A stretch of DNA of 64,000 bases from Nitrospirota bacterium (GTDB taxonomy: Bacteria; Nitrospirota; Thermodesulfovibrionia; UBA6902), in contig JACRHD010000018.1 of assembly GCA_016234115.1 (NCBI GenBank), positions 84,724 to 148,723 of the forward strand. Direction: 5' to 3'. Under the pieces are notes generated by a model, which saw nothing but the letters and a program-made list of their open reading frames with translations, made no database searches and was not told the origin of the DNA. Both the position numbers and the translations under genes were made by a program. Each line of letters begins with the position of its first letter. Positions within the stretch are counted from its first letter, which is position 1. Positions 1 through 64,000 of the stretch are shown piece after piece.

Positions 1-51
1 ATCTTCTTTATTTCGCAGCAAGGCACTGAGAATAAACTTTTTCATCATCAT
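1..51 (-). CDS. N-terminal fragment of an unknown protein, cut by the window edge
   Basis: The minus strand has a purine-rich ribosome site (GGAGAG) a few bases before three consecutive ATG codons at 43-51. The open frame then runs off the left edge after 17 codons, beginning MMMKKFILSALL. The basic start followed by hydrophobic residues could be the beginning of a signal peptide or membrane anchor, but too little is visible to say. Which of the three ATGs is used cannot be decided. The product is not identifiable. Confidence 0.45.
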   Translation of the reverse strand, partial: MMMKKFILSALLRNKED

Positions 52-77
52 ACGCTCTCCTTACATATAACGTATAT

Positions 78-113
78 CGTTTTATCCTTGCCGGAGGCAT
101 TGAGGATAAAACG
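78..113. repeat. Perfect 11-bp inverted repeat in a leader region
   Basis: CGTTTTATCCT at 78-88 is exactly mirrored by AGGATAAAACG at 103-113, with a 14-bp loop. It lies 27 bp before the start of the minus-strand gene at the left edge. No T-run follows on either strand, so it looks more like an operator or leader hairpin than a factor-independent terminator. Which of these it is remains inference. Confidence 0.5.
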
Positions 114-230
114 TGTTGAATTGAGCCGCTGAGTCAATGGTATTAATATTGGGTATATTTATGGGGATTGCAAATAAAAATCTTTACGATATCGGGGCTG
201 AGAAGCGACGGAAGAAAACGCAGTCGTATG

Positions 231-350
231 TCATTTCTTTTTTTCTATTTTTGCCTGAAGCTCCTCGATACTTAAAAGTCTTCCACCAGCAGATGCATAC
301 CTTTTGAGCCTTCTATCCAATTCATCCATATGACTCTGAGGAACTGGCAC
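231..350 (-). pseudogene. Possible antitoxin-like (addiction-module component) fragment
   Basis: A short minus-strand frame ends at a TGA at 231-233. Its C-terminus contains MDELDRRLKRYASAGG followed by LLSIEELQAKI, which resembles the C-terminal 'DELDRRL...SWEE' pattern of small relE/parE-associated 'addiction module component' proteins. The frame is open back to a stop at 421-423, but the only start candidates are GTG at 348-350 (39 aa) or ATG at 327-329 (32 aa), and neither has a convincing ribosome site. No toxin gene is visible beside it. A decayed remnant is more likely than a working antitoxin. Confidence 0.3.
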
Positions 351-399
351 AATAGATTCATCCGAAGAGACCGAGAGGGGAATAAAAACAAAGGAAGAC

Positions 400-1053
400 T
401 TACGGGCGGCAGACCTTTACGCAGAGACCGCAGATGTACTGGCCTACGTTATGCGCCCTGGCGAAGTATTTCAGTTTGTCCAGACATGCCGCCTTGTCCC
501 AGTCTTTGTGAGACTCTTTTATGGCGGAGACGGGACATATGTCTATGCATTTTTTGCAACCGCCGCAGTCTCTCTGAAGGGGCGTATCCGTCTTGAGAGG
601 CATGTCGGTGAGGATGGTCGCGATCCTTATCCTCGACCCGGTTGCCGGGTTGACGAGCAGGTTGTTCCTTCCGATCCATCCGATGCCTGCGCGAAGGGCG
701 ATCATTTTGTGAGAGAGATGCGCGGTCTGTTTTTCCCAGTCCACAATCTGGCTTGCCGGAATAGGAAGGGCGTTGAAGCCTTTGTCCTGAACGGCCAGTG
801 ATATCTTCAGTGCCGTCTGGTCCAGCAGGAGGTTTAGCATTTTATAATGATGAAGATAGTGACGGGTAGGGCCGGTGACACAGCTTTTAAGCACGGAAGC
901 CGATACCCTGACCCCGAGAGAAATTCCATATGAGAGCCCTTCGGTCTGATCAGAGGGCAGGGCGTCGTAATGCGGGCTTAAATCCCCGACAGCCCCGACG
1001 CCGAACGCCGTCATGCCGGATGAAACGGCGATGTCTTTTAGTATGTTGTACAT
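400..1053 (-). CDS. QueG-like double-cluster 4Fe-4S protein (short form)
   Basis: This 217-residue protein carries two ferredoxin-type clusters near its C-terminus: CGGCKKCIDICP around residue 163, and CGLCVKVCRP as the last ten residues. The preceding part resembles the N-terminal and central region of epoxyqueuosine reductase (QueG/COG1600), including a GIGWIGRNNLL segment. True QueG is about 300-380 residues and binds cobalamin. This protein stops right after the second cluster and lacks the C-terminal extension, so it may be a paralogue with a different redox role. It follows the TlpA-like gene on the same strand, separated by a heptamer repeat tract. Confidence 0.7.
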   Translation of the reverse strand: MYNILKDIAVSSGMTAFGVGAVGDLSPHYDALPSDQTEGLSYGISLGVRVSASVLKSCVTGPTRHYLHHYKMLNLLLDQTALKISLAVQDKGFNALPIPASQIVDWEKQTAHLSHKMIALRAGIGWIGRNNLLVNPATGSRIRIATILTDMPLKTDTPLQRDCGGCKKCIDICPVSAIKESHKDWDKAACLDKLKYFARAHNVGQYICGLCVKVCRP

Positions 1054-1060
1054 TATTTTA

Positions 1061-1133
1061 AGTAGGAAGTGAGAAGTAAGAAGTTGGCTCTTTGCTTCTC
1101 ACTTCTCACTTCTCACTTCTTACTTCTCACTTT
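1061..1133. repeat. Heptamer tract (GAGAAGT-type) forming an inverted pair
   Basis: Degenerate 7-bp units of the GAGAAGT type occur in both orientations. The 18 bp at 1067-1084 are exactly complementary to 1115-1132, so the tract can fold into a long hairpin between the two minus-strand genes. No T-run suits a terminator in the direction of those genes. Confidence 0.75.
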
Positions 1134-1138
1134 TCTTT

Positions 1139-1654
1139 TTACAGATACTTCTCAACTATCTTAACGCCTTCAGGGCTGCCCCAATCCAGCGGCCCTACTA
1201 TCTTCTCCCTGACAATGCCTTCTTTATCTATGATGAAAGTCTCGGGAACGCCGGTAATGCCGTAAAGCCTTGCCAGCTCGTTGTCGGGACTGATGAGGCT
1301 CGGTATACTGACCGTCTGGGTCCTGTAATAGGCCGCGAGTTTTGCGGGGCTGTCCCTGTAGAGGACGCCCAACATCTGGAAAGGCCTGTTCTGCATTTTC
1401 TGAAAAAGGGTCTCTTTGGCAGGCATTTCCGCCTTGCAGGTCGTGCACCACGTGGCCCAGAAGCTCAGAAAGACCACTTTACCCCTGAGGTCCGGAAGGC
1501 TCCATAAATTTCCGTTGGCGTCTCTTAGCTCAAATGTCGGCGCGGGCTTGCCTACCGCCGCGATCGCCTCATATTTTTTGTCCTTTGGAAGAAGGAACAA
1601 AACGGCAACGCAGACTGCAACAATGACTACAAGAATGATGCCTTTATGCTTCAT
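1139..1654 (-). CDS. Membrane-anchored TlpA/ResA-like thiol-disulfide oxidoreductase
   Basis: The 171-residue protein starts with a basic residue pair and one hydrophobic segment (about residues 5-22), then a thioredoxin-like domain. The redox motif is WCTTC in the context SFWATWCTTCKAEMP, typical of TlpA/ResA/AhpC-TSA proteins. The cis-proline signature GVPETFIID is present. Such proteins sit outside the inner membrane and reduce or oxidise cysteines in cytochrome c maturation or related work. The partner is not evident here. The start is supported by a CCTCC (GGAGG on the coding strand) just upstream. Confidence 0.85.
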   Translation of the reverse strand: MKHKGIILVVIVAVCVAVLFLLPKDKKYEAIAAVGKPAPTFELRDANGNLWSLPDLRGKVVFLSFWATWCTTCKAEMPAKETLFQKMQNRPFQMLGVLYRDSPAKLAAYYRTQTVSIPSLISPDNELARLYGITGVPETFIIDKEGIVREKIVGPLDWGSPEGVKIVEKYL

Positions 1655-1794
1655 TTAATCCTCCGTTGTAAATCGGTTTAATTCAGAACAGGGTCCTGGA
1701 AATTCCGCCAGAATAATTATAATGTATCCTAACATTTTTTAGTCGGTCTTTAGAACAACCCGTCCTGCTGTCTGCCTCCTGGGATGTTTACGGC

Positions 1795-1961
1795 GCACAA
1801 AGGGAGGCCCGGCTCCGGATTTCTATAATCGACAAACACCATCTTTACATTTTTGCTTCTGCGCAATTCCTGTCTTTGTCCTCTTCTAAATATTTTATTC
1901 CTGTCTCTGGACTCTTTTAGAGGTGTCGTATAGAAATCCTCCGCCGGCCCTCCCTTTGTGC
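1795..1961. mobile_element. MITE-like element, copy 1
   Basis: A 167-bp unit has imperfect terminal inverted repeats of about 33 bp. The left end begins GCACAAAGGGAGG and runs to GGATTTCTATA; the right end is its near complement, ending CCTCCCTTTGTGC. It encodes no protein. The interior aligns over its whole length, in the opposite orientation, with the element at 17858-18025. Non-coding, short, TIR-bounded and dispersed is the definition of a miniature inverted-repeat transposable element. No transposase is in the window, and no clear target duplication could be fixed by eye. Confidence 0.65.
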
Positions 1962-2048
1962 TTCACGGGCCCTGAACTCTCTGTGATACATTGGAACAGA
2001 GTAAATGCCCGGAACAAGTTCCCCATGAATTTGAAATTCAGATTAATG

Positions 2049-2054
2049 TATAAT
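2049..2054 (+). promoter_or_regulatory. Candidate -10 box upstream of hisB
   Basis: A perfect TATAAT lies about 70 bp before the chosen hisB start. No good -35 hexamer is at the proper spacing, so this is a weak call made from the -10 box and position only. Confidence 0.3.
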
Positions 2055-2122
2055 TATGGCGATAACGTGTCCGTTTATTGTGTACGGTCACGTTGAACAC
2101 GATTGACGATAAAGGAGGCTTC

Positions 2123-2716
2123 ATGCAGAGGAAGGCGACAGTCGCGAGAAAGACGAAAGAGACGGATATCAAACTCGGCATTAACCTTGACGGCAGCGGG
2201 AACTATAAGCTGAACACCTCAATCCCTTTTGTCGACCACATGCTGAGCCTTATGGCAAAGCACGGGCACATAGATTTGAATGTAGAAGCAAAGGGAGATA
2301 TAGAGATCGATTATCACCACCTCATGGAAGATATCGGCATTGTAATGGGCGAGGCCATTAAAAAAGCGCTTGGCGAAAAATTGCAGATACGCCGGTACGG
2401 CGAGGCCCTGACGCCTATGGATGAAAGCCTTGCGCAGGTTGTTATCGACCTCAGCGGCAGGCCCTATCTGGTTTATAAAGTCAAACCGTTGAGGGGAGAC
2501 GTCCAGATACTGGATCTCGGGGTATCGCTTTTTGAGGATTTCTTCAGGGCAATGGTCAACCACGCGGGAATGAACCTGCACATTATTCTTCACTACGGAC
2601 GCGACCCGCACCATATATTCGAGGCGATCTTCAAAGGGTTCGGCAGGGCGCTGCGCTCGGCGTCGGAGCTTCATCCGAGGGGTAAAGGCGTGCCGTCGAC
2701 GAAGGGGACGCTGTAA
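2123..2716 (+). CDS. hisB: Imidazoleglycerol-phosphate dehydratase
   Basis: HisB removes water from imidazoleglycerol phosphate to give imidazole acetol phosphate in histidine synthesis. The 197-residue product has the family's metal-binding histidine/glutamate motifs: DHML and KHGHID near residues 45-55, YHHLMEDIGI near 75, FRAMVNHAGMNLHI and GRDPHHIFEAIFKGFGRAL near the C-terminus. I chose the ATG at 2123 because AAAGGAGG sits just before it and it gives the usual family length. The frame extends 15 codons upstream without support. It is the single-function bacterial form, with no phosphatase domain. No other his genes are nearby. Confidence 0.93.
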   Translation: MQRKATVARKTKETDIKLGINLDGSGNYKLNTSIPFVDHMLSLMAKHGHIDLNVEAKGDIEIDYHHLMEDIGIVMGEAIKKALGEKLQIRRYGEALTPMDESLAQVVIDLSGRPYLVYKVKPLRGDVQILDLGVSLFEDFFRAMVNHAGMNLHIILHYGRDPHHIFEAIFKGFGRALRSASELHPRGKGVPSTKGTL

Positions 2717-2753
2717 TTGATCAGTTGTCAAAAACTAAGAAAGGAGTATCATT

Positions 2754-3965
2754 ATGAGCATTAAAAGAATCGGAATCATTACGAGCGGCGGTGACGCCGG
2801 CGGTCTGAACGCGGTAATTAAAGGTGTCGCGCGGGAGGCGTATGCTCACGGGATCGAGTCTGTTGTTATTCCCAACGGATACGCGGGGCTTTATAACCTC
2901 ATTGAGATGGAAAAAGTCGTGGTGCTTAACGCTGAAAGGGTGAGCCGTATTGAGGCGTCTCTTTCAGGCTCCGAGGCAGGACACTCAAGGGTAAAGATAA
3001 GCAAGATCAAGGACCCGAAAACATATGAAAGGATAAAAGAAGGGCTGAAAAAATTCGGCATAGACGCGCTGGTCATCAGCGGCGGTGATGATACAGGCAG
3101 TGTTGTTGTGGATCTGGGCGGACAGGGCATTCCCTGTGTGCATGTCCCAAAGACCATGGACCTGGACCTTCAGCCGTACAGTGTCGGCGGTGATTCAGCG
3201 ATCAACCGGATAGCAGTTATGGTGCGTGATCTAAAGACAACCGGCATGAGCCATAACCGCGTCATGGTAATTGAAGTGTTCGGACGCTATGTCGGGCACA
3301 CTGCGTTTCGAGGCGGCATAGGCGCAGAAGCTGATTGTATCCTGATTCCTGAAATTCCTGTTGACTTTGACGTTGTCTACGAACATATCAAGACTACTTA
3401 TTTCAACAGGATTGAAAGGAGCGACGTCAAGTCAGGCACATATATGCTGGTGGTTGCAGAGGGAATCAAGACAGCATCGGGCGAATTGCTTTATGACGAC
3501 TCTGCAGGCGTAGATGCCTTCGGGCATAAAAAGCTCGCCGGAGCCGGAAAATACATCAGGCAGCAGATTGAGAAAAAGATGAAGGCAGACCCGGAGATGA
3601 AGGACTTTATGAAAAAGGTCGGGATGTATGCGCCGGGTGTTTATGAAATACCGGAAGTAAGAGAAATAACTCCGAGCCACCTTGTGCGCTGCGGACAGAC
3701 TTCTGCTTATGATGTGAATTTCGGTTATCGCACAGGTGCAGCCGGAGTGCTGCTGTTATTACAGGGCAAGACAGGCAATACCGTAGTTGACGTGGACGGT
3801 AAAAAGATATTCTACATGCCGACGTCAGAAGCGATCAAACGGAGAGAGGTTGATGTCAGCGAGGTCGCGCTTTTTGAGAGCCTCGGTGTGTGCTTCGGCA
3901 GGAAGCCGCAGAAATACGAGTTCGAATGTGAACAGGCGGCAATACCGATAGAGCGGCACGTGTAG
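2754..3965 (+). CDS. Phosphofructokinase, probably pyrophosphate-dependent
   Basis: This 403-residue protein phosphorylates fructose 6-phosphate. The phosphoryl-donor motif reads GGDDT, with aspartate where ATP-dependent enzymes carry glycine (E. coli position 104), and the second motif is PKTMDLD, with lysine at the position equivalent to 124. In the PFK superfamily that D/K pair marks PPi-dependent, reversible enzymes. The N-terminal loop GIITSGGDAGGLNAVIKG is normal. AAGGAG precedes the ATG. It is downstream of hisB by 37 bp and convergent with ackA with a 7-bp gap. A second PFK with a different donor motif lies at 11418. The donor assignment is inference from two residues. Confidence 0.85.
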   Translation: MSIKRIGIITSGGDAGGLNAVIKGVAREAYAHGIESVVIPNGYAGLYNLIEMEKVVVLNAERVSRIEASLSGSEAGHSRVKISKIKDPKTYERIKEGLKKFGIDALVISGGDDTGSVVVDLGGQGIPCVHVPKTMDLDLQPYSVGGDSAINRIAVMVRDLKTTGMSHNRVMVIEVFGRYVGHTAFRGGIGAEADCILIPEIPVDFDVVYEHIKTTYFNRIERSDVKSGTYMLVVAEGIKTASGELLYDDSAGVDAFGHKKLAGAGKYIRQQIEKKMKADPEMKDFMKKVGMYAPGVYEIPEVREITPSHLVRCGQTSAYDVNFGYRTGAAGVLLLLQGKTGNTVVDVDGKKIFYMPTSEAIKRREVDVSEVALFESLGVCFGRKPQKYEFECEQAAIPIERHV

Positions 3966-3972
3966 TCGCGGT

Positions 3973-5181
3973 TTATTTTACAGCGAGAATCGTTTCTACG
4001 GTCTGGACAGCTATCTCAAGCTCTTCATTTGTAGGAATGACGAGCACCTTTACGGGCGCAGCGTTCTGATTTATTTCACGAACCTCTCTTGAGGGGGAGT
4101 CATTTTTCCCGGCATCAATGCTGAGGCCGAGCCTCTCTAATCCTTCACAGCACTTCTGTCTGACAAGCGCCGCGTTTTCTCCAATGCCTCCTGTAAACAC
4201 GGCAGCATCGATGTCGCCCAGGACAGCAAAGTAAGCGCCGATGTATTTCTTTATCCGGTAGCAGAACATATCAAGAGACAGCGCGGCCAGGGCGTCATTT
4301 TCTTTTGCGCGGCCGATAATTTCTCTCATGTCATTTGCGCCGCAGATGCCTTTAAGCCCGCTTTCCTTATTAAGCATCCTGTCAATATCATTAAGGGACA
4401 TGCCGCTTCTCTGTGCGATATAAAACGGCAGGGACGGGTCTATGTCCCCGCATCTGGTCCCCATAATGAGTCCTTCAAGGGGGGTGAGACCCATGGAGGT
4501 GTCCACACTTATACCTCCCCTGACAGCCGCGGCGCTGGCGCCATTGCCGAGATGGAGGGTAATCATATTCAGCTCATTCAGCGGTCTCCCAAGATGTATG
4601 GCTGCCTGCCTTGAAACAAACTGATGCGAGGTGCCGTGAAACCCGTAACGTCTGACATGATAGTCATTATAGAGTTCGTAAGGGACTGCATAATGAAACG
4701 CATAAGGGGGCATGCCTTGATGAAATGCCGTATCAAATACAGCGACCTGCGGGACATCCGGATAGTTTTTAAGCGCAGCCTCAATGGCAACAAGATTGGC
4801 AGGGTTATGCAGCGGAGCAAGAGGGACCATTTTGCGTATAGCTTCAATTACCTCATCATTAATAAAGGTAGGCTTGTGAAAAACCTCGCCTCCATGCACA
4901 ACGCGATGCCCTATCCCGAAAAGCTCCTTCAATTGCTTCGTTAAACCTGTTTCTTCCGATACATTGGTAATCCACTGAAAGCCCTCTTTATGGTCCACAA
5001 TCTCCTGTGTCAGAGAAAGTTCTTCATATTCGTCGTCGGGCTTCAGCCATCTATGCTTCAGGCTGCTTTGGGATTCTCCGATCCGTTCAATTACCCCTGA
5101 GGCAAGCACGTTGTTGTTCGACATATTGAAGATTTGATATTTGATGGATGAACTGCCGGAATTAATTACAAGGACATTCAT
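3973..5181 (-). CDS. ackA: Acetate kinase
   Basis: AckA interconverts acetyl phosphate plus ADP with acetate plus ATP. The 402-residue product is of standard length with the ASKHA-fold landmarks: N-terminal VLVINSGSSSIKYQ, GHRVVHGGE, the catalytic DTAFHQGMP, YGFHGTSHQFVS, the adenosine-site GTRCGDIDPS, and C-terminal FTGGIGENAALVR. It lies 19 bp downstream of pta on the same strand, the normal pairing for substrate-level ATP formation from acetyl-CoA or for acetate assimilation. The intergenic piece is filled by a heptamer repeat. Confidence 0.95.
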   Translation of the reverse strand: MNVLVINSGSSSIKYQIFNMSNNNVLASGVIERIGESQSSLKHRWLKPDDEYEELSLTQEIVDHKEGFQWITNVSEETGLTKQLKELFGIGHRVVHGGEVFHKPTFINDEVIEAIRKMVPLAPLHNPANLVAIEAALKNYPDVPQVAVFDTAFHQGMPPYAFHYAVPYELYNDYHVRRYGFHGTSHQFVSRQAAIHLGRPLNELNMITLHLGNGASAAAVRGGISVDTSMGLTPLEGLIMGTRCGDIDPSLPFYIAQRSGMSLNDIDRMLNKESGLKGICGANDMREIIGRAKENDALAALSLDMFCYRIKKYIGAYFAVLGDIDAAVFTGGIGENAALVRQKCCEGLERLGLSIDAGKNDSPSREVREINQNAAPVKVLVIPTNEELEIAVQTVETILAVK

Positions 5182-5188
5182 AACAATA

Positions 5189-5224
5189 GGGTCCCAGGGT
5201 TCAAGGGTCTAAGGGTTTGAGGGT
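5189..5224. repeat. Heptamer tract (AGGGTTC-type) at the pta 3' end
   Basis: Units of the type AGGGTTC/AGGGTCT span the pta-ackA junction. The last residues of Pta (LKPLDP) and its TGA stop are written in this tract, in the orientation whose translation contains a stop. Confidence 0.6.
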
Positions 5225-7303
5225 CTGTGCCTGGATTGCGGTAATGGCAATGGTATTGACGATGTCAGGAACTGTGCAACCCCTGCTGAGGTCGTTCACA
5301 GGTTTTCTAAGCCCCTGCAATACAGGCCCTATTGCCACGGCATTGGCCGCCCGCTGAACTGCCTTATATGTATTGTTGCCTGTGTTGAGGTCAGGAAAGA
5401 TAAAGACTGTGGCATTGCCGGCCACTTTACTGTCAGGCATCTTTGTTTTGGCAACGCCGGCGTCGACGGCAGCATCATACTGAATAGGCCCCTCGACTTT
5501 CAGGTCAGGCCTCAGCCTCCGGACTATCGCTGTGGCCTCCCTGACGCGTTCCACTTCCTCGCCTTTTCCCGATTCTCCTGTGGAGTAAGAGAGCATGGCA
5601 ATAAAGGGTTCAATAGAAAACATCTTTGCTGTCTCTGCAGAACTTATGGCAATGTCGGCAAGCTGCTGGGCCGTGGGTTTTGGATTTACCGCGCAGTCGC
5701 CATAAACAAAAACCCGGTCTGCGAGGCACATCAGGAATACGCTGGAGACGATAGAACATCCCGGTTTCGTCCTGATGATTTCAAAGGCCGGGCGAATGGT
5801 TTGCTGGGTCGTATGCAGGGCCCCTGAGACCATGCCGTCAGCGTGACCAAGATGGACCATCATAGTCCCAAAATAGCTTACATCTGCCATGACGTCGTAT
5901 GCCATCTGGTATGAGATGCCCTTGTGTTTTCTCAATTCAAAGTATGTGTCTGCAAAAATATCCCGGAGTTCAGAATTTGCGGGATCAATGACAGGTATCT
6001 GACTCAGGGAAAGACCCAGGCCCGTAATCTTCTGACCTGCTTCATCAGGATTGCCAAGCAGTGTGACGTCTGCCACATTGCGAAGGAGAAGGATTTCACA
6101 GGCCCTGAGTATCCGTTCATCGGTACCTTCCGGAAGGACAATGTGTTTGCGGTCCTTCTTTGCGCGTTGAATCAGTTCATATTCAAACATGAGAGGAGTG
6201 ATGCGGCTGGAGCGGGCCACGGCGATCCGCTGCTCCAGTTCTCCAAAATCAACATTTGCCTCCACTATGCCGAGGGCCGCAGCGGTCTTCCTTTTATTTT
6301 CCGGGGCCATGGTCCCTTCGATGGCGTTTACGTTCATTGCAGTTGTAAAGGTATCAGTGTGCACCGATAATATGGGGACCGTAGACCTCCTGAGCCCTGA
6401 AAGCAGATTGAGCACCTGACTTGCAGGCTTAAGATTGCCTGTAAGGAGAATCCCGGCGATTTGCGGATAGGTCCGGGAAACATCGGCAAGCAGCGAACCT
6501 ACGATAATGTCAGAACGGTCGCCCGGCGTAATGATGAGGCTTCCGTCTTCAACATGATCAAGGAAGTGGGACAATTCCATCGCGGCCACTTTATAATTTC
6601 TGATTTCCCTGTCAAGGCTCTCAATATCACCGCTGATCAGCTCCGCCTTCAGGAGTCTCGCTATTTCTCCGACAGTCGGCTTGTTCAGAAGGGTGTGATC
6701 AGGAAGCACATAGACAGGGAATACATCTCCAAATTCCTGCTTCAACCCGGCTTCGGCATTATTTCGGTCTTCAGAGGCAACGCGATTAACGACAACAGCA
6801 AGGATTTCTCCCTTTATATCCTTTACAGACTTTTCCAGTACTCTCACTGCTTCGGCAATGTCCCTGATGCTCCTTCCATCTCCCTTGACCACCGGGACCA
6901 GGGGGGTGCCGAGATGGTTGGCCATCTCAATATTGAATTCAAACTCAAAGCCGATTGCCATGGCAGTGAAGTCGGTCCCTGCACAGACCACAAAGTCGCA
7001 CCGGGCCTCAAGCCGTTTATATTTCTCAAGGACATGACTGTAGAGTTCATTTATGCGCCCCCCGGCAATGAACTCCCGCACTTCCTCAGAAGTGCAGCCA
7101 TACATTTCGTCTGCAGCGCCTTCAAGGGCGTATCGTCTTGATATCAGACTGATGAGGCTGTCGCCGTTTTTCCCGGGATAAATCACCGGCCTGAAAAAAC
7201 CGGCTTTTCGTCCATGACCGGAAAGCATCTCCATTATTCCAAGCACAACAACAGACTTTCCGCTTCTGGGCACGGTCCCTGTTATGTATAATCCCTTCGG
7301 CAT
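5201..7303 (-). CDS. pta: Phosphate acetyltransferase, long three-domain form
   Basis: Pta exchanges acetyl-CoA and phosphate for acetyl phosphate and CoA. The 700-residue protein has the long architecture: an N-terminal P-loop domain of dethiobiotin-synthetase type (GTVPRSGKS, residues 9-17), a central DRTGG-type domain (about 210-330), and the C-terminal catalytic PTA domain from about 380. The last contains SYSTGESGKGEEVERV near residue 570, EGPIQYDAAVD, and FPDLNTGNNTYKAVQRAA. Long forms are typically allosterically controlled through the N-terminal domains. It is upstream of ackA on the same strand and 10 bp downstream of pyk, so pyk-pta-ackA read as one unit. Confidence 0.93.
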   Translation of the reverse strand: MPKGLYITGTVPRSGKSVVVLGIMEMLSGHGRKAGFFRPVIYPGKNGDSLISLISRRYALEGAADEMYGCTSEEVREFIAGGRINELYSHVLEKYKRLEARCDFVVCAGTDFTAMAIGFEFEFNIEMANHLGTPLVPVVKGDGRSIRDIAEAVRVLEKSVKDIKGEILAVVVNRVASEDRNNAEAGLKQEFGDVFPVYVLPDHTLLNKPTVGEIARLLKAELISGDIESLDREIRNYKVAAMELSHFLDHVEDGSLIITPGDRSDIIVGSLLADVSRTYPQIAGILLTGNLKPASQVLNLLSGLRRSTVPILSVHTDTFTTAMNVNAIEGTMAPENKRKTAAALGIVEANVDFGELEQRIAVARSSRITPLMFEYELIQRAKKDRKHIVLPEGTDERILRACEILLLRNVADVTLLGNPDEAGQKITGLGLSLSQIPVIDPANSELRDIFADTYFELRKHKGISYQMAYDVMADVSYFGTMMVHLGHADGMVSGALHTTQQTIRPAFEIIRTKPGCSIVSSVFLMCLADRVFVYGDCAVNPKPTAQQLADIAISSAETAKMFSIEPFIAMLSYSTGESGKGEEVERVREATAIVRRLRPDLKVEGPIQYDAAVDAGVAKTKMPDSKVAGNATVFIFPDLNTGNNTYKAVQRAANAVAIGPVLQGLRKPVNDLSRGCTVPDIVNTIAITAIQAQTLKPLDP

Positions 7304-7313
7304 TCAGGTCCCC

Positions 7314-8750
7314 TCAACTCTTCCTGGCCTTGAGGTCCAGGATCTCTATCCTGTGATTGGCATCCGGATGCTGGGCCGACGGCCCCATTGTAAGGACCAC
7401 AAGTTTGTCTTCAATATTATTGCTGTTCAGCCAGCCTTTCACGTAGTCATTCCAGTTGGCCGGATTTTCAGCCTCGTAAACAGGAAAAACTCCATAGGAG
7501 AACTGGAGTGCCCGGCATATACTCTCCTGCGAGCTGACGGCCGCGATCCATACGGGGAGGCGAAAGCGGGAGATACTTCTTGCTGTATCGCCGCTGCGTG
7601 AGGGAACAAACACTACCGCAGGTGAGACATATTCAAGACTGGCCTCAACCCCGACTGCTATGAGTTGTGCCGGCCCCATCATGCCCTCTGATGCAATCCC
7701 CTGAAACATCTCTTTAACAGTCACAGGGCGGCGGTGAGGTTCAACAGCAGCCGCAATCTTCGCGAGCATCTGCACTGATTCAACCGGGTACGCCCCCATA
7801 GCTGATTCACCGGAAAGCATTACACAGTCCGTGCCGTCCAGGATTGCGTTTGATACATCCGTGGCCTCCGCGCGGGTAGGCCGCGGGCTGTTTGTCATTG
7901 ATTCAAGCATTTGTGTCGCGGTTATCACAGGTTTGGCATACATATTTGCCAGATGCATAAGGCGCTTTTGCACTATGGCCATCTGCTCTATCGGCAGCTC
8001 TACGCCAAGATCTCCTCTGGCAATCATAATGCCGTCCGAGGCATTGAGAATCTCATGTATATAATCAAGCGCCCGGGACCGTTCGATCTTGGCGATAATG
8101 AATGGATTATAACCGAGCCCGGCAGCAGCCTTTCTGACGGCGTCAATATCCGATGCCTTTTCCACGAAGGACTGGCTTACGGCATCCACCCCATGCTCAA
8201 GCGCGAATTTCAGGCACTGGTAATCATAATCAGTAAAAGCGCTGATGCCAAGGACAATACCGGGGATATTGATCCCTTTCTTTGAGCGAAGTTCGCCCCC
8301 TACGGTTACCTTGCAGTGCACATTATCTGCCTCTACTTCTACAACTTTCATCTGGATAAGCCCGTCATTGAGAAAGATGGTATCTCCGGATTTGACCGCC
8401 TGTGTGAAACGGGGGAAGGTCACTGAAACCCTGTTGTCACTGCCTATACCGTCCTGGGTTGTAAGAATATAGGAATCGCCCGGCCTTAACTCAACAGGTT
8501 CTTTCAGGAGACGGCCTATCCGCATCTTGGGCCCCGGAAGGTCTGCCATAATGGCGATTCGTTTTCCAGCCTTCAGCGAAGCGTTTTTGAGGTCCTCTAT
8601 TACTTTTGCGTGACGGTCAAAATCACCGTGAGAAAAGTTCAGGCGCGCTACATCCATCCCGGCCTGTATCATCTGCTGTATGATGTCCGGCGATTCAGAG
8701 GACGGCCCTATGGTACATACAATTTTTGTCTTATTTAAAGGCAGAGGCAT
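7314..8750 (-). CDS. pyk: Pyruvate kinase
   Basis: Pyk makes pyruvate and ATP from phosphoenolpyruvate. The 478-residue product starts KTKIVCTIGPSSESPD, followed by MDVARLNFSHG, ADLPGPKMRIG, the catalytic-lysine stretch IIAKIERSRAL, the metal-site RGDLGVELP, and ITATQMLESMTNSPRPTRAE. The C-terminal regulatory domain is present. It heads the minus-strand pyk-pta-ackA unit and is divergent from glgP. Confidence 0.95.
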   Translation of the reverse strand: MPLPLNKTKIVCTIGPSSESPDIIQQMIQAGMDVARLNFSHGDFDRHAKVIEDLKNASLKAGKRIAIMADLPGPKMRIGRLLKEPVELRPGDSYILTTQDGIGSDNRVSVTFPRFTQAVKSGDTIFLNDGLIQMKVVEVEADNVHCKVTVGGELRSKKGINIPGIVLGISAFTDYDYQCLKFALEHGVDAVSQSFVEKASDIDAVRKAAAGLGYNPFIIAKIERSRALDYIHEILNASDGIMIARGDLGVELPIEQMAIVQKRLMHLANMYAKPVITATQMLESMTNSPRPTRAEATDVSNAILDGTDCVMLSGESAMGAYPVESVQMLAKIAAAVEPHRRPVTVKEMFQGIASEGMMGPAQLIAVGVEASLEYVSPAVVFVPSRSGDTARSISRFRLPVWIAAVSSQESICRALQFSYGVFPVYEAENPANWNDYVKGWLNSNNIEDKLVVLTMGPSAQHPDANHRIEILDLKARKS

Positions 8751-8813
8751 ATGTTGTCCCTTTCTTAACTGTATTTATTTGAGATTATTCATCTGTTGTC
8801 CTCATAGTTTCGG

Positions 8814-8844
8814 CTTCTTTACGAAAGAAGTTAACTTTTTTTTT
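8814..8844. repeat. Small hairpin and T-run in the pyk-glgP divergent region
   Basis: CTTCTTT at 8814-8820 pairs with AAAGAAG at 8824-8830, and nine T residues follow at 8836-8844. On the plus strand this resembles a leader attenuator ahead of glgP, because no plus-strand gene ends upstream. A coincidence in AT-rich promoter DNA is also possible. Confidence 0.3.
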
Positions 8845-8909
8845 ACATATGACGATATAACCTTAAAAGTGTTTTAACATATTAAAATTTTAACATGAGG
8901 ATACAAACC

Positions 8910-11357
8910 ATGGAAGTCACCAAGAGAAGCGAAAAGTTAGAAGCAACGATTAAGGGCTATATAGAGCACCATCTCGGCAAGGACTGTGAGAGGTCTCATA
9001 TCTTTGACTTTTATGTCGGGCTTGCCTATGCCATTCGGGACAGACTTATAGAGGAGTGGCTCGCTACACAGAGGTCCTATTATAAGAAAAAGTCCAAGCG
9101 GGTCTATTATCTTTCCCTTGAGTTCCTGGTCGGCAGGACGCTCGGCAACAGCATGGTAAACCTGGGAATTGAGAATGAATGTACAAGGGCACTGGAAGCG
9201 CTGGGATGCAAAATGGAGGACATAAGAGAGTCAGAGTGGGATGCAGGGCTCGGCAACGGCGGCCTGGGCCGTCTCGCGGCGTGTTTCCTTGATTCCTTTG
9301 CTACACTGGGAATCCCTGCTTACGGATATGGAATAAGATATGAATATGGACTGTTTTACCAGAAGATTAAGGATGGTTATCAGGTTGAAACTCCTGATAA
9401 CTGGCTAAGGTACGGCAATCCATGGGAAATAGCCCGGCATGGACATTTTTTCTCAGTCCATTTTTGTGGAAAGGTAATCCAGCATGTAGACCCGAATGGA
9501 ATATTGAGAAGTGAATGGGTCGATACCGAAGAAGTAATGGCAATGGCATGTGATACCCCTATCCCGGGCTACAGGAACGACAATGTGATCAACATGAGGC
9601 TTTGGACCGCAAAGTCTTCAAGGGATTTTGATTTACATTTTTTCAATGGCGGCAATTATATTAATGCGGTTGAAAACAAGGCAAAGTCAGAAAGCATCTC
9701 AAAGGTGCTCTATCCCGCCGACCACATTATGGAAGGAAGGTTCCTGAGGCTGAAACAACAGTATTTCTTTGTCTCTGCAACCTTTCAGGACATCATCCGG
9801 AGATATAAGAAAGAGGACCTCGTTTTTGATAATTTCACAAAAAGAGTTGCTGTGCAGCTCAATGACACCCATCCTGCCATCGCAATTCCGGAACTTATGA
9901 GAATCCTGCTGGATATTGAAGGGCTTTCGTGGGAAGAGGCATGGGATATTACAGTCGGGACCTTCGGTTATACAAATCACACTGTCATGCCCGAGGCCCT
10001 TGAAAAATGGCCGGTATCAATGTTTGAAAATCTGTTACAAAGACACTTGCAGATAATCTATGAGATTAACAGGAGGTTTCTTGAAGAGATAAACTGGCGT
10101 TTCCCCGGAGATTTTGAAAAGAGAAAAAGGATGTCGATTATTGAAGAGGGCGAGGAAAAGATGATAAGGATGGCGAATCTTGCTATTGTAGGGAGCCACT
10201 CGGTCAACGGCGTTTCAAAACTTCATACAGAAATACTCAGGGACCAATTATTTAAAGATTTTTATGATATGTTTCCCGAGAGATTCAACAATAAGACAAA
10301 CGGCATTACGCCACGAAGGTGGCTCAGGAAGGCAAATCCCCTTCTGTCCGGCCTTATCACGAAACATACAGGAGATAAATGGATTGCTGATCTTGATGAG
10401 TTGAAAAAACTTGCTCCACTGTCTGAGGACAAAGAATTCAGGGAAAGATGGATGGACGTCAAGACAGAAAACAAGAAACGTCTCGCTGAATATATTTTAA
10501 AGAAGAACAGACTGAAGGTTGACCCCGGATCCATGTTTGATGTCCAGGTCAAGAGGATCCATGAATACAAGCGGCAGCTTTTGAATGTATTGCATATTGT
10601 GACTCTCTATAACAGGATAAGACGCAATAAAGATGAAAATGTTTCGCCCCGCACTGTTATATTTTCCGGCAAGGCGGCCCCTTCATACTGGATGGCAAAG
10701 CTTGTAATCAAGCTGATTCATTCAGTGGCAAATGTTGTTAACCACAGCAAAGAGTTGGGAGGTAAATTAAAGGTAGTTTTCCTCAGTAATTATAATGTCT
10801 CTCTGGCAGAAAGGATAATACCTGCCGCTGATTTGTCAGAGCAGATTTCAACTGCCGGCACAGAAGCGTCCGGCACCGGCAACATGAAACTGTCATTAAA
10901 CGGCGCCCTGACAATAGGCACACTTGACGGCGCGAATATTGAGATAATGGAAGAGGTGGGCCGGGACAACATATTTATTTTCGGGCTTACCCCGCAGGAG
11001 GTCCTGGAATTGAAGGGCTCGGGCTATAATCCTTACCACTATTATGAGAAGAACCACGAATTAAAAGAGGTTTTAGACATGATAGGGAGTGGATATTTTT
11101 CTCCTGAAAATGCCGGGCTTTTCAAACCTGTAGTGGATTCAATCCTCTGTCATGGAGATACCTATATGGTCCTTGCTGATTACGAATCCTACATTAATTG
11201 TCAGGAAAGCGTCGGCAGGCTCTATGCCGACAAACATGAATGGGCCAAAAAGTCCATCCTTAATGTTGCAAATATGGGAAGATTCTCCAGCGACCGCACT
11301 ATAATGGAATATGCAAAGGAGATATGGGGGATAGACATAGAACAGACAAAAAAGTGA
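8910..11357 (+). CDS. glgP: Glycogen/maltodextrin phosphorylase
   Basis: GlgP splits alpha-1,4 glucan with phosphate to give glucose 1-phosphate. The product (815 residues from the chosen start) is full-length GT35. It has YYLSLEFLVGRTLGNSM near the N-terminus, the GLGNGGLGRLAACFLDS glycine-rich loop, LNDTHPAIAIPELMR, VQVKRIHEYKRQLLN, and the pyridoxal-phosphate lysine in GTEASGTGNMKLSLNGA. I chose the ATG at 8910 because GAGG lies 10 bp before it; the frame also has an ATG five codons earlier. It is followed after 60 bp by a phosphofructokinase gene, so glycogen breakdown is placed next to glycolysis. Confidence 0.94.
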   Translation: MEVTKRSEKLEATIKGYIEHHLGKDCERSHIFDFYVGLAYAIRDRLIEEWLATQRSYYKKKSKRVYYLSLEFLVGRTLGNSMVNLGIENECTRALEALGCKMEDIRESEWDAGLGNGGLGRLAACFLDSFATLGIPAYGYGIRYEYGLFYQKIKDGYQVETPDNWLRYGNPWEIARHGHFFSVHFCGKVIQHVDPNGILRSEWVDTEEVMAMACDTPIPGYRNDNVINMRLWTAKSSRDFDLHFFNGGNYINAVENKAKSESISKVLYPADHIMEGRFLRLKQQYFFVSATFQDIIRRYKKEDLVFDNFTKRVAVQLNDTHPAIAIPELMRILLDIEGLSWEEAWDITVGTFGYTNHTVMPEALEKWPVSMFENLLQRHLQIIYEINRRFLEEINWRFPGDFEKRKRMSIIEEGEEKMIRMANLAIVGSHSVNGVSKLHTEILRDQLFKDFYDMFPERFNNKTNGITPRRWLRKANPLLSGLITKHTGDKWIADLDELKKLAPLSEDKEFRERWMDVKTENKKRLAEYILKKNRLKVDPGSMFDVQVKRIHEYKRQLLNVLHIVTLYNRIRRNKDENVSPRTVIFSGKAAPSYWMAKLVIKLIHSVANVVNHSKELGGKLKVVFLSNYNVSLAERIIPAADLSEQISTAGTEASGTGNMKLSLNGALTIGTLDGANIEIMEEVGRDNIFIFGLTPQEVLELKGSGYNPYHYYEKNHELKEVLDMIGSGYFSPENAGLFKPVVDSILCHGDTYMVLADYESYINCQESVGRLYADKHEWAKKSILNVANMGRFSSDRTIMEYAKEIWGIDIEQTKK

Positions 11358-11417
11358 GAAGTTAAAAGTTGGAAGTGAGAGGGACAAAAACAAATAACTT
11401 ATGTAAAATGGAGACAC

Positions 11418-12662
11418 ATGGCCAAAAATAATAATGAAACAGTCGGAATAATCGTAGGCGGCGGCCCTGCTCCTGGAATCAACGGGGTAATAAGTTCCGC
11501 AACCATCGAAGCCATCAATGAAGGCAGGCAGGTTGTCGGCATAATGGGAGGATTCAAGTCCCTTTTTGCTGGAGACCTGACCTGCGCGACGCCGCTTACC
11601 ATCCCCGATGTCTCGATGATCCACACACAGGGAGGGGCTATTCTGCGTACCTCGCGTGAATATCCGAACAAGGTAAAGGAGAAATTCAAAGTCCTGATGT
11701 CCACACTTAAGAAGCTGGGCATCAAATATCTTGTAACCATAGGCGGAGAGGGCACGCTCTTCATGTCCAACTGGATAGAACGGGAGGCGCGCGGCACCAT
11801 TAGCGTCGCTCATGTCCCAAAAACAATTGACAATGACATTCCTCTGCCTGGAGGAGTGTGCACCTTCGGTTATCAGACCGCCCGTCACCGCGGAGTGAAT
11901 ATTGTTGACAACCTGATACAGGACGCAAAGACAACCGGCAGATGGTATTTCATTACCACAATGGGCAGATACGCGGGGCATCTCGCGCTTGGCATCGGCA
12001 AGGCCGCAGGCGCGACAGTCACTCTCATCTCAGAGGAATTTGAAGACAAAGTCTCTTTCAAAAAAGTTTCCGACACACTCACGGGTTCAATAATAAAGAG
12101 GTTGTCTATGGACCGGGACTACGGCGTTGTGATTCTTGCCGAGGGTATTGCCGACAAGTTTGATCATGTCGAGCTTGAAAAGCACGAACACCTGGAAAAA
12201 GACGAGACCGGCCGTGTAAGGCTCTCCGAGATCCAGCTTGGCAGGATACTGAAGAATATGGTCAAAAAGACCCTGGACCCTATGGGGATAAAGATAACGA
12301 TCGTTGACAAGACTATCGGATATGAATTAAGGTCTTCTGCCCCGATACCGTATGATATTGAATATACGAGAGACCTTGGCTACGGCGTGATTCGCTACCT
12401 CCTTAAAGGCGGCTCTGGCGCGATGATAGTGTTTGAGGAGGGACGGTTAAGACCGATCCCGTTTGTCGAGCTGATGGATTACAATACCGGCAAGGTGAAA
12501 ATGAGGCCTGTTGATCTGACGTCGGAAACATACAGGGTCGGCAGGGAATACATGATTCGTCTGGAAAAAGAAGATTTCTCCGGAGAAAAACTCGCCCGCC
12601 TCGCAAAGACAGCAAATATGACGCCTGAAGAATTTAAGAAGCGGTTCGAATATGTTGTTTGA
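11418..12662 (+). CDS. Phosphofructokinase with ATP-type donor motif
   Basis: The 414-residue protein belongs to the phosphofructokinase superfamily, starting with an unusual GGGPAPGINGVI loop. Its donor motif is GGEGT, with glycine at the position that selects ATP, while the second motif PKTIDND keeps lysine. This G/K pairing is the group-III pattern, linked to ATP use in plants and some bacteria, in contrast to the D/K pairing of the paralogue at 2754. Substrate motifs MGRYAGHLALG and GYELRSSAPIPYD are present. It runs behind glgP and ends head-on with fba, with its stop codon inside a perfect palindrome. Donor preference is inferred from motif residues only. Confidence 0.85.
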   Translation: MAKNNNETVGIIVGGGPAPGINGVISSATIEAINEGRQVVGIMGGFKSLFAGDLTCATPLTIPDVSMIHTQGGAILRTSREYPNKVKEKFKVLMSTLKKLGIKYLVTIGGEGTLFMSNWIEREARGTISVAHVPKTIDNDIPLPGGVCTFGYQTARHRGVNIVDNLIQDAKTTGRWYFITTMGRYAGHLALGIGKAAGATVTLISEEFEDKVSFKKVSDTLTGSIIKRLSMDRDYGVVILAEGIADKFDHVELEKHEHLEKDETGRVRLSEIQLGRILKNMVKKTLDPMGIKITIVDKTIGYELRSSAPIPYDIEYTRDLGYGVIRYLLKGGSGAMIVFEEGRLRPIPFVELMDYNTGKVKMRPVDLTSETYRVGREYMIRLEKEDFSGEKLARLAKTANMTPEEFKKRFEYVV

Positions 12663-12695
12663 TTACAGGGGCGAACGGCTGTTCGCCCCTGTAAT
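12662..12695. terminator. Bidirectional hairpin between convergent pfk and fba
   Basis: A perfect 15-bp stem (ATTACAGGGGCGAAC at 12662-12676 with its complement at 12681-12695) and a 4-bp loop sit between two convergent genes. It belongs to the 'GGGGCG...CGCCCC' palindrome family seen at about ten other sites here, so it is probably a dispersed repeat serving as a terminator. No long T-run follows. Confidence 0.55.
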
Positions 12696-12699
12696 TTCC

Positions 12700-14058
12700 T
12701 CACCCTAAAATATTATCCGGCACCGTTTTCTCGACAACCACCGGCTTTACCGTTTTGTTCACAAGGTCTTTTGACCCGACGACCCTCAATTCCCTGAAGA
12801 GGAGGTCGAACTTGTCCTCAAGTTCCTTCATAAGAGGGGCCTTGACGTTCGCGGGGAGGTCCCACCATTTTTGCTTCAGAGTACCGAACCCTTTTTTGCG
12901 CGTGCTGTAGAAGAACTGCTCATCGGTCTGGCCTTCTTTCCTGTCTTTAGCGCACTCCTGTTTTAAATATGAATAGACTTCGTCCCTGAAGGAGGCCGGA
13001 AGCGCGAGGCTGTCATAGACGATATTCTGAAAGCCGGTCGCAAGATGGACTTCCGAGGTCCCTGTCTCCGGGAACATGTGGAACGCCTCATCGGGCAGTG
13101 TCGACGCGCCGTGCTGTACGGCTCCGGACAGGCCATATTCTTTCCTGGCGGCCTCCGACATTTGTCTGAGGGTATCGAAATCGATTTTCACTTTTGCAAG
13201 CGTGCCGTCCGGAAGGACTACGCCGCCATGCGCTGTGCCTGTCTGAACGCTCAGCTTGCTGACGCCCTTGCCTTTATAGGTTTCTCTGAAGCCGTCGAGG
13301 TATGCCCTGAGCTCTTCGGGCGTGCTGTTTTTGCCGCCTATCTCTCCTATTTCGCCGCCCACTGAGACAGTGACCCCACTGGGTTCAAGGCTTCTGATGT
13401 ATTCGGTCAGCTCCGCCGCGATAGAAAAGTTCGGCCTCTGCTGCTCTTTTAACGTTGATTTGTCGAGGTCCACAAGCGTAGAAGAATCAATGTCGATATT
13501 ATAAAATTCAGCCTCGATGGCCTCTTTGATAAGCCCCTTGATGTAGTTCTTTTCGAGGTCCGGGCCGGAGAGATAGTTCTTCCTTATGAGCTGGAAATGA
13601 TCTCCCTGGATAAAGACAGGCCCGACATACCCTTCCCTGACCGCTGCCGCTAACACGACCGCGGAATATTCAACGGGTTTCTGCTTGGTGTACCCGATCT
13701 CGGAACGGGCGATTTCAAACAGCATGACGCCGACGTTTTTTTCCAGGGCCTTCCTGAATATGGCGCGCGATGTATCATACGTGAGACCTCTTATGTTCAT
13801 CGCAGGCACTGTAAAGCCCGGGTAATTTCTGCCCATTTCCTCATAAAGAGACTGGATGGATGAAGGCACCGCGCCCATCTGTTTTGCAATTTCGATAACA
13901 AGCCCCTGGAGCGCTTTCCTCTTCTCCACATCAGGATTGAATACGGCCTCATAAATGAGATCGTCGATCAACCCTTTCACTGCCTTCGCGTCCGTGACCT
14001 TCACCTTCCCATTCGTGATACTTACGCAGCTTTTCAGTTTCGCTAAGACGTCTGACAT
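12700..14058 (-). CDS. fba: Class II fructose-bisphosphate aldolase, long form
   Basis: The 452-residue protein carries the class II, zinc-dependent signatures in order: FTVPAMNIRGLTYDTSRAI, QGDHFQ (zinc histidine), VGGEIGEIGGKNS (glutamate), QTGTAHGG (second histidine) and VQHGAST (third histidine). Class II aldolases split fructose 1,6-bisphosphate into dihydroxyacetone phosphate and glyceraldehyde 3-phosphate. At about 450 residues it is longer than the common 300-360, with N- and C-terminal additions. The gene is next to two PFK genes, glgP and pyk, which supports a sugar-phosphate role. GGAGGA precedes the start. Confidence 0.85.
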   Translation of the reverse strand: MSDVLAKLKSCVSITNGKVKVTDAKAVKGLIDDLIYEAVFNPDVEKRKALQGLVIEIAKQMGAVPSSIQSLYEEMGRNYPGFTVPAMNIRGLTYDTSRAIFRKALEKNVGVMLFEIARSEIGYTKQKPVEYSAVVLAAAVREGYVGPVFIQGDHFQLIRKNYLSGPDLEKNYIKGLIKEAIEAEFYNIDIDSSTLVDLDKSTLKEQQRPNFSIAAELTEYIRSLEPSGVTVSVGGEIGEIGGKNSTPEELRAYLDGFRETYKGKGVSKLSVQTGTAHGGVVLPDGTLAKVKIDFDTLRQMSEAARKEYGLSGAVQHGASTLPDEAFHMFPETGTSEVHLATGFQNIVYDSLALPASFRDEVYSYLKQECAKDRKEGQTDEQFFYSTRKKGFGTLKQKWWDLPANVKAPLMKELEDKFDLLFRELRVVGSKDLVNKTVKPVVVEKTVPDNILG

Positions 14059-14130
14059 AATTCCTCCTCCGGTTGTTGCATATTTGGTTACTCTATGTTC
14101 GGCTCTTTTTAATGAAACTTAAAGAAAGCT

Positions 14131-14406
14131 TGTGTATTTCGGGATTCCATCCCGAAATCGGTCCTCCATCTGTTTGATTATAAGTCCTTTATATCATTTT
14201 CTATCTTTTACTAATGAGTTCATTAGCTTAGCCTCATATAACTTCATCCGTCATGCCCGAAGTTCTTAATCGGGCATCCAGTTCCTCTCATCTGTCTGGA
14301 TTCCCGCTTACTAACTGCGGGAATGACAAATGATGAGGCTTTACTTATGAACTTCTTAGTAAGTCCGATTGCCGGACCCGTTTCGGGAGGGACTCCCGAA
14401 ACACAT
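14131..14406. repeat. Nested palindromic intergenic element
   Basis: This non-coding stretch between the aldolase and inositol-phosphate synthase genes is built of nested inverted repeats. The outer arms, each itself a TTTCGGGA...TCCCGAAA hairpin, lie at 14131-14163 and 14375-14406. Inner arms lie at 14210-14237 and 14333-14360 (ACTAATGAGTTCATTAG-like against its near complement). Two 'CATGCCCG/ATTCCCGC' hairpins fill the centre (14251-14280, 14297-14328). The remaining flanks (14059-14130, 14407-14493) hold no gene that I can see. Confidence 0.6.
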
Positions 14407-14493
14407 AAAATCATAATGGATAATTGATAAATTTACAATAGGATTTTACTCTGATAAAATTTTACTCCGTGCTTCAGTGTCTCTGTGTCTTTA

Positions 14494-15666
14494 TCAGACA
14501 ACATACGCCGATGCCGCTTTGGGAGCAAGGCCGTCTTCATGAGCGCTCCCGATGAGCTCACCTTCAATATCATGGCCCGCTATGAATTCTTCCATCATCC
14601 TGTAGGCGACATCATCGCTGAACTGCCTGGGCGGATGTTTCATAAAATAGGCCGACGGCGAGTAGAGGACGCCGCCCTTCCCCCTTTTCAATGCCAGCTT
14701 GCAGCACCTGACAGCGTCAATCGCGACCCCGGCGGAGTTAGGCGAATCTTCAACGGAGAGCCTGAGCTCAAGGTTCATCGGCACATCCCCGAAAAGCCTC
14801 CCCTCCATCCTGATGAAACATACTTTGTTGTCCTTCTGCCACTGGACGTAGTCGCTCGGGCCGATATGGATATTTTCAGGCCCCAGTCTCTTCCCGTTCA
14901 TGACCGACTGCACGGCCTCCGTCTTTGATTCCTTCTTCGAGGCGAGCCTGCTCCTGTTGAGCATGTTGAGGAAATCCGTATTGCCGCCGGTATTCAACTG
15001 GTAAGTCCTTTCAAGTTTCACGCCCCTCTTCCTGAACAGATCGACCAGAGTCCTGTGGGTGATAGTAGCGCCTAACTGCGATTTAATATCGTCACCGACA
15101 AGCGGCAGATTTTTCTCTTTGAATTTCGCGGCCCATTCCGGATTGCTCGCAATGAAGACAGGCATATTATTTATGAATCCGATACCCGCTTCAAGGGCGC
15201 ATTCCGCGTAAAATTTCACCGCCTCCTCCGAACCGACAGGCAGGTAGTTCAGCAGCATTTCAGCGCCTGAGCTCTTCAGCGCCCTGACAATATCTTGCCC
15301 GGAGGCTTCTTTCGCGTCACTGAGGACAAAGGTCTGCTCCGGGCCGTATTCTTTCATATGCCCTGAAATCCCGTCGAGGACCCTCCCCATTTGCACTACA
15401 ACATTTGTCCTGGGGAGAATGCCGCAGAACGCGGTTGTGCAGTTAGGGAGCGCGAAGACCGCTTCGTTTACATCTTTGCCCACTTTCCTTTTATCTATGT
15501 CAAATGCCGCGGCCACTTCGATATCATATGGTTTATAACCGCCGATGTCCCAGTGCATCAGCCCGACCGCGTCTTCGCTGTTCTTCTTTTTGTAATATTC
15601 GGTCCCCTGTATCAAAGAGCTTGCGCAATTACCGATTCCCGCAATGGCAATTCTGATCTTCTTCAT
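14494..15666 (-). CDS. Inositol-3-phosphate synthase (myo-inositol-1-phosphate synthase)
   Basis: The enzyme isomerises glucose 6-phosphate to inositol 3-phosphate with bound NAD, the first step to inositol lipids or inositol-based solutes. The 390-residue product starts with a Rossmann loop (IAGIGNCASSLIQG) and has the family landmarks LPVGSEEAVKFYAE, DDIKSQLGATITHR, LNTGGNTDFLNML and the C-terminal DAVRCCKLALKRG. The length fits the short archaeal/actinobacterial type. I chose ATG at 15664-15666, preceded by GGAGGT; the frame runs 41 codons further upstream without support. It is isolated from other inositol genes. Confidence 0.87.
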   Translation of the reverse strand: MKKIRIAIAGIGNCASSLIQGTEYYKKKNSEDAVGLMHWDIGGYKPYDIEVAAAFDIDKRKVGKDVNEAVFALPNCTTAFCGILPRTNVVVQMGRVLDGISGHMKEYGPEQTFVLSDAKEASGQDIVRALKSSGAEMLLNYLPVGSEEAVKFYAECALEAGIGFINNMPVFIASNPEWAAKFKEKNLPLVGDDIKSQLGATITHRTLVDLFRKRGVKLERTYQLNTGGNTDFLNMLNRSRLASKKESKTEAVQSVMNGKRLGPENIHIGPSDYVQWQKDNKVCFIRMEGRLFGDVPMNLELRLSVEDSPNSAGVAIDAVRCCKLALKRGKGGVLYSPSAYFMKHPPRQFSDDVAYRMMEEFIAGHDIEGELIGSAHEDGLAPKAASAYVV

Positions 15667-15777
15667 AAATACCTCCAAGGGTACTATTACAAATATGTAT
15701 GGCGAAACTGCAAGAAATCTATGGTAAAACAATGTTATCAAAAATGCTTCGCTCAAGCAACAGGAAAAATTCATGGT

Positions 15778-15838
15778 GACAAGTAACACGTGACTGTTTT
15801 ATAACTGTCCGTTACTCGTCACTTGTCACTTGTTACTG
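15778..15838. repeat. Heptamer tract (GTGACAA/GTAACGA-type), inverted pair
   Basis: 7-bp units (GTGACAA, GTAACAC) are followed by complementary units (GTTACTC, GTCACTT), making a hairpin-prone tract between divergent promoter regions of the inositol-phosphate synthase and dcd genes. Confidence 0.65.
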
Positions 15839-15911
15839 TGCTATTTGTCGCTGTTGTAAAAAGGCGGGCTTTATGTTACCCTTTGAAAATTCATTTTACG
15901 GGAGAAACGTT

Positions 15912-16460
15912 ATGGTAAAAAACGACCGGTGGATAAAGGAAATGGCAAAAAAGGGCATGATCGCGCCCTTTGCCGATAAACAGGTGAGGAAGGGCGTCAT
16001 TTCATACGGCGTGAGCTCTTACGGCTACGATATGCGGATAACGGACGCGTTCAAGATCTTCACCAATATAAACACGACGGTCATCGATCCCAAGAAATTT
16101 GATCCCAAAAGTTTTGCAGACTTCAAAGGCGACGTCTGCATAATACCTCCGAACTCCTTTGCATTGGCCACTTCGGTGGAATATTTTAGAATTCCGCGGG
16201 AAACCATAGTTATCTGCCTCGGCAAATCCACTTACGCCCGATGCGGGATCATCGTCAACGTAACTCCGCTTGAGCCGGAATGGGAAGGGCATGTGACCAT
16301 AGAAATATCCAACACAACGCCTTTGCCGGTGAAAGTATATGCGAACGAAGGGATCGCCCAGCTTATATTTTTGGGAGCTGATGAAGTCTGTGAGCGGTCC
16401 TATGCGGACAAGGCCGGCAAGTACCAGGCGCAGAAGGGGATAACGCTGGCAAAGATATAG
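15912..16460 (+). CDS. dcd: dCTP deaminase
   Basis: The enzyme deaminates dCTP to dUTP (or, in bifunctional forms, on to dUMP), feeding thymidylate synthesis. The 182-residue product has the trimeric dUTPase-like fold signatures: [10 protein letters not shown], the substrate motif [29 protein letters not shown] with the catalytic glutamate, and [10 protein letters not shown] chose the ATG at 15912, with GGAGA eight bases upstream, which gives the usual length. Whether it is mono- or bifunctional cannot be told from motifs alone. Confidence 0.9.
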
Positions 16461-16462
16461 AA

Positions 16463-16614
16463 GGGTTCAAGGGGTTAGGGGTCAAGTGAAAAAGAATATG
16501 CAGTATTCAAGGTTCAGTGCACAATGCGCAAAATCTTGTTATGCCTTTTTTCAAAAGAGTCAGGCATTGTGCCTCGAACCCTCAAACCCTCGACCCCCCG
16601 GACCCTCGAACCCG
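16463..16614. repeat. Paired heptamer tracts between dcd and pyrF
   Basis: AGGGTTC/GGGGTCA-type units (16463-16485) are followed by complementary ACCCTCG/ACCCTCA units (16572-16614). The second array ends eight bases before the pyrF start, where a ribosome site would be expected. Confidence 0.6.
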
Positions 16615-16622
16615 TTGTTTAT

Positions 16623-17342
16623 ATGAATCCAAAAGACCGCATAATCCTCGCCCTTGATGTGCCCGACTATGACGCGGCCGTCGAAATCGTACATAAATTC
16701 AGGGACAACATCGGCATATTCAAGGTCGGCTCAGAGCTTTTCACCTCTGCGGGTCCCAGGATAGTCAAACAGATACACCTCATGGGCAGGAAGGTGTTCC
16801 TGGACCTGAAATTTCATGACATCCCCAACACTGCGGCGGCAGCGGCAGCCGCGGTTGCAAGGCTCGGGGTCTTTATGTTCAATGTTCATGCCCTCGGCGG
16901 ATTTGAGATGATGAAGGAGGCGGCAGAGGCGATCAGAACAATTTCCCTCAAAGAAAACCTTGAGAGGCCCAGGCTGATAGGAGTGACCGTATTGACCAGC
17001 ATCGACCAGACCGCCCTGCAGGACGAGCTCGGGATCGGGCTGAGAATGAGCGCCATGGTCAGACACCTTGCGGGGCTTGCGCAGCGGGCCGGACTGGACG
17101 GCGTGGTAGCTTCGCCGGTGGACGCTGAAAATATCCGCGCCCACTTCGGGAAAGACTTCCTGATCGTTACCCCCGGTATAAGGCCCTCCTGGGCATCCGC
17201 AGGCGACCAGAAGAGGATACTGACGCCGGGCGAAGCCTTGCGCAGGGGAGCGGATTTTCTCGTTATCGGCAGGGCGATTACCGCGCAACCGGACCCGATA
17301 GGGGCGCTGGAAAGGATTGAAGGGGAAATAAGGGGTCTGTAG
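16623..17342 (+). CDS. pyrF: Orotidine 5'-phosphate decarboxylase
   Basis: PyrF makes UMP from OMP. The 239-residue product shows ALDVPDYD at the start, the catalytic DLKFHDIPNT (Asp-x-Lys-x-x-Asp type) near residue 60, and the phosphate-binding VTPGIRP and VIGRAIT near the end, as in the E. coli-type short enzyme. I chose ATG 16623, where homology begins. The frame extends 33 codons upstream through a heptamer tract (VPRTLKPSTPRTLEP), which is probably not translated. No Shine-Dalgarno is visible before the chosen start because the tract occupies that space. Confidence 0.9.
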   Translation: MNPKDRIILALDVPDYDAAVEIVHKFRDNIGIFKVGSELFTSAGPRIVKQIHLMGRKVFLDLKFHDIPNTAAAAAAAVARLGVFMFNVHALGGFEMMKEAAEAIRTISLKENLERPRLIGVTVLTSIDQTALQDELGIGLRMSAMVRHLAGLAQRAGLDGVVASPVDAENIRAHFGKDFLIVTPGIRPSWASAGDQKRILTPGEALRRGADFLVIGRAITAQPDPIGALERIEGEIRGL

Positions 17343-17370
17343 ACGCAGGCCTGCGACAGCCGGTCTCTGT

Positions 17371-17718
17371 TTAACCGCAGGAAGAGCCGCAGCCGGGCCC
17401 GCAGGATGACTCCTTGCCGCCGCCGCAGGACGAAGCCTGACCCCCGGTCATTACAAAGCCTTCCCTCTCGCCTTCCTGAACATAATCGAACTTCATGCCC
17501 TCAAGTTTTTCATACGTGGCTGAATCCACGAAGACCCTGAGGCCGTTTTTTTCTATAATCTGATCGTCCCCTGTAGGCTGTTCAACAATATCTATCCCGT
17601 AGGAAGGGCCGCAACAACTGCTGCCCGCCGTATAAAATCTCAGTCCCCAGCCGCTCTTTCCTTCCTCAACCAGTATTTCCTTCGCCTTCTCAACGGCGAT
17701 ATCCGTAATTTCGATCAT
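17371..17718 (-). CDS. HesB/IscA-like A-type protein with a cysteine-rich tail
   Basis: The 115-residue protein begins like A-type Fe-S carriers (IEITDIAVEKAKEILVEEG) and has the fold's core pattern with GSSCCGPSYGIDI and VDSATYEKLEG. Canonical IscA/ErpA proteins use one cysteine plus a CxC near the end. Here the first site is a CC pair (residues 34-35) and the C-terminus is a glycine/serine-rich tail with several cysteines (SSCGGGKESSCGPGCGSSCG). It might deliver Fe-S clusters or bind another metal. GGAGG is just upstream of the start. No other isc or suf genes are here. Confidence 0.7.
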   Translation of the reverse strand: MIEITDIAVEKAKEILVEEGKSGWGLRFYTAGSSCCGPSYGIDIVEQPTGDDQIIEKNGLRVFVDSATYEKLEGMKFDYVQEGEREGFVMTGGQASSCGGGKESSCGPGCGSSCG

Positions 17719-17807
17719 TCTTAATCCTCCTTGTTTACGCCCCTCGAATATTGAGGGCCGTTTTATTTAGAGTAAAGGAAATCTGCCCGAAAAAGCAATC
17801 CGAACGG

Positions 17808-17840
17808 CAGGGGCAAGGGGAAAGGGTCAGGGGGCAAGGG
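17808..17840. repeat. Heptamer tract (GGGGCAA-type)
   Basis: Degenerate GGGGCAA/GGGTCAG units directly precede MITE copy 2. Confidence 0.6.
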
Positions 17841-17857
17841 TTTAAAGATATGGAAAG

Positions 17858-18025
17858 AGCAAAGGGAGGCCTGGCTCCGGATTTGTATACGACACCTTTG
17901 AAAAAGAGCCATGAGTCAGGAGTTAAGAGTTTAGAAACGGACAAAGATAATAATTGCGCATAGGCAATAATGTAAAAATGGTGTTTGTCGATTATAGAAA
18001 TCCGGAGACAGGCCTCCCTTTTGCG
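17858..18025. mobile_element. MITE-like element, copy 2 (inverted relative to copy 1)
   Basis: About 165 bp bounded by the same terminal repeats as 1795-1961 (CAAAGGGAGGCCTGGCTCCGG... and its complement ending CCTCCCTTTTGC). The interior matches copy 1 in reverse complement, for instance the ATCGACAAACACCAT block and the AGGTGTCG block. By eye the two copies agree at roughly three quarters of positions. The middle of this copy carries AACTCTT-type heptamer units where copy 1 has a diverged version. The right end overlaps the last bases before the truB stop. Confidence 0.65.
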
Positions 18026-18029
18026 CCAA

Positions 18030-18929
18030 CTATGCCAACACCACATCCATTTGGATCAGGCTTCTCTCTTGCGAAAACCTCCCGACGGCGAGCAGTTCTC
18101 CCGCCTGGGATTTTATCCTGACGCCCTCTGCCTTCCTGCATTCATCAGAGAGTATTAAAGTATTGTCCGCCCTGAGGGGATTTCCATGAATGACCGCTCT
18201 TACCGCAGCCGCATTTATCGTCAACTCCGGCATCCATGACAGCGCCCTGTCAATCGAATAAATGCCTTCAAGCCCGGACCCGTTTATGTCTACGCTCTTT
18301 AATTCCTCGGGAGTCAGGCTGCCTTCAATCCTGAACGAGCCTATCGCCGTACGCTCAAGTTCGGACAGATGCGCACCGACGCCGAGTTTCTTCCCGGCGT
18401 CATCGCAAAGCGTTCTTATGTAAGTGCCTTTTGAACAGAGGGCCCTGAAAGCGGCAAACGGGGGATTGAAGCCCAGCAGCTCAATATCGCGGATGAATAC
18501 CTCTCGCGCCTTGCGTTCGACCTCTATTCCTTTTCGCGCAAGCTTGTACAGCGGCTGTCCCTCGTGCTTCAATGCCGAAAACATCGGGGGCTGCTGGAGT
18601 ATTCGGCCCTTAAATGAATTTAACGCTTCTTCCAGCATGCCTTTATCGACCCCGACACTGTCGGCCCTTGAAATAATTTTTCCGTATGCGTCCTGAGTGT
18701 CGGTCGCCTCTCCCAATTTCATTACGGCCCTGTATTCCTTGTCGAGACCGGAGAAATATGAGGCGAGGCGTGTGGCCCTGTTAATGCAGACAAGAAGCAG
18801 CCCGGTCGCCATTGGATCAAGGGTGCCGGTATGTCCCGCTTTTTTGACCTGGAGAATTTTCTTTACCTTTGTGACGGCGTCTTGAGATGTGATGTCTTTT
18901 GGTTTGTTGAGGGCGATGATGAGATCCAT
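18030..18929 (-). CDS. truB: tRNA pseudouridine-55 synthase
   Basis: TruB makes pseudouridine 55 in the T-loop of tRNAs. The 299-residue product has the catalytic aspartate in GHTGTLDPMATGLLLV, the KEYRAVMKLGEATDTQDA stretch, the CSKGTYIRTL segment and a C-terminal PUA-like part. It lies downstream of nrnA in the conserved infB-DUF503-rbfA-nrnA-truB order, separated from nrnA by a 9-bp-period repeat. Confidence 0.93.
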   Translation of the reverse strand: MDLIIALNKPKDITSQDAVTKVKKILQVKKAGHTGTLDPMATGLLLVCINRATRLASYFSGLDKEYRAVMKLGEATDTQDAYGKIISRADSVGVDKGMLEEALNSFKGRILQQPPMFSALKHEGQPLYKLARKGIEVERKAREVFIRDIELLGFNPPFAAFRALCSKGTYIRTLCDDAGKKLGVGAHLSELERTAIGSFRIEGSLTPEELKSVDINGSGLEGIYSIDRALSWMPELTINAAAVRAVIHGNPLRADNTLILSDECRKAEGVRIKSQAGELLAVGRFSQERSLIQMDVVLA

Positions 18930-18951
18930 GAGAATCAGTTATTTATTGAAA

Positions 18952-19022
18952 GGCTTGAGCCGCTTGAGCCGCTCGAACGGCTTGAACAGTTCAAGCGGCT
19001 CGAACGGTTCAAGCGGTTTAAG
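18952..19022. repeat. 9-bp-period tandem repeat (GAACGGTTT/GAGCCGCTT-type)
   Basis: Units such as TTGAGCCGC, TCGAACGGC and TTCAAGCGG follow each other in both orientations between truB and nrnA. The same family is at 27552-27592 and, in frame, inside cbiP at 63082-63127. Confidence 0.7.
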
Positions 19023-19025
19023 TGT

Positions 19026-20015
19026 TTATTTCGCTTCCTTGATCGCTTTCCTTACAGCAGTAAAAATTTTCTTCTGAACTTGCTGCAAGGTCCCTTTTAT
19101 CCTGCACCCTGCCGCGGCGAAATGTCCTCCGCCGCCGAAGCTGTTTGCTATCTTCTGCACATCAATCTTGCCTTTTGAGCGGAGGCTGATCTTAAATACA
19201 TCCTTCTCATCTTCCCTGAAGAACAAAGACACCTCGATGTCCTTTACCTTTCTCGGGTAATCAACAAAGTCTTCGGAATCCTCAGCAGTCGTGCCTGTCT
19301 TTTTGAACATGTCCCCGGTCACGGTTATCCATGTCATCCCGTCTTTCTTATCAAGGGTCGCCAGGGAAAGGCCCAAAAGCTTCATGGATTTAAAGGGAAT
19401 GCTTTCGTAGATCTCTTTGGTTATTTCCCACGGCCTGGCGCCGGCCCCGACAAGGTGACATGCCATCATTAAAGATTCCGGCGACGTGTTGGAATACCGG
19501 AACCCCCCGGTGTCTACGAGCAATGCCGTGTATAAATTTGTGGCAATATTTTTGTCTATGGGTATTTTGAGCGCGGTCAGGAGCTTGTAAATGATGATTC
19601 CCGTCGCAGCGGCCTGAGCGTCGATAACGGCGGCTGCCACGGACCTGTACAATCCGGATTTGTCCGCATCAGGCGGGGGAACATGGTGGTCTATAATGAC
19701 CGTATTTTTTGCCTTAATCCCTTCAAACCCTGTCCTTTCAAGTGTATTACAGTCCACAATGATAAAAACATCGTACTCTTTCCGGGGCGGTTTCTGCCTG
19801 ATCATTTTAGCGGACGGCAGGAATTTCAGGCTTTCGGGCACGCCGTCCCTGAACAGTACACAGACGTCTTTCTTCCCTATCTTTTTTAATCCAAGGGCGA
19901 GCGCCAGGGCCGAGCCTATCGCATCTCCTTCAGGATTAATGTGCCCGGCAATGATAAAAGACTTGTTCTGTTTAATAACACTCAGAAGTTTAGTAGAGAT
20001 CTTCGTCATCGTCAA
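19026..20015 (-). CDS. nrnA: DHH-family phosphoesterase, NrnA-type nano-RNase/pAp phosphatase
   Basis: The 329-residue protein has DHH phosphoesterase motifs: GHINPEGDAIGSALAL, VDCNTLERTG, IIDHHVPPPDADK (the DHH) and LVDTGGFRYSNTS. The C-terminal DHHA1 glycine motif reads FGGGGHFAAAGCRIKG. NrnA enzymes degrade 2-5-mer RNA and dephosphorylate pAp. The start at 20015 is a TTG with GGAG upstream; an ATG lies two codons inside. It overlaps the end of rbfA by 26 bp, which is the usual linkage in translation-gene operons. Confidence 0.88.
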   Translation of the reverse strand: MTMTKISTKLLSVIKQNKSFIIAGHINPEGDAIGSALALALGLKKIGKKDVCVLFRDGVPESLKFLPSAKMIRQKPPRKEYDVFIIVDCNTLERTGFEGIKAKNTVIIDHHVPPPDADKSGLYRSVAAAVIDAQAAATGIIIYKLLTALKIPIDKNIATNLYTALLVDTGGFRYSNTSPESLMMACHLVGAGARPWEITKEIYESIPFKSMKLLGLSLATLDKKDGMTWITVTGDMFKKTGTTAEDSEDFVDYPRKVKDIEVSLFFREDEKDVFKISLRSKGKIDVQKIANSFGGGGHFAAAGCRIKGTLQQVQKKIFTAVRKAIKEAK

Positions 20016-20367
20016 GAGGACTCCTTTCAGATTTTACTTCGTCCAGCAACCTGTCGATTTTCATCCCGTAGCGGATCGATTCGTCAATTTTGAAATAAAG
20101 AGCCGGTACGAACTTCATCTTCAATCTTCTGCCGAGTTCGCCCCTTATGAATGCCGACGACTCGTTGAGCTTCCTGATCGTCTTTTCCATGTCTTCATCC
20201 TTCAGAACGCTCAGATATACAGTCGCGTTCCTCAGGTCGTCGCTGACCTTTGCTCCCGTAACGGTAACAAAGCCGAGCGTTTTATGTTTGATCCTGTTCA
20301 ATATAATGTCGGCGACCTCTTCACGAATTAAATCACCGACCCTTGCCGAACGCTTGTATGGATGCAT
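19990..20367 (-). CDS. rbfA: Ribosome-binding factor A
   Basis: RbfA binds the 30S subunit and is needed for 16S rRNA 5'-end maturation. The 125-residue product has the KH-fold pattern RVGDLIREEVADIIL, TVTGAKVSDDLRNATVYLSV and RGELGRRLKMKFVPALYFKIDE. It is flanked by a DUF503 gene and infB upstream and nrnA and truB downstream, the classic cluster. Confidence 0.93.
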   Translation of the reverse strand: MHPYKRSARVGDLIREEVADIILNRIKHKTLGFVTVTGAKVSDDLRNATVYLSVLKDEDMEKTIRKLNESSAFIRGELGRRLKMKFVPALYFKIDESIRYGMKIDRLLDEVKSERSPLDDDEDLY

Positions 20368-20497
20368 GGACTCCTACAAATTAAAGATGAAGAATCAAAA
20401 TGCAAAATGTCAGGGCAAAAATTAAAAATGACCGCAATCAGATATTTTTACATTTTAGTCCGTCATTTTGATATTTGATATTTTATTTTTGATTTAA
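20368..20497. repeat. AT-rich low-complexity spacer with short imperfect repeats
   Basis: Between rbfA and the DUF503 gene lie ATCAAAATGCAAAAT-like and complementary TTTTGATATTTGATATTTTA-like segments, a diverged inverted pair. No coding frame or promoter stands out. Confidence 0.35.
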
Positions 20498-20779
20498 TTA
20501 TAGCAGTTCCGTCGTTGAATTGATTAATTCCACCGAATGGATGACTGTCACCAGGTTCCTTATCTGTTCGAATACCTTATTGACCATCACCGTCTCATTT
20601 GAAACGAAAGCTATCCCGATCACGGCCCTTTGCCAGAGGTCATTGGCGTCGACTTCGGCCACTGAGACGTTAAACTTGTTTTTTATCCTCTCGATAAGGC
20701 TCTTGATGACAAACCGCTTCTCCTTCAGAGACTGCGCTTCGAGTATGTGTAAATCCAATGTGAGGAGACCGACTATCAT
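20498..20779 (-). CDS. DUF503 family protein
   Basis: The 93-residue protein matches the small DUF503 (YlxP-like) family: it begins MIVGLLTLDLHI, continues SLKEKRFVIKSLIERIKNKFNVSVAEVDANDLWQ and ends with a VHSVELINSTTELL-like segment. Members sit between infB and rbfA in many bacteria, and the function is thought to relate to ribosome maturation. The context here is identical. Confidence 0.85.
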   Translation of the reverse strand: MIVGLLTLDLHILEAQSLKEKRFVIKSLIERIKNKFNVSVAEVDANDLWQRAVIGIAFVSNETVMVNKVFEQIRNLVTVIHSVELINSTTELL

Positions 20780-20786
20780 TTAATAA

Positions 20787-20877
20787 ATCAAAAGGGTTCA
20801 GGGGTTCGAGGGTCCAAGGGTTCAAGTGAGAATCACCATACCCTTGAACCCTCGGACCCTAAACCCTTGGACCCTTT
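20787..20877. repeat. Inverted heptamer tracts between infB and the DUF503 gene
   Basis: AGGGTTC/AGGGTCC units (20790-20825) face complementary CCCTTGAA/CCCTCGGA units (20840-20877), about 36 bp each, capable of a long imperfect hairpin directly downstream of infB. Confidence 0.7.
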
Positions 20878-23262
20878 CTATTCCAGCTTGGAGGCGACTT
20901 CTTCCTTTACATAATTTTCTATTACGTCGCCGACCTTGAGGTCGTTGAAATTTTCCACCATGATGCCACATTCAAAGCCCGTCAGGACCTCCCTGACGTC
21001 TTCCTTGAACCGCTTCAGGGACGACAGTTTGCTTTCATATATGACTACATTATCTCTTATCACCCTGACGCCGGTGCTTGCGCGCGACATCTTCCCCTCG
21101 GTCACATAGCAGCCGGCGACCGTCCCAGTGCGCGATATATGGAACAGGCTTCTGACTTCCGCCCTGCCCATGACTTTCTCGGTGATGGTCGGCTCAAGCA
21201 GCCCTTCAAGCGCCTTCTTCACGTCTTCAATCGCCTCGTAGATTATGTTGTAGAGCCTGACGTCGACGCCTTCCTTTTCGATCAGGGCGGAGGCCTTTGA
21301 ATCGGGACGGATGTTGAACCCTATGATGATCGCGTTCGACGCGGCGGCAAGCATGACGTCGGATTCATTAATGCCGCCCGCGCTCGCATGAATTACGTTT
21401 ACCTTGACCTCAGGGTGCGTAATGCCGGAAAGCGCGTCCTTTACCGCTTCAGCAGACCCCTGGACGTCGGCCTTTATAATAACGTTAAGGTCCCGCACCT
21501 CACCCTGTTTTACCTTTTCATAAAGCTGGTCGAGGGTCAGTTTCTTCATCTGGACGGCCGCGGCGGTCTTCTGCTTCTGGAGCCTGTTAAGGGCTATCTG
21601 CCTTGCCTTTCTCTCATCTTCCATCACAATGAATATATCACCCGCCTGGGGGACCTCCGGGAAACCGATGACTTCCACGGGCGTTGAAGGTCCGGCCTTT
21701 TCTATTTTCTTGCCTGTGTCGTCGATAAGCGCCCTGACCCTGCCGGCAACCGTGCCTACAAGGAAGGAATCTCCCGCTTTAAGCTCTCCCGCATTCACCA
21801 GCACCGTGCCCACCGGTCCCCTGCCCCTGTCAAGCTTGGCCTCAACGATCGTCCCCTTTGCGGGCCTGTTATAATTTGCTTTCAGCTCCATTATTTCGGC
21901 CTGAAGCAGTATCATCTCGAGGAGCTGTTCAATTCCCGTTCTCTTCTTGGCGGAAACCTCGACGAATATGTTTTTTCCGCCCCACTCCTCGGAGACCACG
22001 CCGTATTGCGAGAGTTCATTCCTGACTCTTGTTATATTGGCCTCAGGCTTGTCGATTTTATTTATTGCAACTACTATGGGGACATTTGCGGCCTTGGCAT
22101 GGTCAATGGCCTCGATAGTCTGGGGCATGACGCTGTCATCGGCTGCAACTACAAGAACAACAATATCGGTCACCTTGGCGCCCCTCGCCCTCATCATGGT
22201 AAACGCCTCATGCCCAGGGGTGTCGAGAAAAGTTATTTCTTTGTCTTTCAGTTTTACCTTGTACGCGCCGATATGCTGTGTTATCCCTCCTGCCTCTGTC
22301 TCGGTGACCCTGGTCTGGCGGATTGCATCCAGCAGGGTGGTCTTTCCATGATCGACGTGTCCCATGATGGTGACTATAGGCGGACGGGGACTGAGAGCGG
22401 CCTCATCGACTTCCACTTCTTCAAGGAGGGCCTCCTCGTTTTCGATATTCGTAAGCTCTATCTTCAATCCGAACGATTCAGCTACAAGCTGCGCCGCGTC
22501 CGCATCCACAGGCTGGTTTATAGTCGGCATGTAGCCTATCTCCATAAACTTCTTGATGACCTCGTTGATCTTCTGCCCTATAATTTCGGCAAACTCCTTT
22601 ACGGTCGTGCCCTCCTGAAACTTGATGACGCGTTTTCTCGGCTGGGTCGTCAGCGGCGGCGGGGCCGGTTCGAATCTCTGCCCATGCGGCCTTCTGTCAT
22701 GCTTCTTGAAATGGGGCTTGAAGTCCTGGGCCTTCTTTGTTACATCAACTCTCCGGATGGAATCGAAGGCCCGCTGCATGCCGGGTTTGGCCTTGAATTT
22801 TGCCACGCTTGCCCGCTCTATTTCTTTCTTGAATCTGTCAGGGACTATGATTTCATCTTCTTCCGCAGCCTGGGTCCCGACTTTCACGGGCAAGGCCGCG
22901 AGAGGTTTCAGGACAGGCTCTTTCGCCTCTCTTTCAGTTTCCGGCGGAGCAGGCCGGCCTTCTTTCTCCGGCTTGACTTCCGGAAGGGGTCTTCTTTCCG
23001 CGGTTTTTTCCGCCCGGGGCTTCTCCACGGGTCTGGACGGGGCCTTTGTTATTCTCTCTTCTTTGCGGACGGCAGGCGCCGGCGTCTCTTTCGCAGGCGT
23101 TTCTCTTTTCGCGAAGAAATCCGTCAACTTCCCCGTGACATCGTCATCAACGCTTGCCATGTGTGACTTGACGTGGACGCCTAATTCCGCCAGCTTTGCG
23201 ATTATCTCTTTGCTGCTGACATTAATCTTTTTGGACAGCTCGTAAATTCTTATTCCTGCCAT
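20878..23262 (-). CDS. infB: Translation initiation factor IF-2
   Basis: IF-2 brings fMet-tRNA to the 30S subunit. The 794-residue protein has an N-terminal IF2_N module ([21 protein letters not shown]), a Pro/Glu/Lys-rich linker (about 60-200), a second IF2_N-like segment ([20 protein letters not shown]), and the GTPase domain with [25 protein letters not shown] and NKIDKPEAN. The C-terminal domains II-IV follow. It is complete and free of repeat insertions. Confidence 0.96.
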
Positions 23263-23398
23263 TTATCTTTCCTGAACCTCTGAAATGTTATCAGTTTTGC
23301 CCGCCAAGATTAAAAAAATCTGCTCCCGGTCGCGGGTTGTAAGTTTGTTCGGTTTAATGTTATCATAACTTCTCTTTTTAAAGCAATTATGCGCGAGT

Positions 23399-23416
23399 AA
23401 GCAAGCTAACTTGCTT
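23399..23416. repeat. Small hairpin upstream of rpmB
   Basis: AAGCAAG (23399-23405) and CTTGCTT (23410-23416) form a 7-bp stem with a 4-bp loop in the divergent infB-rpmB region. Its role is unclear. Confidence 0.3.
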
Positions 23417-23468
23417 TATTAAAACTTAAATTAAAGACAGTTCAACACTGTTAAATAATATATTGCTC

Positions 23469-23522
23469 GTAGGGCAGGGCTTCAGCCCCGCATATAAGCA
23501 ACCCTGAAGGGTCGCCCTGCAT
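23469..23522. repeat. GTAGGGCRGGG-type palindromic repeat
   Basis: The segment starts GTAGGGCAGGGCTTCAGCC and ends in a complementary CGCCCTGCAT. It is a longer member of the dispersed palindrome family, in the rpmB leader. Confidence 0.55.
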
Positions 23523-23549
23523 AAGGAATATTCAGGAGGTGTTTCAACA

Positions 23550-23738
23550 ATGGCAGTATGTTCAGTTTGCGGAAAGAAAAAGATGTCAGGCAACAATGTC
23601 AGCCATGCCAACAACAGGACCAAGCGCGTATTTATGCCTAACCTGCAGAAAATAAAGATCGAGACAGCGCACGGCGCGAGGAAACAGAGTGTCTGCACCA
23701 GATGCCTCCGCTCCGGAAAAGTCAAGAAGATAGTTTAA
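23550..23738 (+). CDS. rpmB: 50S ribosomal protein L28
   Basis: The 62-residue product is a complete L28 of the zinc-ribbon type, with a cysteine pair in [23 protein letters not shown] and a second in [17 protein letters not shown] precedes the ATG. It is divergent from infB. Confidence 0.95.
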
Positions 23739-23844
23739 AAAAATTCAAAATTTAAAAATCAAAATTCAAAATTCCGGAGTGGACAGCTTAAAAAATCATA
23801 TTCCTTAATTTTGATCTTTGCATTTTAATTTTTCATCTTCTGCC

Positions 23845-24276
23845 ATGCAGTCCTTTCAAAATATCCTCAGGACATTCGTTAAAAGTTATGGCCTGGAAAG
23901 CGGGGTGTCGCTGAATGCCCTCAGAAACAAATGGACTGATATTGTCGGCCGGCCCGTTTCATCTCACACCTGCCCCGACATGATAAAAGGTAATGTTCTT
24001 ACCGTAATCGTCGACACCCCCCAGTGGATGCACCATCTGAGTTTTTTCAAAGAAGAGATCATTTCAAGACTCAGTCAATATAATGTCGCCGAAGTACGCT
24101 TCAGGATCGGCAGGCTTCCCGAAGAGACGAAGGACGTTCAGAAAGGCGGGAATGCCGCATTGTCCGAAGACGATACGAGGTATATCGAAAATACCCTCAT
24201 GGGCCTCAAGGACGAAGAACTCAGAGAGAAATTCAGGACGTTGATCGCGCACGGGCTGACGAAGGGGAAGAAATAA
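23845..24276 (+). CDS. DUF721 family protein
   Basis: The 143-residue protein resembles DUF721 (DciA-like/zinc-ribbon-less) proteins: VSLNALRNKWTDIVGRPVSSHTCP, then VDTPQWMHHLSFFKEEIISRL, then VRFRIG. DciA proteins load the replicative helicase in many bacteria; family membership here is suggestive, not decisive. The C-terminal 50 residues are charged and helical. No clear ribosome site was seen, and I chose the ATG where similarity begins, inside a frame open nine codons further. It converges with clpX with a one-base gap. Confidence 0.6.
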   Translation: MQSFQNILRTFVKSYGLESGVSLNALRNKWTDIVGRPVSSHTCPDMIKGNVLTVIVDTPQWMHHLSFFKEEIISRLSQYNVAEVRFRIGRLPEETKDVQKGGNAALSEDDTRYIENTLMGLKDEELREKFRTLIAHGLTKGKK

Positions 24277-24277
24277 A

Positions 24278-25534
24278 CTAAGCGGACTCGGCCTTTTCCT
24301 CATAAATAAGGATCGGCTTTTCCTTCCTGGTGATGACCTCTTCCGTTATCAGGCACTCCCTCACATCGCTCAGCGACGGCACTTCGTACATGACATCCAG
24401 CATCACGTCTTCAAGAATGGCCCTGAGGCCCCTCGCGCCTGTTTTCCGTCTGAGCGCTTCTCTGGCAATCGCCCTTAAAGCGGTGTCGGTAAATTTCAGC
24501 TTCACATTATCAAAGGACAGCAGCCTCTGATACTGCTTTATGATGGCGTTCTTGGGTTCGGTCAGGATCCTGATCAGGGCGTCTTCGCTCAGCTCCTCCA
24601 GCGTCGCCACTACAGGAAGTCTCCCGACAAACTCGGGAATGAGTCCGTATTTAATCAGGTCCTGGGGCTGAATATGTTTTAAGATGTTGTCTGTCTTTTT
24701 CCCGGCTATGGTCTTGGGCTCGGCGCCGAAGCCCACGGTCTTCCTGCCGATCCTCTCCTCGATTATCTTTTCAAGGCCCACAAAGGCCCCGCCGCAAACA
24801 AACAGTATGTTGGCCGTGTTTATCTGTATGAATTCCTGCTGCGGATGCTTCCTGCCGCCCTGGGGGGGCACGTTCGCAACGGTCCCTTCAATGATCTTCA
24901 GGAGCGCCTGCTGGACCCCTTCGCCGGAGACGTCCCTCGTTATGGAAACATTTTCCGTCTTGCGGCTTATCTTGTCGATCTCATCAATATAGACGATGCC
25001 GCGCTGCGCCTTCTCAAGGTCATAATCCGCTGCCTGGAGGAGCTTCAGGATAATATTTTCAACGTCTTCGCCTACATACCCTGCTTCGGTCAGCGTCGTG
25101 GCGTCGGCAATCGTAAAGGGGACGTCGAGGTACTTTGCGAGCGTCTGGGCCAGGATGGTCTTGCCGGTGCCGGTAGACCCTATCAGCAGGATGTTGCTCT
25201 TCTGCAGTTCGATATCGGACTGCCTGGGGCTGTTTATCCGTTTATAGTGATTGTGCACGGCCACCGCGAGGGTCTTTTTCGCGCGGTCCTGCTCAATGAC
25301 GTATTCATCTAAAAAGCTTTTTATCTCTACGGGGGCCGGGAGCTTCCGTGTAATGTTGATGTCAAACGAGGAGTCGAGCTCCTCAGCCATTATTTCATTG
25401 CAGAGATTGACGCATTCGTTACAGATATAAACAGTAGGGCCGGCTATAAGCTTCCTTACTTCCTTCTGGCTCTTCCCGCAGAAAGAACATCTCAGTATAC
25501 CGTTGTCGTTTCTATTTGTTTTTTTATCGTTCAT
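24278..25534 (-). CDS. clpX: ATP-dependent Clp protease ATP-binding subunit ClpX
   Basis: ClpX is the AAA+ unfoldase that feeds ClpP. The 418-residue product has the N-terminal zinc finger (CSFCGK at 16-21 and CNECVNLC at 38-45), Walker A GSTGTGKT, Walker B YIDEIDKI, the sensor-2 region [13 protein letters not shown] and the ClpP-binding IGF-like loop region (TVGFGAE). It follows clpP by 14 bp in the tig-clpP-clpX order. Confidence 0.96.
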
Positions 25535-25548
25535 GGTTGTTGAACTCC

Positions 25549-26142
25549 TTACTCCTTCTTCTTCAGCGTCTCTATGACCTCATCCACGAGGCCGTAATCC
25601 TTTGCCTCCTGCGCGGACATGAAATAGTCCCTCTCCGTATCGACCTGTATCTTTTCAATTGCCTGTCCGGTATGCCTGGCAAGGATTTGATTGAGCGTTT
25701 CTTTCAGTTTTAAAATCTCTCTCGCATGGATCTCCACGTCCGTCGCCTGCCCGTGAAAGCCCCCGATGGGCTGATGAATCATTATGCGGGAATTGGGAAG
25801 CACATACCTCTTCCCTTTCGTGCCCGCGGTAAGAAGGAGCGCCCCCATGCTTGCCGCCTGTCCTATGCAATAAGTGGCGATATCGGGTTTTATATACTGC
25901 ATGGTATCATAGATGGCCAGACCTGAAGAGACAACGCCTCCCGGCGAATTAATATAGATGTTTATGTCCTTTTCAGGGTCTTCGGTCTGGAGGAAAAGCA
26001 ACTGGGCAATTACCGTATTGGAGACGATATCGTCTATCGGGCTGCCGATAAACACGATCCTGTCCTTTAACAGCCTTGAATAAATGTCATATGCCCGTTC
26101 CGACCTTCCGGTCTGTTCAATTACTATCGGTATCAAACCCAT
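25549..26142 (-). CDS. clpP: ATP-dependent Clp protease proteolytic subunit ClpP
   Basis: This 197-residue serine protease has all catalytic residues in context: serine in [14 protein letters not shown], histidine in [10 protein letters not shown], and aspartate in the [12 protein letters not shown] segment. Length and order (tig-clpP-clpX) are normal. Confidence 0.96.
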
Positions 26143-26160
26143 GTTGTCTCCCTATTAAAT

Positions 26161-26216
26161 GTAGGGCGGGGTCTCCCCGCCCAACCAGTGAAAGTGCGGG
26201 GAAACCCCGCCCCTAC
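26161..26216. repeat. Paired GTAGGGCGGGG palindromic repeats between tig and clpP
   Basis: Two face-to-face halves (GTAGGGCGGGGTCTCCCCGCC and GCGGGGAAACCCCGCCCCTAC) fill the gap. The TAG stop of tig is read from the right half. Confidence 0.7.
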
Positions 26217-27475
26217 TGAATTGTTGCTTTTTCCAGAAGAAATTCCAGGACCTTATCGGCAAACAGCCTGCTCTTCAGGGCATCCATGGACCCTTCCCTG
26301 ACAGCATACAGTCTCATGACCTCTTCAGGCTTAAGGTTGTTGCGGACCGCTATTTCTTCAACGGCCTGTTTAACGTCGGCATCGGTCACCTGGATGCTCT
26401 CCTTCCTGCCCACGGCTTCAAGGAGGATTACGCTCTTGACGTTGTCCCTCGCAACGGACTCAAATTCCTTTTTCAGCTCCTCGTCCGGTTTCAGGGTCTC
26501 CCCCTTCTTCATGGCGTCCTCTTTTGCCTTGTGAATCAGGGATTCAATCTCTCCCTGAAACATGGATTCGGGGACCTCGAATTCATGCCTTCTTATAAGT
26601 TCGTTGAGGATTTCCTTCTTGTACTCCAGGTTTATCTGGCTCTTCTTCATGACGCTGATATTTTCATGTATCTTTTTCTTCAGCTCCTCAAGATTGCCGC
26701 AATTCGCCTCTGCTGCGAATTCATCGTCCAAAGGCGGCAGGTTCTTCTTCTTGGTATCCGTAATATGCACCTTGAAGAGCACGTCTTTGCCGGCCAGGGT
26801 CTTGTTGTCATGGTCTGCCGCGAAGTTCAGTGTTACCTCGACGCTTTCTCCCTTTTTCCTGCCGGTCAGCGCGTCGATAAACTCCGCGGGCATTGCGCCG
26901 GCAGTCAAAAGCATGGGGTAATCTTTGTAAGAGAGCTCTTCATGCAATTTGTCGCCGATGTATGCGTCGGTATTTATAATTGCCATATCGTCGGCCTGCA
27001 GAGCCTCTTCGGTAACAGAATATAACGCCTTGCGCTCCTGCATCAATCTGAGGGCCTTTTCTATCTCGTCATCCTCGACGGTAAATGCCCTTTCCTTTAA
27101 TATGACGTCGGTATATCTCAATTCTCCTATCTCCGGCTTGACTTCGACAGTGACACTGAAGGTAAGGGGCTGCCCGGACACCAGTTGGATTTTATCATCG
27201 ACATTGGGATAGGTGACCGGCTCCAGGTTCGCTTCCCTTATCGCGTTGAGATAATACTCAGGGATTATTTTTTCTATGACCTCGGCCTCGACATTCTTGC
27301 TGAACCTCTTTTCAAGAATGGCCTGGGGGATCTTTCCGGGCCTGAAACCGGGTATCTTGGTCGTTGTTCTCAGTTTATTGTAAACGTTTTCCGTCTCGGA
27401 CTTGATGACGTCGGAAGGAACATTGATCTTGAGCCTCCTCGTTGTCGGCGATATTTTTTCCACTTCCTGGAGCAT
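26213..27475 (-). CDS. tig: Trigger factor
   Basis: Trigger factor is the ribosome-bound chaperone and prolyl isomerase. The 420-residue product has the ribosome-binding signature in TTKIPGFRPGKIPQAIL (GFRxGxxP), a central FKBP-like domain (about 150-240) and a helical C-terminal arm with the chaperone cradle. It heads the tig-clpP-clpX set. Its stop codon falls inside a palindromic repeat. Confidence 0.94.
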   Translation of the reverse strand: MLQEVEKISPTTRRLKINVPSDVIKSETENVYNKLRTTTKIPGFRPGKIPQAILEKRFSKNVEAEVIEKIIPEYYLNAIREANLEPVTYPNVDDKIQLVSGQPLTFSVTVEVKPEIGELRYTDVILKERAFTVEDDEIEKALRLMQERKALYSVTEEALQADDMAIINTDAYIGDKLHEELSYKDYPMLLTAGAMPAEFIDALTGRKKGESVEVTLNFAADHDNKTLAGKDVLFKVHITDTKKKNLPPLDDEFAAEANCGNLEELKKKIHENISVMKKSQINLEYKKEILNELIRRHEFEVPESMFQGEIESLIHKAKEDAMKKGETLKPDEELKKEFESVARDNVKSVILLEAVGRKESIQVTDADVKQAVEEIAVRNNLKPEEVMRLYAVREGSMDALKSRLFADKVLEFLLEKATIQ

Positions 27476-27551
27476 GGTTACCTCGGATTATTAAGTTTGC
27501 TTATAATTTAGAATTAAACAAACAATTTGTCAATTAGCCCCTTCATAAACG

Positions 27552-27592
27552 GAACGAGCCGCTTGAACGGTTTGAACGGTTTGAACGGTTCC
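27552..27592. repeat. 9-bp-period tandem repeat (GAACGGTTT)
   Basis: About four tandem units of the type GAACGGTTT lie in the divergent region between tig and the glycosyltransferase gene. Confidence 0.75.
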
Positions 27593-27614
27593 ATTATAAT
27601 AAACAAGGTAAAAG

Positions 27615-28604
27615 ATGGAAAAACGCATCTCCCTCGTTATCCCTAATTACAACAGGGCCGCCACTATCGGAAAGTGCCTCAAGGCGGCATTTTCTTCAAG
27701 GTATGACAATTTCGAGGTCATTGTTGTCGACGATAATTCGGATGACGACTCCGTCAGGGTCATCGGGGGGTTCCCGTGCAAGTTGATCACCCTTGAGAGC
27801 CGTTCAGGGACTTCGAGGGCAAGGAACATCGGCGCGCAGAACAGCAGCGGAGAGTATATTTTCTTTACCGACTCCGATTGTCTCCTGCTTCCGGATACGC
27901 TGTCGGTTGTAAATAAAAAACTCTCTGAAACAGGCGAAAACACCGTCCTCGGAGGCACATATACGAAGATGTCCTACGACAGGAATTTCTTCAGCGCCTT
28001 TCAGTCCGCGTTTGTCCACTACTCGGAAACCAAAAACGCGGAAAACCCGGACTACATAGCCGCGCACGCCATGATTATGTCCGGAACGACCTTTAACAAA
28101 AGCGGCGGATTCCCGGAGGATTTCATGCCGATACTGGAAGATGTTGAATTCAGCCACAGATTAAGGCGTTCGTGCGCCAGGCTCATCATGTGCCCGGAAA
28201 TACAGGTCCGTCACATCTTCAATTTCAACCTCAAGCGCTCCCTCTTCAATGCCTACCGGAAGACCACTTACTGGTGCACTTATTCATTAGGGAACAGGGA
28301 CATACTGACCGATTCCGGCTCATCTTCCACGGAGCTCAAGATCAATGTCGCTTCATTTTTCCTGGGCCTTTGCATTATTTCGCTGTGGTCGCTTACCGGA
28401 ACGACGGCCCTTCTGTATGCCGTCCCCCTGATCTTTTTTTCCAATGCCGTGGTGAGCAGAAACCAGATAAGGCTGTTTTACAGGACAGGAGGTCTTCTGT
28501 TTGCCGCATCCGCTTTTTGTTATTACGCATTTCTGTATCCGCTTCCGATAGGGCTGGGAGCGGCAACAGGCCTTATACGCCATCTCCTGAAGGGGAGGAA
28601 ATAG
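27615..28604 (+). CDS. Family 2 glycosyltransferase with C-terminal membrane segments
   Basis: The 329-residue protein has the GT-A nucleotide-sugar fold: LVIPNYNRAATIGKCL at the start, VVDDNSDDDS (first aspartates), FFTDSDC (the DxD metal site) and PILEDVEFSHRL (catalytic-base region). The C-terminal 80 residues are hydrophobic, with two or three probable membrane helices. It probably transfers a sugar to a lipid or surface glycan; the substrate is not determinable. The stop is one base before the start of a radical SAM gene, so the two are probably co-translated. Confidence 0.8.
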   Translation: MEKRISLVIPNYNRAATIGKCLKAAFSSRYDNFEVIVVDDNSDDDSVRVIGGFPCKLITLESRSGTSRARNIGAQNSSGEYIFFTDSDCLLLPDTLSVVNKKLSETGENTVLGGTYTKMSYDRNFFSAFQSAFVHYSETKNAENPDYIAAHAMIMSGTTFNKSGGFPEDFMPILEDVEFSHRLRRSCARLIMCPEIQVRHIFNFNLKRSLFNAYRKTTYWCTYSLGNRDILTDSGSSSTELKINVASFFLGLCIISLWSLTGTTALLYAVPLIFFSNAVVSRNQIRLFYRTGGLLFAASAFCYYAFLYPLPIGLGAATGLIRHLLKGRK

Positions 28605-28605
28605 T

Positions 28606-29739
28606 ATGTCATACTCTCCATTTCGCCACATGGGCTCCGTATTGCTGAAGCAGCGTCCCATCCACCTTACCGTATTCCTTACCCGAAGGTGCAATCTCAG
28701 ATGTCCTTTCTGCTTCTATATAGTTGATGAAAAAAATCCCGCGTTGACAAAGGGGGATAAAGGGGGATTTTCAGATGAGACCCATTCCGAATTGTCTCTT
28801 GCTGAAATAGAGAAAATATCTTACTCCCTGGGGGACCTCCTCTGGCTCGCATTCTCCGGGGGCGAAATATTCCTGCGGGAGGACATTGTCGAGATAACAA
28901 AGTTATTCTATGAAAGAAACAGGCCCGCGATAATCCTTTTTCCCACAAACGGACTGATGACCGATGTAATAAGAGAAAAGATCGAGGCGGTGTTGACCCA
29001 CTGCAGGAAGAGCACCATAGCGGTAAAGCTTTCCATGGAGGGACTGGAAGACCTGCATGACTCAATCAGGGGGGGCAGGGGCAGTTTTCAGAAGACGATG
29101 AACACATACAGGGCGCTCGGAGGACTGCTTGACAGATTTCCGAATTTTGAACTCGGCGTAAACACGGTATTTTCTTCCGCAAACCAGGGGCATATGAAAG
29201 AGCTGACGGAGTTCATAAACGGACTGCAAAATATAAAGACCCATACCATATCGCTGATAAGGGGCAGCGTCAATGATGAAAGACTGAAGGCTGTTGACGC
29301 TGAAAAATACCATGATACCGTTTCAGGCATGGCGGCGAATCTGGCGCGGAAGAAAGCGGCCGTCTACCGGTTTAAGGGAGCGAGACTCAAGGCGGCCCAG
29401 GACATCCTGCAGAGACGGCTGATCCACGAGACCCTGGTCCGGAAGAGGCGCATGATCTCCTGCTACGCCGGGAGGCTGAACCTTGTCCTGACCGAGACGG
29501 GAGACGTCTTCCCCTGCGAATCCTTTTCCATGAAAATGGGGAATGTCAGGGACTGCGGCTATGACCTTGGAAACATATTGAAGACCGGCAGGGCGAGGGA
29601 TATCCTGCTCTCGATACGGAAGAAGAAGTGTTTCTGCACGCATGAGTGCTACTTTATGACCAATATATTTTTCAATCCTTTAATGTATCCGGCGTTATTG
29701 AAGGAATACGTGAAATTGTGCGCGTCAGGGGAGGGTTAA
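28606..29739 (+). CDS. Radical SAM protein with partial SPASM-like C-terminus
   Basis: The 377-residue protein has the cluster motif CNLRCPFCFY (residues 28-37), the FSGGEIFLRED motif and a C-terminal cysteine set (CYAG, FPCESFSM, CFCTHECYF) resembling an auxiliary-cluster domain. The substrate is unknown. The tight link to a glycosyltransferase suggests a role in modifying a surface molecule or peptide. Residues about 44-56 (NPALTKGDKGGF) are encoded by a dispersed AAAGGGGGATAAAGGGGG-type repeat inserted in frame between the first motif and the next conserved block. Confidence 0.75.
   Translation: MSYSPFRHMGSVLLKQRPIHLTVFLTRRCNLRCPFCFYIVDEKNPALTKGDKGGFSDETHSELSLAEIEKISYSLGDLLWLAFSGGEIFLREDIVEITKLFYERNRPAIILFPTNGLMTDVIREKIEAVLTHCRKSTIAVKLSMEGLEDLHDSIRGGRGSFQKTMNTYRALGGLLDRFPNFELGVNTVFSSANQGHMKELTEFINGLQNIKTHTISLIRGSVNDERLKAVDAEKYHDTVSGMAANLARKKAAVYRFKGARLKAAQDILQRRLIHETLVRKRRMISCYAGRLNLVLTETGDVFPCESFSMKMGNVRDCGYDLGNILKTGRARDILLSIRKKKCFCTHECYFMTNIFFNPLMYPALLKEYVKLCASGEG
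28737..28772. repeat. Intragenic AAAGGGGGAT-type repeat
   Basis: Tandem AAAGGGGGAT units inside the radical SAM gene, of the same family as 54511-54610, 60413-60480 and 60622-60688. It is read in frame. Confidence 0.6.
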
Positions 29740-29820
29740 GGTATGGGATTGACTTGCCGTATAAGTTAAATTAAATTGCAGTAAATTGCAAACAACAAAT
29801 GAAAAGATTATCATATTGAA

Positions 29821-31203
29821 ATGGATTTGAACGTAGTTATTCTCGCGGCGGGACGCGGCAAGAGGATGAATTCCCAAACCCCTAAAGTGCTTCATCAGGT
29901 CCTGGGAAGGCCCATGCTCCGGTATGCAATTGACGCCGTCAAGCCGCTGCGGCCCCGCAAGACCGTGGTGGTGATCGGAAACGGCGCTGATTTGGTGAAA
30001 AAAAATATGGCCGGCGAGGACCATATCTCTTTTGTCGTTCAGGAGAGACTGCTGGGAACGGGGCACGCCCTTGCCATCGCGAAAAAGGAATTCAAAAGCG
30101 GCAGGGTGCTCGTACTCAACGGCGATTGTCCCCTTATTGCCTCAGGCACTCTGAAGATGCTTTCAGCAAGACACAATCGCAACAGAAATGCGCTGTCTTT
30201 TCTTTCTTTTACGGATGATTCGATATCAGGCTATGGAAGGATCTTCCGCGATGAAAGGGGCAGGGTCGCCGGCATAGTGGAGGACAAGCACGCGACCCCT
30301 GACGAAAGAAAGAAGTTTAAAGAGTTGAACGGCGGCGTCTACCTGCTCGAAGAAGAAGTACTCGGATATCTCGAAAAGATCAGGAAAAATAAATCCTCCG
30401 GCGAATATTATCTCACGGACATTGTCAAGATGGCCGCCGGCAGCGGAAAGAAGGTGGAGGCTTATACTTGTCCTGCTGAGGAAATCCGCGGGGTAAACGA
30501 CAGAGAAGAATTATTCGGGGTCTCTGAAATCCTGAAACGCCGGATTACGAGAAAATGGATGCAGAAGGGGGTAACGTTCATAGACCCTCAAACATCCTTT
30601 GTGGGCCCGCTCGTCCATATAGGGAAGGACACCATTGTTTATCCGAATACGTATCTTGAGGGCAGGACGAGGATAGGGAAGAACTGCGTTATATATCCGG
30701 GCTCGAGAATATATGAAAGCGTACTCGGCGACGGCATTGTCATCAAGGACAATACCGTAATAGAGGAAAGCAGGATCGGGGACGGCAGCGCGATAGGGCC
30801 TTTCGCTCACCTGAGGCCCCGCAGCATAATCGGCCGCTCCGTAAAGATAGGGAACTTTGTGGAAACAAAAAAGACCTTCATCAGCGACGGCACCAAGGCC
30901 TCGCACCTGACATATCTGGGTGACGCTGTTATAGGGAAGAATGTAAATATCGGGGCCGGCACCATCACATGCAATTACGATGGAAAAAACAAATTCAGTA
31001 CGGTCATCGAATCGGACGTGTTTATCGGAAGCGACTCGCAGCTTGTCGCCCCCGTCAAAGTCGGCAAAGGCGCATATGTGGCCGCCGGGGCGACAGTGAC
31101 CAGGGACGTGCCCTCAGGCGACCTGGCCATCAGCAGGGCAAGACAGCAGAATTTAAAAGGCTGGGCGAAGAAGAGAAGAGAAGAGTCAAGAGTTAAGAGT
31201 TAA
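29821..31203 (+). CDS. glmU: Bifunctional UDP-GlcNAc pyrophosphorylase / glucosamine-1-P acetyltransferase
   Basis: GlmU makes UDP-N-acetylglucosamine for the cell wall. The 460-residue product has the N-terminal uridylyltransferase signature LAAGRGKRMNSQTPKVLHQV, NGDCPL and ELNGGVYLL. Its C-terminal left-handed beta-helix carries IGPFAHLRP, NFVETKKTF, HLTYLGDAVIG and GAGTITCNYDG. The last residues (ESRVKS) and the stop are encoded by a heptamer tract (31178-31203). It is followed by glmS, which makes the precursor glucosamine 6-phosphate. Confidence 0.95.
   Translation: MDLNVVILAAGRGKRMNSQTPKVLHQVLGRPMLRYAIDAVKPLRPRKTVVVIGNGADLVKKNMAGEDHISFVVQERLLGTGHALAIAKKEFKSGRVLVLNGDCPLIASGTLKMLSARHNRNRNALSFLSFTDDSISGYGRIFRDERGRVAGIVEDKHATPDERKKFKELNGGVYLLEEEVLGYLEKIRKNKSSGEYYLTDIVKMAAGSGKKVEAYTCPAEEIRGVNDREELFGVSEILKRRITRKWMQKGVTFIDPQTSFVGPLVHIGKDTIVYPNTYLEGRTRIGKNCVIYPGSRIYESVLGDGIVIKDNTVIEESRIGDGSAIGPFAHLRPRSIIGRSVKIGNFVETKKTFISDGTKASHLTYLGDAVIGKNVNIGAGTITCNYDGKNKFSTVIESDVFIGSDSQLVAPVKVGKGAYVAAGATVTRDVPSGDLAISRARQQNLKGWAKKRREESRVKS
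31178..31203. repeat. Heptamer tract (AAGAGTT-type) supplying the glmU C-terminus
   Basis: Units AAGAGTC, AAGAGTT, AAGAGTT end the glmU frame with TAA, the stop that an unmodified AAGAGTT array always contains. Confidence 0.65.
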
Positions 31204-31232
31204 GTAGGGGCGGGTTTCAACCCCGCCCGTAC
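31204..31232. repeat. GTAGGGGCGGGTT palindrome after glmU
   Basis: A 29-bp near-perfect palindrome (GTAGGGGCGGGTTTC...complement) starts immediately after the glmU stop. It may act as a terminator or mRNA-stabilising hairpin. Confidence 0.65.
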
Positions 31233-31330
31233 ACATGGCAAGGCGGCGCCTCGCCCTTTTGGGAAGTAAATAGTGAAAGGAGTAAAGCCGGCAGCGAAAA
31301 GAGTAAGCAGAGAATGTGTTTCGCTTTTTT

Positions 31331-31362
31331 GCTTAACGCTTAGCGCTCAACGCTTAACGCTT
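31331..31362. repeat. Heptamer tract (GCTTAAC-type) abutting glmS
   Basis: Four or five units (GCTTAAC, GCTTAGC, GCTCAAC) run to within a few bases of the glmS ATG, leaving no visible Shine-Dalgarno sequence. Confidence 0.7.
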
Positions 31363-31364
31363 TT

Positions 31365-33197
31365 ATGTGTGGAATAATCGGTTATATCGGAAAAAGAAAT
31401 GCCATCCCCGTTCTCATCAACGGTCTGAAGCGGCTTGAGTACAGGGGATATGACTCCGCGGGGATAGCGTTTTTCAGCGGGAATAAAATTTCCGTCAGAC
31501 GCTGCGCGGGAAAGATAAAGGACCTCGAGAGCGCCATAAAGGGGGAAAAGCTCAGGAGTGTCGCCGGGTTGGGACACACGAGATGGGCGACCCACGGCAG
31601 ACCTTCTGAAGATAACGCGCACCCTCACAGGGCAGGCGGAACAGTCCTGGTGCACAACGGGATCATAGAGAACTATTTTGAGCTTAAAGAGGACCTGCGG
31701 AAAAAGGGGCACGTCTTTAAATCGGAGACCGATACGGAGGTGATCTCGCATCTTATCCACAGCTTTTTGCAGAAGGGACTTTCCTTTGAAGACGCTATGC
31801 GCGAGGCATTGAAACTCCTGGAAGGGTCCTACGCAATCGGGGTCATCAATGAGAAAGAACCGGGCAGGATGTTAGCCGTAAAGAAAGACAGCCCCCTTGT
31901 CTTGGGACTTGGCGACGGGGAATTTTTTATCGCCTCCGACATACCGGCGTTTCTGAAATATACGAGGGACGTAATAATCCTTGAAAACAACGAGCTCGTA
32001 TCCATCACCAATAAGGGCGTATCTATTTCCGCGCTGAACACCGGGAAACCGGTCAGGAGGGAAGCAACCAGGATAACCTGGAGTCCGACCATGGCCGAAA
32101 AAGGCGGCTACAGGCATTTCATGCTCAAGGAGATATACGAGCAGCCGAGGGCGGTCGCGGACACGATCAGAGGCAGGGTCTTCCCTGAAAGAGGGGAAGT
32201 CAATCTCGAGGAATTTTCTCTCCGGGAGAGCGATCTGAGGAAAATAGGCAAAGTGTTCCTCATCGCCTGCGGCACGTCCTGGCACGCGGCCCTTGTGGGA
32301 AAATATATGATCGAAGATATGGCAAGAGTGCCGTGCGAAGTTGATATCGCTTCGGAATTCCGGTACAGGAAACCGATTGTTCCTAAGGACAGTTTTGTTA
32401 TCGTCATTACCCAGTCGGGAGAGACCGCCGATACGATAGCGGCCCAGAGAGAGGCCCGGAAGCTCGGGGCCAGGGTCCTGACTATCTGTAATGTTGTCGG
32501 CAGCACATCCTCACGGGAGGCGGACAGCGTCTTCTATACCCACTCGGGACCCGAGATCGGAGTTGCGTCGACCAAGGCGTTTACCACCCAGCTTATCGGG
32601 CTTTACCTTTTTTCAATTGCGCTTGCAAAGGCAAAAGGCGGGATCGCGTCGGGACAGATAAAGGAATTGTTCAGCGAACTGCTTCAGTTGCCCGAGAAGA
32701 TAAAGAAGGCCCTCCAGATCAATGACCAGGTTTTAAAGATAGCAAAGAAATTCTGTTACACAAGGGACTTCCTTTATCTCGGCAGAGGCATAAATTATCC
32801 CATAGCCCTTGAAGGGGCGCTGAAATTGAAGGAGATATCCTACATCCACGCGGAGGGGTATCCTGCCGGCGAGATGAAACACGGTCCCATAGCCCTGATC
32901 GACAACAGCATGCCGGTGCTCGCGCTGGCCCCGGACGATCAGGTCCTCGAGAAGATCCTTTCCAATATGGAGGAAGTAAACAGCCGGGGCGGCAAAGTCA
33001 TAGCAGTCACGACGGAGGGGGTAAAAAAAGTATTTGCACATGCCTCGGATATCCTTTTTATGCCGAAAACCAATTCCTATCTCACGCCCGTGATCTTTGC
33101 AATTCCCATGCACCTGCTGGCTTACCATATGGCGGTATTGAAGAAATGCAATGTCGACCAGCCGAGAAATCTTGCCAAAAGCGTTACCGTAGAGTAA
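31365..33197 (+). CDS. glmS: Glutamine-fructose-6-phosphate aminotransferase
   Basis: GlmS makes glucosamine 6-phosphate from fructose 6-phosphate and glutamine. The 610-residue product starts MCGIIGYIG, so cysteine 2 is the N-terminal nucleophile of the glutaminase domain, with HTRWATHG and NGIIENY. The C-terminal isomerase half has two SIS domains with ACGTSWHAAL, ITQSGETADT and the final NLAKSVTVE. There is no intergenic room for a GlmS ribozyme that I can recognise. A heptamer tract lies directly before the start. Confidence 0.96.
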   Translation: MCGIIGYIGKRNAIPVLINGLKRLEYRGYDSAGIAFFSGNKISVRRCAGKIKDLESAIKGEKLRSVAGLGHTRWATHGRPSEDNAHPHRAGGTVLVHNGIIENYFELKEDLRKKGHVFKSETDTEVISHLIHSFLQKGLSFEDAMREALKLLEGSYAIGVINEKEPGRMLAVKKDSPLVLGLGDGEFFIASDIPAFLKYTRDVIILENNELVSITNKGVSISALNTGKPVRREATRITWSPTMAEKGGYRHFMLKEIYEQPRAVADTIRGRVFPERGEVNLEEFSLRESDLRKIGKVFLIACGTSWHAALVGKYMIEDMARVPCEVDIASEFRYRKPIVPKDSFVIVITQSGETADTIAAQREARKLGARVLTICNVVGSTSSREADSVFYTHSGPEIGVASTKAFTTQLIGLYLFSIALAKAKGGIASGQIKELFSELLQLPEKIKKALQINDQVLKIAKKFCYTRDFLYLGRGINYPIALEGALKLKEISYIHAEGYPAGEMKHGPIALIDNSMPVLALAPDDQVLEKILSNMEEVNSRGGKVIAVTTEGVKKVFAHASDILFMPKTNSYLTPVIFAIPMHLLAYHMAVLKKCNVDQPRNLAKSVTVE

Positions 33198-33249
33198 CTA
33201 TTAATATTATCTATCCCATCATAAGCAGGTAACAATTTTATTCCTCATC

Positions 33250-33258
33250 TGCTATAAT
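33250..33258 (+). promoter_or_regulatory. Extended -10 promoter upstream of the helicase-gatC pair
   Basis: TGCTATAAT, a full extended -10 element, lies 80 bp before the helicase start in the 140-bp gap after glmS. No strong -35 is seen, as is common with extended -10 promoters. Confidence 0.45.
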
Positions 33259-33337
33259 TATATAGAATCATCTGTGAACGCTTAGTAAATAATTCCTTCA
33301 AGTCGTATACCAAAATATTCCATACTTTGGGAGACAA

Positions 33338-35446
33338 ATGACGAAGCAGACGCTACTGAATGACCTGAATCTTCAACAAAAAGAAGCGGTAACCCATGGA
33401 AGCGGCCCTCTCCTTGTCCTTGCGGGGGCCGGGAGCGGAAAAACAAAGGTAATTACACATCGGTTCGCCTACCTCAGCGGCATCCACAAGGTTCCTCCCT
33501 CATCGATTATGGCAATAACATTTACAAATAAGGCTGCCGAAGAAATGAAGGAGAGGCTCGAGAGCTTTACCGGCAAAAGCGCAAATGGTTTATGGATCGG
33601 CACATTTCATTCCCTGTCGGCAAAAATACTGAGAAGAGACATAGGGCATATCGGGCTGCGGAATGATTTTTGCATATATGACGAGGACGACTCCGGCAAC
33701 CTTGTCCGCTCTATTTTGAAGGAGTTCAAAATCCATGAAGCGCTTTACAAGGGCATTTTGTCGAAGATATCTTCTCTCAAGGCCTCGCTTACCGGCCCGG
33801 AAGAACTCCTTGCCAACGAAGACAGCTACGGCTTTGATGAAAAATTCGCGCGGGTCTATGTCAGGTACCAGGACGACCTCAGGAGAAATAACGCCCTGGA
33901 CTTTGACGATCTCAGTATGTGCGCAGTCAGACTGTTTGACAGGCACCCGTCTGTGCTGAAAAGGTATCAGGCTGAATTCTCGCACCTCATGATAGACGAA
34001 TTTCAGGACACGAACGCGGCCCAGTACAATCTCGCGAGACTTCTCGCCGCAAAGCACAAGAACATCTGCGCGGTCGGAGACGACGACCAGAGCATCTATA
34101 AATTCAGGGGCGCTGAAGTAAAGAACATGCACAGCTTCAAAAAAGATTTTTCAAAAGCAAAAGTCATACACCTTGAACAAAATTACAGGTCAACCCGTAA
34201 TATACTGAATATTGCCGGCAACGTGATTGAAAAAAACCCTTCAAGACTCCCCAAGAAGCTCTGGACGGAGAGGGGAGAAGGGGACAAAGTGTATTACTGC
34301 ATCGCGGGCAACGAGCTTGAAGAGGCAAAATACATAGCGCGTCTCATCAAGGAGCTTTATCTCAAAGGCAAGCATTCTTACAGGGACATTGCCGTGCTCT
34401 ACAGGATAAGCCAGCAGTCGCGGGCGCTGGAAGAGGCCTTGCGGGAGAACGGACAGCCGTACCGCATATTCGGAGGCATCAGCTTTTATCAAAGAAGGGA
34501 GATAAAAGATATCGTTTCTTACCTGAAAGTTATTGCCAACCCGGATGACACGGTCAGCCTTAAAAGGATCGTCAACTGCCCCCCGAGACAGATCGGCGCT
34601 GCGACCATCGCAAGGATAGAGAATGAGTCCCGAAGGAGGGAGGAAGGTCTTTACCGGACGATGAAATATATACTGAAAAGCAACTCGCACACGACCGCGC
34701 TGAAGGATAAAATCAGCGAATTCGTGAATATAATGGAGGGGCTGATCGCCAACAGGAATATTCCACTGCATGAACTTATAGCGCTGGTTTGCTCTCAGAC
34801 AGGTTACCTTGCGTGGGTCGGGGAGGAGAAGGCCGGCTATGTCTCGGACCTCATCACTATTGCCGAGGGCAAAGACCTTGACGGTTTTGTCGACCACGCT
34901 TCCCTGCACAGCGGGCTGGATGAAGCTCACACAGATGACGCAGTGTCCCTTCTGACCCTGCACAGCGCCAAAGGACTTGAATTCCCGGTAGTCTTCATTG
35001 CAGGGTTTGAGGACGGGCTCCTGCCGCACTTTCACGCGGTAAAGGACACTGAAGAGCTTGCTGAAGAAAGAAGGCTCTTCTATGTCGGGGTCACGAGGGC
35101 GCAGGACATGCTCGTTCTTACCGGGGCCAAAAAGAGGAGATTATATACCTCTTTGCAGGAGCAGCAGCCTTCGCGCTTTCTTGCGGACATCCCCGGAACG
35201 TGTTACTGCCGTATTGAAAAGAGGCCGAAGACGGACAAGATCGCGTTTCAGGCCGTAAAGCTCTCCGGCAATATTTTGAATACATCCCCCTTTGCGACAG
35301 GCTCCAGGGTAAAGCACCCGAAGTGGGGGATAGGCGTTGTGAGGGACAGTTACGGAGAGACGGACGACGTTAAAGTCATGGTCAACTTCCCGTCTGTCGG
35401 CATAAAGAGACTTTCCCTGAAATTCGCCAACCTCGAGAAGATCTGA
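33338..35446 (+). CDS. UvrD/PcrA-type superfamily 1 DNA helicase
   Basis: The 702-residue protein has all SF1A motifs in order: LAGAGSGKTKVITHR (motif I), TFTNKAAEEMKERL, the Walker B MIDEFQDTN, GDDDQSIYKFRGAE (motif III), LEQNYRST, LTLHSAKGLEFPVVFIAGFEDGLLPH (motif V) and VGVTRAQD (motif VI). It has the C-terminal tail with KHPKWGIGVV that binds RNA polymerase or partners in PcrA. UvrD/PcrA proteins unwind DNA in repair and clear replication barriers. Rep is the less likely alternative. The stop overlaps the gatC start by one base. Confidence 0.92.
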   Translation: MTKQTLLNDLNLQQKEAVTHGSGPLLVLAGAGSGKTKVITHRFAYLSGIHKVPPSSIMAITFTNKAAEEMKERLESFTGKSANGLWIGTFHSLSAKILRRDIGHIGLRNDFCIYDEDDSGNLVRSILKEFKIHEALYKGILSKISSLKASLTGPEELLANEDSYGFDEKFARVYVRYQDDLRRNNALDFDDLSMCAVRLFDRHPSVLKRYQAEFSHLMIDEFQDTNAAQYNLARLLAAKHKNICAVGDDDQSIYKFRGAEVKNMHSFKKDFSKAKVIHLEQNYRSTRNILNIAGNVIEKNPSRLPKKLWTERGEGDKVYYCIAGNELEEAKYIARLIKELYLKGKHSYRDIAVLYRISQQSRALEEALRENGQPYRIFGGISFYQRREIKDIVSYLKVIANPDDTVSLKRIVNCPPRQIGAATIARIENESRRREEGLYRTMKYILKSNSHTTALKDKISEFVNIMEGLIANRNIPLHELIALVCSQTGYLAWVGEEKAGYVSDLITIAEGKDLDGFVDHASLHSGLDEAHTDDAVSLLTLHSAKGLEFPVVFIAGFEDGLLPHFHAVKDTEELAEERRLFYVGVTRAQDMLVLTGAKKRRLYTSLQEQQPSRFLADIPGTCYCRIEKRPKTDKIAFQAVKLSGNILNTSPFATGSRVKHPKWGIGVVRDSYGETDDVKVMVNFPSVGIKRLSLKFANLEKI

Positions 35447-35718
35447 TGGATATTGAGCATATTTCCCTGCTCGCAAGACTCAGACTGACGGAAAAGGAGA
35501 AAGAGCTCTTCCCCGGACAGGTCGGCGACATCGTCGAGTATATAAACAAACTGAATGAGCTTGATACGTCCGACATCAAGCCCACCGCTCACGTCCTTCC
35601 CATAAAAAACGTCTTCAGGGAAGATGTGACGACCGCTTCTCTCCCCGGAGAAACGGCGCTCGGAAATGCCCCGGAAAAAGAAGGCAGTTTTTACAGGGTG
35701 CCGAAAATAATAGAATGA
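35446..35718 (+). CDS. gatC: Aspartyl/glutamyl-tRNA amidotransferase subunit C
   Basis: GatC stabilises the GatA-GatB complex that amidates mischarged Glu-tRNA(Gln) and Asp-tRNA(Asn). The 90-residue product has IEHISLLARLRLTEKEKELF, the YINKLNELDTSDIKPTAHV stretch and the LREDV-like FREDVTT. It overlaps the upstream helicase stop (TGATG). gatA and gatB are not adjacent. Confidence 0.9.
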   Translation: MDIEHISLLARLRLTEKEKELFPGQVGDIVEYINKLNELDTSDIKPTAHVLPIKNVFREDVTTASLPGETALGNAPEKEGSFYRVPKIIE

Positions 35719-35746
35719 GTACGGGCGGGTTTAAAACCCGCCGTAC
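35719..35746. repeat. GTACGGGCGGGTT palindrome between gatC and panD
   Basis: A 28-bp near-perfect palindrome starts at the base after the gatC stop. Confidence 0.65.
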
Positions 35747-35764
35747 ATAGGCAAGAATTAAGAT

Positions 35765-36115
35765 ATGTTACGCTGCATGCTGAGGGCCAAAATACACAGG
35801 GCCACCGTTACAGAGTCCGATATCACCTATGAAGGGAGTCTTACTCTGGATGAAGCGCTTATTGAAGCCGCAGGAATAAGGCCGTATGAGCAGATTGCGA
35901 TCAGCAATCTGCATAACGGCGAGAGATTTGAGACGTATGTCATTCCAGGCAAGAGAGGCTCCGGAGTCGTCTGTCTTAACGGGCCGACAGCCAGAAAAGG
36001 CACTGTCGGCGACGTGGTAATAATCTTTTCGTACGGTTATTACACGGAAGAAGAGATCAAAGACCATACCCCTGTCATAATCAAAGTAGATGGAAAGAAC
36101 AGGATAATAAAGTAG
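35765..36115 (+). CDS. panD: Aspartate 1-decarboxylase precursor
   Basis: PanD makes beta-alanine for pantothenate. The 116-residue proenzyme begins MLRCMLRAKIHRATVTESD and has the self-cleavage site Gly-Ser in TYEGSLTLDE, which creates the pyruvoyl cofactor. NGERFETYVIPGKRGSG and LNGPTARKGTVGD are present. It runs on the plus strand after gatC and is convergent with mqnE. Confidence 0.94.
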   Translation: MLRCMLRAKIHRATVTESDITYEGSLTLDEALIEAAGIRPYEQIAISNLHNGERFETYVIPGKRGSGVVCLNGPTARKGTVGDVVIIFSYGYYTEEEIKDHTPVIIKVDGKNRIIK

Positions 36116-36240
36116 CGCCTGTCCTCTGTTATGCCCTCCTTGCCGTCGCTCAACCCATTGAATCCTCAGGTACGAGCGTATAAAGCTCCCCCATCCCGTC
36201 TTACCTTCACAGAGCGGAACAGAAAACATATAATAAGCAA

Positions 36241-37407
36241 TCATGAAACAGGACGGTAAAAAGAATCCCGCTCTACAGGGACCTTCCCGGCCTTCCCGAT
36301 TAAATCAATCAACTGTGAACGCGTCAATGCGCTGCCTGAAAGCGCTCCCGCGGAGTGTGTGATTTTTTCTTCGATGACGGTGCCGTCCAGGTCGTCGGCC
36401 CCGAACATCAGAGCTAACTGGGCGATCTTTTCACCTAACATAATCCAGTAAGCCTTAACATGATGGACATTGTCTAAAAACAGCCTCGAGACGGCGATGG
36501 TCTTTAAATCATCAATGCCGGAGGTGTACCCGGCGCAGTCAATCTTTGTGTTTTTCGGGTGAAACGCCAGGGGGATGAAGGCCTGAAATCCGCCTGTCCT
36601 GTCCTGGAGGTCCCTGAGTCTCTGCATGTGCTCCACCCTGTGTTCATATTTTTCAAGATGACCGTATAGCATTGTTGCATTTGTCCTGATGCCGGCGTTG
36701 TGCGCCGCTTCCATTATTTGGAGCCACCTTTTGCCGGATATTTTCTCGGGGCATATCCTGTTTCTTACACGGGTATTGAATATTTCAGCGCCTCCGCCGG
36801 GCATGGAGTCAAGCCCCGCGCCTTTTAAAGCTCCCAGAATATCGGTGAGAGCCAGACCGCTTATTTTTGAGAAGTAATCTATCTCAACAGCAGTGAATGC
36901 TTTTATATGGATATGGGGGAAATGTTTTTTTATTTGTCTGAGCAATTCGATATAAAAATCGAATTGCCGCTCCGGATGGAGCCCACCGACGATGTGGACC
37001 TCACTGAAAGATAGGGGCAAGGGGCAAGGGGCAAGGGGCAAGGAACGGCTTTTTTTGAATTGTGAATTGTGAATTTTGAATTCTTTCTTTTTTGACCCCT
37101 GACCCTTGACCCCTGACCCCTGACCCTGTAATTTTTTTATGATTTCTTTAATGCTTAACTCATACGCACCCTTTTCCCCCTTGGAGCGGCTGAAGGCGCA
37201 GAACTTGCATCGATTGACGCAGATGTTGGTCGGGTTGATGTGATGGTTCCGGATAAAGTATGCGTTCTTGCCGTTCTTCCTTTCGGCAACGATATTCGCA
37301 AGCCTGCCTATGGTGAAGATGTCGTCGCTTTGGAAAAGTGAAAGGGCATCATCCATTGTCAGACGATGCCCCGAGATGATTTTTCTTTCGATTCTCTTAA
37401 CGGCCAC
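36241..37407 (-). CDS. mqnE: Aminodeoxyfutalosine synthase-type radical SAM enzyme with a repeat insertion
   Basis: MqnE joins the enolpyruvyl benzoate intermediate to S-adenosylmethionine in the futalosine route to menaquinone. The 388-residue product has the cluster motif [14 protein letters not shown] and downstream [38 protein letters not shown], and [18 protein letters not shown]. MqnC is the closest alternative. Residues about 93-131 ([38 protein letters not shown]) are foreign to the family and encoded by heptamer arrays at 37013-37128. I took GTG at 37405-37407 as start; it overlaps htpX by 11 bp. Confidence 0.83.
37013..37128. repeat. Intragenic heptamer tract in mqnE
   Basis: Three unit types lie in series: GGGGCAA, TTTTGAA/TTGTGAA and ACCCCTG. 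Read on the coding strand, each is free of stop codons (LPLAPCP, FKIHNSQ, QGSGVKG); on the opposite strand the last two contain TGA. Confidence 0.85.
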
Positions 37408-38242
37408 GCCCCATGGCCTCGAGCCTTGCCACCCTTTCCTCAATCGGCGGATGCGTGCTGAACAGCTTGACGATACCGCCGCCTGAGAGCGGATTGACGA
37501 TGAACATATGGGATGTGGCGGGTGTTGCGTCAAGGGGTATCTTCTGCGAAGCCATATGAAGCTTCTTCAATGCATTGGCCAGATACAGAGGGTTGCCTGC
37601 AATCCTCGCGCCTCCCTGATCAGCAGTGTATTCCCTTGATCTCGATATCGCCATCTGTATGAGCATGGCAGCGATAGGTCCCACGATCATCATTACAATC
37701 GCCGCAATCGGGCTGCCGCCTTCATCGTCATCGTGCCTTCCGCCGAATATCATGGCCCACTGGGCCATCTGTGCAAGATAGCTGATGGCCCCCGCAATCG
37801 TTGCCGCGACTGTGCTGATAAGGATGTCCCGGTGTTTGATATGCGCGAGTTCATGCCCTATTACCCCTTCGAGTTCTTCCCTGCTGAGTATCCGCATTAT
37901 CCCTGTCGTTGCCGCTACCGCTGCGTGGGCCGGGTTTCTTCCGGTAGCAAAGGCATTCGGCTGGTCCTGGTTGATTATGTAAACTTTGGGCATCGGAAGT
38001 TCAGCCTTTTGCGAGAGCCTTCTCACAATTGAATAAAGCTCCGGGGCGTCGCCTTCAGTTACCTCGCGCGCTCCGTACATTTTAAGCACGATCTTGTCGC
38101 TGAACCAGTACGTAACGAAGTTCATAACAAGGGCGAACATAAGCGCCATCGTCATCCCTGATCTTCCTCCCATAGCAGCCCCCGCCCACACAAGAATAAG
38201 TGTGAGGCCCACCATGAAAACCATTGTCTTAAGTGTGTTCAT
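37397..38242 (-). CDS. htpX: HtpX-like membrane zinc metalloprotease
   Basis: The 281-residue protein has two N-terminal membrane helices, the zinc site [10 protein letters not shown], two further hydrophobic segments and the third-ligand region [13 protein letters not shown]. HtpX degrades misfolded inner-membrane proteins. The length and the closing [14 protein letters not shown] are standard. Its end overlaps the mqnE start. Confidence 0.93.
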
Positions 38243-38344
38243 TCCCTTTTTCCTCCAGTTTCCTTCAAAAGCAATCTGAGCTATCGTTATTTTACATAAG
38301 TCTTTATATCAAAGCAATAATGAAGAATTGATGAAGAGACACTC

Positions 38345-38442
38345 GTTATAGCGTTTTAGCGTTACAGCGTTATAGCGTTTTAGAGTTGAAGTGTTATAGC
38401 GTTCAAACTCACAACGCGATAAACGCTATAACGCTCAACGCC
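38345..38442. repeat. 8-bp-period tandem repeat (AGCGTTAT-type), inverted pair
   Basis: Units AGCGTTTT, AGCGTTAC, AGCGTTAT face complementary AACGCTAT units further right. The tract sits between divergent htpX and the zinc-ribbon gene. Confidence 0.7.
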
Positions 38443-38518
38443 CTGAACCGGCCCGGTCCATGAATTAAAGGCGATTTTGACAATTACCGATAAGAGGTCT
38501 AAGAAGGAGGATAAAAAA

Positions 38519-38848
38519 ATGTTTGAACCTCTCGCAAAATGTAATGTCTGCAAGAAAGAGTACACGTCCATGCATGTGGAAGTCATGCCTGGGACGATTG
38601 TTCACGTCTGTCAGAACTGCCTTGAAAAGGCAAAGACAAACTTCATCTGGATATGCATGAGCTGCGGAAAAGCGTACATGAGGCCCAAGGAGACGGTCAT
38701 AAGCAGGCTCAGAGATCCGGAACTGAAGCGGGCGTATATGATATGCGAAGACATGGTGATCGTTCAGGGCATAGATGCATGCATAGAATGCGACCCTGAG
38801 ACCATTCAGGCTTACATGGGGTCTATCCAGACCGCGGCGCATTGCTGA
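38519..38848 (+). CDS. Small cysteine-rich protein with four CxxC pairs
   Basis: This 109-residue protein is of a type I do not recognise by name. It has four CxxC knuckles, CNVC, CQNC, CMSC and CIEC, enough for two zinc-ribbon sites, and otherwise soluble sequence. The pattern suggests a metal-stabilised regulator or adaptor rather than an enzyme. The start at 38519 is fixed by AAGGAGG seven bases upstream. It stands alone between divergent and convergent neighbours, so the context gives no further clue. Confidence 0.7.
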   Translation: MFEPLAKCNVCKKEYTSMHVEVMPGTIVHVCQNCLEKAKTNFIWICMSCGKAYMRPKETVISRLRDPELKRAYMICEDMVIVQGIDACIECDPETIQAYMGSIQTAAHC

Positions 38849-38886
38849 TTCGGAAATCCGGACAGGCCGCCGCGGGGGATATGTCT

Positions 38887-39561
38887 TTAAACGGCCCTGA
38901 CCTTTTTGCCGGTCGCTGATTTTTGCAGCAACTCCACAACCTCTTCATCGACGACCTGGGTGAAGTCCCCGTAAAACGATCCTACGGACATAAAATAATC
39001 CGGGGTCTCAAGGCAGATAAATTCATCAATCGACCGCTGAAGCTCCTCGGCAGTCGCAGGAGGAGCGACCGGAAGAGCAACTACCAGTTTCGCGATATCC
39101 TCCGTCTTCAGGGTGGAAATGGCCGCCTTCATTGTGGCGCCCGTTGCGACCCCGTCATCCGCAAGTATAATAATTTTCCCCCTGAGGTCCGGGATACCCT
39201 TCCCTTTCCGGTACAGATTTATTCTCCGTTGAATCTCCGCCCTCTGCCTGGAAATCTCATTATCTATATATTTTCGTGAAACGCCGCCCGATGATATGAG
39301 GGACTCATTCAAGACTACAGCTCCCGTCTCGGAGACCGCCCCGACGGCAAGCTCAGGCTGTCCGGGAAAGCCTATCTTCCTGATTATGATTATATCCAGC
39401 GGGCAATTGAGGCACGAGGCGATTTCAAAACCTGTAACAACACCCCCTCTCGGAAGGGCCAATACAATGACCCCCTCCCTGTCCTTGTAAGCCATCAACC
39501 TCTTTGCAAGTTCAAGTCCCGCGTCCCTTCTGTCTTTAAAAATCCTGTTGTCCTCTTCCAT
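38887..39561 (-). CDS. Phosphoribosyltransferase-domain protein (COG1926 type)
   Basis: The 224-residue protein has the PRPP-binding loop ILADDGVATGATMKAA and an N-terminal VLALPRGGVVTGFEIA segment, the pattern of the stand-alone phosphoribosyltransferase-like family often found beside phosphatases or dienelactone hydrolases. No base substrate is known for this family that I can name. AGGAGG lies before the ATG. The start of its conserved region is intact. Confidence 0.78.
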   Translation of the reverse strand: MEEDNRIFKDRRDAGLELAKRLMAYKDREGVIVLALPRGGVVTGFEIASCLNCPLDIIIIRKIGFPGQPELAVGAVSETGAVVLNESLISSGGVSRKYIDNEISRQRAEIQRRINLYRKGKGIPDLRGKIIILADDGVATGATMKAAISTLKTEDIAKLVVALPVAPPATAEELQRSIDEFICLETPDYFMSVGSFYGDFTQVVDEEVVELLQKSATGKKVRAV

Positions 39562-39667
39562 TAGGCCGTTCCTCCTGAAGAATTATGCTGCGGAGCTTTA
39601 TTAAGTCTTCGGGCCTTTGTTCGAATCCGGGTGAATCCGCGGCCGCTTGCCTTTAAAACACATCATA

Positions 39668-40582
39668 TCACAAATCTCCGCTCATGACTTTTCTTAGCAA
39701 CTGTTCAATCCCGGCTTCATCATCCGGCGGCTCAGGGACGTTATCGAAAAGCCCCCACTGCTCCTCATGCCCGATGAATGAATCAGGCGCAAGCACGGTC
39801 AGGGGAGACAGGGTTTCCATCTCCAGCATGAAATCATTGAGATAGGATTCGTACGACGCGCCGAAGTCAGGGTATCGGACGTCTGGAAGGTGTTTGTAAT
39901 ACTTCACAAAAAGACGGCCGCGGTTGAAATACGCGGCCCAGCCTTTTTCATTGGAAAGGCCGAGCTTGAAGGGCTGTTCGGTCCGGGGGTCATGCTTCAG
40001 GATTATATATCGCTCTCCCCAGTACACACGGGGATCATTGATTTTTGTATACGGCCACAAAGAAATGACCCTGTTCGGCAGCAGTCCGGTATCTTTCCCG
40101 CCTTGAGGGATAATCTCTTTCCCACCTGTTGCCATCGCGGTTATCGCCCATACGGACATCTCTGCCGGCAGCAATCCTTTGTTCGTCAGACGGTGAACGA
40201 CTTTCACGGAGGGGCTGTCGGGAGAAAGCGTTATCATCATCTCCTTTTTTATGCCTGTGAGAAGTTCGGTGTCCTGGACCGTATGGATGCCGTTTGCAAT
40301 TTCATTGCACTGAACGGGGAAATTGTCGGGCACATATGTCCTTTCTCTGTCCTCAGGACTGTGCCAGAGGCGATGTCCGCCGTATATCCTCCATTCATCG
40401 CCGCCGGTAAGTCCCAGCGTTGATTCCACTTCACACAATTCGTTTTCCTTCCCTGTAATGCCGTACCGGATGATCCTCGGGCCGACGTCGGCGGTCACAA
40501 TCAGATCGACAATATCATTTGAAATCCGAACGCAGTTCTTCCAACCGCCGTAGGGGATTTTGTTAACCTGCACCCTCGCCAT
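39668..40582 (-). CDS. DUF4380-like protein with mutarotase-type fold (putative)
   Basis: The 304-residue protein has YGGWKNCVRISN, TADVGPRIIRYG, GGHRLWHSPEDRERTYVPDN and WAITAMATGGKEIIPQ, which resemble DUF4380 and aldose-epimerase-like beta-sandwich proteins that bind carbohydrate. Catalysis is unproven, and a clear mutarotase histidine/glutamate pair cannot be assigned by eye. No signal peptide is present. It is divergent from the large secreted dockerin protein, with 337 bp between. Confidence 0.6.
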   Translation of the reverse strand: MARVQVNKIPYGGWKNCVRISNDIVDLIVTADVGPRIIRYGITGKENELCEVESTLGLTGGDEWRIYGGHRLWHSPEDRERTYVPDNFPVQCNEIANGIHTVQDTELLTGIKKEMMITLSPDSPSVKVVHRLTNKGLLPAEMSVWAITAMATGGKEIIPQGGKDTGLLPNRVISLWPYTKINDPRVYWGERYIILKHDPRTEQPFKLGLSNEKGWAAYFNRGRLFVKYYKHLPDVRYPDFGASYESYLNDFMLEMETLSPLTVLAPDSFIGHEEQWGLFDNVPEPPDDEAGIEQLLRKVMSGDL

Positions 40583-40850
40583 GACAGATATTATACCCCA
40601 CGGATTTCACGGATTTCTGTCTGTCGTCAGCGTCAGTTCCGTTTAAGGTCGAGAAGATTGTAAAGATAAATAACATGTCGGATTACTTAACTCTCAAGAA
40701 ATGATTATGTGTGCCTTTTCGTAACTTCCGGTGTTTTAAGAATATTACTGGCGTCATTCTTAATTTCTTAAATACGGCGGGGGAATATTACTTTACATTA
40801 AATTTATAGGCAGCAGTAATGTTTAACATGAAATCAAATGGTTATGAATT

Positions 40851-40864
40851 AGCACACATTTTGC
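40851..40864 (+). promoter_or_regulatory. Weak sigma-54-like -24/-12 element
   Basis: AGCACACATTTTGC has the 10-bp spacing and the GC of a -12 box but AG instead of GG at -24. It lies 56 bp before the start of the dockerin protein gene. The rest of 40583-40850 is AT-rich and shows no gene or structured RNA that I recognise. Confidence 0.2.
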
Positions 40865-40919
40865 GTACTTTTTTATGGGTATATGTCTCTTTTACTTTCC
40901 TTATAAAGGAGTGCATACA

Positions 40920-43900
40920 ATGAAAACAAAAAGTCATTTAGGTCCATTGAGTGTTTTTTCACTTCTCTTGTTACTGGTTTCCTTCATCGCCTATGTGCCG
41001 GCCTGGGGAGAATCATATGTGGCTTCAGTGGATGGAGGGAACCTGCTTAAGGTAGCGCGGATCAGCGATATAGGGGGCTCCCCCTCTGCAGAACAGATAT
41101 CTATCGACATAAGAGCCGATTTCCCCGCGCAGGTTTTTAGCGACGGCGATGAATCATGTCCGGTCCCTACGATCAGAGACGTCACCTTCCTTGACCCTGG
41201 GGGATGCTGTAACAGGGTCAGGATAGCGGTCCTCGGGATGTGCAATATCCATGTGCCGCTGCAAACGCCGCCCTGGTGGGGGCGTCTGCATATGCTGCTC
41301 GGCCGGGTCGTCTTTTACGACATTACATCAGACGGCCCTCTTGCCGCGGTCAATGCCGGGACCACTGTTATCGAGGAAAATTTCAGCACGAGCTGGGACA
41401 CTATAATCGTGCCATGGGGCTACACCCCTGGTGAATCCTACCGGATAGCAGGCCTAAGTTCAGGGGGGTTTCTGGTAGAGACCGGCGGCGCCGGCATGTA
41501 TTGCGGCACCTGGGGCTGTGCGGAAGATAATTTCAGCAGCTACAGGTACCGCGTCTTTTTCAATGACAAGTACAATAGGGGGTTTGCGAATTACGAAGCC
41601 ACAGGTTATCTGACAGAACGCGACATAGCAGGGTTTGCCGGCGCAGAGGACAAATTTGCCTCGGTCAGCAGAGGCTCGGCAGGCGGCATGTTTTATAATC
41701 TCTATCGCTACGGCATTGACTGGACGAGCTCGCAGATTATCGAGGAAGGCGCGCAGTCAAATTACGACGGGGCATACTACAAAAACCAGGCAGCGCCGCT
41801 TGCCGACGTAGCAGACCACATTGTGGGAGGCGGCATTGTCGTAAATAACGACCACGCTGCCGCATTCAATTACCGGCCGGACTTTGCCTACCCTGATATT
41901 GTATGGCAGCCCGAATGGGGCGGCATATGGCTTTCCAATATCGACGAAGTCCTCGGCATCAGCTCAAATGACGCAAATCTTTACGCCGTGCTTCGCAGAA
42001 ACGGCGCGAACTATGAGCTTTACAAAATCAACAGCGCCGACGGCGTGTATGAAAACACGGGCTTCAGTTTTTCATGGGAAGGGGCATACCGCTCTGACGG
42101 CGACGCCATCATAAAGAAATTCGAGATCGGTCTTGCCTCTCCGAATAAAGGAGGGGACACGGGAATGGTAAGTCCTTTCATATACGGGACAGGGCTTGCC
42201 TCCGGGGCATCCGTAAAGCTTGCGCGCGCGGGAGAGCCCGATATAACACCGCAGCAGGTGGTCTTTAAAAACCGCAATACCCTGATACCGACCTTTGACC
42301 TCAGGGGGAAGGCAAGGGGAAGCTGGGACATAGTAGTAACGAATCCCGACACCACCACCACCAGCCTTGCCGATGGTTTCACCATTGAAGAAGGCCGGGT
42401 CGCTGCCCCCTGGGTCAGCATTGTGGGGAGTAATGCTTTCAGGTCGGGGTTCCCGTATACATTCAAAGTGGTCTATGGCAATAACGGCAATATCGACGCC
42501 CACGGCGTGCCTCTGTTTATCAGCGGCATCCCGAATTATGTAAATGTGCAGCTTGATTTCGAACTCACGCCCCCGCCGCAGTTGAATGACCCCCCGATAG
42601 ATTTTTCCCAGTGGTCAACGGTAATCACCAGCGCGGACGGCACTCACAAGATTATTCCGCTTCTGATCGGCAACATCCCTCCCGGTAATTCGCGCTCGCT
42701 CAGCATTACCCTGACTCAAACCGGAAACCAGCCTTTTACTCTTAAGGCCATGATAGCAAAGCCCTGGTTCGGCTCAGGGATATCTTATGAGGCGCTGCAG
42801 TGCTTTATGGGCGCTCTTCAACTGGCTTGCACCTCGGTGCCTGTCCTGGATTGCATAACCGCGGCATTGTCTTTCGGGTTCGACCTCGGCGACCTTGTGC
42901 TTGGCGCGCCCGCAGGCTGGGATGACGTCGGCAGTCTTACCTGGGGCGCGATCAATTTAGGCATGCAGTGCGCGGATGAAGCCGGGTTTGTAGGGTCGGA
43001 AATCGCCTTTGATCCCTGGTCAATAGTCGCCAGCGGGACTTTCAGCACCGTGGACTGCGGCACGGACGCATTAGGGATCGAGATGCCCCTCATTCCGTTC
43101 AGCTCCGGGGACCCGAATGCCAAATATGGTCTGCAGGGTGTCGGCAGCGCCAGGAATATCTCCGGGGAAGATCCGGTACCGTATTCCGTATTTTTCGAAA
43201 ACGTAGAGACCGCTACTGCCCCTGCGCGAGAGATAGTCATCACCGACCAGCTTGATACTTCAACGCTTGATCTGAGCACCTTCAGTCTCGGACCGATCTC
43301 CTTCGGCAGCAGTGAAGTGGTTCCTCCACAGGGCCTGAGCGACTATACGACCGTAGTGGACCTCAGGCCGGGGAACGACCTCCTCGTGGGCATTAACGCC
43401 CGCCTAAACAGCGAGACCGGACTTCTCACCTTTCGCTTCACCTCTATCGACCCGAACACGGGGGGCGATCCCGGGGACCCTTTAGCAGGGTTTCTGCCGC
43501 CCAACGTCAGCCCGCCGGAGGGTGAGGGAAGCGTCATCTTTACTGTAAAACCCAAGCCTGCGCTTGGGCCCGGGACGGAGATAAAGAACAAGGCGACTAT
43601 TGTGTTTGACATGAACGAGCCGGTCGAGACCAATGAGTGGCTGAATACCATCGACATCGACTCTGACGGCGACGGTTATATCAGCGCCGCAGATTGCGAT
43701 GATACAAATTCTTCGGTAAAGCCGGGGGCGTCAGAGGTATGCGACGCCGTGGATAATAATTGTGACGGAATGGTCGATGAGGGTTTTGCCGCGCCCCTGA
43801 TAAGCGATATGAGCGTTGAAGGCTGTCTTTCCGAGCTTTGCAAAAGCGATCTGAATGCGTCTGCGACAGACTCATGCGGAGGCAATCTCACATACGCGTG

Positions 43901-44258
43901 GACGCCTTTAAACGGCGGCGCAATTTCAGGCAGCGGGGCAAGCGTCCGGTTCGATCCCCCTGACAACGGCCCTCATCCGTGCCCTTATCAGGCGCAGCTT
44001 ACCGTGACATCTGATGTATCCGGATTATCATCGACTCAGGTTGTGGACATATACATCAAGACGGCCGGAGATGTAAATGGAGACGGTGTGGTAAACCTGA
44101 TGGACAAGCTTCTGGTGCGGCAGCATTTCGGCCAATCGGAAGGAGACCCTGACTGGGACCCCCGTGCCGACGCGACCTGTGACGGGGTAGTGAACCTGAT
44201 GGACAAGCTCAAGGTCAGGCAGCAATTCGGCCGGACCGGGGGGTGTGGATGCCAATGA
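40920..44258 (+). CDS. Large secreted protein with MopE-type metal motif and C-terminal dockerin
   Basis: The 1112-residue protein begins with a signal peptide (MKTKSHLGPLSVFSLLLLL to about residue 30). The first 600 residues are unrecognised beta-rich sequence with an IPT-like stretch near 430-480. A cysteine-bearing helical segment covers about 620-690, and a bacterial-repeat (DUF11-like) region about 730-906. Next comes the motif DSDGDGYISAADCDDTNSS with PGASEVCDAVDNNCDG (912-955), typical of MopE-like copper/calcium-binding repeats. The end holds two dockerin-like EF-hand repeats, DVNGDGVVNLMDKLLVRQHF and ATCDGVVNLMDKLKVRQQF. The ATG at 40920 has AAAGGAG upstream. It is probably a calcium-stabilised surface protein. 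No cohesin is visible in the window. Confidence 0.82.
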   Translation: MKTKSHLGPLSVFSLLLLLVSFIAYVPAWGESYVASVDGGNLLKVARISDIGGSPSAEQISIDIRADFPAQVFSDGDESCPVPTIRDVTFLDPGGCCNRVRIAVLGMCNIHVPLQTPPWWGRLHMLLGRVVFYDITSDGPLAAVNAGTTVIEENFSTSWDTIIVPWGYTPGESYRIAGLSSGGFLVETGGAGMYCGTWGCAEDNFSSYRYRVFFNDKYNRGFANYEATGYLTERDIAGFAGAEDKFASVSRGSAGGMFYNLYRYGIDWTSSQIIEEGAQSNYDGAYYKNQAAPLADVADHIVGGGIVVNNDHAAAFNYRPDFAYPDIVWQPEWGGIWLSNIDEVLGISSNDANLYAVLRRNGANYELYKINSADGVYENTGFSFSWEGAYRSDGDAIIKKFEIGLASPNKGGDTGMVSPFIYGTGLASGASVKLARAGEPDITPQQVVFKNRNTLIPTFDLRGKARGSWDIVVTNPDTTTTSLADGFTIEEGRVAAPWVSIVGSNAFRSGFPYTFKVVYGNNGNIDAHGVPLFISGIPNYVNVQLDFELTPPPQLNDPPIDFSQWSTVITSADGTHKIIPLLIGNIPPGNSRSLSITLTQTGNQPFTLKAMIAKPWFGSGISYEALQCFMGALQLACTSVPVLDCITAALSFGFDLGDLVLGAPAGWDDVGSLTWGAINLGMQCADEAGFVGSEIAFDPWSIVASGTFSTVDCGTDALGIEMPLIPFSSGDPNAKYGLQGVGSARNISGEDPVPYSVFFENVETATAPAREIVITDQLDTSTLDLSTFSLGPISFGSSEVVPPQGLSDYTTVVDLRPGNDLLVGINARLNSETGLLTFRFTSIDPNTGGDPGDPLAGFLPPNVSPPEGEGSVIFTVKPKPALGPGTEIKNKATIVFDMNEPVETNEWLNTIDIDSDGDGYISAADCDDTNSSVKPGASEVCDAVDNNCDGMVDEGFAAPLISDMSVEGCLSELCKSDLNASATDSCGGNLTYAWTPLNGGAISGSGASVRFDPPDNGPHPCPYQAQLTVTSDVSGLSSTQVVDIYIKTAGDVNGDGVVNLMDKLLVRQHFGQSEGDPDWDPRADATCDGVVNLMDKLKVRQQFGRTGGCGCQ

Positions 44259-44303
44259 TGACATGTTTCTTCCGACACTGGTGTTTGCTATAATTACACC
44301 CGT

Positions 44304-44837
44304 ATGCAAATTGTTCTCGCCGGACCTCACCAGGTCAAGTTATTTGCCGGAATGCTTTCCCCGGACCTTTCTCTTTTTGAAAGGCTTTCAGAAATGCTGC
44401 AGGATATCTATGGCCCTGCTGATCTTGAAAGCCCTGTCTGGCCCTGGGAGCATACAAAATATTACTCGGAAGAAATGGGAACAGGACTGAAAAGGAAGTT
44501 TATTTTTTTCAGGGAACTCATAAACCCGTGGACCATTTCAGAGATAAAACTGAGAACAATAGAGCTCGAAAAACAGTTCATGAATGAAAAGGGCGGCAGG
44601 GGGATAAACCTTGACCCCGGATATTTAGACTCGGCAAAGATTGTTCTTGTGTCTACCAAGGATTTTTCTCACAGGATATATCTCGGCAGCGGCATCTACG
44701 CAGAGGTGACCCTCATCTATTCGGGAAAGAATTATATGATGCTGCCGTATACCTACCCGGACTTCAGGACCGAAGAATATCTCGATATCTTCAGGAGGGC
44801 GCGGGAGATTTATAAGTCATGCAGGGGCGGGGTTTAA
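44304..44837 (+). CDS. DUF4416 family protein
   Basis: The 177-residue protein has the DUF4416 landmarks: PVWPWEHTKYYSEEMG, the NLDPGYLDSAKIVLVSTKDF stretch and HRIYLGSGIYAEVTL, followed by a YPDFRTEEY-like end. Function is unknown. The last residues (CRGGV) and stop are encoded by a palindromic repeat shared with the convergent neighbour. It is 45 bp after the dockerin gene, but co-transcription is unproven. Confidence 0.8.
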   Translation: MQIVLAGPHQVKLFAGMLSPDLSLFERLSEMLQDIYGPADLESPVWPWEHTKYYSEEMGTGLKRKFIFFRELINPWTISEIKLRTIELEKQFMNEKGGRGINLDPGYLDSAKIVLVSTKDFSHRIYLGSGIYAEVTLIYSGKNYMMLPYTYPDFRTEEYLDIFRRAREIYKSCRGGV

Positions 44838-44848
44838 ACCCGCCCTAC
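44821..44848. repeat. Palindrome supplying stop codons to two convergent genes
   Basis: This 28-bp GCAGGGGCGGGGTTTAAACC-type palindrome contains the TAA of the DUF4416 gene (44835-44837) and, on the other strand, the TAG of the BPL_N-like gene (44845-44847). Confidence 0.75.
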
Positions 44849-46131
44849 TTTATTAACACAAACAGAAGGTCGTCGATCCTGTCAAGCAAGTCCTTAAACC
44901 TGCCTCCGTGACTTTTTGAACGTCCAAACAATTCCGCGCGGATTTCCTGAATCTCCGGGTCCTCACACCTCTCATAAGTGATATGCCCTTTCTGCAAGGC
45001 ATGGCGCTCAAGGATCAGAAGCTTTTTCGCTTTGTCAATGAAAGGCGCCAGAGCTGTTTCTATGTCTCTTAACTCCGTAAGTATATTCGGGATGCTGATA
45101 GCTGATTGCTGATTGCTGATGGCTTTTTTTATTTCCCTGATCATGATGTAAAGCGTATTGTACTCAAGCCCCCTCACCCCGCGCCTCCATTGCAGAAGTA
45201 TAGAGTTGCGCCGGAACCACAGAAAGTTCCGTTCCCCGAAGGAGATCAGGTCATCTACCGCGGATTCAAGTTCATCAATGAGTAACGGGTGACGAGTAAC
45301 GGGTGACGAGTCTGTTGAATTTTGAATCTTGAATTTTGAATATTCCTCTTCTTGCCCCTTGCCCTTTGCCCCTTGCCCCTTTACTTCACCGCAGTTGAGA
45401 TATTCCCACACATTCTTCAATACCCTCTGCCCGGCTACATCATCCGGGGTGTCGAAATGAACAAGCGACAGGACGACTCTTCCTTTTCCATAACGTCCTT
45501 CTACTACAGCCGGTTCATCCTTTAATCTTCCCGGATCGAGGTTTATACCGTATATCTTCTCAAGCCCGGCCCAATCGCCGTTTGCCCCTATATCTCCCGT
45601 GTTTAAATCAGAGCTGAAGGAATCGGCAAGCGCCTCGCCGTAGGTTGCAAGGACGTCTATGCCGCCGTCTTCAATCAAAAACTGCGAAGGCCACCAGGCG
45701 TGAAAGACAACTTCAGAGTTAAGAGTGAAGAATGAAGAGTTAAGTATTCCTGTTTCTTCTCTTAACTCCTGACTCTTAACTCTTAACTCTAAATTCCCTT
45801 CCCACATCGGATGCCCTTTCACATTCAGAAAAATCCTGCCGCTGAAACTCGGGACCCTCTGCCTTGTAGGTTTCCGCCTGATGTTCAGCAGGCCGATGCC
45901 TTCAAGCGTTGCAAGACCGGCCCCTCCGCAGAGGCCCAGATAATTTCCGCCGTTTCTTACAAACTCCCTTATCGCTTCTGTCCCTTTGTCACCCAGCGAC
46001 TTTTCCTTGTTCGAGGCCCATCCGCCGGGTACGAACAGCAGTTTGTATTTATCAAGGCATCCGTTATTGATATCTTCTGATCTGATCAGGTCAAACGGCA
46101 AGCCCAGATCCCGGAGAGCCCTGTATGCCAT
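44845..46131 (-). CDS. BPL_N/glutaminase-like protein with three repeat insertions
   Basis: The 428-residue frame from the first ATG has a class-I glutamine-amidotransferase-like N-terminal part: YKLLFVPGGWASNKEK, REFVRNGGNYLGLCGGAGLATLEG (nucleophile-elbow cysteine) and HFDTPDDVAGQ. It resembles biotin-protein-ligase-N-like proteins. The C-terminal half is helical and unrecognised. In-frame heptamer insertions lie near residues 112-139 (LRVKSQELREE...), 249-283 (KGQGAKGKGQ..., SKFKIQNS, SPVTRH) and 337-346 (AISNQQSAIS). Conserved-looking residues (NVAFLWDESFLWGI) continue upstream of this ATG to about 46173 with no usual start codon, so the true start is uncertain. Confidence 0.65.
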   Translation of the reverse strand: MAYRALRDLGLPFDLIRSEDINNGCLDKYKLLFVPGGWASNKEKSLGDKGTEAIREFVRNGGNYLGLCGGAGLATLEGIGLLNIRRKPTRQRVPSFSGRIFLNVKGHPMWEGNLELRVKSQELREETGILNSSFFTLNSEVVFHAWWPSQFLIEDGGIDVLATYGEALADSFSSDLNTGDIGANGDWAGLEKIYGINLDPGRLKDEPAVVEGRYGKGRVVLSLVHFDTPDDVAGQRVLKNVWEYLNCGEVKGQGAKGKGQEEEYSKFKIQNSTDSSPVTRHPLLIDELESAVDDLISFGERNFLWFRRNSILLQWRRGVRGLEYNTLYIMIREIKKAISNQQSAISIPNILTELRDIETALAPFIDKAKKLLILERHALQKGHITYERCEDPEIQEIRAELFGRSKSHGGRFKDLLDRIDDLLFVLIK

Positions 46132-46173
46132 TATTCCCCAAAGAAACGATTCGTCCCAGAGAAAAGCGACATT

Positions 46174-46232
46174 AGGGGATTGGGGATTGGGGATTGGTTT
46201 AATTTTGAATCTTGAATTTTAAATTTTGAATT
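46174..46232. repeat. CCCCAAT and TTTTGAAT heptamer tracts at the cbiGH/BPL_N junction
   Basis: Three CCCCAAT units (coding strand) and four TTCAAAA-type units separate the cbiGH stop from the BPL_N-like coding sequence. They occupy the place where a ribosome site and start codon would be expected. Confidence 0.75.
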
Positions 46233-48183
46233 TCTTTTCATATCCCCTCGGGGTTATCAGGTAATCTCCCCACTTAAAGGTCTGCGAATTGCCGATTATC
46301 ACGGTTGTCTGCATATCTATGTCGTGACTTAGCATATCTTCGAGGTTCGTGATAACGACCTTTTCGTTCTCCCTCATTGCCGCCTTTACAAGCCCTACGG
46401 GGGTCCTGGAATTTCTGTAACCGGAAATAATTTCCTGCGCCTTCCGGATGTGCTTCTGCCTGCCTTTGCTTTTGGGATTGTAGATGACAATAACAAAGTC
46501 GGCCATGGCAGCGGCCTCGATTCTCTTTTCTATCTGTTCCCAGGGAGTAAGCCTGTCGGACAAACTGATGGTCGCAAAGTCATGCATGAGGGGTGCGCCG
46601 AGACGCGCCGCGCAGGCGTTCAGCGCGGAAATGCCGGGAATAACTTCAACGACAGGGTCCGAGGGTCCGAGGGTCCGAGGGTCCGAGGGAAGCGAATCTT
46701 TTCCCCTTGAACCCTTGAATCCTTGGACCCTTGAACCCTTCAGCAGTTCAAACACCAGTCCCGCCATCGCGTATATCCCGGGGTCGCCGCCGCTGATAAC
46801 GGAGACGGTCTTGCCGGACAGGGCCAGTTCAACGGCCTTCCTGCCCCTGTCAACCTCCTGCGTCATCCCTGTGGAAACGACTTCCTTATCTTTGATCAGG
46901 TCCGTTATCAGATCGAGATACGTTCCATATCCGACTATCACATCCGATTTCCGTATGGCCTCCTGCGCCCGTGGAGTAATATGTTCAAGCCCCCCGGGAC
47001 CTGTACCTACAATATAGAGTTTAGTAAGTGGTTGCGAATCTTGAATATTGAATTTTGAATATTCTTTTTTCTTGACTCTTAACTCTTGACTCTTAACTCT
47101 CTTCTTCCCCGCCACCGCCACCGTTACGTTCCCCGTCTTCTGCTTTGGGACGAGCAATTGATCAGTCCCTGCGGCAAGGAGGGCGGCGGGTTCAGCCACC
47201 GCGTAAGCGCCTGTGGCCTTAAACACGGCATTCGAACAGATGATCGCTGATCGCTGATCGCTGACTGCCGAATTCAGCTCCGCAGGCGTAAATGTCGTTA
47301 TCCTTAAATCATATTTCCCTGCAAATAAGATCAACCCCGGCTCACTGCCTTTTCTATCAAGCGTTGCGATGGAATGGATTGAGAGGAAGGACAGTTTGTT
47401 CTTGCGCAGGACCGTTTTAACGGCATCCTCTATTTCCTTTCCCGATGTCCCGCTGTTGCAGCCGATGCCGACTACAAGATTTTTAGGGCGCAAATAGAGT
47501 TTGGACTTCGGTAGGGGCGAGGTGACCTCGCCCTTACAGACAATTATCATGTCTGCCGATTCAGGACCATCAACGTTAATAAATGCATCCGGCAATTCAA
47601 TGCCGATATCCTGATCCACATAAACATTCAGCGCGCCGTTGTTCAGCAGTTTAGTGGATGTGTGAGACAGCATATTCCAATTTTCTATAACAAGCCTGTT
47701 TTCTTCCGCCCATAGATCTATGGAGGGCAGGTTGTTCACATCCGAAGCCGTTGTTATCACGGCATCCCCATTCAAAGAAGCGGCAATCTCTCTTGCAAGC
47801 ACATTCGCCCCGCCGAGATGCCCGCTCAAAAGACTGATGACGTGCCTGCCCTTTTCATCGAGCGCGACAACTGCCGGGTCGGTCTTTTTGTCCTTTATCA
47901 GAGGAGCTATCGTCCTGACAACAATCCCTGTCGCCATGATGAATATGAGGTTCCCGCATTCCGCCCACTGCCGGGGCAATTCATGAATTGCCCCGGCGGA
48001 TGTGAATTTAATAATCCGCGCACCGGGACAAAGCTCCGATATCTTTTGAGCAAGCCTGAGGCCGTTATTTGTTATATAGAAGATCGCCGTAGGGGCGAAA
48101 GGCCGTTCGCCCCCACGTCCGTGTCCTGTTTTTTTCTTCTTAACTCTTAACTCTTGACTCTTAACTCTGTTTCCTGTACTCAT
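46219..48183 (-). CDS. cbiGH: CbiG-CbiH fusion: cobalt-precorrin-5A hydrolase / C17-methyltransferase
   Basis: The N-terminal third is CbiG-like (FIMATGIVVRTIAPLI, HVISLLSGHLGGANVLA, then VVGIGCNSGTSGKEIEDAV). The C-terminal part is a precorrin-3B C17-methyltransferase domain (KLYIVGTGPGGLEHITPRA, SGGDPGIYAMAG, IPGISALNACAA). Together they carry out ring contraction and C17 methylation on the anaerobic cobalamin path. The 654-residue frame holds eight repeat segments, at residues about 5-15, 23-31, 62-71, 215-224, 305-314, 360-382, 481-509 and 650-654. These cover three palindromes and five heptamer arrays, none interrupting the frame. It overlaps cbiF by 23 bp. The N-terminal MSTGNRVKSQELRVK is itself mostly repeat. 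Confidence 0.88.
   Translation of the reverse strand: MSTGNRVKSQELRVKKKKTGHGRGGERPFAPTAIFYITNNGLRLAQKISELCPGARIIKFTSAGAIHELPRQWAECGNLIFIMATGIVVRTIAPLIKDKKTDPAVVALDEKGRHVISLLSGHLGGANVLAREIAASLNGDAVITTASDVNNLPSIDLWAEENRLVIENWNMLSHTSTKLLNNGALNVYVDQDIGIELPDAFINVDGPESADMIIVCKGEVTSPLPKSKLYLRPKNLVVGIGCNSGTSGKEIEDAVKTVLRKNKLSFLSIHSIATLDRKGSEPGLILFAGKYDLRITTFTPAELNSAVSDQRSAIICSNAVFKATGAYAVAEPAALLAAGTDQLLVPKQKTGNVTVAVAGKKRVKSQELRVKKKEYSKFNIQDSQPLTKLYIVGTGPGGLEHITPRAQEAIRKSDVIVGYGTYLDLITDLIKDKEVVSTGMTQEVDRGRKAVELALSGKTVSVISGGDPGIYAMAGLVFELLKGSRVQGFKGSRGKDSLPSDPRTLGPSDPVVEVIPGISALNACAARLGAPLMHDFATISLSDRLTPWEQIEKRIEAAAMADFVIVIYNPKSKGRQKHIRKAQEIISGYRNSRTPVGLVKAAMRENEKVVITNLEDMLSHDIDMQTTVIIGNSQTFKWGDYLITPRGYEKKFKI
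46654..46740. repeat. Intragenic tract in cbiGH (GTCCGAGG and CCCTTGA units)
   Basis: Four 8-bp units (GTCCGAGG) and four 7-bp units translate as KGSRVQGFKGSRG and DPRTLGPSDP, between SGGDPGIYAMAG and IPGISALN of the methyltransferase domain. Confidence 0.85.
47035..47103. repeat. Intragenic tract in cbiGH at the CbiG-CbiH joint
   Basis: AAGAGTT/AAGAGTC units (RVKSQELRVK) and TTCAAAA units (SKFNIQDS) form the linker between the two enzyme domains. Confidence 0.85.
47240..47268. repeat. Intragenic GATCGCT heptamer tract in cbiGH
   Basis: Four units, read as SAVSDQRSAII on the coding strand; the opposite strand would contain TGA. Confidence 0.8.
47511..47537. repeat. Intragenic palindrome in cbiGH (GTAGGGGCGAGGT type)
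   Basis: A 27-bp member of the intergenic palindrome family, read in frame as KGEVTSPLP. Confidence 0.75.
47970..47997. repeat. Perfect 28-bp palindrome inside cbiGH
   Basis: GCCGGGGCAATTCA is followed directly by its exact complement, 14 bp each arm with no loop, and is read in frame as AGAIHELPRQ. Confidence 0.8.
48089..48169. repeat. Palindrome plus heptamer tract at the cbiGH N-terminus and cbiF stop
   Basis: A GTAGGGGCGAAAGG palindrome (48089-48115) is followed by AAGAGTT-type units (48136-48169). In the cbiGH frame these read GRGGERPFAP and RVKSQELRVK. In the overlapping cbiF frame the same units give the stop TAA. Confidence 0.8.
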
Positions 48184-48931
48184 GCCTGAAATCCTTGTGA
48201 TAGAGCTTTGATTCTTTCCCCAATGAAACTTCCGACGCCTTCAATGCGTCGCCTATATAAATAAGCGCGGTCTTTCTGATGCCCGCTTTTTTGACCATCT
48301 CCCCGAGGTCCTTTAAAACGCCCCTGACTGCCCTTTCGTCCGGCCATGACGCCTTTTCAATAACAGCCACGGGCGTGTCCTCCGGATAACCCTGAAGCAG
48401 TTCTTCCCTGACCTTCTCTATCATGCCGGCACTCAGGAAGATCACCATCGAAGAGCGGTGTCTCGCAAGCTCCGAAAGTCTCTCCCCCTCCGGCACGGGC
48501 GTCCTGCCTTCCATGCGCGTAAAGATAACGGTCTGGCTTATCTCGGGAATGGTAAGCTCCTGCCCCAACAAGGCCGCTCCGGCGGAAGCTGAAGAGACGC
48601 CGGGGATTACCTCATACGGGATATTCAGTTGCCTGAGCCTTTCTATCTGTTCGGATATCGCGCTGTAGAATGCCGTATCGCCTGTGTGAAGCCTTGCAGT
48701 GACCTTCCCGCCTGAAGAGGCGTCCTTCATTATGCAGACAACTTCATCCAGCGTCATGCCTGACGAGTCATATATTTCCGCGCCGGCGCCCGAAAACACT
48801 TCAGGGTTGACGAGGCTCCCGGCGTATATGATGACGCCGGCCTTATCCAGAATTTTTTTCCCTTTAAGAGTTATCAGCTCGGGGTCCCCCGGACCCGCGC
48901 CGATGAAGTAGACTTTTGAATGTTCACCCAT
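48161..48931 (-). CDS. cbiF: Cobalt-precorrin-4 C11-methyltransferase
   Basis: CbiF methylates C11 of the corrin precursor. The 256-residue product shows the tetrapyrrole methylase fold: KVYFIGAGPGDPELITLKG, IYAGSLVNPEV, RLHTGDTAFYSAISEQ, VIPGVSSASAGAALLGQEL and the C-terminal GVLKDLGE. It overlaps the HD gene upstream by 8 bp and cbiGH downstream by 23 bp. Apart from its final codons (RKQS and stop), it carries no repeat. Confidence 0.92.
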   Translation of the reverse strand: MGEHSKVYFIGAGPGDPELITLKGKKILDKAGVIIYAGSLVNPEVFSGAGAEIYDSSGMTLDEVVCIMKDASSGGKVTARLHTGDTAFYSAISEQIERLRQLNIPYEVIPGVSSASAGAALLGQELTIPEISQTVIFTRMEGRTPVPEGERLSELARHRSSMVIFLSAGMIEKVREELLQGYPEDTPVAVIEKASWPDERAVRGVLKDLGEMVKKAGIRKTALIYIGDALKASEVSLGKESKLYHKDFRHEYRKQS

Positions 48932-49709
48932 TTTGCAGCCTTTCTGAAATATACCTGTTTATCACTTCCTCCACGTCGAGGATTTCTTTTGTCCGAGGCA
49001 GTATGTCCATAATCTTCTTTATATAATTATTCTCATGCAGCAGCCTTAATGATTCGCTGAAATGCATATCGAAGACCCAGGAGAGTTTCATCAGCCTGAA
49101 ATCATTTTCCGTCCGTATATTGGAATAGGACGCCACCTTACGGTCCATTATGCATGACAGCATGGTCGTGGAATATCCGGGGCTGTCGGGAACGCCCAAA
49201 GCCGTGGCTGAGGCCCTTTCCTCCACCGGACTTTCGTAGTATTCGACGAATACGCGATAAATATCTACCTTGTCGGCGTCCCTGATTAATTTCAGATACA
49301 GCCTGACATCTTCAGGCACGGGCGGTATCGCATAGGCGTTGTGAAACTTCACCGCGCTGATTATTATTTGCCGCTCATTTTCGGGAAGATTGCATAATAC
49401 ATTTTCATCCGCCAGGATACTTGATCCTAACAGGCCGTGATTTACCGAGTCCGCGTCCCTGAATGTTTTGTATTTCGCAAACTGCGGGAACCGCCCGAGG
49501 TCATGGAACAGGGCCACGGCCTCTGCGATCTTTGTCTCATTGCCGTCAAGCGACCCGGCCCCGGCAATCCTGACGATATTCCGGCACACATGATCGGTAT
49601 GCTCCACCTTGAGTATGATATTTCTCTGGTCCTTTGCGTCAGACAGGTAAAACGACCTGCTGAAGTCCGAAAACCATTGCCTGAAAAATTTCAGATCATT
49701 CTCAGTCAT
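48924..49709 (-). CDS. HD-domain phosphohydrolase in the cobalamin train
   Basis: The 261-residue protein has the HD metal-site set: EHTDHVCRNIVRIA (first His), VALFHDLGRFPQF (the HD), KFHNAYAIPP (third His), and RDADKVDIYR (final Asp). It is a metal-dependent phosphohydrolase of unknown substrate. It overlaps cbiL by 4 bp (ATGA) and cbiF by 8 bp, so it is translationally coupled to corrin-ring methylases, though no cobalamin step obviously needs it. Nucleotide-loop phosphatase work or turnover of a signalling nucleotide are possibilities. It has no repeat insertion. Confidence 0.8.
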   Translation of the reverse strand: MTENDLKFFRQWFSDFSRSFYLSDAKDQRNIILKVEHTDHVCRNIVRIAGAGSLDGNETKIAEAVALFHDLGRFPQFAKYKTFRDADSVNHGLLGSSILADENVLCNLPENERQIIISAVKFHNAYAIPPVPEDVRLYLKLIRDADKVDIYRVFVEYYESPVEERASATALGVPDSPGYSTTMLSCIMDRKVASYSNIRTENDFRLMKLSWVFDMHFSESLRLLHENNYIKKIMDILPRTKEILDVEEVINRYISERLQNG

Positions 49710-50482
49710 TTTCTAACAATCACCATTGAAAAGTAGTTTAAATCCTCCGGCCTCACGCTGCTGATGTCTTTAAATATCTTTTCATCCTCCATCCCGGCCC
49801 GGCAAACATACGCGGCCTTATCGAGCAGGCGCATCTCTTTAAGCAACTCCAGGACCTGATCAAATACCTTATGCACCTTCATCAGCACGACGGTATCAAA
49901 CGTCTCCAATGCCGATCTGAGATCGCCCATATAATTTGCCGGCAGAATGGCGATCTTTTCATCAGCGAGACCCAGGGAAATTTTTGCCCTTGCCGCGGAC
50001 AAGTTTATGGAAGAGACCCCCGGGACGATTTCCATATCCGGTTCGGGACAGAGCTCAATGAGCTTATCATATAAATAATAAAACGTGCTGTAGATCGCCG
50101 GATCACCGAGCGTGAGGAAGGCCACGTTCTTGCCGTTACTTAATTTGCTCAGAATGGCCTGCGCGGCCTGGTCCCATTTGGCATCGAGATCGTTATCAGG
50201 GTCCGGGGGCCAGGGTCCGGGGTCCAAAGGTAAGTCTCCCGGACCCTGGCCCCCGGACCCTGGCCCCTGTATTTTCGTTTTCCTCATCGGGAAATGCGCC
50301 TCTATGATCTCTTTGCCCTTGAGAGAAACCGCCTTCTCAACTATCGACAGGGCAAGGCTGCTGCCTTCCTCCCTCCCTTTGGGGACGCATATGACCGGCG
50401 TTTCCTTAATTATCCTCACTGCCTTGAGCGTCAGCAGCTCAGGGTCTCCGGGACCGATTCCTATGACGTATAGTTTAGCCAT
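49706..50482 (-). CDS. cbiL: Cobalt-precorrin-2 C20-methyltransferase
   Basis: CbiL adds the C20 methyl group early in the anaerobic path. The 258-residue product has KLYVIGIGPGDPELLTLKA, VPKGREEGSS, TLGDPAIYSTFYYL and IVPGVSSINLSAARAKISL. Residues about 71-95 (IQGPGSGGQGPGD, PLDPGPWPPDPD) come from a repeat tract at 50198-50270, placed just after a conserved HFPMRK-like segment. I chose ATG 50480-50482, where similarity begins. A 71-bp inverted heptamer tract lies directly upstream and no ribosome site is visible. Confidence 0.9.
   Translation of the reverse strand: MAKLYVIGIGPGDPELLTLKAVRIIKETPVICVPKGREEGSSLALSIVEKAVSLKGKEIIEAHFPMRKTKIQGPGSGGQGPGDLPLDPGPWPPDPDNDLDAKWDQAAQAILSKLSNGKNVAFLTLGDPAIYSTFYYLYDKLIELCPEPDMEIVPGVSSINLSAARAKISLGLADEKIAILPANYMGDLRSALETFDTVVLMKVHKVFDQVLELLKEMRLLDKAAYVCRAGMEDEKIFKDISSVRPEDLNYFSMVIVRK
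50198..50270. repeat. Intragenic tract in cbiL (GGGTCCGG/GGGGCCA-type)
   Basis: Degenerate 7- to 8-bp units in both orientations, read in frame as GPGSGGQGPG and PLDPGPWPPDP. Confidence 0.8.
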
Positions 50483-50487
50483 AATTT

Positions 50488-50547
50488 GGGGCAAGGGTCA
50501 GGGGTCACGGGGCAAGGGTAAAATCCCGGACCCCTGACCCTTGCCCC
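50488..50547. repeat. Inverted heptamer arrays at the cbiET 3' end
   Basis: The 19 bp at 50488-50506 (GGGGCAAGGGTCAGGGGTC) are exactly complementary to 50529-50547. The array gives the CbiET C-terminus ([10 protein letters not shown]...) and ends six bases before the cbiL start. Confidence 0.8.
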
Positions 50548-51865
50548 TTGCCCCTGTTATTATAAACACCGGGTTCAGCGCGCTCATGTGCCTTTTGCCG
50601 GCGATCACCTTAGAGCGCGAGACCGATACCTCGCTTATCTCAACAGCATAACCGTTCTTTTCAAGACCCTGCACTGCCTCATTCAGCGTTTCAATTGTGG
50701 TCGCGTTAATTACCACAGCGCCTGTTTCCATCCTTCCGGAAATAAGGGCAAGGACGGCATCCATCCTCCCGCCGCTGCCGCCGATAAAAACCCTGTCAGG
50801 CGAAGGAATGTCTTTTAAGACGTCCGGCGCCTCGCCTGCCGTTGTTTCAATATTCGTAATGTTAAACCTTTTTTGGTTTTCATTAATATTGCTCAACTGT
50901 TGCTCATCCTTTTCAACCGCAAAGACCCTGAGCTCAGGACAAAGCCGGGCCGCCTCAATCGACAGGGAGCCGGAACCCGCCCCGATGTCCCAAAGCACGC
51001 CTCTTTCAGGAAGACGTAATTTGTGTATGGCAACAGCCCTCACCTCGTCTTTTGTGATAAGGCCTCTTGAATGCTGAATCTCATCTTCCCTGAGACCGAA
51101 AATCGGTGCATGAGGGATGGAGGGATGGAGGGATGAATTGGGACCCCCTTCTCCACTTCCCGCCTTCCAGCCTTCTCCACTTCCTGCCTTCTTCACAATC
51201 ACCACCACATTCGGTTCCGCAAACGACATCGCCGCTATCTCCTCCGGCGTTCCCCTGATAATCTTTTCATCAGGATACCCGAGTCTTTCGCAAACGTACA
51301 TGACAAGTGACGAGTGACAAGTGATGAGTGACGAGAGGATCGCTTTCGCGATCTCGACCGGGTTATTTACTTTATCGGTAAGGGCGGCAATCTTATTATA
51401 TTTCGTCAACAGCCGGGGGACATCGTCTATCTCATATTCAGGGGCTCTCCTTTTTGACGGGTCAGGGCCTCCGTGAAGGCTTATCAGCAGGGCGTTGTTC
51501 GAGGTCTCCCCGATACGTGAAAACGCGACCTGGACGCTTGAGAGGTCAGGATAAACTTCCACCGCGTCCCTGCCTAACCTCTCTGTGACCATCCGTCCTA
51601 TGCCGAAAAACATCGGGTCCCCCGCGGCCAGAAGCGCAAGCTTTTTCTCTCTGTAGTTGTTCGCGATATAATCCAGCATTTCGTAAACACTGCCGTGTAC
51701 GATTATCCTGTCCCTGACCCGGTCATATTCCGCATAGCCCATAAACACCTCAAGCAGCCTCCTGTTCGTCAGGACCACTTCAGCCCCGAGCAAAGAGGCC
51801 GCCGCCTTGCCGTCAAGGGGCCTGAAGCCGATTCCTATGACATACACTTTATTCACTGTCTGCAA
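50498..51865 (-). CDS. cbiET: Bifunctional CbiE-CbiT (CobL-like) C5,C15-methyltransferase/decarboxylase
   Basis: The 455-residue protein fuses a CbiE tetrapyrrole methylase (KVYVIGIGFRPLDGKAA, LLAAGDPMFFGIGR, YPDLSSVQVAFSRIG) to a CbiT Rossmann methyltransferase (GVLWDIGAGSGSLSIEAARL, VFIGGSGGRMDAVL). Together they methylate C5 and C15 and remove the acetate side chain of ring C. In-frame repeat segments lie at residues about 177-188 (SSLITCHSSLV), 224-251 (KAGSGEGWKAGSGEGG...HPSIPH, at the domain joint) and 436-455. It overlaps cbiD by 17 bp. Confidence 0.92.
   Translation of the reverse strand: MQTVNKVYVIGIGFRPLDGKAAASLLGAEVVLTNRRLLEVFMGYAEYDRVRDRIIVHGSVYEMLDYIANNYREKKLALLAAGDPMFFGIGRMVTERLGRDAVEVYPDLSSVQVAFSRIGETSNNALLISLHGGPDPSKRRAPEYEIDDVPRLLTKYNKIAALTDKVNNPVEIAKAILSSLITCHSSLVMYVCERLGYPDEKIIRGTPEEIAAMSFAEPNVVVIVKKAGSGEGWKAGSGEGGPNSSLHPSIPHAPIFGLREDEIQHSRGLITKDEVRAVAIHKLRLPERGVLWDIGAGSGSLSIEAARLCPELRVFAVEKDEQQLSNINENQKRFNITNIETTAGEAPDVLKDIPSPDRVFIGGSGGRMDAVLALISGRMETGAVVINATTIETLNEAVQGLEKNGYAVEISEVSVSRSKVIAGKRHMSALNPVFIITGARGKGQGSGILPLPRDP
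51111..51192. repeat. Intragenic tract in cbiET at the CbiE-CbiT joint
   Basis: Three 8-bp GGATGGAG units followed by two ~19-bp CCTTCTCCACTTCC units, read as KAGSGEG repeats and SLHPSIPH. Confidence 0.8.
51300..51335. repeat. Intragenic GTGACGA heptamer tract in cbiET
   Basis: Five degenerate units, encoding SSLITCHSSLV on the coding strand. The opposite strand would read TGA. Confidence 0.85.
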
Positions 51866-53111
51866 TTATATCTCCATCATATGACACAAGATGAACGGAA
51901 ACCGGGACCCCGACGGTAATCAGCCCGGAATATTTCCCGGCAGCATTACAAACCTCCGTGAAGAGTTTCGAGTTTCTGGTTTCTGGTTTCGAGTTGAGGA
52001 CATCAAATATCTCCCGGGCCGTATTAAACTCCGAACTCCGAACTCTGAACTCCGGACTCAAGTCTTGCAAAAACTCAACTGCCTTTCTTATATCAATGGC
52101 CCCGAACCTGACATGCGTCTGCGGCGTCGCCATTGCAATTTTAACCATTTTGGCCCACTGGGCGCAAAGGTGGATTTTGCTGAAGCTGTGTTTTTTGGCC
52201 TCCTTCAGGGAGAATTCAAGGTAATCTCCCATGAGGACATAACATTCCCCGGGGAGTTTATATTTTTTCATGTGGGCCTTCTCAGAGGTCCGGCCGGCGG
52301 AAAGGACGATCTCCTGTTGTCCCGTTGCCCTTGCGACATCCATCGATGAAGTGATAGTCGCTGTCCAGGCCTCTGAAGAAACCGGTTTTACTATCCCCGT
52401 CGTGCCCAGAATAGAGATGCCCCCGATTATACCGAGCCTGTTGTTCAACGTCTTTTTCGCCAGCTCCTCGCCGTTGGGGACGGAGATAGTTATTTCAAGA
52501 GCTTGGAGTTTGGAGTTTAGAGTTTGGAACCGGGAGTTGGCTTTTTCTAAACTCTTAACTCTTGACTCTTGACTCTCTTCTATCGCTTCCATCACCGCTT
52601 CCCTGATCATCTGCCTTGGCACAGGATTAATCGCCGCTTCGCCGACAGGGACGGAAAGCCCCGGCTTGGTAACAATTCCAACACCTTTTCCGCCCCGAAG
52701 AAAGAGTTTAGAGTTAAGAGTTATGAGTTTAGTGTCTGGTTTTGAATCTTGAATACTCAATTTTGAATCTTCTTCTTTCTTAACTCCTGACTCTTGACTC
52801 TTTACTCTAACTTCGGCCACTATCTCCGCGCCGTTCGTGACATCAGGGTCATCGCCCGCGTCTTTGATTACTGACGCTACGGCAGAACATTCATTCCCGT
52901 CAATTTTGAATTTTGAATTTTGAATTTTGAATATTCTTCTGCTGCCGTCGGGGAACGGGATTTCCACTTCAGTGACGAGTGACGAGTGACGAGTAACGAG
53001 TAAAACCGCCGCCTTTGCCGCAGCCGCAGCGCACGCCCCTGTCGTAAACCCGGACCTGAGGTTTCCCTTTTTCCCTCTGGCCCCCGGACCCTGGACCCCG
53101 GACCCTTTCAT
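51849..53111 (-). CDS. cbiD: Cobalt-precorrin-5B C1-methyltransferase with seven repeat segments
   Basis: CbiD methylates C1 on the anaerobic path. Core motifs are LRSGFTTGACAAAAAKAA, KDAGDDPDVTNGAEIVAEV, GKGVGIVTKPGLSVPVGEAAINPVPR, ISVPNGEELAKKTLNNRLGI and GTTGIVKPVSSEAW. The 420-residue length is about 50 above the usual. Repeat-coded segments lie near residues 1-12 (GSGVQGPGARG), 37-47 (LLVTRHSSLVT), 59-70 (FKIQNSKFKI), 101-136, 178-203 (QESRVKS..., FQTLNSKL), 350-362 (EFRVRSSEF) and 371-385 (LNSKPETRNSKL). All lie between conserved blocks. The stop of cbpB is one base from its start. Confidence 0.9.
   Translation of the reverse strand: MKGSGVQGPGARGKKGNLRSGFTTGACAAAAAKAAVLLVTRHSSLVTEVEIPFPDGSRRIFKIQNSKFKIDGNECSAVASVIKDAGDDPDVTNGAEIVAEVRVKSQESGVKKEEDSKLSIQDSKPDTKLITLNSKLFLRGGKGVGIVTKPGLSVPVGEAAINPVPRQMIREAVMEAIEESQESRVKSLEKANSRFQTLNSKLQALEITISVPNGEELAKKTLNNRLGIIGGISILGTTGIVKPVSSEAWTATITSSMDVARATGQQEIVLSAGRTSEKAHMKKYKLPGECYVLMGDYLEFSLKEAKKHSFSKIHLCAQWAKMVKIAMATPQTHVRFGAIDIRKAVEFLQDLSPEFRVRSSEFNTAREIFDVLNSKPETRNSKLFTEVCNAAGKYSGLITVGVPVSVHLVSYDGDIIADSE
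51958..52061. repeat. Two intragenic tracts near the cbiD C-terminus
   Basis: GTTTCTG/GTTTCGA units (51958-51998) and GAACTCC/GAACTCT units (52025-52061), read as LNSKPETRNSKL and EFRVRSSEF. Confidence 0.75.
52502..52578. repeat. Intragenic heptamer tract in cbiD
   Basis: GAGTTTA/GAGTTTG units then complementary AACTCTT/GACTCTT units. They are read as FQTLNSKL and SQESRVKSLEK, with AAA and CAA at the codon that is TAA in the basic unit. Confidence 0.8.
52702..52809. repeat. Intragenic composite heptamer tract in cbiD
   Basis: AGAGTTA, TTTTGAA and AACTCCT units in series over 108 bp, coding RVKSQESGVK, SKLSIQDS and LITLNSKL. Confidence 0.85.
52901..53001. repeat. Two intragenic heptamer tracts near the cbiD N-terminus
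   Basis: TTTTGAA x5 (52901-52935, coding FKIQNSKFKI) and GTGACGA x4 (52971-53001, coding LLVTRHSSLVT), flanking the DGSRR segment. Confidence 0.85.
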
Positions 53112-53112
53112 T

Positions 53113-54459
53113 TTAATACCGATACTCCATCGCCATCTGGTTTAGTGAGTCTTTGCGAAGAAGATACTTCACCTTGTCCTCAGAGATCATCCTGAACGCC
53201 TGTTTGATAATCTCTTTATAGAACTCGCAGAACGCTGCCTTCTGGTACATATCGCCCCTTGCGTGCATCTCAGCCGGACAGGGTGAGCCGCAGATGTGTC
53301 TGAAGTCGCAGGTGTCGCACTCTTCTATCTTTTCAACCATCCTCTCACGGATCAGTTTGAACGGCCTGGATTTCATCGCGGAGTCAATCGAGGTCCTGAA
53401 GATGTTGCCTCCCGAGAATTCCCTGAACCCGATGAACTCACCGCATGGGACCATCTCGCCGTCTGCGGTGACGGTAAGAAACGTCCTTCCGCCGCCGCAC
53501 GGAGAAATATCGCACATCATGCGCCTTGCAGTAGGCGATATGATCGCAAGGACCACATTGGCAAAGTTGCCGATGACGATCTGATGCCTCGTCTTCTGCG
53601 AAAGCCCCACCGCGGTCTCGACCGCCTTCATCATGTTTTTCGCAAATACCATGTCGTCCGGCTTCAGACTCCATGAACGTCTTTGCGTAAGCCTTACGGG
53701 GTTTAAAAGCATGCACGGGACTTCCTTCTTGTGCAGGAATTTCACAAGCTCCGAAAGTTTATCGACATTGAATTTCGTGACCGTCGCTATTACATTCAAC
53801 CCCTCATATCCCTTAAACCAGTCAAGGGCCCGGACCGCCTTTTTAAAATTGCCTTCCCCCTTTACCGAGACCCGCGAGCGGTTGTTGACGGCAGCGGTCG
53901 CCGCGTCAAGGGAGATGCCCACTCCGACCCTGTATTTCATCATAAAGTCAGCGTCTTTTTTCTCAAGTAAAAGCGCGTTGGTCTGAATGCCGAAGAGCAT
54001 CTTGTCGTGATACTTTTTGATCCCCTCAAAGATAATGTCCTTTGCAAGAAGCGGCTCGGCAGCGTGAAACACGACGACCGGTTTTTTCTTCGTTGCTTTG
54101 AAATGTTCAGCGACTTTAGAAAGGGTCATATCCAACTGTTCCCGCGTCATCTGCGTGCCGTTTTTGCGGATCTTCGCCGGGATGTAGCAGTAAGGACAGT
54201 TGGCATTGCACCTGTCCGTAGGGTCGATGTACACGCAGTTGAGCGGCTCGTTGAACCTGAAGTTTTTCATCTCCGTGTCAAGGTGTTCTCGCTCCTTTTT
54301 GTAGAGAGTGATCAAATCGTCGGGCAGCATGAAGTCCCCGTTGCTGCGGGGCAGCAGGCCCCAGAAGATATTCTCGGGGTCCAGCGTCAGCTTCCAGTCC
54401 GAATCGATGTTTAAAAACGAAAGTCCGCGATCAATAACAGCCTTTGAATTCTTGCTCAT
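53113..54459 (-). CDS. cbpB: CbpB-like SPASM radical SAM peptide-modifying enzyme
   Basis: The 448-residue protein has the cluster motif DRCNANCPYCYIPAK (near residue 85), the AEPLL variant of the GGEP region (FHAAEPLL), and a C-terminal SPASM-type cysteine series: CDISPCGGG, VPCGEFIGF, CDTCDFRHICGSPCPAEMHARG, FCEF. SPASM enzymes often modify ribosomal peptides. A small peptide gene lies 191 bp upstream, and both sit inside the cobalt-transport/cobalamin train. From memory this is the arrangement of the 'CbpA/CbpB' pair; I could not check it against a profile. AGGAGA precedes the ATG, and there are no repeat insertions. Confidence 0.72.
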   Translation of the reverse strand: MSKNSKAVIDRGLSFLNIDSDWKLTLDPENIFWGLLPRSNGDFMLPDDLITLYKKEREHLDTEMKNFRFNEPLNCVYIDPTDRCNANCPYCYIPAKIRKNGTQMTREQLDMTLSKVAEHFKATKKKPVVVFHAAEPLLAKDIIFEGIKKYHDKMLFGIQTNALLLEKKDADFMMKYRVGVGISLDAATAAVNNRSRVSVKGEGNFKKAVRALDWFKGYEGLNVIATVTKFNVDKLSELVKFLHKKEVPCMLLNPVRLTQRRSWSLKPDDMVFAKNMMKAVETAVGLSQKTRHQIVIGNFANVVLAIISPTARRMMCDISPCGGGRTFLTVTADGEMVPCGEFIGFREFSGGNIFRTSIDSAMKSRPFKLIRERMVEKIEECDTCDFRHICGSPCPAEMHARGDMYQKAAFCEFYKEIIKQAFRMISEDKVKYLLRKDSLNQMAMEYRY

Positions 54460-54510
54460 TGTTTCTCCTTTTTAAAAAAGATTATTACTTATTTTTTATC
54501 ATTGTCCCGA

Positions 54511-54610
54511 GGATTCCCCTCTTTGGAAAAGAGGGGTGAGGGGAGATTTTTCGAATTTAAAATCTGTTTTCAAAATCCCCCCTCACCCCCCTTTTACAAA
54601 GGGGGGGAAT
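54511..54610. repeat. CCCCTCTTTG/CCCCCTTTAC palindromic repeats between cbpA and cbpB
   Basis: Two hairpin units, CCCCTCTTTGGAAAAGAGGGG and CCCCCCTTTTACAAAGGGGGG, are joined by complementary GAGGGGAGATTTT / AAAATCCCCCCTC arms, making one large foldback. Confidence 0.7.
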
Positions 54611-54613
54611 AAT

Positions 54614-54642
54614 ACAGGGGCGATCCGCATGACCGCCCCTGC
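54614..54642. repeat. ACAGGGGCGATCC palindrome just after cbpA
   Basis: A member of the GGGGCG palindrome family, eight bases past the cbpA stop. Confidence 0.6.
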
Positions 54643-54650
54643 GCAAGCTG

Positions 54651-54785
54651 TTACAATGGCATCTTTTTCTTCGGCACGTCGCCGTACATCACGAAGTGCG
54701 TAAGTCCGTTGGCTGTCTTTGCGCATTTCATATGAAATGAAATGGCGGCTTTTGTCTTCTTTTCAGCCTTCTTTGCCTTGTTCAA
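54651..54785 (-). CDS. cbpA: Small peptide, putative radical-SAM-modified precursor (CbpA-like)
   Basis: A TTG start at 54783-54785 preceded by AAAGGAGGTGA gives a 44-residue peptide: a lysine-rich leader-like part (NKAKKAEKKTKAAISFHMK), one cysteine, then AKTANGLTHFVMYGDVPKK and a MPL end. The very strong ribosome site argues that it is translated. Its position between cbiO and the SPASM radical SAM gene, same strand, fits a ribosomally made, enzyme-modified peptide. A longer frame upstream starting in a dispersed repeat is unlikely. The modification and function (for example metal binding) are unknown. Confidence 0.65.
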   Translation of the reverse strand: MNKAKKAEKKTKAAISFHMKCAKTANGLTHFVMYGDVPKKKMPL

Positions 54786-54828
54786 TATTTTCACCTCCTT
54801 TCTGTCATGCAACTCGGTGAACAAATGC

Positions 54829-54942
54829 TCCGTCATGCCCGCATGTCGTAAGCGGGCATCCATGGTTCGACAAGCTCACCATGACAAGCTGTGTCACCCT
54901 GAGCCTGTCGAAGGGTGGATTCCCGCTCAAGGGACTGCGGGA
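54829..54942. repeat. Cluster of CATGCCCG/ATTCCCGC and TTCGACAAGCTC repeats
   Basis: The stretch contains CGTCATGCCCGCATG...GCGGGCATCC, then GTTCGACAAGCTCACC with its partner CCTGAGCCTGTCGAAGG, then GGATTCCCGCTC...GCGGGAATGA. These are three nested or adjacent hairpin repeats between cbiO and cbpA. Confidence 0.7.
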
Positions 54943-54961
54943 ATGATGCGGTTTTCTTACT

Positions 54962-55804
54962 CTAATTTTTGAATTTTTCATTTTGAATGGCCTTCAATAT
55001 CTCTCTCCTCGCCTCACCGATAGTGAGCGGAATACGGTCAAAATTCATCTTGTCCTCATGCTTTAATTTGTAAAGAAGCTCCGCGATATGCGGCAGCCTC
55101 AGCTTGATATTCGCCATGTCTTCCGGCGCGTCAAAGACCTCTTCCGGCGTGCCGCCCCTCGTGATTCTTCCCTTGCTCAGGATATAAAGACTGTCGAGAA
55201 AGACCGGCACGAGGTCCACGCTGTGGGTCGCCATGATAACGGTCACGCCGTTTTCCTTATTCAATTTCCAAAGCAGCTTCATCATCCTGTACTCGCCCAT
55301 GGGATCAAGCCCGGCAGTGGGCTCATCGAGCAGGAGCGTTTCATGCCCCATTGCAAGAAGCCCGGCGATACACGCGCGTTTTCTCTGGCCGAAGCTCAGG
55401 TTGTGGACGGACTTCTTCTCAAGCCCGGAGAGCTCGACCTCTTTCAGCGCATTCAGCACGCGCCTTTCAACTTCCTTTGCGTTAAAGCCCATATTCATCG
55501 GACCGAATGCCACGTCCTCAAAGAGCGTCGGCGCGAAGAGCTGGTCATCCGGGTTCTGAAAGACAAGCCCGACCTTTTTATAAATCTCCTTCGGCGACAT
55601 AGCGCTGATATCGACACCGCTTAAACGGATTTGTCCCTCAACTCCCTTAAGCAGCTTGTCCATGGCACGAAGCAGAGTTGTCTTGCCTGAACCGTTGGCC
55701 CCTAACAACCCGACAAACGCCCCCTGCCTCACCTCAAGGTTTATCCCGTCGAGGGCCCTTGTGCCGTCGGGGTATCTGTATGAAACATTCTTGACTGAAT
55801 ACAT
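54962..55804 (-). CDS. cbiO: Energy-coupling factor cobalt transporter ATPase
   Basis: The 280-residue ABC ATPase has Walker A LLGANGSGKTTLLRA, Q-loop VFQNPDDQLFAPT, signature HNLSFGQRKRACIAG, Walker B TLLLDEPTAGLDP and switch ATHSVDLVP. The FAPTLFEDVAFGP segment is typical of ECF/Cbi-type ATPases. With CbiM and CbiQ it forms a cobalt importer, encoded just downstream of cbiM and cbiQ. Repeat-free inside. Confidence 0.93.
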   Translation of the reverse strand: MYSVKNVSYRYPDGTRALDGINLEVRQGAFVGLLGANGSGKTTLLRAMDKLLKGVEGQIRLSGVDISAMSPKEIYKKVGLVFQNPDDQLFAPTLFEDVAFGPMNMGFNAKEVERRVLNALKEVELSGLEKKSVHNLSFGQRKRACIAGLLAMGHETLLLDEPTAGLDPMGEYRMMKLLWKLNKENGVTVIMATHSVDLVPVFLDSLYILSKGRITRGGTPEEVFDAPEDMANIKLRLPHIAELLYKLKHEDKMNFDRIPLTIGEARREILKAIQNEKFKN

Positions 55805-55821
55805 AACTTATCTTCTATGCC

Positions 55822-55925
55822 CTCATTCCCGTGCCTAAAGCACCTACTGTTGGCAATCTGTTGAGCGGGAATCCATGGTTTTTCTTAAAGGAACTGGATT
55901 CCGGCTTAAGGACTGCCGGAATGAC
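55822..55925. repeat. CATTCCCG/GGATTCCGGC hairpin repeats between cbiQ and cbiO
   Basis: CATTCCCG...CGGGAATCCATGG and CTGGATTCCGGC...GCCGGAATGAC units, of the same family as 14251-14328 and 54829-54942. Confidence 0.65.
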
Positions 55926-55950
55926 AAACTTAACCTGCAAACAATTCTTT

Positions 55951-56715
55951 TCAAATCATCCACACCGCACCCCCGGCAAGCACCACTATAACGGCAGCGG
56001 CAAGTTCAGCGACGCTTAAGGGCTGACTCTTTAACTGTGGCATATCACCTGTATAGCCCCTCTGTATCATCGCGTCCGCTGTCTTCTGGCTCTGTTCAAA
56101 GCCGCGCAGGACCAGTGAACCTGTCAACACCCCAAACGAGTTCAACCCCTTCCTGATCCCGGCATATCCAAGGCGGTTTTTCTGGGCGCTGTAGATAGTC
56201 GAAGCATCCTCGAGAAAGACAAATAAATACCTGTATGCAAGCATCATGATCTCAATGAAAGGCCTCGGCACGCGCAGCCATGAGAGCGCTGCAACGAATT
56301 CGATAAAGGGCGTTGCAAACCCGAGGGCCATAACAATGGAGACCCCGCCTAATATTCTCGAGGTTATCCTGATACCCTCCAAAAGGCCGTCCGAATGTCC
56401 GGCTAAAGTGAGAAGTGGGAAGTGAGAAGTGGGAAGTTTGATAACGAACATCGTATCCTTTCCGGAAAAAAAGAGCTTCAGCAATAAAATCACGAGCGCC
56501 AGGAACAAAGGCTGCGCCATACGCGCAAGTATGGCCTTCAAAGGTATGCGCATTTTTATGCAGAGCATGAGTGCCCCTGCCGACATGAGCAAGGGGAAAA
56601 ATATCCCCTTGTAACTGAGGACCATAAGCAGAAGCGCCAGGGCCACAAGCAGCTTGACCCGTGCGTCCACTTTTGCAAGTATATGTCCTTTATTGAAATG
56701 TTCTGAAAAATTCAT
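55951..56715 (-). CDS. cbiQ: Cobalt ECF transporter transmembrane protein CbiQ
   Basis: The 254-residue protein has the EcfT pattern: several hydrophobic segments, the DARVKLLVALALLL start, and the cytoplasmic coupling helices with SWLRVPRPFIEIMMLAYRY and GLNSFGVLTGSLVLRGFEQSQ. Residues about 92-103 (LPTSHFPLLTLAG) are coded by a GAGAAGT-type heptamer array (56405-56438), between two membrane stretches. It follows the CbiN-position gene and precedes cbiO. Confidence 0.92.
   Translation of the reverse strand: MNFSEHFNKGHILAKVDARVKLLVALALLLMVLSYKGIFFPLLMSAGALMLCIKMRIPLKAILARMAQPLFLALVILLLKLFFSGKDTMFVIKLPTSHFPLLTLAGHSDGLLEGIRITSRILGGVSIVMALGFATPFIEFVAALSWLRVPRPFIEIMMLAYRYLFVFLEDASTIYSAQKNRLGYAGIRKGLNSFGVLTGSLVLRGFEQSQKTADAMIQRGYTGDMPQLKSQPLSVAELAAAVIVVLAGGAVWMI
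56405..56438. repeat. Intragenic GAGAAGT heptamer tract in cbiQ
   Basis: Four to five units, stop-free only in the orientation used by cbiQ (TSHFPLL); the reverse reads GAG AAG TGA. Confidence 0.85.
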
Positions 56716-56737
56716 CAGTTCTTTCTAATAATCATCA

Positions 56738-56826
56738 AGTACAGCTCAAAAGTAGTCAAAAAGTAGCTCAAAGGAAGTTCAACCATTGTTAATCTACTTT
56801 TGAGCAACTTTTGAGCTACGATTGAG
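56738..56826. repeat. CTCAAAAGTAG-type tandem/inverted repeat
   Basis: Units such as GCTCAAA, AGTAGTCAAAA face ACTTTTGAGC units across the cbiQ/CbiN-position gap, overlapping the end of the upstream gene (LNRSSKVAQK). Confidence 0.6.
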
Positions 56827-57126
56827 ATTAATTCCTTTTTTCTCCATCAACGATCTCCAATAGTACCCTGCAGCGAACCCGCCGACAGCTCCACCTACGA
56901 GAAACATAAACAGGAGAAGGTCTCCCTGGTCCGTATTGATGAGCGGAGCGCGTGCCTCCCTGCCGTGGTCCTTTGCATACTTCTCCACAACAGACTCGTC
57001 AACGCCGCTCCAGTCGGCCGCGAAGGCAGTAGTGAACAGTGAATAGTGAATAGTGAACAATAAAAACAGAATTAAAAAAGTCGTTCCATAATTTTGAATC
57101 TTGAATCTTGAATTTTGAATTGTCAC
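56794..57126 (-). CDS. Small membrane protein in the CbiN position of the cobalt importer
   Basis: The 110-residue protein has an N-terminal hydrophobic signal or helix, a short external part (ADWSGVDESVVEKYAKDHGRE, INTDQGDLLLF), and a second helix rich in glycine (FLVGGAVGGFAAGYYW) before a basic end. Size, topology and place between cbiM and cbiQ match CbiN-like accessory subunits, though the sequence is not classical CbiN. The first 12 residues (IQNSRFKIQN) and the signal core (FTIHYSLFTTAFA) are coded by heptamer arrays at 57089-57122 and 57027-57060. It overlaps cbiM by 4 bp. Confidence 0.65.
   Translation of the reverse strand: MTIQNSRFKIQNYGTTFLILFLLFTIHYSLFTTAFAADWSGVDESVVEKYAKDHGREARAPLINTDQGDLLLFMFLVGGAVGGFAAGYYWRSLMEKKGINLNRSSKVAQK
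57027..57122. repeat. Heptamer tracts coding the signal peptide of the CbiN-position protein
   Basis: AGTGAAT/AGTGAAC units (57027-57060) and TTTTGAA/TCTTGAA units (57089-57122), both stop-free only in the orientation used. Confidence 0.85.
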
Positions 57127-57920
57127 AATGCGGCCTCCTCTGCTTTTATCACGCCGAACTTTACCAGCAGGTCAGACCTTCTTTTAAAGATCAGTTTGAC
57201 CATGCCGGCAGTCATTGCGCCCTCTACTATGCCGAGCGGCAACTGCGTAGGTACAAACGCAATGAGTATCTTTGTAAACAAAGGCAGGAACGGTTCGTCT
57301 CCCATGATGCCCGACGCAAGTTCGACGGATGTAGTGAAATAAATGGCCCAGTCGGAAACAAGGCCGGCAAAAAATGCCGAGAGCGCAAGTCCCGCCCTCA
57401 TCTTTCTCAGGACTTTGAAAACCGCAATACCCGCAAAAGCCCCCGTCACCCCCATTGAAACAACGTCCGCTCCCCACGTGCTCAGGCCGCCGTGAGCAAA
57501 AAACAGGGCCTGGACCAGAAGGGCCACTCCGGTTATCAGGACGGTGATCGAGGGGCCGAGCAGTATCGCCGGGATCGCCGTGCCGCCGGGATGGGAGCAT
57601 GTGCCCGCAGTCGGCACCGGTATCGGCATCAGGGAAATAACAAAGACAATGGCAGCCATGAGCCCGGCGAGCGGCTTGAATGAGAGGTCGATCTTTGAAA
57701 GCTCTCCAAGCCTCTTCATCCCATACCAGACAAAAGGGACCGCAACAGCAAACCACACAGCGGCCCAGTTCATGGGCAGTATGCCTTCTGAGATGTGCAT
57801 GGCTGCGGCATCAGTAACAAGTGACAAGTAACAAGTGACAAGTAATACAGTAACGAGTGACGAGTAACGAGTGACTGGCAGGAAATTTTGAATTTTGAAT
57901 TTTGAATTTTGAATTTTCAT
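57123..57920 (-). CDS. cbiM: Cobalt ECF transporter substrate-capture protein CbiM with repeat-coded N-terminus
   Basis: CbiM is the membrane S-component that binds Co2+. From residue 41 the protein is canonical: MHISEGILPMNW, PTAGTCSHPGGTAIPAILLGPS (second metal site), ALFFAHGGLSTWGADVVSMG and LPLGIVEGAMTAG. In studied family members the metal is held by the N-terminal Met-His. Here the frame starts 40 residues earlier, and nearly all of that extension (FKIQNF, LPVTRYSSLVT, LLVTCYLSLVT) is written by heptamer arrays at 57811-57918. It looks like a cleavable signal ending AAA before MHIS. The alternative start at MHIS has no ribosome site. Confidence 0.9.
   Translation of the reverse strand: MKIQNSKFKIQNFLPVTRYSSLVTVLLVTCYLSLVTDAAAMHISEGILPMNWAAVWFAVAVPFVWYGMKRLGELSKIDLSFKPLAGLMAAIVFVISLMPIPVPTAGTCSHPGGTAIPAILLGPSITVLITGVALLVQALFFAHGGLSTWGADVVSMGVTGAFAGIAVFKVLRKMRAGLALSAFFAGLVSDWAIYFTTSVELASGIMGDEPFLPLFTKILIAFVPTQLPLGIVEGAMTAGMVKLIFKRRSDLLVKFGVIKAEEAAL
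57811..57918. repeat. Heptamer tracts coding the CbiM N-terminal extension
   Basis: About six GTGACGA/GTAACAA units and five TTTTGAA units, 108 bp, stop-free in the cbiM orientation only. Confidence 0.9.
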
Positions 57921-58915
57921 TTTATTTCATCCGCCATTTTCAACAACGCGTTCACTATCGCAGCAGCTACGGGCGAGCCGCCTTTCCTGCTGATGTTCGT
58001 TATGAAAGGGAACCTCTGCTCCGCAAGCAGGGCCTTCGATTCCAGCGCTTTTACAAAGCCGACGGGAACGCCGACAACAAGTTTAGAGTCAAGAGTTAAG
58101 AGTTCAGAGTTAAGAAAAAGATCTATTACCTTCAACAATGCAGTCGGGGCATTGCCGATGGCGATGATTCCGATGTTTTTATTTTCTTGCAGCGCGTGTT
58201 CTATGCCCGTCTCCGCTCTTGTTTTTTTTCCTGACTCTTGACTCCTGACTCTTGACTCTTGTATTGCGCAGACCACTTTCCCTCCCCATCTCTCAAGCAG
58301 CCGTTTGTTAATTCCCGCTCTCACCATCTCGACGTCCGTCAGGATGTCCTTGCCTGCTCTAATCGCGGCAAGGCCCGCTTTTACGGCGTCGGGGTGAAAC
58401 ACAAGGCTGCTCCTGAATTCAAAATCAGCGGTTGTATGGATCACACGTTTCACAATCGGCAATCTGTCTTCAGGAATATCGCCCAGGTCCGCTTCTTCAG
58501 AGATTATTCCAAAGCTCCTCTTTTCAATTTCTTCAGGCTTCATTCCCGATGCCGCATAGATCCTCTCAAGCACCACCTGCGCCATCTTGCTGTGAATGCC
58601 TAACGGCTCCGTGTAGATGAACTCCACATGAGGGAACATCCCAGCCGCCTCTTTTACGATAGCCGGGATGTCTGTAGTGACGTGCATCCCGCTGCTCAGG
58701 AAGTACGGATGTATGACGACCTTTTTGGCGCCGGCATTTGCACAGCCCTTGATGGCCTCCATTATGTCCGGCTGCGCAAATTGCAGATACGCGATGCGTA
58801 CACAACTGTCGCCGCACCCCGGATGTATGGTGCTGTGCAGCAGCCTTGCCACGTTTTCAAGATTGTTTGCGTCCTTTTTAGGACTGCCGTGTCCTGCAAG
58901 CAGAATGATTTCCAT
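57917..58915 (-). CDS. CbiX-CbiC fusion: sirohydrochlorin cobaltochelatase / precorrin-8 methylmutase
   Basis: Residues 1-125 are a CbiX-type short chelatase (ILLAGHGSPKKDAN with the metal histidine, PYFLSSGMHVTTDI). Residues about 130-332 are CbiC (EKRSFGIISEEADLG, VKRVIHTTADFEF with the catalytic histidine, GKDILTDVEMVRAGI, GNAPTALLKVIDL). So the first (cobalt insertion) and a late (methyl shift to cobyrinate) ring step are joined in one chain. Heptamer insertions lie at residues about 218-228 (QESRVRSQESG) and 267-278 (LNSELLTLDSKL). It overlaps cbiA by 38 bp and cbiM by 4. Confidence 0.9.
   Translation of the reverse strand: MEIILLAGHGSPKKDANNLENVARLLHSTIHPGCGDSCVRIAYLQFAQPDIMEAIKGCANAGAKKVVIHPYFLSSGMHVTTDIPAIVKEAAGMFPHVEFIYTEPLGIHSKMAQVVLERIYAASGMKPEEIEKRSFGIISEEADLGDIPEDRLPIVKRVIHTTADFEFRSSLVFHPDAVKAGLAAIRAGKDILTDVEMVRAGINKRLLERWGGKVVCAIQESRVRSQESGKKTRAETGIEHALQENKNIGIIAIGNAPTALLKVIDLFLNSELLTLDSKLVVGVPVGFVKALESKALLAEQRFPFITNISRKGGSPVAAAIVNALLKMADEIK
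58081..58115. repeat. Intragenic AGAGTTA heptamer tract in the CbiC domain
   Basis: Five units coding LNSELLTLDSKL on the minus strand; the TAA of the basic unit is replaced by GAA and AAA. Confidence 0.85.
58230..58261. repeat. Intragenic GACTCTT/GACTCCT heptamer tract in the CbiC domain
   Basis: Four units coding QESRVRSQESG; the potential TAA codons read CAA. Confidence 0.85.
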
Positions 58916-60338
58916 GATGCTCCTTTATATAATCAATAAATATTTTCGCAATCTCCCTGTTACTTCCAAAATGCGTGTGAACATAACTGCCGATAGTGTT
59001 CTTTATCCTGTAGCCTTCGTCAGGCAGCAAGTTCCCGGAACCGTCTCTGACGGAATAAATTGACTGCTGACTGCTGTCTTCAATTTCCGAATAATGAAAC
59101 TCATGCCCTCTGATTACGGAGTCTTTCCTGCCGAGTATGCAATCCTCTTTCAAATAAATTTCCCTGTAGCCCAGCCTGGAAAGCCTGTCTTTCATCTGTG
59201 TATCAAAAGGAAAGATTCCAGCCATCTCCCACAGCTTCGATTTGCCGTCTTCCATACTCCATATTCCATTTGTCAGATACATGAACCCGCCGCACTCGGC
59301 ATACACCGGCATATCGCCGGCTGCAAATTGTTTTATCGAATCCAGCATCATCCCGTTCGCCGACAACTCCTTTGCATAAAGCTCAGGATACCCCCCGCCG
59401 ATGTACAGCGCGTCAACGCCGTCAGGAATTTTGCTGTCGGACAGAGGGCTGAACGTAATGATTTCCGCTCCGGCGTCTCTTAGCAAATCAAGATTGTCTT
59501 CATAATAAAAGCAGAACGCCCTGTCGCGGGCAACGGCAATGCGTACCGCAGGGTCCGGGGGGCAAGGGGCAATAGGGTAACTTGTCTTCTCCTTTGACCC
59601 CTGACCCATGACCCTTGCCCCTTTCAGTAATTCTTTCACATCAATATACTTCAAAACCACATCCGTCAACTTCTGAATCGCTTCATCGCCAAGGGGGTTC
59701 TCTTCTGCTGTCGCCAATCCAAGATGCCTGTGCGGGACCTCAAAATCAATGTCCCTCGGCAGATAACCGAGCACAGGCGCATCGCGTACGCTGCCTTTAA
59801 GCCGGTTGAAATGGTTCTCGGAGGCTACACGGTTGAAGATGACGCCGGCAAAGGAGAGTTTAGAGTTTAGAGTTTGGAGTTCAGACTCCGGGAACTGCGC
59901 TTCCCGGTCTTTTCTGTTACTAAACTCTGAACTCTGAACTCTGAACTCTTTAAACCCCTTCACGACCGCGCCCGCGCTCTCTGCCATCCCGTATGCGTCA
60001 ACGACAAGTATGACCGGCAGGTCCAGCGTTGACGCCAGATAAGCAGTGCTCATGTTTCCGTCATACAGTCCCATTACTCCTTCGACAACCGCCATATCAG
60101 CGTCCGCCGCGTTCCTTTTATAACACTGCGCAGCATATTCTATTCCGCACATCCACAGATCGAGATTTCTCGACGGTCTGCCGGTGATCAGTTTATGCAG
60201 CCCCGCGTCGATAAAATCAGGCCCCGCCTTGAAGGACTGGACGGTCAGTCCTTTCTTCTTTAACGCGGCAAGGATGCCGAGGGTGACGGTCGTCTTGCCG
60301 CAGCCGCTGTGTGTTCCCGCTATGATTATGCCTTTCAT
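58878..60338 (-). CDS. cbiA: Cobyrinate a,c-diamide synthase
   Basis: CbiA amidates the a and c side chains of cobyrinate using glutamine and ATP. The 486-residue product has the P-loop IAGTHSGCGKTTVTLGIL, FKAGPDFIDAGLH, VVEGVMGLYDG, and the glutaminase domain with YIGGGYPELYAKEL and PVYAECGGFMYL (nucleophile cysteine), then HEFHYSE. Repeat insertions lie at residues about 129-161 (EFRVQSSEF..., LQTLNSKLSF), 239-263 (GARVMGQGSKEK, YPIAPCPPDP) and 420-426 (SSQQSIYS). Confidence 0.93.
   Translation of the reverse strand: MKGIIIAGTHSGCGKTTVTLGILAALKKKGLTVQSFKAGPDFIDAGLHKLITGRPSRNLDLWMCGIEYAAQCYKRNAADADMAVVEGVMGLYDGNMSTAYLASTLDLPVILVVDAYGMAESAGAVVKGFKEFRVQSSEFSNRKDREAQFPESELQTLNSKLSFAGVIFNRVASENHFNRLKGSVRDAPVLGYLPRDIDFEVPHRHLGLATAEENPLGDEAIQKLTDVVLKYIDVKELLKGARVMGQGSKEKTSYPIAPCPPDPAVRIAVARDRAFCFYYEDNLDLLRDAGAEIITFSPLSDSKIPDGVDALYIGGGYPELYAKELSANGMMLDSIKQFAAGDMPVYAECGGFMYLTNGIWSMEDGKSKLWEMAGIFPFDTQMKDRLSRLGYREIYLKEDCILGRKDSVIRGHEFHYSEIEDSSQQSIYSVRDGSGNLLPDEGYRIKNTIGSYVHTHFGSNREIAKIFIDYIKEHHGNHSACRTRQS
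59550..59622. repeat. Intragenic tract in cbiA at the synthetase-glutaminase joint
   Basis: GGGGCAA units and complementary ACCCCTG/ACCCTTG units, coding IAPCPPDP and ARVMGQGS. Confidence 0.8.
59856..59950. repeat. Intragenic tract in cbiA (GAGTTTA / GAACTCT units)
   Basis: Four GAGTTTA/GAGTTTG units and four complementary AACTCTG units flank a short unique piece. They code LQTLNSKL and EFRVQSSEF within the synthetase domain. Confidence 0.8.
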
Positions 60339-60412
60339 AAGTTTATTAAAAAATCTCCCCCGGCCCCTGCTTAAGGCTCCTACTGTTGGTCTTTTTCAAA
60401 GAGGGAGACACA

Positions 60413-60480
60413 CCCCTTAATCCCCTCTTGTTAGAGGGGAAACTTCCCCCTTTGAAAAAGGGGGATTAAGGGGGATTTTG
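60413..60480. repeat. CCCCCTTTGAAAAAGGGGG repeat at the cobD 3' end
   Basis: Two hairpins (TCCCCTCTTGTTAGAGGGGA and CCCCCTTTGAAAAAGGGGG) code the last residues of CobD (IPLNPPFSKGEVSPLTRGD) and its TAA. Confidence 0.75.
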
Positions 60481-61718
60481 CCAAAAATATCTTTTAACTC
60501 CTTTAATAAGCTGCTGTTGTGCCTGCGCGATTTCACTGCGACCCTTATATATGAATTATTCAACCCCCTGAAATTTGAACAGTCCCTGACAAGAATGCCT
60601 TTATCTCTCAGTCCCAAAACTATACCCCCCTTTGACAAAGGGGGGCTGGGCTCCCGTTGCCGCAAAGCATCGCAACGGGAAGCGGGGATTTTCAACAAGT
60701 AATAATTTGCCCCGGACGGATAAAACTCCATTCCCAGTCTCGTGAAGCCGCTTTCGAGAAAATGTTTCTCCTTTTTCATCAACCTGAAAGTCCGCCGCGA
60801 ATATTCATGATCCTCAAGCGCCGCAACCGCAGCCTTCTGCGCAAGACCGTTGACAGTCCAGGGTTCCCTGAAGTGTTTTATCCTTTCAATCAGTTTTTCA
60901 TGAAACACGGCGTACCCGATCCTCAATCCCGTCAGGGCATAAAACTTTGTCATGGAACGAAGGACTATCAGGAACGGGTTGTCCCGGACTTCAGCAATCA
61001 CCGATTCCGCAGGGCAAAAGTCGATAAACGCCTCGTCAACAACGAGGAAGCACTTCGCTTCTCTCGCCTCTTCAGCGATCCTCAGCACCTCCCCGCGCTT
61101 CAGCAGATGTCCGGTCGGGTTGTTGGGATTACACAGGAAAGCCATGTTGCATGGCATTGCGGAGTCAGGTTTGGAGTAGGGGCGACCCGCCGGGTCGCCC
61201 GTACAGAGCTTTGAATTTTGAATCTTGAATTTTGAATTTACTTTCATCGCTGATATAAATTCATCGGGAATAATTTCAAAGTTGTGTTCTTTTCTTAACT
61301 CATAACTCTGAACTCTTGACTCTGAACTGATTTTACATGCGCGCTCATATTCCGAAAACGTCGGCGCGGGGACCAGGACCCTCTTCGGCCCCAGGGCGCG
61401 GGGAATGAGATAGATGAGCTCAGTGCTGCCGTTGCCGCAGATGATCGTCTCCGGGTCTGTGTCATGGCACTTCGCAATCCTTTCTCTCAGCGCCTTCGTA
61501 TCAGGGTCCGGATAATTCACCAGGCAGTTCAGATTTTTTCTGATTACATCCTTCACCTTCTCCGAAATCCCGAGCGGGTTGATCGACGCGCTGAAATCGA
61601 CCAATCTGCCTTCGGACACTCCCAGTTCTTCCGCAATCCTGTATATATTCCCGCCGTGGGCATAAGAGTCAAGAGTTAAGAGTTTAGAGTTAAGTGAAGC
61701 GGATTTTATTTGCAGCAT
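60417..61718 (-). CDS. cobD: Threonine-phosphate decarboxylase (aminotransferase fold)
   Basis: CobD makes (R)-1-amino-2-propanol phosphate, the nucleotide-loop linker. Pyridoxal-phosphate fold-I motifs are present: VDFSASINPLGIS, ICGNGSTELIYLIPRA, AFLCNPNNPTGHLL, VVDEAFIDFCP, and the lysine region SMTKFYALTGLRIGY. Repeat-coded parts are at residues about 8-18 (LNSKLLTLDS), 130-142 (SESRVQSYELR), 160-181 (SKFKIQNSKL, CTGDPAGRPYS), 343-365 (REPSPPLSKGG) and 413-433 (C-terminus). At 433 residues it is clearly longer than the usual ~360. It overlaps cbiB by 13 bp. Confidence 0.9.
   Translation of the reverse strand: MLQIKSASLNSKLLTLDSYAHGGNIYRIAEELGVSEGRLVDFSASINPLGISEKVKDVIRKNLNCLVNYPDPDTKALRERIAKCHDTDPETIICGNGSTELIYLIPRALGPKRVLVPAPTFSEYERACKISSESRVQSYELRKEHNFEIIPDEFISAMKVNSKFKIQNSKLCTGDPAGRPYSKPDSAMPCNMAFLCNPNNPTGHLLKRGEVLRIAEEAREAKCFLVVDEAFIDFCPAESVIAEVRDNPFLIVLRSMTKFYALTGLRIGYAVFHEKLIERIKHFREPWTVNGLAQKAAVAALEDHEYSRRTFRLMKKEKHFLESGFTRLGMEFYPSGANYYLLKIPASRCDALRQREPSPPLSKGGIVLGLRDKGILVRDCSNFRGLNNSYIRVAVKSRRHNSSLLKELKDIFGKIPLNPPFSKGEVSPLTRGD
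60622..60688. repeat. Intragenic palindromes in cobD
   Basis: CCCCCCTTTGACAAAGGGGGG is followed by CCCGTTGC...GCAACGGG, read in frame as SRCDALRQREPSPPLSKGG. Confidence 0.75.
61176..61239. repeat. Intragenic palindrome plus TTTTGAA array in cobD
   Basis: A GTAGGGGCGACCCGCC palindrome (61176-61204, coding TGDPAGRPYS) joined to four TTTTGAA units (61210-61239, coding SKFKIQNSKL). Confidence 0.85.
61293..61329. repeat. Intragenic AACTCTG heptamer tract in cobD
   Basis: Five units coding SESRVQSYELRK. Confidence 0.8.
61665..61695. repeat. Intragenic AGAGTTA heptamer tract at the cobD N-terminus
   Basis: Four units coding SLNSKLLTLDS just before the conserved YAHGGNIYRIAEELG start of the enzyme. 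Confidence 0.85.
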
Positions 61719-62794
61719 ACGGCACTCCTCAGATACATAAATATCAAGGCAAACAAAAGGCCCAGAACAGAGGCAATCCTCACAATCGATATCGCTTTTC
61801 TTGAAGCGGTCAGTAGTTCATCCTGAATCTTAACTCCTGACTCCTGACTCTTGACTCCCGGCTCTTCCCCGATGTACGGTTTTTCGACAAGCACCCCTCC
61901 GTAAAAAGAGGGCCCGCCCAGTCTTACGCCCAACGCCCCCGCCATCGCGGCCTCGGGGATACCGCTGTTCGGGCTTAAATGTTTTCTGCCGTCTCTAATC
62001 ATCATCTTAAAAGATGATGTGGGATTGGGGGCCAGGGATTGGGGATTGGTTTTTTTACTGACCCCTGCCCCCCAACCCCTGAGCCCTAATACAAAGGCAG
62101 TAATTACTATCAATATCCCCGTAATCCTCGCCGGGATATAATTGACGATATCGTCGAGCCTCGCGGAGGCCCAGCCGAAATTCCCGTACCTCTCGTTCCT
62201 GTATCCGACCATCGAATCGAGTGTGTTCACCGCCTTATACGCCATTGCCAGAGGAAGCCCTCCAATCGCAAAATAAAACATCGGAGCGATGATGCCGTCG
62301 GAGGCGTTCTCCGCAAGGGTCTCTATCGTCGCCTTCGCCATCCCTTTATCGTCAAGGTCCTTAGTGTCTCTGCCGACGATCATGCCGAGTTTTATCTTCG
62401 CTTCTTCCTTGTTGCCGGAATTCAATGCGTCAATTACGGCCTTACCGGACTTGATAAGATCATGGGTCGCGAGGGTCGTTGCTGCAAGATAGACGAGTAA
62501 TGCAAACGACAAGTAAGAAGTAAGAAGTGAGAAGTGGGAAGTAAGAACAAGCAGATTGATCAAATAGAATATTGAATATGTGCCGCCGACTACAGCAGCA
62601 GCAAGCAACACGCCGGTCAACTTTTCCGTCAGGTTTTGCCCGCTGCCCTCTGCCCTCTGCCCTTTGCCCATCAGTATTCTCTCCATCTTCTCAATCGCCC
62701 ATCCGATCCCTCTGACAGGATGCGGCAGCCGGCGCGGGTCTCCGATCACCCAATCCAATATGTATGCCGATATAAGGATGATCGTTTCACTCAT
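61706..62794 (-). CDS. cbiB: Adenosylcobinamide-phosphate synthase
   Basis: CbiB attaches aminopropanol (phosphate) to adenosylcobyric acid in the membrane. The product has DWVIGDPRRLPHPVRGIG, LAENASDGIIAPMFYFAIGG, YKAVNTLDSMVGYRNERY, FGWASARLDDIVNYIPAR and RDGRKHLSPNSGIPEAAMAG, with several membrane helices. Repeat segments lie at residues about 42-51 (KGQRAEGSGQ), 82-95 (LTSHFSLLTSYLS, inside a hydrophobic stretch), 235-258 (TNPQSLAPNPTS) and 311-322 (PGVKSQESGVK). At 362 residues it is some 40 above the usual size. Confidence 0.93.
   Translation of the reverse strand: MSETIILISAYILDWVIGDPRRLPHPVRGIGWAIEKMERILMGKGQRAEGSGQNLTEKLTGVLLAAAVVGGTYSIFYLINLLVLTSHFSLLTSYLSFALLVYLAATTLATHDLIKSGKAVIDALNSGNKEEAKIKLGMIVGRDTKDLDDKGMAKATIETLAENASDGIIAPMFYFAIGGLPLAMAYKAVNTLDSMVGYRNERYGNFGWASARLDDIVNYIPARITGILIVITAFVLGLRGWGAGVSKKTNPQSLAPNPTSSFKMMIRDGRKHLSPNSGIPEAAMAGALGVRLGGPSFYGGVLVEKPYIGEEPGVKSQESGVKIQDELLTASRKAISIVRIASVLGLLFALIFMYLRSAVCCK
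61828..61862. repeat. Intragenic GACTCCT heptamer tract in cbiB
   Basis: Five units, coding PGVKSQESGVKIQD. Confidence 0.8.
62019..62089. repeat. Intragenic GGGGATT / CCCCTGA tract in cbiB
   Basis: GGGATTG units then ACCCCTG units, coding NPQSLAPNPTS and LRGWGAGVS. Confidence 0.75.
62510..62547. repeat. Intragenic GAGAAGT heptamer tract in a cbiB membrane segment
   Basis: Five units (AAGTAAG, AAGTGAG, AAGTGGG) coding LTSHFSLLTSYLS; hydrophobic enough to sit in or beside a helix. Confidence 0.85.
62641..62669. repeat. Intragenic GCCCTCT heptamer tract in cbiB
   Basis: Four units coding GKGQRAEGSGQ in the first cytoplasmic loop. Confidence 0.75.
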
Positions 62795-62802
62795 GTCTTT
62801 TG

Positions 62803-62837
62803 AACTTCTCCCTTCTCACTTCTTACTTCTCACTTTT
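62803..62837. repeat. Heptamer tract (ACTTCTC-type) ending cbiP
   Basis: Units CACTTCT/TACTTCT between cbiP and cbiB. On the cbiP strand the array reads GTGAGAAGT and supplies the TGA stop. Confidence 0.65.
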
Positions 62838-64000
62838 TTACGCACTGTTCCATCCCCAATTGCCGGAGCATGAAGCATACGTCCACGCTGTTTTTCAGGA
62901 CATCGGCCCATCTGTTTACTGCCTCATCTTTCTTTGCCGCGTAGCAGGCTTGCGCTTTTAGCAGGGACAGGCCTTTCCTCTTCCTGAGAGAATTGACAAG
63001 AGACGTCCGGAATTCATCATTATCGAAGATGCCGTGGATGTACGTGCCCCAGACGTTGCCTTTTGAAGAACCGTCGGGGACCGAACGGTTTAAACCGCTT
63101 GAACCGCTTGAACCGTTCAAACGGTTGATCCTGAATAATCCTATATCTCCCGTTGTAACCCCCATGTGGATTTCATACCCTTTCAGACGGGGCCAGGGGC
63201 CGGGGGCCGGGGGCCAGTTTGAACCGGACCCTTGACCCTGGACCCCGGCCCCGTCTGATATCTCCGCTTCCACCTGGCATGTCACTTTCGTCTTTTCAAG
63301 CGTCGTTTCGATTTCGAGAAGGCCGAGGCCCTCAATCTCCCTGTGATGGCTTTCAACGCCGTCCGGATCGACTATCTTTTTGCCTAACATCTGGTATCCG
63401 CCGCATATCCCCACCACGGGGATGCCCTTTCCGGCAGCGGACTTCACGCACTCCTCCACGCCGGTCTCTCTCAAATACAGGAGGTCGCTTACAGTATTCT
63501 TCGAGCCCGGAATAATGACAAGGTCGGCGCTGTGAATATCGTCTTCCCATAAAGAATATTTCAACTCCACGTCGGGCTCGCAGAAAAACGGATCGAAGTC
63601 GGTGAAGTTTGAGATATATTTCAGTCGCAAGACAACAATTTTAATCGGCTTCTTATTTGAATTTTGAATCTTGAATTTTGAATGTCTTTCAAGCGCCAGT
63701 CCATCTTCCTCAGGCAAACCGATCCCGGTGACATAGGGAAGCACCCCGATCACCGGCTTGCCTGTCCTGCCCTCTATCATCCTCAGTCCCGGCCTGAGGA
63801 TATTGATATCGCCCCTGAATTTATTAACGATGAACGCCTTGATATAATCAGCGTCGGATGCCCCCTCCTTGCCCCTCCCCTTGGATAAGGGGAGGCCGGG
63901 TGGGGTTATGTCTTTTAATAATTCAACCGTCCCGTAGAAAGACGCAAAGACGCCGCCCCTTTCAATATCGCCGACAAGTATGACGGGCGCGTCCGTATAA
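62830..64000 (-). CDS. cbiP: Cobyric acid synthase, N-terminus beyond the window
   Basis: CbiP amidates the b, d, e and g side chains of adenosylcobyrinate a,c-diamide. The visible C-terminal 390 codons include PVILVGDIERGGVFASFYGT, FIVNKFRGD, IEGRTGKPVIGVLPY and the glutaminase part IPGSKNTVSDLLYLR, GICGGYQMLGK (nucleophile cysteine), GYEIHMGVT and WGTYIHGIFDN. The frame is open to the right edge; an ATG at 63778-63780 is internal. Repeat-coded segments: 63860-63908 (PPGLPLSKGRGKEG), 63656-63684 (SKFKIQNSN), 63188-63254 (GVQGQGSG, PPAPGPWP) and 63082-63127 (LNGSSGSSGLN). Confidence 0.93.
   Translation of the reverse strand, partial: YTDAPVILVGDIERGGVFASFYGTVELLKDITPPGLPLSKGRGKEGASDADYIKAFIVNKFRGDINILRPGLRMIEGRTGKPVIGVLPYVTGIGLPEEDGLALERHSKFKIQNSNKKPIKIVVLRLKYISNFTDFDPFFCEPDVELKYSLWEDDIHSADLVIIPGSKNTVSDLLYLRETGVEECVKSAAGKGIPVVGICGGYQMLGKKIVDPDGVESHHREIEGLGLLEIETTLEKTKVTCQVEAEISDGAGVQGQGSGSNWPPAPGPWPRLKGYEIHMGVTTGDIGLFRINRLNGSSGSSGLNRSVPDGSSKGNVWGTYIHGIFDNDEFRTSLVNSLRKRKGLSLLKAQACYAAKKDEAVNRWADVLKNSVDVCFMLRQLGMEQCVKK
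63082..63127. repeat. Intragenic 9-bp-period repeat in cbiP
   Basis: GAACCGCTT/GAACGGTTT units, the same family as 18952-19022, coding LNGSSGSSGLN in frame. Confidence 0.8.
63188..63254. repeat. Intragenic GGGGGCC tract in cbiP
   Basis: GGGGCCG units followed by ACCCTGG-type units, coding PPAPGPWP and GAGVQGQGSG. Confidence 0.75.
63656..63684. repeat. Intragenic TTTTGAA heptamer tract in cbiP
   Basis: Four units coding SKFKIQNSN. Confidence 0.85.
63860..63908. repeat. Intragenic palindrome in cbiP
   Basis: CCCCTCCCCTTGGATAAGGGG-type hairpin coding TPPGLPLSKGRGKEG between FYGTVELLKD and YIKAFIVNKFRGD, which are adjacent in ordinary CbiP as I recall it. Confidence 0.75.

Follow-up and report, generated by a model that had tools for sequence, protein, structure and literature searches.

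A short lysine-rich peptide gene and the adjoining gene of a SPASM radical SAM enzyme, located inside a B12 gene cluster of a Nitrospirota bacterium, were identified as the pair cbpA and cbpB. The reading we favour, at slightly less than even confidence, is that cbpAB encodes a ribosomal precursor and its SPASM maturase within the corrinoid regulon, and that the product would bind corrinoid cobalt in the cell. The analysis was based on a 64,000-nucleotide stretch of contig JACRHD010000018.1, hereafter the window, and on a GTDB genome scan that returned 77 loci, of which 76 are CbpB homologues (L090 is not). The original prediction of a 44-residue, Lys-rich peptide with one Cys, a TTG start and a Shine-Dalgarno sequence, placed beside a SPASM radical SAM enzyme between cbiO and cbiD, was borne out, with all of these genes on the same strand (Table 1).

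Table 1. Features of the cbpAB region, in positions of the window.
Feature	Position	Strand	Evidence or remark
cbiO, ECF cobalt transporter ATPase, immediate upstream neighbour	54962..55804	-	profile match
cbpA Shine-Dalgarno AAAGGAGGTGA	54791..54801	-	from sequence; perfect; 8-nt spacer after GGAGG
cbpA, 44-aa precursor peptide MNKAKKAEKKTKAAISFHMKCAKTANGLTHFVMYGDVPKKKMPL	54651..54785 (stop included)	-	TTG start; homologues beside CbpB in nearly all other loci
CbpA conserved core, residues 16-36 SFHMKCAKTANGLTHFVMYGD	54678..54740	-	alignments
cbpA-cbpB spacer	54460..54650	-	two strong hairpins: 12-bp stem at about 54615-54641 and a longer palindrome
cbpB, 448-aa SPASM radical SAM enzyme	53113..54459	-	TIGR04163 506.5 bits; Pfam PF04055 and PF13186
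cbiD, cobalt-precorrin-5B C1-methyltransferase, immediate downstream neighbour	51849..53111	-	TIGR00312 338 bits

The window enzyme is a full member of the CbpB family. It matched the whole TIGR04163 model (rSAM_cobopep; positions 10-426 of 428) with 506.5 bits at a cut-off of 375, and no difference breaking membership was found. Within the family, it falls into the bacterial B12-operon branch and not into the family f14 branch (700+ bits). In the same phylum, a different CbpB/CbpA branch was seen at L092 (G021:C273) and L091 (G030:C52), scoring 704-708 bits, with a CbpA ending in GTGLSHYILMDKK and no B12 genes alongside; it resembles the Planctomycetota pair.

The radical SAM motif CxxxCxxC of CbpB is made up of C84, C88 and C91, and the SPASM cysteines are C316, C321, C339, C381, C384, C390, C394 and C411. 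Across 72 CbpB sequences, the radical SAM cysteines together with C316, C321 and C339 were invariant, and C381, C384, C390, C394 and C411 were conserved in at least 90%. Comparison of the AlphaFold model (pLDDT 90) with solved structures revealed CteB (TM 0.70; 5wgg/5why), anSME (TM 0.83 by target), ChlB and TigE as nearest folds; PapB, DynA and anSME were the nearest sequence families. The N-terminal 70 residues are modelled as three strands and one long helix. A Pfam search of the enzyme sequence gave no RRE/PqqD match, and the N-terminal domain, judged by its predicted secondary structure, would not seem to be a complete RRE.

The assignment to CbpA/CbpB, for which an HMM search had been proposed as a check, thus held in full for the enzyme and in part for the peptide. 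The latter lies outside the curated CbpA model TIGR04164 (cobo_pep, 25 aa; cut-off 35 bits), which gave no match to it in a direct genome search even at E ≤ 10, and its searches against Pfam and NCBIfam returned no matches. Under the same model, the relatives from archaea and Planctomycetota reached 20-50 bits, those from Omnitrophota 12.6 and those from Magnetobacteriaceae 14.7. The window peptide nevertheless shares with TIGR04164-type CbpA the core [YF]-x-x-x-C-x(2-7)-G-L-[TS]-H-[FY] in a short peptide immediately adjoining CbpB; judged by this core motif and by synteny, it is clearly a CbpA homologue that the model missed. It differs by having no detectable score, a Lys-rich N-terminal extension and the 12-residue tail MYGDVPKKKMPL; extension and conserved tail characterise the bacterial CbpA branch. 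Archaeal CbpA is mostly 25-29 aa long and starts one to a few residues ahead of the core strand, which leaves no room for a leader.

The window peptide contains 11 Lys among its 44 residues, and its single Cys is residue 21. In the cross-domain alignment of bacterial and archaeal CbpA, C21, G27, L28 and H30 were invariant, with T or S at residue 29 and F or Y at residue 31. A natural variant from outside this alignment, the CbpA of L068 (4495-4626), has its core Cys exchanged for Gly (SYRLKGAKTSNGLSHFV).

Lack of conservation of the peptide frame beside CbpB homologues, which would have spoken against the original prediction, was not observed; the frame is conserved there: a small ORF with the CbpA core precedes CbpB in nearly every locus having enough readable upstream DNA, mostly with a strong Shine-Dalgarno sequence in bacteria. 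No such ORF was found upstream of CbpB in L027 and L055, and in L026, L045 and L064 this region is cut by contig ends. Among 148 genomes of the phylum, CbpA occurs in 11, all of which also have CbpB (full in nine, cut by contig ends in G054 and G132), and in none of the CbpB-less ones; G016 has a contig-edge CbpB fragment only. Across 52 bacterial peptides whose cores have the same length, the core gave a mean pS of 0.82 and a mean pN of 0.09 (ratio 0.11), with 0.14, 0.06 and 0.53 differences per first, second and third codon position, the third exceeding the second about 8-fold. Between the window and L017, 38.5% synonymous and 0% non-synonymous differences were counted in the core. On these comparisons the 44-aa frame is almost certainly translated, and a chance ORF was ruled out by the pN/pS ratio together with the strict co-occurrence with CbpB.

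Folding of the cbpA-cbpB spacer yielded an MFE of -85.3 kcal/mol (z -7.6). Hairpins are present in the spacer at other bacterial loci as well and absent at archaeal ones; a scan of the spacer for T-run terminators found none. The hairpins possibly serve as an attenuator or mRNA stabiliser, which would yield an excess of precursor over enzyme. A short ORF with a strong Shine-Dalgarno sequence, followed in bacteria by strong hairpins, could also be read as a regulatory leader, with cbpA as a translational attenuator for cbpB and not as a substrate gene. This is highly improbable, since SPASM enzymes of the CbpB kind act on adjacent peptides and the CbpA protein is under purifying selection; the leader was rejected because the amino-acid core is kept across domains, including the archaea, where the hairpin is absent.

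We strongly infer that CbpA is the substrate of CbpB. For a docking model, the L039 read-through of CbpA, linker and CbpB was used, with stops read as Gly so that one chain holds both proteins. In this chain, CbpA segment 14-35 was the sole long peptide or linker stretch above pLDDT 50 (blocks of 74 and 66), and a strand was formed at CbpA Y19-C23, equivalent to F17-C21 in the window. The C-terminal tail of CbpB lacked order when the window enzyme was modelled alone and was a confident strand in the L039 chain, different proteins being compared here. The model hints that the CbpA segment S-[YF]-x-x-K-C may dock on CbpB by strand addition.

In SPASM radical SAM fold and in sequence, CbpB is alike to PapB and to the CteB/SCIFF (ranthipeptide-type) maturases, CteB being the thioether-forming SCIFF maturase. 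Because of this resemblance to CteB and PapB, the foremost candidate for the CbpA cross-link is a Cys thioether, albeit a tentative one that may well be wrong; a His/aromatic cross-link or Cys oxidation are the alternatives, and analogy indicates the nature of the cross-link only weakly. CbpA has one Cys, whereas the substrates of these maturases have repeated Cys-x(n) units, and it lacks the Asp or Glu at +4 of the Cys that is typical of PapB substrates. The likeness to anSME extends to an identical eight-Cys SPASM layout and, putatively, to action on a Cys in a peptide; however, the putative substrate of CbpB is a dedicated peptide and not a sulfatase, no sulfatase is encoded nearby, and CbpA does not contain the anSME motif C-x-[PA]-x-R.

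PqqA/PqqE and MftA/MftC, of which PqqA gives PQQ and MftA gives mycofactocin, likewise combine a precursor of very small size with a SPASM enzyme encoded next to it and an intracellular metabolic theme, whereas CbpAB comes without further maturation genes and is tied to corrinoid genes. By analogy, the pair would resemble a ranthipeptide/sactipeptide-type precursor and maturase, or PqqA/PqqE in size, minus the other genes of those systems. CbpA might then be processed into a small peptide-derived cofactor for a corrinoid-related redox step, e.g. Co(II) to Co(I) reduction. The 25-29 aa archaeal peptides are short like PqqA, the L085 peptide ends directly after the core (GGLTHFV), recalling the processed MftA C-terminus, and the patchy distribution around one metabolic theme is that described for mycofactocin (PMC3023750). 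Such a cofactor is nonetheless clearly unlikely: the pair is not accompanied by a second maturation enzyme, a peptidase or a partner dehydrogenase, and most lineages also conserve the region C-terminal of the core, which would be needless for a tail that is discarded.

The genes around cbpAB belong to B12 synthesis. On the minus strand of the window, the order is cbiA, cbiX-cbiC, cbiM, cbiN-like, cbiQ, cbiO, cbpA, cbpB, cbiD, cbiE/T, cbiL, an HD protein, cbiF and cbiG/H, with cobD and cbiB also farther upstream of cbpAB; past the window end, the same-strand run continues with cbiP, cobC, cobS, cobT and cobU. An Rfam search of the window alone gave no match, because the riboswitch sits outside: a cobalamin riboswitch (RF00174, 91.7 bits) was detected at 6808-7007 of L102 (minus strand), on the same genome contig (C65) and about 4.1 kb beyond the window end. 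It heads the cobU-cobT-cobS-cobC-cbiP-cbiB run that leads on the same strand into cbpAB. L087 has a cobalamin riboswitch too, immediately ahead of the series cbiX-cbiC, cbpA, cbpB. With the riboswitch heading its own gene run and the co-directional B12 genes, cbpAB of the window is a predicted member of the B12 (corrinoid) regulon.

Counted by inspection, 58 of 63 bacterial loci have B12 genes next to the pair, and at least six gene orders occur (cbiO, cbpAB, cbiD; cbiG/H, cbpAB; cbiB, cbpAB, cbiA; cobC, cbpAB, cbiX; cobS, cbpAB; and cbiX-cbiC, cbpAB). One archaeon has cbpAB followed by cobT, and no recognised B12 neighbour was found at the other 12 of 13 archaeal loci, nor at L067, L074-L076 and L091/L092. 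When the order shifts, it is the corrinoid-synthesis and salvage genes that are kept as neighbours, not the cobalt transporter.

Several further features of these clusters were recorded. An HD-domain-like protein of 261 aa (window 48924-49709, minus strand), without an NCBIfam match at 1e-10, lies inside the B12 cluster and is kept in 16 CbpB loci. Fused B12 genes are located on the minus strand at 57917-58915, 50498-51865 and 46219-48183 of the window; the cbiX-cbiC fusion was established by profile matches, and the cbiE/cbiT and cbiG/cbiH fusions were read from length and sequence only. Short repeats (RVKSQELRVKKK, SKFKIQNSKL, SSLVTRHSSLVT) occur within several B12 enzymes (window 51849-53111, 46219-48183, 58878-60338 and 60417-61718), as if small dispersed repeats had been inserted in frame, and similar ones lie between genes at 54800-54960. 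In L050, the slot of the missing CbiD is filled by CobF (7837-8613; TIGR02434, 307 bits), an aerobic-route enzyme within otherwise anaerobic-type Nitrospirota B12 clusters; in the same slot of L039, L043, L044 and L089, CobF was seen only as a weak CbiL-like match. The supposition that CbpAB needs CbiD was rejected, several carriers being without CbiD.

The original prediction had tied the pair to cobalt handling. We know of no cobalt delivery protein for the anaerobic B12 route. For the aerobic route, CobW is described as a specific cobalt delivery protein (PMC7689651). Mature CbpA could be the anaerobic counterpart of CobW, a Co(II) chaperone or intracellular chelator that takes over the metal from CbiMNQO and hands it to the CbiX/CbiK chelatase. 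In most Nitrospirota loci, cbpAB comes directly after cbiM-cbiN-cbiQ-cbiO, in L087 and L101 it comes directly after the cbiX-cbiC chelatase gene, and the CbpA core offers an invariant Cys and His. However, in Omnitrophota the pair is flanked by cbiB and cbiA and is remote from the transporter, several carriers gave no CbiM match, and there are B12 genomes without the pair. In two sister Omnitrophota MAGs, L068 and L069, cbpAB follows cobC-cobU-cobT-cobS; the L069 operon reads btuFCD-cobC-cobU-cobT-cobS-cbpA-cbpB and also has a TonB receptor. CbiC, CbiD and CobQ were not found in either of these draft genomes, and CbiM was absent from one and a 39-bit partial match in the other, so that these salvage-only carriers are without the chelation branch and also without a convincing CbiM. 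Should complete genomes bear this out, survival of the pair beyond cobalt chelation and ring synthesis would imply a job on corrinoids already made. The Co(II) chaperone is, on this evidence, somewhat unlikely, and B12 ring handling is supported more than cobalt uptake as the context of cbpAB. The tie to cobalt handling in the original prediction was thus supported only in part. One of the two salvage-only carriers, L068, is also the source of the Gly-for-Cys variant; the Cys may be dispensable, or this copy may be decaying.

The suggestion of a metallophore, as a secreted product, fared poorly. Across the loci compared, no conserved exporter or peptidase was found beside cbpAB, which argues for cytosolic action of the product, and the archaeal peptides are leaderless. 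The precursor-plus-maturase layout is typical of RiPPs in general, and CbpA could on that ground be a secreted RiPP, either a bacteriocin or an extracellular metallophore. We regard this as very doubtful, given that neither an exporter nor an immunity gene or leader peptidase is conserved alongside, that the core shows no hypervariability and that the pair lies within a B12-riboswitch gene run; a secreted bacteriocin was rejected because of the near-invariant core and the missing exporter.

CbpB homologues were obtained from Nitrospirota, Omnitrophota, Nitrospinota, Planctomycetota, Archaeoglobales and other archaea. As the carriers are represented by draft MAGs, a gene missing from them may reflect an assembly gap. 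Within the phylum, acetyl-CoA synthase (ACS; PF03598) was detected in each of the nine carriers with full-length CbpB versus 66 of the 148 background genomes, an association (Fisher p 5e-4) that is confounded by phylogeny. Overall, ACS was found in 33 of 42 carriers. The nine carriers without it and the many ACS genomes without the pair weaken the view of CbpAB as a general ACS marker. Some Nitrospirota, including the closed genome G083, have genes for both B12 and ACS and lack CbpAB, which implies that the pair is accessory and required for neither.

In the favoured reading of a corrinoid-regulon precursor and maturase, reduced and SAM-loaded CbpB would bind the conserved CbpA strand S-[YF]-x-x-K-C, abstract a hydrogen in the core C-x(2-7)-G-L-[T/S]-H-[F/Y] and install a cross-link, most likely a thioether or other side-chain type involving Cys21. 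The modified peptide would stay intracellular and act whole, its conserved Cys/His pair ligating corrinoid cobalt, or Co(II)/Co(I), in late assembly, salvage or delivery to corrinoid-using systems, for example acetyl-CoA synthase/corrinoid iron-sulfur. We place moderate confidence in intracellular corrinoid handling by mature CbpA. That the mature peptide binds the corrinoid itself, as a peptide ligand or chaperone for salvage, finishing or delivery to low-potential enzymes such as acetyl-CoA synthase, is possible rather than probable. To our knowledge, no genetically encoded, radical-SAM-modified peptide partner of B12 has been known.

A literature search on CbpA/CbpB and TIGR04163/TIGR04164 found no paper in the library consulted; so far, the two have been named as NCBIfam models, and their function has apparently never been studied. 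New here are the bacterial CbpA branch, which the existing model TIGR04164 overlooks, the cross-domain core motif, the link to the B12 riboswitch and the salvage-only carriers. Together, they would turn a "cobalt-associated peptide" into a testable claim on how corrinoids are handled by anaerobes, among them many users of the acetyl-CoA pathway.
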